The notes below the pieces were generated by a model. That model was not told the DNA's origin. It ran no database searches and saw only the letters and a program-made list of their open reading frames with translations. Of a stretch of DNA of 35,316 nucleotides, positions 1-35,316 are shown piece after piece. Numbering within the stretch: position 1 is the first letter of the stretch; every line of letters begins with the position of its first letter. The position numbers and the translations under genes are program-made. The DNA is from Planctomycetes bacterium GWC2_45_44 (GTDB lineage Bacteria > Planctomycetota > Phycisphaerae > Sedimentisphaerales > UBA12454): positions 1 to 35,316 of the forward strand of contig MHXU01000179.1 in the NCBI GenBank assembly GCA_001824555.1. The letters run 5' to 3'.

Positions 1-33
1 GTTTCGCTCATAATTATATCTCCGAATAACACT

Positions 34-705
34 ATGAGCCGATTATCAACTTTTCAAAGAACCTCGCAAGATGCAGTTGGCCGGAAAGTTACGTTTGATG
101 GTATAAAAGTCGTCGTTCAGGCGAACCCCTCAAGAATGTATTTTATCACCATTGAAGAGGCAAATAAAGTAATGGATGCTTGCCCAAATTTGCAATGGCG
201 CGCTATTTTTGCATTGTGCCGATACGGCGGTATGCGATGCCCATCCGAGCTTTTGACCCTCAAGTGGACAGATGTGAATTGGGAACGTGGACGCATCACC
301 GTACACAGCCCTAAGACTGAGCGTTATCAGGGCAAGGATATGAGGCAGATTCCGATTTTTCCGGAATTGCGCCCTTACTTACTGGAGGCATTTAATCAGG
401 CGCGTGACAAGTCGGGGTACGTCATAACATTATGCCGCAAGAAAAACACTAATCTGCGGACATGCTTCAAGCGAATAATCTGCAAGGCACAATTGAAACC
501 TTGGCCAAAGCTGTTTCAGAATTTACGCAGCAGCAGGGAGACAGAGTTGACGGAGAAATTCCCACTGCATGTCGTTTGCGTATGGCTTGGTAACAGTCAG
601 TTGGTGGCGGCCAAACATTACTTGCAGGTAACAGAAGATCATTTTAAAAGTGCGATCATCGAGAGTACAACGCCGAGTACCCCAAATCCTAAACATGTGG
701 CCTAA
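34..705 (+). CDS. Tyrosine recombinase/integrase, N-terminally incomplete (planctomycete-type); possibly a degraded gene
   Basis: Motifs CRYGGMRCPSELLTLKW (first catalytic Arg region), NLRSSRETEL and WLGNSQLVAAKHYLQVT. The frame is open to the window edge upstream of the ATG, and the N-terminal SAM-like domain is missing. Confidence 0.75.
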   Translation: MSRLSTFQRTSQDAVGRKVTFDGIKVVVQANPSRMYFITIEEANKVMDACPNLQWRAIFALCRYGGMRCPSELLTLKWTDVNWERGRITVHSPKTERYQGKDMRQIPIFPELRPYLLEAFNQARDKSGYVITLCRKKNTNLRTCFKRIICKAQLKPWPKLFQNLRSSRETELTEKFPLHVVCVWLGNSQLVAAKHYLQVTEDHFKSAIIESTTPSTPNPKHVA

Positions 706-799
706 CTCAAAATGTGATAAAAAATGAGTGTGGGAACCACCATCATTTGGATGGAATTTCATGGGCAAAAATGATATGTTTTTTCTATCAATATTGCAG

Positions 800-858
800 A
801 ATTTAATGCAGCAAAATATTGCACGTAACTGTATTGTGCGGAATATGCAAATAAATAA
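800..858. repeat. Imperfect direct repeat, copy 1
   Basis: atttaatgcagcaaaatattgcacgtaactgtattgtgcggaatatgcaaat aligns with 959-1011. Confidence 0.55.
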
Positions 859-958
859 ATTTCTCAACTCCACAGAATGCATAAATTTACGAGGCCGTGT
901 ACTTAAATGCGAATGCAACAGAGAGCAATATAAACTCTCTTTCATGGGCATTGCATGA

Positions 959-1011
959 AATTTGATGCAGCGAATCAGTGCACATATCTGTATCGTGATG
1001 CAAATCAAAAT
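959..1011. repeat. Imperfect direct repeat, copy 2
   Basis: aatttgatgcagcgaatcagtgcacatatctgtatcgtgatgcaaatcaaaa aligns with 800-858. Confidence 0.55.
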
Positions 1012-1341
1012 TAGCAAAACTTTCTTACTTCATACTTTACAAAACTATGCGTCGGCACATGACTGATTACGAAGATTTAAGCGTGCAAAGGCACCTTGTT
1101 GCCAGGATGCGAACAACAACTCCACTAACTCGCATATAGCGGCAGCGTTATGCCTATACTTTTTTTGAACGGCTGCATTATACACCAACGGCGTAGTGGC
1201 CATATCATCCAAAATTCCCGGTAAGAACAATTGTCGCTAATCAGATTTAACACAAGTCAAACTACGGCCAGCCCGGTAAACCTACCCAACTGCCACACCC
1301 AGTGCTATAAAAAAATCTGATTATCATACTCAATCAACTAT

Positions 1342-2739
1342 TCATTTGCATTTGACGGGACCGAAAACCGGCATAGAACGCCCGGCCTCGTCCACAATGT
1401 TGCAGTAGGGAATCAGGCCAAAGCCATAATGAAGCGACAGTGTTTGGGAAATTTGTGTCTGGTTTGTACGCAATATCGCACAACTGTCTACAAGGTCAAT
1501 ACGATAAATACACTCTAAAACTCTACCCTCTGAATCGACAAGGTAAAAACCCTGCGGTTTACCCGCGGCCTTAAGACAGCCGGCAACATTGGCGAAACGC
1601 ACCTCGATATCGATAGCACCCGAGAGCTTGTTATGAACTGTTCTAACAGATTGCAATTCGATAGGTTTATTGCCGAACTTTCGGCCACCGATAAGAACCG
1701 CCATCGCCTCGGCAAGCCTCCTGCCGAGCCTCTGCTGGTCGGCCCCGCTGATATGAATCGAATCATCGTAGGCAAGATCAATGGCAGGCACAACAGCCAG
1801 CCTTTCGATTACGCCTGGCAACTTTCGCTGCTGCTCCTGCACACTGTTCCAATTTTCAGCTATTTGGCGAACATTTGATTCAAATGACGGATAGTACACA
1901 CCCGCTATCTGCACCATTACAAACGGCAGCCTGGCATTCGCAAAATCCCGACGAATGGCCGCAACAAATTTTTTCATCCGGCCTGTGTATAGCTGTGAAA
2001 CACCGTCAAACCCCTCGGAACAGCCTTGATACCAAACTACCCCTGCAACGTTTGACCCATTTTTAACAAATCTTCGCAGCATCGCGCCATAGAGACTTGC
2101 GCTGCCTTTTTTCTTCATCGCCGGATCCCACTGGCTCATGCTCGTACCGCCATGCGCACAAGCGATAAGCCCCTGCGGTACATTTGTAAATTCGTGCATC
2201 TGTCGGCCAAAAGCAACACCATGACCTGTACCGACATGTTTTGCCCTTGTGCAGGGCTGGCCGCCGTTGATGTCTGTATGAACACTATCAATGGCAATAT
2301 CCAATTGATGTATTGGGTCTTTTGCCACAGCCCAGTGGTCATCCATATAAAACGCCCGCGTCTGCGAATGTGGCCTTGCGGCATCCTTAAGGTAGCCGAT
2401 GCCTTCCATATTGGACTGTCCTGCCAGTATCCACACATCGCCGACAAGGATATCATCAAACATCACATTGCCAAGGGCAGTGCCGTCAGGTTCGACAAGC
2501 CGCAGACTTATTGCGTATGGCCCCCCTACCGGTACACCCGTCAGCCACACGCAGAAGGCGCCATTGCCGACCTTTGCAATTGGCTTATAATTGAAACCTT
2601 GCAGCAAGCGTCCGCTCTTTGTAACGCGCATCTGCAAAATACCTGCCACAGCAGCTTTACCCCGGATGCATATCTGGCAAACATTCTTTGTGTTCCGCTG
2701 CAATACCTGATGACTCTGTAATCCCTGTAATATCTGCAT
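1342..2739 (-). CDS. Sialate O-acetylesterase-like SGNH/SASA carbohydrate esterase
   Basis: ILAGQSNMEG (GQSNM block), VVWYQGCSEG, late DDSIHISGADQQRLGRRLAEA (Asp/His block); VLQRNTK...IRGKA N-terminal motif of the family. Confidence 0.85.
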   Translation of the reverse strand: MQILQGLQSHQVLQRNTKNVCQICIRGKAAVAGILQMRVTKSGRLLQGFNYKPIAKVGNGAFCVWLTGVPVGGPYAISLRLVEPDGTALGNVMFDDILVGDVWILAGQSNMEGIGYLKDAARPHSQTRAFYMDDHWAVAKDPIHQLDIAIDSVHTDINGGQPCTRAKHVGTGHGVAFGRQMHEFTNVPQGLIACAHGGTSMSQWDPAMKKKGSASLYGAMLRRFVKNGSNVAGVVWYQGCSEGFDGVSQLYTGRMKKFVAAIRRDFANARLPFVMVQIAGVYYPSFESNVRQIAENWNSVQEQQRKLPGVIERLAVVPAIDLAYDDSIHISGADQQRLGRRLAEAMAVLIGGRKFGNKPIELQSVRTVHNKLSGAIDIEVRFANVAGCLKAAGKPQGFYLVDSEGRVLECIYRIDLVDSCAILRTNQTQISQTLSLHYGFGLIPYCNIVDEAGRSMPVFGPVKCK

Positions 2740-2854
2740 CTTTACGCTTTTAAATTGGCATTTCCATTAAATGTTTGGTTATGCAACCAACTATCGTCAT
2801 GACCGGTTTCCGTTAATTAATGTTTTCTATAGAGCACAATCTCAGATTTTATAA

Positions 2855-4123
2855 TTAGCCTACTCGCACTTCTCTAAGCGCCTTGAACATTGCCAGAACA
2901 TTCTCAATGGGCGTACCGCATTGTATATTATGAACCGCTGCGAAAATCAGACCATTTTCTTTTCCCAATACCTTTACCCTTTCCTTGACCTGCTCGTATA
3001 CCTCCTCAGGTCTGCCAAACGGCAATGTCTTTTGGGTATCCACCCCGCCTCCCCAGAACGTAATCTTCTTGCCGTACTTTGCAACAAGTTTCTCTGGCTC
3101 CATACCTGCAGCTGAACACTGCACGGGATTGAGTGCGTCAAATCCCGCCTCGATGAAATCACCAATCAGCGGTTCACATGCACCGCATGAATGCTTCATC
3201 GTCTTCCATTTTGTATTCCTGTGGATCCAGTCGTTGATCCTCTTGTGGAAAGGCTTGTAAAGCTCTCGATATGTTTCCAAACTGCAGAATAAGCCTTGCT
3301 GTGTCGCAAGGTCCGTTCCACAAATATATATTAACTGCACCTTCTCCCCCACCGCCTGGTACAGAAGCTCGATATTCTTTATCGCGATATCCGCCTGATA
3401 ATCGAACACGTTCAGAATATAATCCCGTCTGCTTACTGTGCTGATATACCATTCCTCTATATCGCGAATGCCTCTGGGATTCTTTAGAAAAGGTCCCGGC
3501 ACCAGGAACACATCACCGAATCCTGTCCCGCCAAAAACCGTCGCTATAGCTTTGTTGGTCCTCGCATAAAGCTCGTCTGCATTCCGCTGCCATATTTTTA
3601 ATGTTTCATCCGTGAGCAGTGTAAACTCCTCGCAGTTGTCCCTGTAGTCAAGCTTATCTTCCTCGATCGGCTTTTGCCTGATGATCGAATCAAAGTAGAA
3701 TCCGTCTCTTGGCATTCTCATGCTGGGCGAATAATTCCTATCTCCGCATGCCCACTGGTAAATGCTCCCATCCTCTGCCGTGGCAGTATTGAAAAGCTCC
3801 GGCACAAGCACATCCGTCCCATCGAAAGTCCGCCATGGTTTCCAGTTCTCCTGTGGAAATCCCATCACGTTCGTCGGTCCATCTAACGAGACTATATCCG
3901 TCTCTAGCATCGCCGCTAAATCCTCGCCAACCTCTCCCAGCATCTGTGCCGGCTCTGATACCTTGACTCTCAAACCACCAAGCCCAAGCCTCTCCCGCAG
4001 TTTACTCACGATACTCACATGTGCCCCAGTCAAAACTGTCCCCCCAAAATCAACCGGTACCCTATCACACGCCCGCCTCTCCAATGCCGCCAATACTCGT
4101 TCTCTTGAATGTCGAGTAAACAT
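2855..4123 (-). CDS. Uroporphyrinogen decarboxylase (URO-D/MtaA-like) superfamily protein
   Basis: RERVLAALERRACDRVPVDFGGT N-terminus; MKHSCGACEPLIGDFIEAGFDALNPVQ; FWGGGVDTQKTLPFG; HNIQCGTPIENVLAMFKA. Confidence 0.85.
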   Translation of the reverse strand: MFTRHSRERVLAALERRACDRVPVDFGGTVLTGAHVSIVSKLRERLGLGGLRVKVSEPAQMLGEVGEDLAAMLETDIVSLDGPTNVMGFPQENWKPWRTFDGTDVLVPELFNTATAEDGSIYQWACGDRNYSPSMRMPRDGFYFDSIIRQKPIEEDKLDYRDNCEEFTLLTDETLKIWQRNADELYARTNKAIATVFGGTGFGDVFLVPGPFLKNPRGIRDIEEWYISTVSRRDYILNVFDYQADIAIKNIELLYQAVGEKVQLIYICGTDLATQQGLFCSLETYRELYKPFHKRINDWIHRNTKWKTMKHSCGACEPLIGDFIEAGFDALNPVQCSAAGMEPEKLVAKYGKKITFWGGGVDTQKTLPFGRPEEVYEQVKERVKVLGKENGLIFAAVHNIQCGTPIENVLAMFKALREVRVG

Positions 4124-4193
4124 AATATCGTCCTTTCTTTGGATTTAATTTGTTTTTTCTGTTTCTCTTGCCTTTCGGTATCAAGAGTGCACA

Positions 4194-4469
4194 CTATTTA
4201 ACCATGTGAAGAATTTCAATATCCCTTACAGAATTGAATTTATAGATTTCCTCACACTCAGTGAAATTTTTATCCCAATAGCCGAGTTTCTCCCCTATTT
4301 GCTTATCTATCGGCGTACCGTCTGCCCAGTTGTGTGCCTGTTCGAATGTAAGATGTCCCTCGTGATGCCATTTTTCAAGGGTCTCCATCCAAAAAACAAA
4401 ATGAACTATCGGCAACCTGTCATATTGCTTATAATTCAATACTGCCATTGCCAATTGTTTGTTATTCAT
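4194..4469 (-). pseudogene. N-terminal fragment of a URO-D superfamily gene
   Basis: MNNKQLAMAVLNYKQYDRLPIVHFVFWMETLEKW resembles the N-terminus of URO-D-like proteins, but the ORF stops after 91 aa and only ~70 nt separate it from the next gene. Confidence 0.65.
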
Positions 4470-4695
4470 AATTTCTAAATTCCATTCTCAAAAAAATATA
4501 CTTTATAGTGGGTTGACTATCGTCTGACATCAACTATAAATTCCCGGTAAGAATTTCACAACATCAGAAAACCGCGTTTTTGATACTAAAAACAGACCAT
4601 CTGATAGGTTATGAACTGGCTTATAGTACGCCATGGCCTAATTTGTGCAGTGATGAATGTTTTCCAGTAAGCCAAGGCATCTCTCGATATCCTTT

Positions 4696-5787
4696 TCAAA
4701 AAGAATAAAAGGAATCATCCTTCTGCAGCGGCAACTGTACAGGCACATTGATGGCCACGGATTTATACAATGCGCGAGCTAGTTCTACTTGAGAACGAAA
4801 TGATTCGCATGGAAATAGCGGCTCCTTACCAGCTTTGATCGCATCTATCCAATCTCGTAATTGACTAGCCCAACCGTCACATGGCCCGGAGCTTTCTAAC
4901 GAAAGCTTCTCGTTAAGTTCATATGTAAAATCCTCATTATCCGATTTCACCGACCATTCGGGTATAACAGTTAAAACGGCCTTTGTTGCCAGGATTTCGA
5001 TTTGATAGAAGGGGGAGCGTAGCACTCCAGGTGGCGCTAAACCCATGAGAAACATCTGGCCGATAGCGCCATTGGAAAAATTTAAAGTTGCCGAGGCACA
5101 GTCTTCGACTTCGCTCCCATGACTAAAGGACTCCATTTTACCATAAACTTCATGTACGTCACCCATCAACCAGAGAAAAGTATCAATGGCATAGCGACCG
5201 GCATGAAATAATATTCCCCCGCCAGAACCTTGCTTGCTTAGTCTCCAATGGACATGAGCTATGTGATCTTCCGGTCTCAGCCCACTAGGTGCTATAAAAT
5301 CCATTTTCGCCATGAGAACTTTTCCAAGCAGCCCATCGCTCAATGTTTTTTTAGCCATGTAAACATTTTTATTGAATCGATTTGTATGCTGAACTGTAAA
5401 CCTGATTCTTTGTGATCGCGCTGTTGCAATCATTGCATCGCACTGTTCAAGATCCACCGCCATAGGGCCTTCACAGAATACATGTTTACCCGCTTTCGCC
5501 GCAGCTATCATGGGCTGAGCATGCGCAGGCGGAGGAGTGCACACAGTGACAGCATCAATAGCGGGAAAACGTACCATTTCATGATAATCCGTATAGATAG
5601 CAATCTTCTCAGGTCTCTGCTTTTTACCATGTTCGTGAATCAACTCGACACTTTTTAGAGCATTCTCTTTATTTCTGCTACACACAGCCACCAGACGAAC
5701 ATCCGGAAACTTACACAATTCCCGTATATGATACGAGGAAAACTGACCACAACCTATAATGCCTACATTGACTGATTCCATTGACAT
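4696..5787 (-). CDS. Gfo/Idh/MocA family oxidoreductase (atypical active site)
   Basis: VNVGIIGCGQFSSYHI Rossmann motif; CTPPPAHAQPMIAAAKAGKHVFCEGPMA; GGGILFHAGRYAIDTFLWLMGDV. Confidence 0.88.
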   Translation of the reverse strand: MSMESVNVGIIGCGQFSSYHIRELCKFPDVRLVAVCSRNKENALKSVELIHEHGKKQRPEKIAIYTDYHEMVRFPAIDAVTVCTPPPAHAQPMIAAAKAGKHVFCEGPMAVDLEQCDAMIATARSQRIRFTVQHTNRFNKNVYMAKKTLSDGLLGKVLMAKMDFIAPSGLRPEDHIAHVHWRLSKQGSGGGILFHAGRYAIDTFLWLMGDVHEVYGKMESFSHGSEVEDCASATLNFSNGAIGQMFLMGLAPPGVLRSPFYQIEILATKAVLTVIPEWSVKSDNEDFTYELNEKLSLESSGPCDGWASQLRDWIDAIKAGKEPLFPCESFRSQVELARALYKSVAINVPVQLPLQKDDSFYSF

Positions 5788-5924
5788 ACTCCTATATGTA
5801 ACTGGTTTTGCGGAATACTATCAAAATCTTATTTTTTTGCACGGATTTACTTGGGAAATCCAGGACAACAGGATATCGTATAAAGGGTATACGGCAATTC
5901 GCTGGGATCAGTAATTTCTCGCGA

Positions 5925-7268
5925 TCAACCAATCGCAGGTATGTTTTTGGGTACGCTTGAAATTTCTGCCTCAATCGACTGCAGTGCCTTCTTTCTCATT
6001 CGACTTACAAAAATCAGCATTGGAATTCCTACTGCTCCGATTGCAATCCCGAACGGCATGGCTATAGCATAATTGCCGCCCGTAATATCTATCAATTTCC
6101 CACAAACTAACTGCATAGTCGCGCTGAAAGCTGCCATAAACATCCCGTTACAGGCACTGAAAGAGGCCAGTATTTCTCGGTTAACACCTTCAACCAGGAA
6201 TATAAGCAGGGCCGTATATATCATCAGTCCCCCAGTTGACATAAAAACCACACTGACGCTTAATTGCGTTGCGGTATGGGCTGGATACCCTATTACAGTG
6301 GCTATAACACACGCAGCATAGCCGATGAATACGGTTTTGAGGGCGCCGAGTTTATCGGTGAGCCACCCAGCTGGAAAAGATATTGCCAACTGCGCAGCCA
6401 TCATCCATGACATGACCCAGCCGATCTGTGTCGAATTCAAATGAACACTGTTTTTAGCATGCAGGACGATAAAAATCGGAATAGTGATTGTAGAACATAT
6501 CCCCATTCCGAAACCGGTAAACAACAGCCAGTTCTTTTTATCATTGAAACCAATTTTGAGTTGTCTTATTATACTGAATTTAGGTGGATCTTTGATCCTT
6601 ATCGGCGGTTCTTTCAGGAAGAATATTGTTGTCAGTGTCAGCCCGCCAAGCATCGCTGCGGCAAGGTAGAAAACCGGCTTTTCACCCCAAACATCCACAA
6701 GGCGCATCAGTACCACGTTGGACAGCCATAGTCCAAGCGCTCCTCCGGCCATCTGCAGCGCCCACATCCTGCCCCAGTACCGTTTAGGCGCAATATCATA
6801 CGATAAAAAAGGATATGTTTGCTCTTTGAAATTCAGAAAGAATCGATAAACGGCAAATGCGATTACGCAGGTCACAATAGTATGAGTATGAGGAAAATAT
6901 GCGAGAGCCACACAAACTGGAGGTATAGATAAAAGCAGGAAAGGCAAACGTCTTCCCCACTTTAGTTGGCAATTGTCGCTTCGAAATGCGATATAAATCA
7001 TCAACACCGAAATGATCCAGCCATTTATGGACCACCCCAGTGCTATCTGGGTGGCGTTCATTCCGATCTTGTCCATGTGAATAGGTATAAGATTGGATGC
7101 CACTCCCAGTCCCATCCCCATCCCAAACGTGCCAAATAAGAGCCAACAGGCATTGCGTATCAGCAGCTTGCTATCTCCATAATAAGCGACCACTTCAGTG
7201 CTTAATTGTACTTTTTCATCATTTCCCAAACTCATTTGCCACCCCAATTCACTGCCAAAAAAGACCAC
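5925..7268 (-). CDS. MFS transporter (possibly GPH-type sugar transporter); start may be the internal Met at about 7235
   Basis: Around 12 hydrophobic segments; MFS loop motif FPAGWLTDKLGALKTVFIGY. The 5' end overlaps the transposase remnant; MSLGNDEK is an alternative start. Confidence 0.82.
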   Translation of the reverse strand: MVFFGSELGWQMSLGNDEKVQLSTEVVAYYGDSKLLIRNACWLLFGTFGMGMGLGVASNLIPIHMDKIGMNATQIALGWSINGWIISVLMIYIAFRSDNCQLKWGRRLPFLLLSIPPVCVALAYFPHTHTIVTCVIAFAVYRFFLNFKEQTYPFLSYDIAPKRYWGRMWALQMAGGALGLWLSNVVLMRLVDVWGEKPVFYLAAAMLGGLTLTTIFFLKEPPIRIKDPPKFSIIRQLKIGFNDKKNWLLFTGFGMGICSTITIPIFIVLHAKNSVHLNSTQIGWVMSWMMAAQLAISFPAGWLTDKLGALKTVFIGYAACVIATVIGYPAHTATQLSVSVVFMSTGGLMIYTALLIFLVEGVNREILASFSACNGMFMAAFSATMQLVCGKLIDITGGNYAIAMPFGIAIGAVGIPMLIFVSRMRKKALQSIEAEISSVPKNIPAIG

Positions 7269-7522
7269 TTTCGGCAGACAACTTCCAATCCTTGGGCCGT
7301 TACTATTTTAAACCTTTTCACAATGGGCACCGCTTTCAATAAACTAAAACTCATTTTCCAGTTATACACTATCGCATACAAACCCAAATCGAATCCGTTA
7401 CAACTTAACCCTCGATAACAAGTTCTTTTATAGCCGACATTTTTTATCCAGGCAAATAGATGTTCAACCACTGCCCGAACGCCTGCCACAAGATGGTTCT
7501 CAAACTCTTTCATTTTAAACAC
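7232..7522 (-). mobile_element. Remnant of an IS5-like transposase (C-terminal part only)
   Basis: HLVAGVRAVVEHLFAWIKNVGYKRTCYRGLSCNGFDLGLYAIVYNWKMSFSLL matches the C-terminus of IS5-type DDE transposases. An in-frame stop lies just upstream of the first ATG and no DDE domain is present. Confidence 0.65.
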
Positions 7523-7548
7523 CTATCCATAAAAACTATCCCAAACAT

Positions 7549-8805
7549 CTAAATATCATCCCTCAATCGCGAACAATGTTGTTTATACTGTTTAGCGAAA
7601 TATGCCCAATTTTCCCATGGAATAGGCGGAATACTATGATCCAACATAGGCCAATAGCGTCCTTTCTTATAAGCAGTAATAAAACGCCGTTCAAGTTCCT
7701 CGTCGATTTCAACCGGACCTTGACTAAGTACTCTCTTGTCTATGCCGCCGAATAAAAATAACTCAGGGAAAGCTTCACGACATTTAGCGGCATCCATGCC
7801 AGATTGAACCTCTAAAGGAAGAAACATATTAACGCCGCATTTTAATAATTCAGGAATAAGTGTCATCGCATTCCCATCAGAATCAACACTAAGAACAGAA
7901 ACACCATTCTGTTTAAAAAAGCCAATAAGCTCGGTATAAATAGGTGATAAAAACTCCTTGAAAATATCAGGGGAAATAAGGGGACCAACTTTATAACACA
8001 TGTCTTCAAAAAAATGAACACGCCTAACCACACTGCCATATTTGGCAAAAAAAGATCCCCACAGTGTCACCCAAAATTTTAGCATGTCTGAAAGTATTAT
8101 ACGGATTAACTCTGGATTATCATAAAACATATACATCAAAGGTTCGGCCCCTATCAAATGCCGCAACATCCCATAAGTCCCCAAGAAAGGGCAATTACCG
8201 ACTTCGCCCTTCTCAAGTATTTGAACGGTATTTTTGTCAATTCTTTTCAATTTTTCTCGCCATTCCGAGGACAATCGCTTTTCCATATTTGGACAAAAAC
8301 GCTGTTCGTATATTATCTTCCAAGAATGTATGTCTTTTACAGGATGTTTGAGCCAATGAGACATGCTGTTTGCCATTCCAGCATTTTCAAAATGGCCTTT
8401 AGTTTTTTTGAAATCGTCCAATAGTGCCTTTTGTACTACACCCGTATCATCTTGAAAGACAACGTAATTATCATCTTGTTCAAAAATTTCTACGTCAAAC
8501 GCCGGGGCCAAACCTAAAAATATTGGACATGAATAATCTGCCATCAATTGTGCATCTAAGCCTACTTTATCACACGGATCTTGTCCGAAAGCTAAATGTC
8601 CTTCTTTCTCCCATATCTCGATTGTTTTCGACCAAAAACCGGGGCGACACGCCGGAATAGCACATGGCAAATCCCCATTAAACCACGAATGATAAAATTC
8701 AGAATCAAATCGTGCTTCTCTTTTATTATTATGGCTAATAAGGCTCATCTGTTTTTTGTTATCCTTCATATTCATTCTTTCGTTACCCTTCATACTCATT
8801 GTCAC
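7549..8805 (-). CDS. URO-D superfamily protein lacking the HxC metal motif
   Basis: FNGDLPCAIPACRPGFWSKTIEIWEKEGHL; VLSVDSDGNAMTLIPELLKCGVNMFLPLEVQSGMD; LFGGIDKRVL; YWPMLDHSIPPIPWENW. Confidence 0.78.
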   Translation of the reverse strand: MTMSMKGNERMNMKDNKKQMSLISHNNKREARFDSEFYHSWFNGDLPCAIPACRPGFWSKTIEIWEKEGHLAFGQDPCDKVGLDAQLMADYSCPIFLGLAPAFDVEIFEQDDNYVVFQDDTGVVQKALLDDFKKTKGHFENAGMANSMSHWLKHPVKDIHSWKIIYEQRFCPNMEKRLSSEWREKLKRIDKNTVQILEKGEVGNCPFLGTYGMLRHLIGAEPLMYMFYDNPELIRIILSDMLKFWVTLWGSFFAKYGSVVRRVHFFEDMCYKVGPLISPDIFKEFLSPIYTELIGFFKQNGVSVLSVDSDGNAMTLIPELLKCGVNMFLPLEVQSGMDAAKCREAFPELFLFGGIDKRVLSQGPVEIDEELERRFITAYKKGRYWPMLDHSIPPIPWENWAYFAKQYKQHCSRLRDDI

Positions 8806-8859
8806 TAATATTTTTTAATGCAATATTGATTAGCTATTCACAAACATTTGCATCAGAAC

Positions 8860-10431
8860 TCATTCACTGCTCCTGTAAAAACCATATAACATCGGTTTAA
8901 GTCTAAAAACTTCCAATTCCTGCACAATCACTTTTCCACCCTCTACCGTAATACCCACTTGCCCTTGCCTTGAAAAACTCTCTATATTCCGTGTAAAAAT
9001 CCATTCACCATTAAGATAAGCCTCAAAATAAACATCACGCACAATTATATCAATCTGATACACGCACCTCAGTTCCGTCTCAATTCGTACATTTTCTACA
9101 GGTAGCATCATACCAAACCAGTTGTAAGACATTCTACCAAATTGCCACAGGCCATTTGCCACATCAGCCTGAATCGCCGGCGCCGTATCCTTAGCACCTA
9201 TACCACAATCTCTGACACTAACCGCAAATCGACTACACCCCTCAAATCTAACCTTGAGACGCAAATGCATATCAGTCAAAATCTCACTATCAAGCAAACC
9301 TGTCGTAACACAATCACTACCATCAATTGTCAAACTATCTCCGCAGACACTCCACAAACCCAGTTGCTCTCGCAAAGCCTGAACCTTCACCCTCTCCATG
9401 TGAACTTTAACTTTCTCATACCACAGCTTCTCTACTCCGCTCCACAAACAACATTTCAGACTACCATCGCTCTCACATTTTAAAAGCTTAGGCAAACCAA
9501 AACACGGATATTCACCATCAAGGTGATGATACAACAAGCATTCCTGACCATGCCGGATCACCCTGCCCACATAACTCTGCATCCTCGTCTCCTGCTCACC
9601 TGCGCCGATAAGCAAATTATCCGCCGGACATCTATAAGGGCCTTCATACCGATTAGCAACCGCATAGAACGTACCCGCACACATCTTTCGAACAGGAGTA
9701 TCTATCCTAAATCCCAGACCTGAAAAGCTCGACCAAATCAGAAAATGGTTTCCACCTAACTCAAAGTACTCCGGCACCTCCATAAGCATTGTAACCCCCG
9801 GCCCAATCAGTGGCTCCGATGCCTTCCAGAACTTCATATCCTCACTCGTATACCTCGCCACAACCGCCCTGCAAATACCATGATAACCTTTTGCCTGGGC
9901 GGCAATCAAAGCTTCATACCTGCTACCACGTTTCAGCAGAAAAGCATCACGAAAAGCAGGGCTCTTTACAAACGCTCCACAAGTATCGTCCTCGTAGAAC
10001 TTGCCATCTGCAAAAATTTTCGGTTCTGCCCATTTCTTCCCCCAATGGTATAGATCTTTGCTTTCCAGAAAACCAATGGATTGTCTTTCACTCTCCAGGT
10101 TAAAGGTAAGACTCATCACATAATTCGAAGTGCCCACTTCCATCACCATACCTGTACCTATAACACCTACATCGTAAGTATCTTCAGAACAATTCACCTT
10201 TATCGGCTCACATTCCCGCCAATCAACAAGGTCTTCACTGACCACGTGCCCCACCCAATGCCAAGGAGCGTTTGGCGGTTTTGGCCTGTTGGCAAGAAAG
10301 AAAAGATGAAACACACCCTCGGATTCTTCCTTAAAAAGCCATGTATCCCAAAGCTTGAACTCTTTTTGATTAGGTCTATAATTCATCACAAAACTCCATA
10401 GTAATGAAAAATCTCTTTCATTGATGCACAC
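8860..10431 (-). CDS. GH32/GH43-like five-bladed beta-propeller glycoside hydrolase; likely start MNYRPNQKEF near 10386
   Basis: FHLFFLANRPKPPNAPWHWVGHVVSEDLVDW; SKDLYHWGKKW; C-terminal beta-sandwich-like segment (RFAVSVRDCG...VEGGKVIVQELEVFRLK). No signal peptide. Confidence 0.7.
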   Translation of the reverse strand: MCINERDFSLLWSFVMNYRPNQKEFKLWDTWLFKEESEGVFHLFFLANRPKPPNAPWHWVGHVVSEDLVDWRECEPIKVNCSEDTYDVGVIGTGMVMEVGTSNYVMSLTFNLESERQSIGFLESKDLYHWGKKWAEPKIFADGKFYEDDTCGAFVKSPAFRDAFLLKRGSRYEALIAAQAKGYHGICRAVVARYTSEDMKFWKASEPLIGPGVTMLMEVPEYFELGGNHFLIWSSFSGLGFRIDTPVRKMCAGTFYAVANRYEGPYRCPADNLLIGAGEQETRMQSYVGRVIRHGQECLLYHHLDGEYPCFGLPKLLKCESDGSLKCCLWSGVEKLWYEKVKVHMERVKVQALREQLGLWSVCGDSLTIDGSDCVTTGLLDSEILTDMHLRLKVRFEGCSRFAVSVRDCGIGAKDTAPAIQADVANGLWQFGRMSYNWFGMMLPVENVRIETELRCVYQIDIIVRDVYFEAYLNGEWIFTRNIESFSRQGQVGITVEGGKVIVQELEVFRLKPMLYGFYRSSE

Positions 10432-10605
10432 CGCTTTACTGTCTTATTTGGGCAGAAGACATACACTATTACAAAGACAGCCGCTGCATAAATGAAAATT
10501 ATGCGACAGTCTAATAAATGCAATGTCAACAATCCGCTCCTTGGAAAATATCAGAAGCAAAAACAGCAGCATCGCGGAAGTTAAATTTCAGTGATTTGCG
10601 AGACA

Positions 10606-11985
10606 TTAATTACTCACTCTCTGAGCCTCTTCTTTAGTAATTCTGCACCACTCTACAACATTTCCTGGTTGATTACCTATGGTATGATTATCTTTCATAA
10701 TTACTTCAACAACACACCCCTTTGTCAGTTCAAGTGCTCTTCGCAATTCCGCTCTTATAGCTTCTCTATCAATTTCAGGAGAAGCGATAGCAACTGGATT
10801 TACCTTAATGGAGCAAATGTAATTATTTCCAAGGTTCCGGGCCATTTGTTCCAAATTTGCCCAAGGCGAACACGACACGCGCCTTAAATTAGCATGATTT
10901 CTCACTGCATTCCAGCGTTTTTCCAGTGGCTCGCAACAACCATAACAGTTTAAACCAAATCTGTCCAGAATCGGTTTCTCATACGGGAAAACGAATTCTT
11001 CGTACATCTGCGGCGAAACCTGTACAGTTTCCTGGCTTTCAGCAAATCCCCACATATCTCTGCATCTTACGATTCCATCAAAATCAGCATGAGGAAGCTG
11101 CTCGGAGAAGCCATATCCACCAGAACCAACATATGTGCCATCATTATTCAAACTGAGCAGATTGTGCTTTTCAAGATAATCCAATTTGTCCATTTGTCCT
11201 TTGGATATTATGGCAAGCAATTCTTTCACAGCAACAGGGTTTTCGATAAAATCATAGAACAGATTTGTAAGGCCTCTGAGCATTGCGGCAGGCAATGTGA
11301 GTCCCAACGACCACCACCAAATGCCTTTAAGCCGCACATGCAAAATGCTATCAAAAAGTTCGTGGGCAAGTTTCATACAGCCATTTGTGGTTTCCCAATC
11401 AATTTCTATTTTAGGGCTATGCAGCTTACCAAGGTCGGTTGCATAATCCTTGATCGGATTTTCCCAACTAAAAGAGCCTGCAGTTTCGGTTTTATGAAAA
11501 ACTGTTTTCAATCCCCAGCCGTCTGGAGAGGCGGTATAAGGCACATCAAAATATGGTTCAACAGGCTTGTCATCACCCATATATTCGCCCCAGAAAATCT
11601 CTTTACGAAAATTCATCTCCCAGCGGCGAGCCAATTTGCCTTGGCATTTCATTTGTGCTTCAGTGATTATTTCGTTCCATCCATTCTCTGGATCACACAA
11701 GATAACCGGCCGTACTCTTTCAAGATTATTAAGTTTCGTCCAAAGTTCCCGTGTTCTGGCCATTTTTGAACTGGCAGCAATTTCAGCTACCTGTAACGCA
11801 AGCTCACGAAGAACTTTCATTTCGGATTCTGATATGACTATGTCCGATTTAGCTAATCCAGTTTGTATTTTGCCTAAAGCTGTTTGATCCAGACCTGTTG
11901 ATGGGCCATTCCCAAAATTGAAGCTTTTCGTTGGCTTCTTAATTGGACATACTTCTGTTTTCACTTTTATTTGATACTCTAACAT
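10606..11985 (-). CDS. URO-D-like superfamily protein of the GCCEPL subtype
   Basis: FGLNCYGCCEPLEKRWNAVRNHANLRRVSCSPWANLEQMARNLG and VVEVIMKDNHTIGNQPGNVVEWCRITKEEA fit a divergent URO-D-fold family. Confidence 0.6.
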   Translation of the reverse strand: MLEYQIKVKTEVCPIKKPTKSFNFGNGPSTGLDQTALGKIQTGLAKSDIVISESEMKVLRELALQVAEIAASSKMARTRELWTKLNNLERVRPVILCDPENGWNEIITEAQMKCQGKLARRWEMNFRKEIFWGEYMGDDKPVEPYFDVPYTASPDGWGLKTVFHKTETAGSFSWENPIKDYATDLGKLHSPKIEIDWETTNGCMKLAHELFDSILHVRLKGIWWWSLGLTLPAAMLRGLTNLFYDFIENPVAVKELLAIISKGQMDKLDYLEKHNLLSLNNDGTYVGSGGYGFSEQLPHADFDGIVRCRDMWGFAESQETVQVSPQMYEEFVFPYEKPILDRFGLNCYGCCEPLEKRWNAVRNHANLRRVSCSPWANLEQMARNLGNNYICSIKVNPVAIASPEIDREAIRAELRRALELTKGCVVEVIMKDNHTIGNQPGNVVEWCRITKEEAQRVSN

Positions 11986-12063
11986 ATTTCCTTTTCAAGG
12001 CTTCCAAAGCCAAAGCTTAAAATACACCGGATTACACCTATTACTATGGAACTTAGGTTAAGA

Positions 12064-14184
12064 TTAGATTTTCAGATGGCTGACCGGCACCTTTTCGACA
12101 AGAAATAAAAATGGCGGAGTTGCGCTTGGATGGCACAGACTCTCGTCTTCGTGACCACTAAATGTTTCCCATGCGGTAGTTGCACCTCGTTCAAGCATCA
12201 GTGCCCATTCGCGTTTAATCAATTCAAAAGCTTCCTGCTCAAGTCCGGTTTTTCGCAAAGCATATAAAAAATAAAAGTGAAACAAAGGAGTACACCTGCA
12301 AAGATGGTCATAACCATCCAGCATATGTTTCATTACACTGGCAGCTTCATTGCCGCCAACAATATCAAAATACACAGCCAAAGAGTTTGTTTGCCAAGAT
12401 GTCCCATCTGAAAGGCATCCTTTATCTTTAGCATCATGAAAAAAATTATGGACTAAAAATTCTTCTTTTATGGTACAGGCAAGCTTTTCGGACTGGCTCT
12501 TGAGCTGCTCGTAATGTGGGCTTTGGATATGTGCAGCAATTTCTGACAGAGTCTGTACGAAGCCGCAATAGAATATATTAAGCGGACAGCTTATTCCTTT
12601 ACGGTCAATACCTGGATGAGCAAATTTAAACCAGCCTATACCGGGATGGTCAATATAATTTCGCAGCCGTCGCCCCTCATCTACTTCAAAACCCGGGTCA
12701 AGCAACCCCTTTTTATTGATATTGTTGTCATACCATTGTTTTAGCTTAAGTGCCTTCTGGAAAGTCTCGACTGGTTTGTAAAATTGACCTGTGTTTGCTT
12801 TGTAAAAGCGCTGACCAACCATCACAGGTGTCAAGGGATAATCGAGGAGAGTCCAGCCGTCATGGTCGCCAGGATAGACACTTGATATTTGTCCGTCAGA
12901 TTTGAAAGGCACATGCAAAAAACATTCAAGATACCACCTAAGATACGATTCTTCCTGAAAGCCTTTCCACAAGCTCTGGGCGATAAATACCGCATCAGCC
13001 CAATACTGAAGTTGTTCTCGCGTTGGGCAGTCAATGAGGTGCTCCTGGCCACAAATTTCCAAAGTATGCTGGCATAATTCAAAAACCCGGCCCAATGTCT
13101 TGTCTTCTGTTTTAAATGAGTGACGCGGGTTTAGCGGAGCTCCTTTTGACAAACAGCCAATGCGGTTGATTCTTATTTTTGAGGCTTGCCCTCGAATAAT
13201 TAAATGCAAATATCTGAATCCGCTCCAGAAAAATGGTTTGAATTTTTGTCTGCCTTGGTGTGTTTTATATCTAACAGAATAGTGATCTCCGCGCATAGCA
13301 ATAAATGGACGGCCATTTTTCAATCGTTCAGCCCCTGATATTTCAACTATAACCGCTTCCTGTGCATCAATATCAAACTCATAAAACCCGATATATTCTT
13401 TGCCAAGGTCAAATGTAACAGCATTTGCACTACTGATTTGTTTGTTTAGTGCATCAATATTAAAGGCATTGAAATCAGTAATCTGATCCAGCTTTTCTTC
13501 GTCACAATATTTTGAAACGTCTCCAATACATTCAGCACCTTTACTTGCTGCAACAAAAGTTTTAAAAGCAACAGGTTGTATAAATTTTCTTTCCAAATAA
13601 GGCGTAATTCTTGCCTGATAACCCGACCATATCAAATCAGCGTTCTCTACAAGAACAGCGTTTTGCCAAGATGAAATAACGCCTGGAGCAAACACCTTTT
13701 CCTGCCATCCCAAAGGTTCTAAATTCGCATCATAGTCTTCGCAATATCCTAATGCCCAATTTCGTGCGGGAACATTTTGCTTCCACATTTCCAGATCAAT
13801 GCACCTCCATGATTCATTAGTCCCAAACCATTTAGTTCCAATCCGGAAATCCGCTATTAAGCCCAATGGGGCATCAAGAGTACTCAAAATTTTTATGCCA
13901 GAACAGTGATGAACGATAATAGAAATATCAATCGTGTTGGTTTCTTGATCAAATGTGTGCTCGAATTCATCGTAACCACACCATTTAGGATCGCCATATA
14001 CGGGTCCACGGTTAACGAATTCACCGTTCATGAAAAGCTCATAATAAAATGACGCTGATATGCGAACAAATACAGACTTGCATGGTTTCGGCAGATTCAA
14101 TGTCTTTGCAAATAGGACAAATTGATTATTTTGATGTCCTTTACTGCACATCCATTTGCCTTGTTCAAAGATATTCCTTCTCAT
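12064..14184 (-). CDS. Alpha-L-rhamnosidase-like (GH78-type) protein
   Basis: YYELFMNGEFVNRGPVYGDPKWCGYDE N-terminal domain; LEICGQEHLIDCPTREQLQYWADAVFIAQSLW resembles the GH78 (alpha/alpha)6 catalytic region. No signal peptide. Confidence 0.8.
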   Translation of the reverse strand: MRRNIFEQGKWMCSKGHQNNQFVLFAKTLNLPKPCKSVFVRISASFYYELFMNGEFVNRGPVYGDPKWCGYDEFEHTFDQETNTIDISIIVHHCSGIKILSTLDAPLGLIADFRIGTKWFGTNESWRCIDLEMWKQNVPARNWALGYCEDYDANLEPLGWQEKVFAPGVISSWQNAVLVENADLIWSGYQARITPYLERKFIQPVAFKTFVAASKGAECIGDVSKYCDEEKLDQITDFNAFNIDALNKQISSANAVTFDLGKEYIGFYEFDIDAQEAVIVEISGAERLKNGRPFIAMRGDHYSVRYKTHQGRQKFKPFFWSGFRYLHLIIRGQASKIRINRIGCLSKGAPLNPRHSFKTEDKTLGRVFELCQHTLEICGQEHLIDCPTREQLQYWADAVFIAQSLWKGFQEESYLRWYLECFLHVPFKSDGQISSVYPGDHDGWTLLDYPLTPVMVGQRFYKANTGQFYKPVETFQKALKLKQWYDNNINKKGLLDPGFEVDEGRRLRNYIDHPGIGWFKFAHPGIDRKGISCPLNIFYCGFVQTLSEIAAHIQSPHYEQLKSQSEKLACTIKEEFLVHNFFHDAKDKGCLSDGTSWQTNSLAVYFDIVGGNEAASVMKHMLDGYDHLCRCTPLFHFYFLYALRKTGLEQEAFELIKREWALMLERGATTAWETFSGHEDESLCHPSATPPFLFLVEKVPVSHLKI

Positions 14185-14205
14185 AATTAGCGTCCTCGAT
14201 ATATC

Positions 14206-16893
14206 TTATTTCGGGTTGGTTTTGCGAGGGTCCACCCGCATAGGGGTGCCGTCAACCGACAGTTTAATAAATGGACCAATGACCAACTTGTCAGTGGTGC
14301 GCTGTTGGCCATAAAAATCTTCGGTGAGCAATTCCACAAACGGTGCAACTTCGGGGACTGTGGGCCAAAAAGCATTCTCAAAGAGCGGCAGAGTTGTCCC
14401 CGGTGTTGCTTTCACAGTCAATTCGAGTTTCTGCATATCGAACTGGAATTCCAGAGGAATCAATACGGAGTCAGTGTCTTGTCCAGCGTTCTTCCACCCG
14501 GCAAAATCCTTTCCCATTTGGATTGGGTTGGCGACCCAGGCAACATGGAACCACTGGTCAGCAGTAGACGAACCGTTTGGTGCATTCACCTCCACGAGGG
14601 ACTGAACATTAATGCCAGAGGCTGTCGTCCTCATTTGAATGCTCCCGTTAGTTTTTGATGGCCAGTCGTAAGAGAAAATATCTCCATTTGATGCCGGGGC
14701 ATCTTTTTTGACCCATGCAGTAATTGTTACACCACTTGTCAACCATCCTGGACCATCATAAGCAGGTAAATCAACATAACCACCATTAAGGTCAAGATAG
14801 CATGGACTACCATCTGGACCACCAGCTGCGATTACAACGCTGCCAACCGCATTACCATTTCTTGGTAATGTTCCAGAATCGCTGTAATTGGTATCAAAAG
14901 TATAATGTGATATCAAATTGGCATCATTTGGCTTAGCACCAGCAATAATTGTTGTACGACCACCACCGCCAGCCAAATAACTAATCTCTGACTCAGATAA
15001 AACAGTCTTATAAATCCGCAAATCATCAATACCGCCACGAAAAATATTGCCTCCGTTCTGTGAGCCTATCGCAGCATCACCCCCCATGTTTTTAAAGAGA
15101 TTGCCCGGATAAGCCAGCCAAGACATAGATGTTTGACCAGCCATAACGCCATTTATGTAAATTTTATGCGTTGCAAGGGGCTTCTCTACTTGGAAAGCAT
15201 CGGTTTGATTCACATTCAGTCCGGACCATAAATTGTAGTTACTTCGACTTGTGAGGTTCGGCACAACAATTCCTTTGGCAAAGCCTGCGAATATGTTGCC
15301 TAAAATGCAATGGTTGTTTTCCCATCCCGCAGGTTCCGGGCTGCGTCCATGGTCGCCATAGAGCTTGATCGCATAGTCACTACCGTTCAGGAAAAGATTT
15401 TGCACCATCAGCACCTCCCCGGTGTTGTTGGTGTACACCGCGTTGTAACCGCCATTGATTAACAGATTGTTGTCCACCAGTACCGGGCCGGGGCTGACTT
15501 CGACGAAGAGATGGCCTAATTGGAGATCTCTCGGCGGATCGTTGGCCAGCAGATTCTGTGTGATACGGATGTTTTTGTTGAAACCATCCACCCACAATGA
15601 GCCACCATATTTACTGTCGAGAATGATGTTACGCCGAATGACAGAGTTTACCAGTTGGTGCAATTTTACGCCCGCTGATTCCCAGTGCTCGGTTACCGGC
15701 ATCCAACTGCAGTTTGTGAATATGTTATCCTCTATGAGCAGACCCACGTTGTCGATACCGTGCCACGCTGAAAGACCCGATATGCCGCAGTCATGCACAT
15801 TGTTGCGGCGAAAAATGTGAAATCCTGACGTTGTTCTGGAGGGATCCCACCTCTCATTGGGAGGATACCACCACTGATTTCCAATGTCTGCTCCGAGCGT
15901 GTTGGCATATCCAATTTCGCAATCCTCAATTATCCAATGGTGGCCTCGCATGGCACTGATCAGTCCACGTTGCGGTTTCGGAATTGGTACACCGTTTGCA
16001 GCGTGAAGCATATGCAGACCCTTCACGCGGATATAGCCTAAATATTCCGTCTTCGGTGCAAACACCTGTTCTCGCGTGGTAATCTCCCATGTATGGATGT
16101 TTGGGTCGTCGTTTGGATCGGGCAGGCGGAGATATATGGTCATGCCATTGTCCTCGACCCAGAAGCTTACGTTTTCATCCCTAAGCAAACTTGCATCTCC
16201 TACCTGTAACAGTGGTTTTCCGTCCATGAATATCTGGCCTCGCCGCAGTTCAAAGGTGGGGAGTAAATCTACCTTCCATCCAGGGTTACTCAGATGCGGC
16301 CAGTTCTGTAGACAAAATGGATTGGCGCCTTCGAACATTTGTCCGCTAAGCTCTGTTTTCCAGATTGCGACAGTGGGAGATGTTTTTGGGTACGTCGCCT
16401 GCCACCGTTTGTCTATTAACTGCCAGGAAACAGAAGTTTGGCCCGACAGCAGCTCGGTGTTCTTTTCCCAACATGGCTTCCAAACATCTGAGCCTTTAAT
16501 AACGACTTCCTCGTTCGGCGCAGCTTCGTAGGAAATCATTCGGTCCGGCCCTGTGCCTCCGCGTGCTGGGCGAACCCACTCGCGATAGATGCCACGATGA
16601 ATTATGACCCGCTCGCCGGGTTGAAGCGTAGCAGCCGCTTTGGCGATTGTTTTCCAAGGGCGATTCTCAGTACCGGGATTGTCGTCTGCTGCCGCCTGGT
16701 GCTGCTGGGCCACATGGAACGTGCGTGTAAACTTGGGCGAGACTTCCCACATGTGAAATAGTGTTCCGTCAGGCAGACGAACTGACTCGCTGGCTGCATA
16801 TGTGGCAGCAAACGAAAATAAAACCAGGAGATTTCCGGTGAGTAAGATGAGAAAAAATGGGATTCCCATGGGTCTATTATATTGAAATTTCAT
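14206..16893 (-). CDS. Secreted right-handed beta-helix protein with an inserted LamG (laminin-G/concanavalin-like) module in permuted order
   Basis: Signal peptide FFLILLTGNLLVLFSFAATYAASE; NRPWKTIAKAAATLQPGERVIIHRGIYREWVRP and repeated N.I..N/NNLL coils; LamG motifs GGIDDLRIYKTVLSESEI and LISHYTFDTNYSDSG...WVKKD. Confidence 0.8.
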   Translation of the reverse strand: MKFQYNRPMGIPFFLILLTGNLLVLFSFAATYAASESVRLPDGTLFHMWEVSPKFTRTFHVAQQHQAAADDNPGTENRPWKTIAKAAATLQPGERVIIHRGIYREWVRPARGGTGPDRMISYEAAPNEEVVIKGSDVWKPCWEKNTELLSGQTSVSWQLIDKRWQATYPKTSPTVAIWKTELSGQMFEGANPFCLQNWPHLSNPGWKVDLLPTFELRRGQIFMDGKPLLQVGDASLLRDENVSFWVEDNGMTIYLRLPDPNDDPNIHTWEITTREQVFAPKTEYLGYIRVKGLHMLHAANGVPIPKPQRGLISAMRGHHWIIEDCEIGYANTLGADIGNQWWYPPNERWDPSRTTSGFHIFRRNNVHDCGISGLSAWHGIDNVGLLIEDNIFTNCSWMPVTEHWESAGVKLHQLVNSVIRRNIILDSKYGGSLWVDGFNKNIRITQNLLANDPPRDLQLGHLFVEVSPGPVLVDNNLLINGGYNAVYTNNTGEVLMVQNLFLNGSDYAIKLYGDHGRSPEPAGWENNHCILGNIFAGFAKGIVVPNLTSRSNYNLWSGLNVNQTDAFQVEKPLATHKIYINGVMAGQTSMSWLAYPGNLFKNMGGDAAIGSQNGGNIFRGGIDDLRIYKTVLSESEISYLAGGGGRTTIIAGAKPNDANLISHYTFDTNYSDSGTLPRNGNAVGSVVIAAGGPDGSPCYLDLNGGYVDLPAYDGPGWLTSGVTITAWVKKDAPASNGDIFSYDWPSKTNGSIQMRTTASGINVQSLVEVNAPNGSSTADQWFHVAWVANPIQMGKDFAGWKNAGQDTDSVLIPLEFQFDMQKLELTVKATPGTTLPLFENAFWPTVPEVAPFVELLTEDFYGQQRTTDKLVIGPFIKLSVDGTPMRVDPRKTNPK

Positions 16894-16931
16894 TTGTATT
16901 CTTTCGCTTATATAACCGTTAACAGCTATTA

Positions 16932-16954
16932 ATATTGGGCAATATACCCAATAT
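16932..16954 (-). promoter_or_regulatory. Candidate operator ATATTGGG-N7-CCCAATAT inside a promoter spacer (upstream of the beta-helix gene)
   Basis: 8-bp perfect arms. On the - strand TTGATA (16957-16952), a 17-nt spacer and TATTAA (16934-16929) flank it. Confidence 0.55.
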
Positions 16955-17052
16955 CAAAATACCCACTTCTTAAATTTTCAATTTACGTTACACCACATTA
17001 AAGGTGCAGTTCAGATTAAAATTTGCGAAACTAAATCAGTTTAGCTCCGCTG

Positions 17053-19986
17053 TTAAAATCCGCTGTTTAGCGTTTGAGTGTTTACCCATTTTATGTCGGC
17101 ATATTCTTCGTCTTGATTTTTATAACAACCGTCCAACACAACTTTTGCATCAGTACCGACAGATGCAATAAGTTTTTTTATCTCCTCAGAAAAACTGCCT
17201 GAAGAAACCGGTAAATGCACATCATACATCTGGCAATGTATATCTCTAATTGGTGATGATATCAATAGCAAGTTAAGCTTTGCATTGGACGGTATTATTG
17301 CCGGAGTTTCTTTCTCCATCATAATCGTATGAGAAGTATTAACGGCTAAGTAAAGATTCTCAATATTAAGATGGTTTATAAAATCTGACATCTGTTGCAA
17401 ATATCCATAGTATTTATATGGGTGACATTGCAGATGGATGTTTATTCCTTTGTCCATAGCCATATCACAAAGTTGCCTGACATTTTCCGCAAGGCGCTGT
17501 GATATTAATTCATCGGTCATCCTATTTTGGGGTTTGCGATGCAGCGAAAACAAAGCATTTGACGCATTGCAATGTGCCATTAAATCAAAAACGTGTGATA
17601 TTTTTGTAAGTGTATGTTCATATCTGGTTTTAATATTGTCAACCAAAGTCAAATCTGGATAAAAGTTCATATTGGAAGAAAAATCAACAATAATATCAAC
17701 TTTTTGACGTTTAAGCCACAACGCTTCTTCCTTGGTAAATTCAACTGCTTTGTCCGCAAAATATTTCCAATCAACCTTAATGCCGCAGAAGTGCTCAAAG
17801 AATGTTTCACGCAGTAGTATTTGCTCTTTTAGAGTCCTATCGTTTTGAACCGATAAATATAGTTTGCCTGAAGCTTCTAAGGGGGTTGGAGAAGGGAGCA
17901 GGTGTAGTTGCTCATCTCTGAGTGTAATATCAAAAAGTCTTACATTCATTCCGGATATTACACTGTTTGTATCAGAACAGATAGCTTCTACTGAAAATCC
18001 AGCAGGCAAATAACCGGGTTCATGATGTTCGTTATCATTTATTTCGAGTTCTTTTAATTTTTCTATTTGGCCAATAAAACTGTTAATCTTAAACGATTGC
18101 GGATTAAGAGAATTATTAAAAATTCCTATTCTATAATTAAGTTTGTCTCGCCTGCATACGATAAAGCATAGTTCTGTATTGCTCACATCAAAAAGCTTTA
18201 ATTCTTCCAGTATGCTTTCAAAAACCATTTTGACATGCTTGAGTAGCGGATACGGGTTTACCAGAGGTTGCTCAAGAGTTCTGCCATTAAAGGAACCATC
18301 GCCGCTATTCTCAACAGCATCTTGTGCCAGACCATAGTCCGACAACACAACAGTCATGATGCCCTTGCCGTAGTGTTTTTCGACAACCAACGGAATTCCA
18401 GCACAATCGGCAATAACATCGCAATTATCCGTTGAGAGACTGCGGATATTAAAATTGTAATCTTCCTGTACAGTTTGTTCATGAACGGTTACAGCTTGAC
18501 TCTTTTGAACCTGCAAAATTTGTTCATTAACCATTACACCACACAGACCATCTTTAAATTTCAATAGGTTTCCAGCACTTATTACTACCCTTTTGCCGCT
18601 TTCAATAAAACGTTGCAATTTATCTTTAAGTTCTTGCGAAGCACTAATATCCGTAGAGATAATAATTGTCGAATACTTAGATAGAGATTGCAAATGGGCA
18701 TCGCTAAAAATCACTTCGGCAATATCACCAAACGGTGTTGGGCTCATATAGCCCCTTTCATCGCGATAATAAGAAGAATCTTCATATCCCGGATAAACGA
18801 GAGAGAACACATTATGAGACAGGTAATCACCATGCGAATAAGGCACATTACCCCAGACCTGATATAATTTCTCTACATAAAGATGCCTGGGTACCGTCCA
18901 ACCTGAGTAGAAATCAAACAATAATCCCAGCGGTGCATACATCACACCCGGCACGCCGTATTTGTCCACAAACTTAACCGCTCCGGCCTGAATTTTGCCA
19001 ATTGGACTTAAAACACGGGTTTCAGGTGCATACTCCAATGGTACAGGTTCGCAAAGAATTCTTTTTTCTGTATTTTCACCAAGCATCCAACTTTGTTCAA
19101 AACCAATTATTGCGCAGTTGTACAAATAATGTGAATACAATAATCGCCTCAACAGTGATAAGGATGTCCCACACCATGGGCCCATACTGTAGCTATCTCC
19201 GCTGGAAGGATCTTCGTACTTTTGATCTTTTTCAACACTATAATTTTTATAACCCCATCTGCTCCATACCGAAGCATTACCAAACCACAAAACACCATAT
19301 TGTTTGCCTGCCCCGCGTATGAAAGAGTAGAATATTTGTGAGCTTATGAGTCCCTGTGCAGTTTCTGCCCCGAGCAGCATGGTGTTACCTTCTTTTAAGA
19401 AGTAATGACCAAAAGTAAGTGATATCAAAGCAGAGAGTTTATTGCCAAGGTCATTACCCATCACTTCAAAAAAACGGTGAAAATTCAAATATGCCTTTTG
19501 CCTGTCAGATGCGGCACAACACTGTGCGGCATATAAGCCAATGTATCTTCCATCTTGTTCGCCATTGTCGATGCCAAGAAAAAATTCACCTAAAGCTTCT
19601 TCAAGGTATTCAACACAGCCAGACGGCGGAATAAAGTGGCTCCCGCCCCGCATTCCAGGATCGGTCTCAGTTCCGGGAACGTGCCCCCAAACATCGAATA
19701 AGTATAGTTTTCTTTTTTTGATTTCCTCAACAAAATCTTTAAAATTATCTGCATATAACGTCCTAAAGAAAGGCCAAATAACATTGCCGAGCGGGAATTG
19801 TTTTGTGTATAAATCTAAATCTCCCTTAAAATTCAGCAGTTGCCTATCTTTCTCGGCAAAGAGCCGTAAGGTCATAAACTGCGTTTTGTCGTCAAAAGTC
19901 TGCCAAGAGGGAACTTTTACACATCGCCTGTCAAAATCACTGTAAGTTCGCGGGTCTGTGAGATACGGGTATATGCTTTTTTGCAC
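17053..19986 (-). CDS. Large cytoplasmic hydrolase-like protein with a C-terminal xylose-isomerase-like (AP-endonuclease-2-like) TIM barrel; GTG start
   Basis: N-terminal barrel-like segments (LFDVWGHVPGTETD, FLGIDNGEQDGRYIG, LGAETAQGL); middle Rossmann-like segment (YSTIIISTDISASQELKDKLQRFIESGKRVVISAGN); C-terminal LAENVRQLCDMAMDKGINIHLQCHP and IENLYLAVNTSHTIM. Confidence 0.6.
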   Translation of the reverse strand: MQKSIYPYLTDPRTYSDFDRRCVKVPSWQTFDDKTQFMTLRLFAEKDRQLLNFKGDLDLYTKQFPLGNVIWPFFRTLYADNFKDFVEEIKKRKLYLFDVWGHVPGTETDPGMRGGSHFIPPSGCVEYLEEALGEFFLGIDNGEQDGRYIGLYAAQCCAASDRQKAYLNFHRFFEVMGNDLGNKLSALISLTFGHYFLKEGNTMLLGAETAQGLISSQIFYSFIRGAGKQYGVLWFGNASVWSRWGYKNYSVEKDQKYEDPSSGDSYSMGPWCGTSLSLLRRLLYSHYLYNCAIIGFEQSWMLGENTEKRILCEPVPLEYAPETRVLSPIGKIQAGAVKFVDKYGVPGVMYAPLGLLFDFYSGWTVPRHLYVEKLYQVWGNVPYSHGDYLSHNVFSLVYPGYEDSSYYRDERGYMSPTPFGDIAEVIFSDAHLQSLSKYSTIIISTDISASQELKDKLQRFIESGKRVVISAGNLLKFKDGLCGVMVNEQILQVQKSQAVTVHEQTVQEDYNFNIRSLSTDNCDVIADCAGIPLVVEKHYGKGIMTVVLSDYGLAQDAVENSGDGSFNGRTLEQPLVNPYPLLKHVKMVFESILEELKLFDVSNTELCFIVCRRDKLNYRIGIFNNSLNPQSFKINSFIGQIEKLKELEINDNEHHEPGYLPAGFSVEAICSDTNSVISGMNVRLFDITLRDEQLHLLPSPTPLEASGKLYLSVQNDRTLKEQILLRETFFEHFCGIKVDWKYFADKAVEFTKEEALWLKRQKVDIIVDFSSNMNFYPDLTLVDNIKTRYEHTLTKISHVFDLMAHCNASNALFSLHRKPQNRMTDELISQRLAENVRQLCDMAMDKGINIHLQCHPYKYYGYLQQMSDFINHLNIENLYLAVNTSHTIMMEKETPAIIPSNAKLNLLLISSPIRDIHCQMYDVHLPVSSGSFSEEIKKLIASVGTDAKVVLDGCYKNQDEEYADIKWVNTQTLNSGF

Positions 19987-21486
19987 AGTAAAAACCTTTC
20001 AATTATTGATAACCTGCTTTCGCCTCGATATGAATCGGCTCATTTGTTCGGTTCAATATTAGCAATTTAAATAAAACTTATTTTTTATCAATATCCGATT
20101 TTTTAAATTGTATATAAAGCGGTTCTTCAGTTAGCTTTATCATCATTTTCCGTCCAAATCCTGGATGCAGTCCATAGTCTGTTATCATCGCAGTTGGTAC
20201 AACTTTCTCTTTTCCTTTCATGTCCTGCATATTTATTGGAATACCTGGTATTTGAACAGCTGAGATATGTTCGGCAGATGTAGTCCACGTTACTATAGTT
20301 ACCTTTTCATCATTTTCAAATACGAGCACGTAGTCATCAACAAATCGCTGCCACGCATCCACACTGCCTGCCGAAAGAGTATCACAAAACTTCATACCGG
20401 CAAGCTGCTCTGTCAGAGTCTTAATTGCATAATATGCAGCTTTCGGCTTACGCTCGTGCGTAATTACTCCATAGCTTGCCTCAGACGATTCCTGCGGATT
20501 TTCATATTCCAGATTTGTATAAACAATATGCATTGGCATACCAGCCACAATATCGACAAGTATTGAACGTATTATCAAAGCAGCTTGTTTATCCTCGGTA
20601 CGCATTATACCACCCACCGGCGTAGGAAGTAACTGAGGGAAACCCATCTCACTCGTTACAAAGAACATCGGCTTGTCAAGCTTAGCGGAGTAGCCGCTAA
20701 CCAGACTCTTAAGCTGCAAATATCGTATAAAATTTTGCTCGGGAACTTCACAATATCCATGCACACTAACGGCATCAATCTGGTTTAACAGCCCCTGCTC
20801 TAAACACAATTTAAGAAATTTTATGTCGACACCTGCAGTATTCGGGGCAATAATATTGCAGTTGGGATCAGCCTTTCTCATAGCTGTAACTGCTGATATT
20901 AACGCCTGCATGTACTCATTGGCATCAGAAAGTGGAGACCAGAAAACATCTGTATTAGGTTCGTTCCACATCTCCCAAATCACACCTTTGCCTTTAGATT
21001 CAGACACTGCTCGTGCGCAAAATTCTGCAAATTTTTGCCGGCCTTCAGCTGTCTTCACGCTCTGATGTTCTTCATACTGAGGATGTGCAAAACTTAAAAG
21101 AGTTAAGGTACGGAGTCCACGTTTTTCGGCCGCATCAAGAAGCATATGGTATGGCTGTAAATCATATTCCCACTTGGATTTGTCAACCCAGCGCCATTGG
21201 ACATCGATCCTCACAATTTTCAAACCCATCTCTTTAATCTGGTCCATTTGAGACTCGAAGTACCCGATGTTTTCCTTAGTAGGATTTAGGAAATGCACAC
21301 TTATTCCAAGTCCATCTACAATCGTTTCAGGGGGCCATGCCGTGGAAACCAAAGAATTGTTTTGTTGGCCAATAACAACAGATGCGAAAATTACTAACAA
21401 TAACACACAGTAGTTTATATTAATTTTCTCAAATTTAATTTTCATTCCGGCATCCTTTCCGTGATTTAATAGAACTTTAAAAAAAT
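19976..21486 (-). repeat. Tandem duplication, copy B (downstream in transcription)
   Basis: Covers the 20078-21499 gene plus the spacer and first codons of the next gene. Highly similar to 21487-23004. Confidence 0.85.
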
Positions 21487-21499
21487 GTTTTTTTTGCAT
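20078..21499 (-). CDS. Secreted clan-A glycoside hydrolase (GH39/GH5-like); native start likely MKIKFEK near 21445
   Basis: VIWEMWNEPNTDVFW (acid/base NEP), VSVHGY, FVTSEMGFPQ (candidate nucleophile); signal peptide CVLLLVIFASVVIGQ. Confidence 0.8.
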   Translation of the reverse strand: MQKKHFFKVLLNHGKDAGMKIKFEKININYCVLLLVIFASVVIGQQNNSLVSTAWPPETIVDGLGISVHFLNPTKENIGYFESQMDQIKEMGLKIVRIDVQWRWVDKSKWEYDLQPYHMLLDAAEKRGLRTLTLLSFAHPQYEEHQSVKTAEGRQKFAEFCARAVSESKGKGVIWEMWNEPNTDVFWSPLSDANEYMQALISAVTAMRKADPNCNIIAPNTAGVDIKFLKLCLEQGLLNQIDAVSVHGYCEVPEQNFIRYLQLKSLVSGYSAKLDKPMFFVTSEMGFPQLLPTPVGGIMRTEDKQAALIIRSILVDIVAGMPMHIVYTNLEYENPQESSEASYGVITHERKPKAAYYAIKTLTEQLAGMKFCDTLSAGSVDAWQRFVDDYVLVFENDEKVTIVTWTTSAEHISAVQIPGIPINMQDMKGKEKVVPTAMITDYGLHPGFGRKMMIKLTEEPLYIQFKKSDIDKK

Positions 21500-23004
21500 A
21501 GTAAAAAACCTTTAAATTATTGAGAATCTGCTTTTGCCTCGATATGAATCGGCTCATTTACCAGTTCAATATTAGCAATTTAAATAAAACTTATTTTTTA
21601 TCAATATCCGATTTTTTAAATTGTATATAAAGCGGTTCCTCAGATAGCTTTATCATCATTCTCCGTCTAAATCCTGGACGCAGCCCGTCGCCTGTTATCA
21701 TGGCAGTCGGTACAACTTTCTCTTTTCCTTTCATGTCCTGCATACTTATTGGAATACCTGGTATTTGAACAGCCGAGATATGTTCGGTAGATGTAGTCCA
21801 CGTTACTATAGTTACCTTTTCATCATTTTCGAATACAAGCACATAGTCATCAATAAATCCTTGCCATGTATCCACTGTATCCACGCTGCATGCCGAAAGA
21901 GTACGACAAAACTTCATACCGGCAAGCTGCTCTGTCAGAGTCCTAATTGCATGGTATGCAGCTTTCGGCTTATGCTCGTGCGTAATTACTCCAAAGCTCG
22001 CCTCAGACGATTTCTGCGGATTTTCATATTCCAGATTTGTGTAGATAATATGCATTGGCATACCAGCTACAAGGTCGACAAGTATTGACCGTATTATCAA
22101 GGCAGCCTGTTTATCCTCGGTACGCATTATACCACCCACCGGCGTATCATGTAACTGAGGAAAACCCAATTCACTTGTTACAATAAGCATCGGTTTGTCA
22201 AGCTTAACGGAGTAGCTGCTAACCAGGCTCTTCAACTGTAGATATCGTACAAAATTTTGCTCGGGAATCTCACAATATCCATGCACACTAACGGCATCAA
22301 TCTGGTTTAACAGACCCTGCTTCAAACACGATTCAAGAAATTCCATATCGAGACCCCCAATATTCGGGGCAATAATATTGCAATTGGGATCAGCTTTTCT
22401 CATAGCTGTAACTGCTGAGATTAACGCCTGCATGTATTCATTGACATCAGAACATGGGGGCCAGAAATCATTTATATTAGGTTCGTTCCACATCTCCCAA
22501 ATCACGCCTTTACCTTTAAATTCAGACACTGCTCGTGCGCAAAATTCTGCAAATTTTTGCCGGTCTTCCATAGTCTTCACGCCATGAAGTTCTTCTTCAT
22601 ACTGAGGGGGTGCACATAAAAGAGCTAATACACGGAGACCACGTTTTTCGGCCGCATCAACAAGCATATGATATGGCTGTAAATCATATTCCCACTTGGA
22701 TTTGTCAATCCAGCGCCATTGGATATCGATTCTCACAATTTTCAACCCCATCTCTCTAATCTGGTCCATTTGAGATTCGAAGTACCCGATGTTTTCCACA
22801 GTGGGCTTTATGAAATGCACACTTATTCCAAGCCCATCTACAATCGTTTCAGGGGGCCATGCCGTGGAAACCAAAAAATTATTTTGCTGTCCAATAACAG
22901 CAGATGTAAAAATCACTAACAATAATACGCATTGGTTTATATTAATTTTCTGAAATTTGATTTTCATTCCGGCATCTTTTTCTTAATTTAATAGAACTTT
23001 TAAA
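21487..23004 (-). repeat. Tandem duplication, copy A
   Basis: Covers the 21591-22967 gene with matching flanks. Confidence 0.85.
21591..22967 (-). CDS. Secreted clan-A glycoside hydrolase (GH39/GH5-like), paralogue of 20078-21499
   Basis: VIWEMWNEPNINDFW, VSVHGYCEIPEQNF, IVTSELGFPQ; signal peptide CVLLLVIFTSAVIGQ. Confidence 0.8.
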   Translation of the reverse strand: MKIKFQKININQCVLLLVIFTSAVIGQQNNFLVSTAWPPETIVDGLGISVHFIKPTVENIGYFESQMDQIREMGLKIVRIDIQWRWIDKSKWEYDLQPYHMLVDAAEKRGLRVLALLCAPPQYEEELHGVKTMEDRQKFAEFCARAVSEFKGKGVIWEMWNEPNINDFWPPCSDVNEYMQALISAVTAMRKADPNCNIIAPNIGGLDMEFLESCLKQGLLNQIDAVSVHGYCEIPEQNFVRYLQLKSLVSSYSVKLDKPMLIVTSELGFPQLHDTPVGGIMRTEDKQAALIIRSILVDLVAGMPMHIIYTNLEYENPQKSSEASFGVITHEHKPKAAYHAIRTLTEQLAGMKFCRTLSACSVDTVDTWQGFIDDYVLVFENDEKVTIVTWTTSTEHISAVQIPGIPISMQDMKGKEKVVPTAMITGDGLRPGFRRRMMIKLSEEPLYIQFKKSDIDKK

Positions 23005-23058
23005 ATTGCCCTCTCACAATCTTTTTCTGTGAGCGTAGGTTTATGCAGGTGGATTTCC

Positions 23059-25305
23059 TTAGGGATTATAATTACACGGAGGCTTTGGATCGGTACAATC
23101 CAGCCAACCCTCTGCCAAAACAGCAAGGTCTTTGAAGTTAACTTTCTTGGAATTTATCGGCTCATTATCGGACAGGTTAGCAAGTGAATCCAACGGCACA
23201 TAGACATCTGTGCCACTGCCGGCCAAATAAGCAATCTCTTGCCCTGATAAGGCCTTATTATAAACCCGCAGATCATCAATACCGCCCATAAGGACAGAGC
23301 CGCCGCCCCATGCGCCTATTTGGACAATGTCATTCATATTTTTAAAGACGTTGGCCGGCCACGCTGCCCAAGGCATCCATGTTTCGGCAACTTTTGTGCC
23401 GTTAATCCAAACTTCGTGCATACCCGAGATTGCTCTGCCAACCCAGGCAACATGGTACCACTGGCCGGCAGCTCCATAAGGACCGGTTGCGGCATTTACA
23501 TTCACGAGAGATTGAGTATAAATACCGGCAGGTGTTGTCTGTATTTGAATGGTTCCGTTAGCGGCGGGTGAAAACCAATTCTGTGCGAAAATATATCCGT
23601 TAGATCCCGCAACATCCTGCTTAACCCATGCAGTAATTGTTACACCAGTTGTTATCCAGCCCGGGCCGGTATATACAGGTAACTCAACATAACCGCCATT
23701 AAGGTCAAGATAGCCGGTACTGCCTAATGGGCCAGCACCTGGAGTTGTATCAATCGCAGCAGAGCCATGTACTGTACCATTTCTCGGCAATGTCCCCAAA
23801 TCGTTGTAATCAGTATCAAAGGTGTAATGTGATAATAAATCAGCGTCATTAGGAGTACCACTGCCATGAATCGTATAGTCTCCCTTAAGCCAATCCACTG
23901 CCATTATCACAAGGTCGTTCATATCTGTACGACAATCTCCCGTTATATCGCCTGGCGGATAAGGGTGACCAATATCGCCGCAAACAACAATGGGGGCAAA
24001 GCGGATGTAAACAGGATGGTCGGTAATTCCAATAGTTATCCTGCCGTTGACCATTGTTGGAGTCGTCATTAATGTACCAAACTCATCCACCATCTCAAGA
24101 GGTGCGCTGGGTACCTCGAAGTCAACCGTTCTGGAATCAGGGTCGAAAGAACCGCCTATCCAGGCGGCAATAACTGCCTTGTTCTGACCGTTAAAAAGAG
24201 CCACATAATAATTAGCATTATAGGGGCTGGGTTCTACCATCTTCAAAAACTGGGTTCCGCTAAGCCGCTGCAAAAGCGTTTTCACCGAATAATATGACAG
24301 CTTAGGATGGGGACCATCTGCCGCATACATATTGCTATCGAACAAACCATATCCTTCAAAATTAGGGTTGCCCTCATCAACCCAGTCATTAAATGTATAA
24401 ATGATGCGTACCGGATGCCTGAGTACCATGTCCACAAGCACAGAGCGAGTTATATCTCTGGCCTGTTGTGCTTGAGTACGAACCAGTGTTCCATACCCCG
24501 CCCAAGATTGGCAAACCCCCAGTTCACTGCTGCCGATGGAAATTGTTCTCGGTGTAGAATAGCTGTCAACCAGTGTTCGAAGAGTTGGATAGCGAGAGGC
24601 GGTGAAATTGATTTCAGGCGATTCGCCGGGTGTAAAGTAAGGGTGTGCGCTAACAACATCGATATAGTTGAGCATGCCCTGCTGGAAACAAGTTTCAATG
24701 AAAGCGGTGGCATCAGTAATTCCGGCACTGTTTGGAGCAATGACGATACAATTAGGGTCAACGGCTTTCATCGCAGCTATAGCCATTGACATCGCGGCCA
24801 TATAATTATTAGCGATGGCTAATGGCGGCCAGAACGCATCGGTATTGGGCTCATTCCACATTTCATAAATGATACCTTTGCCTTGAAATCCGGTAACCAT
24901 CGCAACACAAAGATCCCTAAACGCCTCCCGCTCGGCCTGAGTTGCGGGAGCATGGTTGTCAGCACCGAAAGTTTTTGCGCAAAGGAGCATAACTCGCATT
25001 CCACGTCTGCCGGCCTCGTCTACAAACCATTGCAGTTCGCCAGTGGTAAAATCGACGGCAGGATCCATGGGGACACGTATTATTTTTATGCCCAAAACTT
25101 TTGCTTTATCCATATAACGGAGGTAACGAGCTGTGTTTGCGGGATGAAGCGGACCGGTGAGATGCATATTTAAACCGATACCAGCCGTAACATCTTTTCC
25201 AAGCCAGCTCGGCCAGGGTACCGTATCGGTTGGAACAGAAGCAATCAATGTACCGACAAATACTAAAATAAAAATGCCGCACAAACAATTCTTTTTACTA
25301 TTCAA
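23059..25305 (-). CDS. Secreted clan-A glycoside hydrolase with dockerin-like linker, LamG domain and dockerin-like C-terminal tail
   Basis: IIYEMWNEPNTDAFW, IGSSELGVCQ; GDITGDCRTDMNDLVIMAVDWL; LamG HYTFDTDYNDLG...GGIDDLRVYNKALS; EPINSKKVNFKDLAVLAEGWL. Confidence 0.85.
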   Translation of the reverse strand: MNSKKNCLCGIFILVFVGTLIASVPTDTVPWPSWLGKDVTAGIGLNMHLTGPLHPANTARYLRYMDKAKVLGIKIIRVPMDPAVDFTTGELQWFVDEAGRRGMRVMLLCAKTFGADNHAPATQAEREAFRDLCVAMVTGFQGKGIIYEMWNEPNTDAFWPPLAIANNYMAAMSMAIAAMKAVDPNCIVIAPNSAGITDATAFIETCFQQGMLNYIDVVSAHPYFTPGESPEINFTASRYPTLRTLVDSYSTPRTISIGSSELGVCQSWAGYGTLVRTQAQQARDITRSVLVDMVLRHPVRIIYTFNDWVDEGNPNFEGYGLFDSNMYAADGPHPKLSYYSVKTLLQRLSGTQFLKMVEPSPYNANYYVALFNGQNKAVIAAWIGGSFDPDSRTVDFEVPSAPLEMVDEFGTLMTTPTMVNGRITIGITDHPVYIRFAPIVVCGDIGHPYPPGDITGDCRTDMNDLVIMAVDWLKGDYTIHGSGTPNDADLLSHYTFDTDYNDLGTLPRNGTVHGSAAIDTTPGAGPLGSTGYLDLNGGYVELPVYTGPGWITTGVTITAWVKQDVAGSNGYIFAQNWFSPAANGTIQIQTTPAGIYTQSLVNVNAATGPYGAAGQWYHVAWVGRAISGMHEVWINGTKVAETWMPWAAWPANVFKNMNDIVQIGAWGGGSVLMGGIDDLRVYNKALSGQEIAYLAGSGTDVYVPLDSLANLSDNEPINSKKVNFKDLAVLAEGWLDCTDPKPPCNYNP

Positions 25306-25351
25306 AACAAATCTCCCTAAAACTGCATTAACTATTCACGGGTATTTAAGA

Positions 25352-25374
25352 TAATTGGCCAACATACTCAATAT
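25352..25374 (-). promoter_or_regulatory. Candidate operator, ATTGGCCAACATACTCAAT variant
   Basis: Aligns with 16934-16952 and shares the flanking ATATCAAA. TTGATA and TATCTT flank it with an 18-nt spacer on the - strand. Confidence 0.5.
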
Positions 25375-25397
25375 CAAACATCCATCTCTATGGCAAA

Positions 25398-25427
25398 AGA
25401 AGGGCAAACCACAAGGTCTGCCCTTCT
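25398..25427 (-). terminator. Rho-independent terminator-like hairpin downstream of the PEP-CTERM gene
   Basis: AGAAGGGCA / TGCCCTTCT 9-bp perfect stem, followed by TTTT on the - strand. Confidence 0.75.
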
Positions 25428-25481
25428 GTCGATATACTACAAACCAAACTAAGCTGTGCTTCCACAGATTTCAGCGATGTT

Positions 25482-26237
25482 CTATTTGCGACGACGCAGC
25501 AAGAGACCGCCAAGCCCAACAATAGCTAATGTGGCGGGCTCAGGTATAATCATAGAATCCGCAATCCCAGTTGCGTCCAAAGCGTCGGTATAGATACGCA
25601 GGTCAGCAATACCACCCATAAGTTGAGTGGCACCGCCCCATGCGCCTATTTGGACAACGTCAGCCATATCTTTATAGAGGTGGTTCGGCCATCCTGACCA
25701 ACCCAGCCATGTTGAGGAAACATTTACGCCGTTGATCCAAATTTCGCTCATACCCGTGACTGCTCGGCCAACCCAGGCAACATGGTACCACTCGCCGGCA
25801 TCGCCATAAGGACCGGTTGCGGCATTTACATTCACAAGAGATTGAGCATAAACACCGGCAGATGTTGTCTGTATTTGAATGGTTCCGTTAGCAGTGGGTG
25901 AAAACCAACTCTGTGCGAAAATATATCCGTTAGATCCCGCAACATCCTGCTTAACCCATGCAGTAATTGTTACACCAGTTGATACCCAGCCCGGTCCACC
26001 ATATGCAGGTAACTCAACATAACCGCCACTAAGGTCAAGATAGCCGGTAGAGCCTAATGGGCCGGCACCTGGAGTCGTATCAATCGTGGCAGCACCGACC
26101 GCATTACCAGTTCTCGGCAACGTTCCCGCATCGGTGTAATCGGTTTGAAAAGCATATTTTGATATCATATCAGCATTTACCGCGAATGACACCATTAACA
26201 GTACTGCAACACACAATAAAACACTTTTCATCTTCAT
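25482..26237 (-). CDS. Secreted single-LamG protein with PEP-CTERM sorting signal
   Basis: Signal peptide; complete LamG module; C-terminus IPEPATLAIVGLGGLLLRRRK. Confidence 0.9.
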   Translation of the reverse strand: MKMKSVLLCVAVLLMVSFAVNADMISKYAFQTDYTDAGTLPRTGNAVGAATIDTTPGAGPLGSTGYLDLSGGYVELPAYGGPGWVSTGVTITAWVKQDVAGSNGYIFAQSWFSPTANGTIQIQTTSAGVYAQSLVNVNAATGPYGDAGEWYHVAWVGRAVTGMSEIWINGVNVSSTWLGWSGWPNHLYKDMADVVQIGAWGGATQLMGGIADLRIYTDALDATGIADSMIIPEPATLAIVGLGGLLLRRRK

Positions 26238-26288
26238 AATTCTAAACCTCCAACAAAAATTAACATTTACTTCGGCATTACTTTTATA

Positions 26289-26311
26289 GTATCGGGCAAC
26301 ACACCCAACCT
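26289..26311 (-). promoter_or_regulatory. Candidate operator, ATCGGGCAACACACCCAAC variant
   Basis: Aligns with the sites at 16934 and 25354, at a similar distance from the start codon. Confidence 0.45.
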
Positions 26312-26450
26312 TATAATGCCACTAATTTTACTACTTTTCAACATATCCAAAATCTCAATTTTTCATATCATTACTTCCTCCAAAAAACTCGGTTTCAGTT
26401 CATCTTCGCAGAGCCGCCAATCAGTACGCCTCTGCAAGCACATTGTCAAA

Positions 26451-28913
26451 CTAAGGAACCGCCGGCCAAAACTGGTCAACAAGCCAACTTTCTGCCAAAA
26501 CCGCAAAGTCTTTGAAATTAACTTTCTTGGAATTTATTGGCTCATCATCGGACAGGTTAGCAGGTGAATTTACCGGCACATAGACACCCGCGCCGCCACC
26601 GGCCAAATAAAGGACCTCTTGGTCTGATAAGGTTTTATTATAGATTCGTAGATCATCCATCCACCCCTTGAAGCGACGATTCGGCCCCCATTCACCAATG
26701 TCACAAGCACCATTGATATTCGCAGCAGGAGGTGTTGAGGGAGGCACAATGGAATTGCTCGGTTGACCGTTTATATAATACTGAATTAAAGTTGGTTTAA
26801 CAACAAGCGCCAGATGGAACCAGCCTCTTGATTGCGACATTGATGGCGTAACCAAGATTTGGCCGGCATAAGAACTAAGTATGTCCATATTGCCGTCACC
26901 ATTATCTCTAATGTTAGCGTATGTTACAGAATCTGGACCGAAGAAAAGTGATGTTTCACCCTGAATTAGAGTTTCCACCTTCACCCACATTGCAATCGTA
27001 AACTTTGTCAAATTATTGGGAAAAGTTGGGCTGGCAGGCAATTGAATCCCTGCATCTCCAGGAAATCTTACGTAACCGGAAGAACCGTCCGGGCCGGTGG
27101 AAGGTACAACTGCAAGAGGACCGGCACCATACTTTACTCCATTTCTTCCCACTAAACCTGAATCAATCAACGGGTCAACATCAAAGGTATAATGTGATAA
27201 TAAATTAGCATCACTGGGAGCAACACCACCAGGAATCGTGTAGTCCCCCTTAAGCCAGTCTCTTGTCATTATCGCAAGGTCTTCCATATCTGTACGACAA
27301 TTTCCCGTTATATCGCCTGCCGAAGCAAGTTCAGGAATACATCTGACAGAATACAATCTAATATCATCAATATAAACAGTCCCCGTGCCACCCTGTGCAG
27401 GATTGGTTCTGTCTCCAAAACCAATATATGCTTTCTGGATATTAGACATATTCACACCGGCCAAATGACTGAGATTGATGTGAAAAACGTGCCATCCTTC
27501 ATCGGCAATGTCATTCACATTTTCACCGTTATCTCCATATCTAACCATCGCAAAATGGGGAGTCGGTGTACTACCATCTTCGACAGCAAAGTACATCATG
27601 CCTGAAACACTATTACCTACAGTCCCGCGGAACCACAAATCCAATGACTTGACCCCACTAACCGTCCAATTTGTACCGATTTGGAGACCTGCGGTATCAG
27701 CCATTGATTCAGAATAATAAGGAGAAACACTATTGTCATAATAATATTGCATTGACTTAGCCCCACCATGTGCATTTGTAGTTCCAAGGTCAACAACCGA
27801 ACCACTGCCATTGGTGTAACCGTCAATCCATGTGTTATATATACGGGGGGTACTTAAATTGTAAGACTCCATGTCATCTACAATAAGAAAATTAGCCGTT
27901 GTAAAACTCCAAACGTTACTGCCCCATGGACTGCATGGGTCTAAGTTATTAACCTCATCAACACGCCAATAATAAGTCGTATCAATGTTGAGAGCTGTTG
28001 GCGTATAATTTGCCTCTGTAACTGATACTGGCGTAACTGTGCGATTTGCAACTTCCTGCTCAACAGTACTCAGATAGACATTATGCGTAACCACACCGGT
28101 TCCAGGTGCCCATTGAAGCAACACATCTGTCTTCACATCCCCTGCGCCATTCGCAGGAATAGGCTCAAGTGCTTTCTTCCGTACAACACCAGCAATATCT
28201 TTTATGGCAGCCTCCCCAAGAGTGTCGGTATAAACCCGCAGATCATCAATACCACCCATAAGGACAGTGCCGCCGCCCCATGCGCCTATTTGGACAACGT
28301 CATGCATAGCTTTAAAAACATGGCCCGGCCACGCTGCCCAAGGCATCCATGTTTCGGCAACTTTTTCGCCATTGATCCAAATTTCGTGCAAACCCGTGAT
28401 CGCTCTGCCAACCCAGGCAACATGGTACCACTGGCCAGCAGCACCATAAGGGCCGGTTGCGGCATTTACATTCACAAGAGATTGAGCATAAATACCGGCA
28501 GGTGTTGTCAGTATTTGAATGGTTCCGTCACTGGGTGAAAACCAATTCTGTGCGAAAATATATCCGCCTGATCCCGCAACATCCTGCTTAACCCATGCAG
28601 TAATTGTTACACCAGTTGCTGATACCCAACCCGGGCCATCGTAGGCAGGTAACTCAACATAACCACCATTAAGGTCAAGATAGCCAGTGGTGCCTAATGG
28701 GCCGGCACCTGGAGTTGCATCAATCAAGACAGAACCGTGTGCTGTACCAGTTCTCGGCAATGTTCCCGAATCGCTGTAATCTGTATCAAAGGTGTAATGT
28801 GATATCAATTCGGCATTAACACCAGATACCAAAAACAAGACCAGCACAAAACTAATTAAACAATACGTTTTCTCTGACATAACCACCTCCTTATAAAATA
28901 AAAGATTCAACAA
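26451..28913 (-). CDS. Secreted multidomain LamG/Fn3-like/carbohydrate-binding-like/dockerin-like protein without an obvious catalytic domain; likely start MSEKTYC near 28880
   Basis: SD AAGGAGGTGGTT before ATGTCAGAG; LamG #1 HYTFDTDYSDSG; Fn3-like WRVDEVNNLDPCSPWGSNVWSFTT; DDMESYN...YIDDIRLY; GDITGNCRTDMEDLAIMTRDWL; LamG #2; KKVNFKDFAVLAESWL. Confidence 0.82.
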   Translation of the reverse strand: MLNLLFYKEVVMSEKTYCLISFVLVLFLVSGVNAELISHYTFDTDYSDSGTLPRTGTAHGSVLIDATPGAGPLGTTGYLDLNGGYVELPAYDGPGWVSATGVTITAWVKQDVAGSGGYIFAQNWFSPSDGTIQILTTPAGIYAQSLVNVNAATGPYGAAGQWYHVAWVGRAITGLHEIWINGEKVAETWMPWAAWPGHVFKAMHDVVQIGAWGGGTVLMGGIDDLRVYTDTLGEAAIKDIAGVVRKKALEPIPANGAGDVKTDVLLQWAPGTGVVTHNVYLSTVEQEVANRTVTPVSVTEANYTPTALNIDTTYYWRVDEVNNLDPCSPWGSNVWSFTTANFLIVDDMESYNLSTPRIYNTWIDGYTNGSGSVVDLGTTNAHGGAKSMQYYYDNSVSPYYSESMADTAGLQIGTNWTVSGVKSLDLWFRGTVGNSVSGMMYFAVEDGSTPTPHFAMVRYGDNGENVNDIADEGWHVFHINLSHLAGVNMSNIQKAYIGFGDRTNPAQGGTGTVYIDDIRLYSVRCIPELASAGDITGNCRTDMEDLAIMTRDWLKGDYTIPGGVAPSDANLLSHYTFDVDPLIDSGLVGRNGVKYGAGPLAVVPSTGPDGSSGYVRFPGDAGIQLPASPTFPNNLTKFTIAMWVKVETLIQGETSLFFGPDSVTYANIRDNGDGNMDILSSYAGQILVTPSMSQSRGWFHLALVVKPTLIQYYINGQPSNSIVPPSTPPAANINGACDIGEWGPNRRFKGWMDDLRIYNKTLSDQEVLYLAGGGAGVYVPVNSPANLSDDEPINSKKVNFKDFAVLAESWLVDQFWPAVP

Positions 28914-29026
28914 TATTACACATACTTAAACTTCGATTACGCATCTGTACTTTTCACTTTTTTAAAATTTATAAGTTTCTTCATTTACAGGTTAGCCCAA
29001 ATAAAAGCCACTAAATCAAAAACCTG

Positions 29027-29857
29027 TTACCAGCCTACTGGTCCAGTATAGGTAGCCCAGCCAATTTGCATAAATATCAAATCCTGATTACCCTTTTGGG
29101 GTCTTATATCACCCCATTTGAACGTAATGGTACGCTTATCCTTCCATTTGTGGATTTCCGAATGACCATCAGCAAAGCCCAGAATGCCTTTGTCATGATG
29201 CCATGTTGCCAAAGGATTTGACCACATTGGCCTATCTGGGTCAAAAGTCCAAGGACCCATGTTAAACCCCCTGGAATCGTTATCTTCAATAAAAACATAT
29301 CTTCCCGAAGGACTCCTAATGTCTGCGTATTGTTTGACCGATTTTGCAAGAGTGGATGCAGTACCAACATAGGTACCGTATATCCAGCCATTCATACATT
29401 GGACGATTGAATAACTCCGATAACCACCCTTACTCCCCGGTATCCAAGTAGCATTTTCGTCCACTGATCTTTTATCTGATAAACAATGATACACGTCAAC
29501 AGTACCGACATACGAAAACAGTTTGCCCTTTTTTATACCCCTTTTCTCGTCCTCCAATGTTTTTGACCCACTCCACCCACCACCATCATACCTCCAGGTA
29601 AAATTACCATGTTCATCCTCTGGCATACCATACCACGAAGGCCCTCCCCAAAACGGGTCTGCTGCCACCAATTTGCCGCCATTATCACTTAAATATGCGA
29701 ACCAGCCCAATGAAAGAGTCTTTGAATTGTGAGCACACGCGATAGCTCTGCCTTGGTCACGCGCCCTGCTCAATGATGGCATCAAAATCGACAGCAACAA
29801 CGCTATGATCGAAATCACAACAAGCAACTCTACCAAAGTGAACGCTTTTTTATTCAT
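29027..29857 (-). CDS. Type II secretion-like pseudopilin with prepilin N-terminal domain and H-X9-DG motif
   Basis: KKAFTLVELLVVISIIALLLSILMPSLSRAR prepilin cleavage site; HHDKGILGFADGH; SD AGGAGGT upstream. Confidence 0.9.
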   Translation of the reverse strand: MNKKAFTLVELLVVISIIALLLSILMPSLSRARDQGRAIACAHNSKTLSLGWFAYLSDNGGKLVAADPFWGGPSWYGMPEDEHGNFTWRYDGGGWSGSKTLEDEKRGIKKGKLFSYVGTVDVYHCLSDKRSVDENATWIPGSKGGYRSYSIVQCMNGWIYGTYVGTASTLAKSVKQYADIRSPSGRYVFIEDNDSRGFNMGPWTFDPDRPMWSNPLATWHHDKGILGFADGHSEIHKWKDKRTITFKWGDIRPQKGNQDLIFMQIGWATYTGPVGW

Positions 29858-29922
29858 TACTACTACCTCCTATTTTTATGACCTGCATCATCTTTTTAGG
29901 ATATTAAGCAATGTCATCTCAA

Positions 29923-30942
29923 TTATAAAACTCTACAGCAGGATTGCCTTATAAGTAACTTATCCGTTAATTCCTCAAAAACTGGTCTTTTGTCTTGTTT
30001 CTCAATTAATTCTAATATCAGTTCAGCCGCACGTTTCCCGAGCATTCCAGTGTCCTGCTGTACGGTAGTCAACGGCGAGCTTAAATATTTTCCTTCACGC
30101 ATTCCGGAATATCCTATCAGAGACATTTCTTCAGGAATTTTTATGCCGGCCTCCTGAAGTCCCAAATATATCCCCAACGCAAGAGGGTCACTTACAGCAA
30201 AAATCGCCGTAGGTCGGGGAGAAATTTTTAATATGTCTTCAACAACTGTATATCCATCTTCTTCCATGTGTCCATTAGCATAAAACAGCATCGCTGGATC
30301 AAATTTTAAGCTTTTACCAAGCATCGCGATTCGCCCCCCCTCCAACCTTCGGTCGTATGTGTAATCGCCTTTTATCCCCGCCACAAAACAAATACGCTTA
30401 TGCCCAAGTTCTAATAAATAATTACAGGCATCTCGTGCTCCATTGAAACTGTCTGTTCCAAGATAACTGGCCGGAACGCCAGGCAGAAAATTATTCAACA
30501 GAAGCAAAGGGGTTCCTGTGGCCGCTACCTTTAGGAACGAATTTTCTTTTTCAAATGGAGGGTTGGCAGCAATAATAATCCCATCAACCCCTTGACTAAG
30601 CATAAATTCAAGCTCTCTGCTGGAATCAGAGGATATGGTTTCTTTTGTATGGCAGACAACAACTTGATATTCTTTCATTCTCATATTACCCTCAAGGCTT
30701 GAAAGAACATCTGACCAGTAACTATGAGGACTATTGGTCAAGATTATTCCAACGGCATAACTACGTTGCGTGGAAAGACTTCTCGCGGCTAAGTTCTTAC
30801 GATAACCCAAAAGATCAGCCGCTTCGAGCACCTTCTTTCTAAGTCCGTGTCGAACATTTTTATTCCCGTTAAGTATGCGGTTTACCGTTGGATAACTTAC
30901 ACCAACTATTTCTGCCAATTTTCGCTGGGTCACGGTGGCCAT
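29923..30942 (-). CDS. LacI family transcriptional regulator
   Basis: VTQRKLAEIVGVSYPTVNRILNGNKNVRHGLRKKVLEAADLLGYRKNLAARSLSTQRS DNA-binding domain and hinge; periplasmic-binding-like effector domain. Confidence 0.95.
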   Translation of the reverse strand: MATVTQRKLAEIVGVSYPTVNRILNGNKNVRHGLRKKVLEAADLLGYRKNLAARSLSTQRSYAVGIILTNSPHSYWSDVLSSLEGNMRMKEYQVVVCHTKETISSDSSRELEFMLSQGVDGIIIAANPPFEKENSFLKVAATGTPLLLLNNFLPGVPASYLGTDSFNGARDACNYLLELGHKRICFVAGIKGDYTYDRRLEGGRIAMLGKSLKFDPAMLFYANGHMEEDGYTVVEDILKISPRPTAIFAVSDPLALGIYLGLQEAGIKIPEEMSLIGYSGMREGKYLSSPLTTVQQDTGMLGKRAAELILELIEKQDKRPVFEELTDKLLIRQSCCRVL

Positions 30943-31006
30943 ACATAAACCTTTATTATTATCCCACTAAATCAAGCCAACTTTATTTACAAATCACAGT
31001 ATTACT

Positions 31007-31020
31007 TTAACACGTGTTAA
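31007..31020. promoter_or_regulatory. Candidate LacI-family operator TTAACACGTGTTAA (perfect 14-bp palindrome)
   Basis: Centred on CG, 65 nt upstream of the lacI-type gene; near match at 34758-34771. Confidence 0.6.
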
Positions 31021-31293
31021 TCTTGAAGTCAAGTTTTTTCTTGAAAATTTCGGTTACTTATTACAATAAATTTCTTAACAATTTTGTTCACAAGTAGTTA
31101 AGTATGTAGTACGCCTTTTTTAACAACCGACTTTAAACGATATACTCCAATTCAAATACCTCAAAATTATTCATTTTTGCCATCTTATGTTAGCCCGTAT
31201 ATTTCATAGGACTGGGGAAATTTACGTATGTGGATATTTTTTATACACAAATCTAACTTAAAGGAACTGGCTCTACACATTCAGCAAGCAATG
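31007..31293. repeat. Upstream-region repeat, copy 1 (upstream of the LacI gene)
   Basis: Shares AAGTCAAGTTTTTTCTT, CTCAAAATTATTC, TGCCATCTTATGT.AGCCCG.ATATTTCATAGG and ACACAAAT.. with 34758-35043 in the same order. Confidence 0.85.
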
Positions 31294-31308
31294 CTGCCCA
31301 TCAAAAGA

Positions 31309-31331
31309 CATAGCGGCCACAAGCCGCTATG
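31309..31331 (-). terminator. Terminator-like hairpin downstream of the 31474-34449 gene
   Basis: CATAGCGGC-CACAA-GCCGCTATG, 9-bp perfect stem, followed by TCTTTT on the - strand. Confidence 0.65.
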
Positions 31332-31473
31332 CCAAATTAAACACTTTCCGTAAAACTATTCAACTAATCTAATTCCAGTAGCCAAGCAGTTTTAACTTAG
31401 TACTACACAACTACCTATACATCGTCAATCAAACCATAAAGTCATGGGCAAGTCGGCCGCTAATTCTCATACG

Positions 31474-34449
31474 TTAAGGCTTGATTGCTATGCTCATCAT
31501 GCCCTTGTACGCTGCATTCACAAGTGTAACAGCAGTGTTGCCATAAGCCCCGGTTGCCGCCCTAATACCTGTGGCTACACCAAGGCCGCCGCCGTTGCCG
31601 GCGGTTACGGAATTGTCGGTACACTCGGTTACACTTGTCAGGTTGGCGTTTGTCCATGCCGAGAACTTTGCCGTGCTGCTCGCGTCAGGGAGACTGGTGG
31701 CAATGGCAGTTACGACAAGAGTATTAGTAACCGTTGTAGTCGCACCTGAAATGGAGCCGCTGGTGTCTGAGACAGCCTCAACACCGCCCGCTGTAACATC
31801 CCATGGGTTGCCGGAGGCAACAGCGCCACGAATAGCTATCATCCTGCCAAGCTGATGGTTACCTGAATCAGATGCAGTTGGAGCGCCCTGTGTTCCGTTA
31901 TACCTCGACCAGAATGCCGTAAGTCTGGCACCGGTGGTACCGGCCGCTGTTCCACAGTACTGCGGCGAGTTGGTAACCTGAGTCCACGTTCCGCCGTTTT
32001 GATTAGAAATCGAGATGGCCTGATTGGAAGTCTCAAGAAACAGCAGCAAAATATCGCCTGTGGCGATGCCTGCTGGAAGCGCTGGCGCTATCGTTCCTGT
32101 GCCGGACGCGACAGATCCAGCCGCGACAAATGTTGGCGTTGCCCCAGTTGTTGTAGCCGATGCCGTTGTCGAGAATGCAGTTTCATTCTGGTTGCTGCTC
32201 TTGTCTCGTGCCTTGACCTGATACGTGTACTGTGTGCCCGGACTAAGACCAGTATCCGTATAGCTGGTGCTGTCCTGCCAACCGCTGTCCGAACCACCGG
32301 CGTTACCTGAGGTTTCATCGAAGTAGTATTCTACGTCGTTCCAATCCGAAGCAGTAGTAGCAGTCATTGAAATACTGCTTGAACTGGTTGCATACGGATA
32401 TGTCAAAAAGGTCATTGGGTCAGGTGCAGGCTTTTTGGTATCAGGAGCACCTTTTGGCATGAGCCGGATATAGCGAGGCTCCGAGGAAATTGTCATTGTT
32501 ATATAGCCGGAGTTGACACCGTTTGGCCCGGTTACTGTCGGGGTTGTAGTTATCAAATCTCCATCCATATCTACTACAGAGTTAGCATCACATGGTATAT
32601 CAACATTGGCCACATAAGGGGTAGTGTCGCTGGTTGTATCGCCACACCTCACCCAAACAGCAACCGTGCTATCATTGCCGTCGGTAAAAACAGCTATCCA
32701 ATTGTCATTGGAGTCGGCCGGAGCATTGGGGTCATTGGGGTTTTTGGGTTCAGCTGAAAGCCGTTCAGTAAAGGTCATACTGCCAATTTCTTTAGAAAGA
32801 GTCTGGTATGCGTAAAACGATGCTTTGGGAACTCCATTTACGTCAACTAATCCCCATTGCTCATTTCTATCAGAGGCACTTTCGTCTCGATTCTTGTGAT
32901 GAACGTGCAGGGGAACATCTGCCACAAGGTCCGAAAGGACAGAACGAGTAACCAGTCTTGCCTGCCAAACTTCATCACGATAACTTCCAGGAGCTATCTG
33001 CTCTGAATAACCTAGTTCACTGTTTACGATGTGGCCTGTGAAATTCGCATTGGCATTGTTCATATCAGCATAGACATCAGGATAGTTAGTACCTATCGCA
33101 TCTTCGGGTGCTGCACCAGCGGGGTGATATGGATGCACACTAAGGTCAGTTACATAGTCAAGTAGATTGGCATCGAGACAAGATTGTATCCATGGGTGAT
33201 CGAAACCGGCACATGATGGCCCGATTATTATCGCATTGGCATCGGCTGTTTTTATCGAGTTCACGCCAGCTATGAGCATTGCCATATATTCAGCATTATT
33301 GGCTGCCGGGGACCAGAAAGCGTCTGTGTTGGACTCATTCCACATATCATAGATGACTCCCCTGCCTGCAAATTCCGTAGCGATCGTGCTACAGTAAGCA
33401 GCATAGGCATTCCGTCCACCTGCTGTCCGAACACTGTCATAGTCTTCATAGTAACCATTAACATTGTGCATAACTATCATGGGACGCAGACCTCGCTGAA
33501 AAGACATATCTACCAGTTCTTTAATCGAATCGATAGTATATGTCCAGTCATTGGCATCGTTCGGGTCTCTTACCGCTGTGTCCCAGTTCACATTGCCAGT
33601 AAATCTTACAACATCAGCACCTACAGAAGACATCGCATCCAACTGCCCTCCATACCAGCTTCTGTTATTGGCATCTACCACATCAAAATTGGTTTGTACT
33701 CCCAGACCAGCTCTGACATCTTCCGGAGGCCAGTTCGACTTGGGAATCATAGCCCTAATAGTAGCCTGCGACAACGCCTCATCATAAATGCGTACATCGT
33801 CTATCGCACCATGTAGATAGTTACCAGTACCAGCCCACGACCCAATTGCAGCGGTTCCACCCATACTTTTAAGCATGCCCTGCGAGTAAGGCACCCACGC
33901 ATTCCAAGTCGAACCTGCCTCTGCACCGTTGACGTATATCTTAACGTATGCACCTACACCAGGATAAACCCAGGCTACATGGAACCAGCGGGTTGGGGCT
34001 GCCGGTGCTTTACCATTGCAGTTCACATAAGAGTTCGCAATGAATAACTCAGTATCTCCATAGAACAACTGGATGGTTCCATTCGTTGCACTGAACCAGT
34101 CCTGGGCATAAATCGCCGCATCGCCGATAGGGTCATCACTGCCCATTCTCACCCATGCGGTAACCGTTGCCGTGTATGTCCAGTTTGTCGTTGCTGATGG
34201 TATGTCAACATAATCGCTATCACCGTCCAGTTCAAGGTAGCCACTTGATCCATCCGGGCCGGTCTCGCTAACAATATGAGCATTGCCCATAAGTGTACCA
34301 TTCTGGGCTTGGGTACCATAATCATTGGCATCAGTATCGAACTTCCAGTGCGAAAGCAGGGCTGCATTAGTAGCTGGCACCACAATCAATGTCAGAATAA
34401 CATAGAGTAGTAAATATCTTTTAGCATTCATAATATTCCTTCCTTTCAT
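31474..34449 (-). CDS. Secreted LamG - clan-A glycoside hydrolase - Fn3 - phage-structural-protein-like C-terminal domain; likely start MNAKRYLLL near 34431
   Basis: SD AAAGGAAGG then ATGAATGCT; LamG SHWKFDTDANDYG...GAIDDVRIYDEALS; VIYDMWNESNTDAFW and IVNSELGYSE; Fn3 GLSPGTQYTYQVKARDKSSN; C-terminal AGSVASGTGTIAPALPAGIATGDILLLFLET. Confidence 0.82.
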   Translation of the reverse strand: MKGRNIMNAKRYLLLYVILTLIVVPATNAALLSHWKFDTDANDYGTQAQNGTLMGNAHIVSETGPDGSSGYLELDGDSDYVDIPSATTNWTYTATVTAWVRMGSDDPIGDAAIYAQDWFSATNGTIQLFYGDTELFIANSYVNCNGKAPAAPTRWFHVAWVYPGVGAYVKIYVNGAEAGSTWNAWVPYSQGMLKSMGGTAAIGSWAGTGNYLHGAIDDVRIYDEALSQATIRAMIPKSNWPPEDVRAGLGVQTNFDVVDANNRSWYGGQLDAMSSVGADVVRFTGNVNWDTAVRDPNDANDWTYTIDSIKELVDMSFQRGLRPMIVMHNVNGYYEDYDSVRTAGGRNAYAAYCSTIATEFAGRGVIYDMWNESNTDAFWSPAANNAEYMAMLIAGVNSIKTADANAIIIGPSCAGFDHPWIQSCLDANLLDYVTDLSVHPYHPAGAAPEDAIGTNYPDVYADMNNANANFTGHIVNSELGYSEQIAPGSYRDEVWQARLVTRSVLSDLVADVPLHVHHKNRDESASDRNEQWGLVDVNGVPKASFYAYQTLSKEIGSMTFTERLSAEPKNPNDPNAPADSNDNWIAVFTDGNDSTVAVWVRCGDTTSDTTPYVANVDIPCDANSVVDMDGDLITTTPTVTGPNGVNSGYITMTISSEPRYIRLMPKGAPDTKKPAPDPMTFLTYPYATSSSSISMTATTASDWNDVEYYFDETSGNAGGSDSGWQDSTSYTDTGLSPGTQYTYQVKARDKSSNQNETAFSTTASATTTGATPTFVAAGSVASGTGTIAPALPAGIATGDILLLFLETSNQAISISNQNGGTWTQVTNSPQYCGTAAGTTGARLTAFWSRYNGTQGAPTASDSGNHQLGRMIAIRGAVASGNPWDVTAGGVEAVSDTSGSISGATTTVTNTLVVTAIATSLPDASSTAKFSAWTNANLTSVTECTDNSVTAGNGGGLGVATGIRAATGAYGNTAVTLVNAAYKGMMSIAIKP

Positions 34450-34569
34450 ACCCCCATTTTACCCTTTTCATTATCCATACATTACATTCCCCCCCATCTT
34501 TGGATAATAATAACCACCCGGGAGATACACTAAGAAGTTGGCAGATTATCCAGCCTTTCTATCTAATTG

Positions 34570-34597
34570 TCATCTGCCCATTGGAACCACCTCCTTT
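34570..34597 (-). other. Strong Shine-Dalgarno followed by a 3-codon ORF (MGR-stop) in the leader of the 31474-34449 gene
   Basis: - strand AAGGAGGTGGTTCC ATG GGC AGA TGA, with an overlapping ATG ACA ATT AGA TAG. Confidence 0.45.
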
Positions 34598-34757
34598 TTC
34601 CTTTGACAAAAACCTTCTGTAAAACTACTAACTCTATATTAAAGAATGAGTTACGCTTATTATTTTCTTACAATATCCTCCATTTTTTGTCCAGAATACG
34701 ATTCGCCAACATAAATAATGTTTGGCAGTAGCCAAAAATAGCCTATTTAGTCCCATT

Positions 34758-34771
34758 TTAATACGGGTTAA
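34758..34771. promoter_or_regulatory. Candidate LacI-family operator TTAATACGGGTTAA (imperfect palindrome)
   Basis: Matches 31007-31020 at 12 of 14 positions and sits at the same end of the same ~285-bp repeat. Confidence 0.55.
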
Positions 34772-35043
34772 TTTAAAAGTCAAGTTTTTTCTTAAAAATA
34801 TTAATTTTTAGCACAAAAATATTGTTAATCATTGTATGCACAAACAGTTATGTATATAATATATGTTTTTAACAACGGGGTATAAATAAATATACTCCGA
34901 TTAAAATATCTCAAAATTATTCGTTCCTTGCCATCTTATGTCAGCCCGCATATTTCATAGGGGTGGGAAAATTAATGCTCGTAGATAATTTTGATACACA
35001 AATTCAACTTAAAAGAACTGATTCTACACCTTCAGCAAACAGT
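34758..35043. repeat. Upstream-region repeat, copy 2 (upstream of the 31474-34449 gene)
   Basis: Aligns with 31007-31293 in the same orientation. Confidence 0.85.
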
Positions 35044-35316
35044 GGCCTCGTCAATGGGCTTCAGTCATTCAATTTCTCTCCCTGCCATTCAAGCTATGGG
35101 GCTTTGGCTTTTACCCATGAGGAACTGACTCCCTCTGAACACGCCAGCATTAGTTAGTTGGTTACGACAGTTGGCCGAAATCTTACCTTTTAAACGGTAG
35201 GGTAAACGCATCTAAATTTTGTTTATAACCTGAACTTTGTTTAAGCTGTGATGCAAAGAAGTTCTCTGGGCTGGCAACTGACATCCCAGATTTTGAGCGA
35301 AGGTTTCTTCGGCAGT

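Follow-up and report, generated by a model that had tools for sequence, protein, structure and literature searches.

Domains that are permuted in nature and lie within an enzyme are rare enough to serve as textbook cases. The swaposin, one such domain, is widespread in plants. It is a permuted saposin within plant aspartic proteinases, and it has been explained by permutation after tandem duplication (PMC3320104). Concanavalin A and favin share the broad concanavalin-like lectin fold with the LamG module and also have a permuted order (PMC3320104). In GH120 glycosidases, an Asp is the nucleophile and a Glu is the acid/base, and the right-handed beta-helix of the beta-xylosidase XylC contains an intervening Ig-like sandwich (PMC6887791). 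Laminin_G_3 (PF13385) modules are common in the order to which the bacterium described here is assigned, and some of them are tandem.

In this study, we analysed a window of 35,316 nucleotides, that is, the whole stretch of contig MHXU01000179.1 of the uncultured Planctomycetes bacterium GWC2_45_44 that was examined. In one of its genes, a LamG module has very probably been inserted, in frame and circularly permuted, into one of the loops of a beta-helix glycosidase that resembles GH120, and the likeliest donor is a fragment of a tandem pair or a circle. Like the swaposin, the insert is a permuted copy of a tandem-array domain placed in frame within an enzyme (PMC3320104). The swaposin, however, is an all-helical saposin in an aspartic protease, whereas here a LamG sandwich lies in a beta-helix glycosidase, and the permuted LamG insert was found once. 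Concanavalin A is permuted post-translationally by cleavage and ligation, whereas in the present case the permutation is encoded in the gene and the permuted domain lies within another protein.

An ORF of the minus strand, 14206-16893, encodes an 895-residue protein, a predicted GH120-like beta-helix glycosidase with the nested permuted LamG, and its frame contains no internal stops. The order in the protein is host, LamG C-terminal half, linker, LamG N-terminal half and host, all on the minus strand. The host N-terminal part (aa 1-575; 15169-16893) corresponds to the right-handed beta-helix. It is followed by the LamG C-terminal half (aa 576-645; 14959-15168), which was recognized by Pfam and a half-specific HMM. 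The 13-residue linker RTTIIAGAKPNDA (aa 646-658; 14920-14958) connects what were once the C- and N-termini of the module. The LamG N-terminal half (aa 659-787; 14533-14919), recognized by a half-specific HMM and by Pfam on the half alone, comes second, and the host C-terminal segment (aa 788-895 and the stop; 14206-14532) completes the protein.

Half-specific HMMs, which were built partly from the protein's own two halves, matched the 895-residue protein with the C-half (1e-50) first and the N-half (4e-71) second. The reversed order of the halves, which the initial annotation had read from the sequence alone, is thus confirmed, and its coordinates for the insert, 14532-15172, are correct within a few bases. 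Both halves match Laminin_G_3, but not in the canonical N-to-C order. In the full protein, Pfam gave the C-half alone (profile 92-151, E=1.8e-13); the N-half searched by itself matched profile 3-86 with E=4e-4, which is under the family gathering score. Linear profile searches can therefore miss half of a permuted domain. The two halves together have 199 residues, compared with 198-206 residues in the canonical LamGs of the contig.

The module is cut within the hairpin loop that links HVAWV to (H)xIWING, which supports the earlier placement in the WV / xIWING loop. The canonical loop reads WV-GRAISGM-HEVWING, while the permuted N-half ends with WV-ANPIQM-GKDF and the permuted C-half starts with LAT-HKIYING. 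The edge ANPIQM (14515-14532, minus strand) may come from the host or from the LamG hairpin loop, where it would correspond to GRAISGM; the DNA similarity of the insert to the LamG at 23428-23861 extends to 14521. The downstream edge of the insert is hence placed with an uncertainty of about six residues, and the host loop would be of ordinary length under either reading of ANPIQM.

Five other intact LamGs were examined on the contig, all on the minus strand, and the half-specific HMMs found N then C in 5/5, unlike in the insert. The LamG at 28188-28808 is the nearest to the insert N-half (66% identical) and has a 31-base word in common with the insert. The one at 23212-23838 is 64% identical in the N-half and is the nearest to the C-half (50%), followed by that at 33757-34359 (48%). 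The LamG at 25569-26168 belongs to a PEP-CTERM protein, and that at 26592-27203 is more distant. Trees of the separate halves were too small for deciding between one and two donor copies. The linker RTTIIAGAKPNDA is similar to linkers that precede LamGs on the contig (GTPNDAD, VAPSDAN). As a separate observation, the LamGs in 23059-25305 and 26451-28913 are flanked by two short dockerin-like repeats (GDITGDCRTDMNDLVIMAVDWL ... NSKKVNFKDLAVLAEGWL) and look as if they were set into a split repeat pair; Pfam gave no dockerin match in these two regions even at E<=10.

Relatives were searched with the host protein minus the LamG as query. Five genes, from a Phycisphaerae MAG, Kiritimatiellae, Akkermansiaceae (two genes) and Hydrogenedentota, showed host identity of 43-55%, and in every one of them the LamG is absent and the beta-helix joins the C-terminal segment directly. 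The initial annotation had taken the flanks for one interrupted host domain and had proposed this alignment as a check; the contiguous flanks in all five genes bear it out. The final alignments used trimmed fragments, as an earlier alignment had scattered C-half fragments across the beta-helix. The spacing between the conserved host residues N554 and W800 is 27-33 residues in the five fully aligned homologues versus 245 in the 895-residue protein. Removal of the 212-residue LamG from these 245 residues leaves 33, as in the homologues. Among homologues from several phyla, a host C-terminal segment could be detected in 23 ORFs, and the insert was absent in 23/23, a count that takes in some partial matches and one gene fetched twice (L011 and L074). 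The insertion is thus clean and lineage-specific. The interrupted host domain is the final part of the GH120-like right-handed beta-helix, the site itself is a variable-length loop ahead of the last conserved segment, and no target-site duplication or flanking direct repeat of at least 14 nt was found at the junctions. The Akkermansiaceae contig (7.8 kb) carries its two GH120-like host gene copies at 1092-3128 and 5655-7586.

The host profile matched XylC (PDB 3vst) with E=1.2e-50 over profile 39-489. Asp436 (15586-15588, minus strand) and Glu465 (15499-15501, minus strand) are aligned to XylC positions 382 and 405, respectively, and are invariant in the six aligned host proteins. We take XylC positions 382 and 405 to be the catalytic Asp and Glu. 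By its similarity to XylC and the retained Asp/Glu pair, the host resembles a GH120 enzyme, and it may have xylosidase-like activity. XylC differs from the host in having an Ig-like sandwich, which is not a LamG, within the helix core (PMC6887791); its aligned part contains no LamG insert. The probable role of the permuted module is that of a carbohydrate-binding domain appended close to the active-site helix.

The overall GC content is 44.0% in the insert and 50.4% and 49.5% in the two host flanks. The insert had been described as more AT-rich on the basis of two sampled lines (35% versus 63%). These values are correct (35.0% and 63.3%), but the difference over the whole insert is smaller and the main contrast lies in GC3, which is 33% in the insert versus 54.6% and 54.1% in the host (Fisher p=5e-8); the lowest GC3 in any 212-codon stretch of the host is 50.9%. 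The insert looks like a member of the contig's own LamG family, because GC3 is 35-36% in the N-halves of 4/5 other LamGs of the contig. GC3 thus marks the insert as LamG-derived and not alien to the contig. The idea of a foreign AT-rich insert was rejected on this agreement.

We propose the following origin of the permuted module. The donor DNA would most likely have spanned the boundary between two tandem LamGs, with the tail of the first and the head of the second, or would have been a circle excised from such a pair; both LamG copies would have been cut at the same hairpin loop. This piece would have entered a permissive loop of the GH120-like enzyme in an event of the swaposin type. The new termini of the LamG would be the two ends of one beta-hairpin loop and would lie side by side, so that the module could take the place of the host loop and leave the host fold undisturbed, while the old termini would be bridged by the 13-residue linker. 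A tandem-pair fragment or a circle would be the simplest donor, and the sequence here agrees equally well with a circle and with a linear fragment. In relatives of the same order, tandem LamGs (L044, L045, L046, L047 and L063) have a C-half, a short YLAG...LVxxY-type linker and an N-half following one another, for example YLAGQRATPVDPGDDGLVAFYAFE (L044) and YLAGAGDRSVPPAYGPLVAHYEFD (L045). The earlier suggestion that the module arose from the last part of a first LamG plus the beginning of a second fits these tandem LamGs with their similar linkers. They are, however, only 30-40% identical to the insert; the donor copy itself was not found, and the search for LamG relatives on plasmids gave no match. 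We infer both the donor and the glycan binding. Three traits of the swaposin type were found: in-frame nesting of a permuted domain in an enzyme, contiguous host flanks in homologues and a parent domain that occurs in tandem in relatives. In our reading, the insert is most probably the product of a natural cut-rotate-insert event of the swaposin type, a neat though precedented case of protein remodelling.

An unlikely but conceivable alternative is that a complete tandem LamG pair entered the host gene and afterwards lost its outer halves, or that a LamG was duplicated in the host and then trimmed. Permutation by duplication in place is the standard model for circular permutation (PMC3320104). 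However, there is no trace of outer LamG sequence past the hairpin, and the host loop has kept its length, so that such a course would need two exact deletions.

We infer that the two halves close into one jelly roll. The AlphaFold models of the insert alone (pLDDT 48.9, pTM 0.58) and of aa 317-895 (pLDDT 64.5, pTM 0.59) are of low confidence and too weak for judging how the halves pack, which was the check that the initial annotation had suggested. Foldseek with the insert model gave noise and found no LamG, and with the aa 317-895 model it gave weak beta-helix matches alone. Low confidence over much of the modelled insert would suit another explanation, in which the halves never form one domain but are left over from two broken LamGs and persist as a disordered insert that the protein tolerates. 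This is rather improbable, since the halves are complete and complementary, their motifs are kept, the frame is open and even the low-confidence models put strands and a helix at LamG-like places. A chimera, produced by a short-read assembler that spliced fragments of LamG genes into the host gene, is less probable still. In its favour, the assembly is a draft of 180 contigs with several similar LamGs on this one, and the 31-base word within the N-half (14771-14801) recurs in another LamG. The junctions, however, are unique: of the 80-base stretches that cover them, no more than 13 and 15 bases are repeated in other parts of the window. Save for one 60-base stretch at 77%, no other sequence of the assembly exceeds 72% identity over the insert. 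Two wrong joins would moreover have to coincide in one host loop, each of them in frame and with complementary LamG halves.

Because the empty sites, the likely donor family and insert-like linkers are all visible, the formation of a nested domain from the tail of one repeat plus the head of its neighbour can be traced in bacteria at the sequence level. A wider reading, which we consider doubtful, is that LamG modules are mobile in this lineage in the form of in-frame DNA cassettes, perhaps by way of circles excised from tandem copies. If so, the gene would record a circle integrated at the hairpin loop, and this would be a general route for the spread and permutation of surface-protein domains.

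The tetranucleotide profile of the contig has r=0.73 to the mean of 20 sampled contigs of the assembly, compared with 0.94-0.98 for most of the sampled contigs; a few of them (L104, L121, L111 and L122) are closer to the window. The contig may be mis-binned or may be an island, and the bin may mix two sources. The host query gave no match in the sampled same-genus and same-family genomes. Given these possible origins of the contig, the absence of the host gene in these supposed relatives says little about the true lineage.

Because of the Pfam families of its neighbours, which are alpha-L-rhamnosidase, a GH32-type N-terminal domain, GH5/GH39-like, acetylesterase, a sugar transporter and a LacI regulator, the gene may belong to a cluster for plant-glycan utilisation. 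The 977-residue protein at 17053-19986 has an AP-endonuclease-2/xylose-isomerase-like barrel at its C-terminal end alone (aa 772-954), and Pfam gave no match in the rest of it. Uroporphyrinogen-decarboxylase-like or methyltransferase-like genes lie among the glycosidase genes at 2855-4123, 7549-8805 and 10606-11985. Two of these three genes were scanned, and Pfam URO-D matched in 2855-4123 and not in 10606-11985. The adjacent GH39/GH5-like genes at 20078-21499 and 21591-22967 are very similar to each other and apparently reflect a recent tandem duplication.
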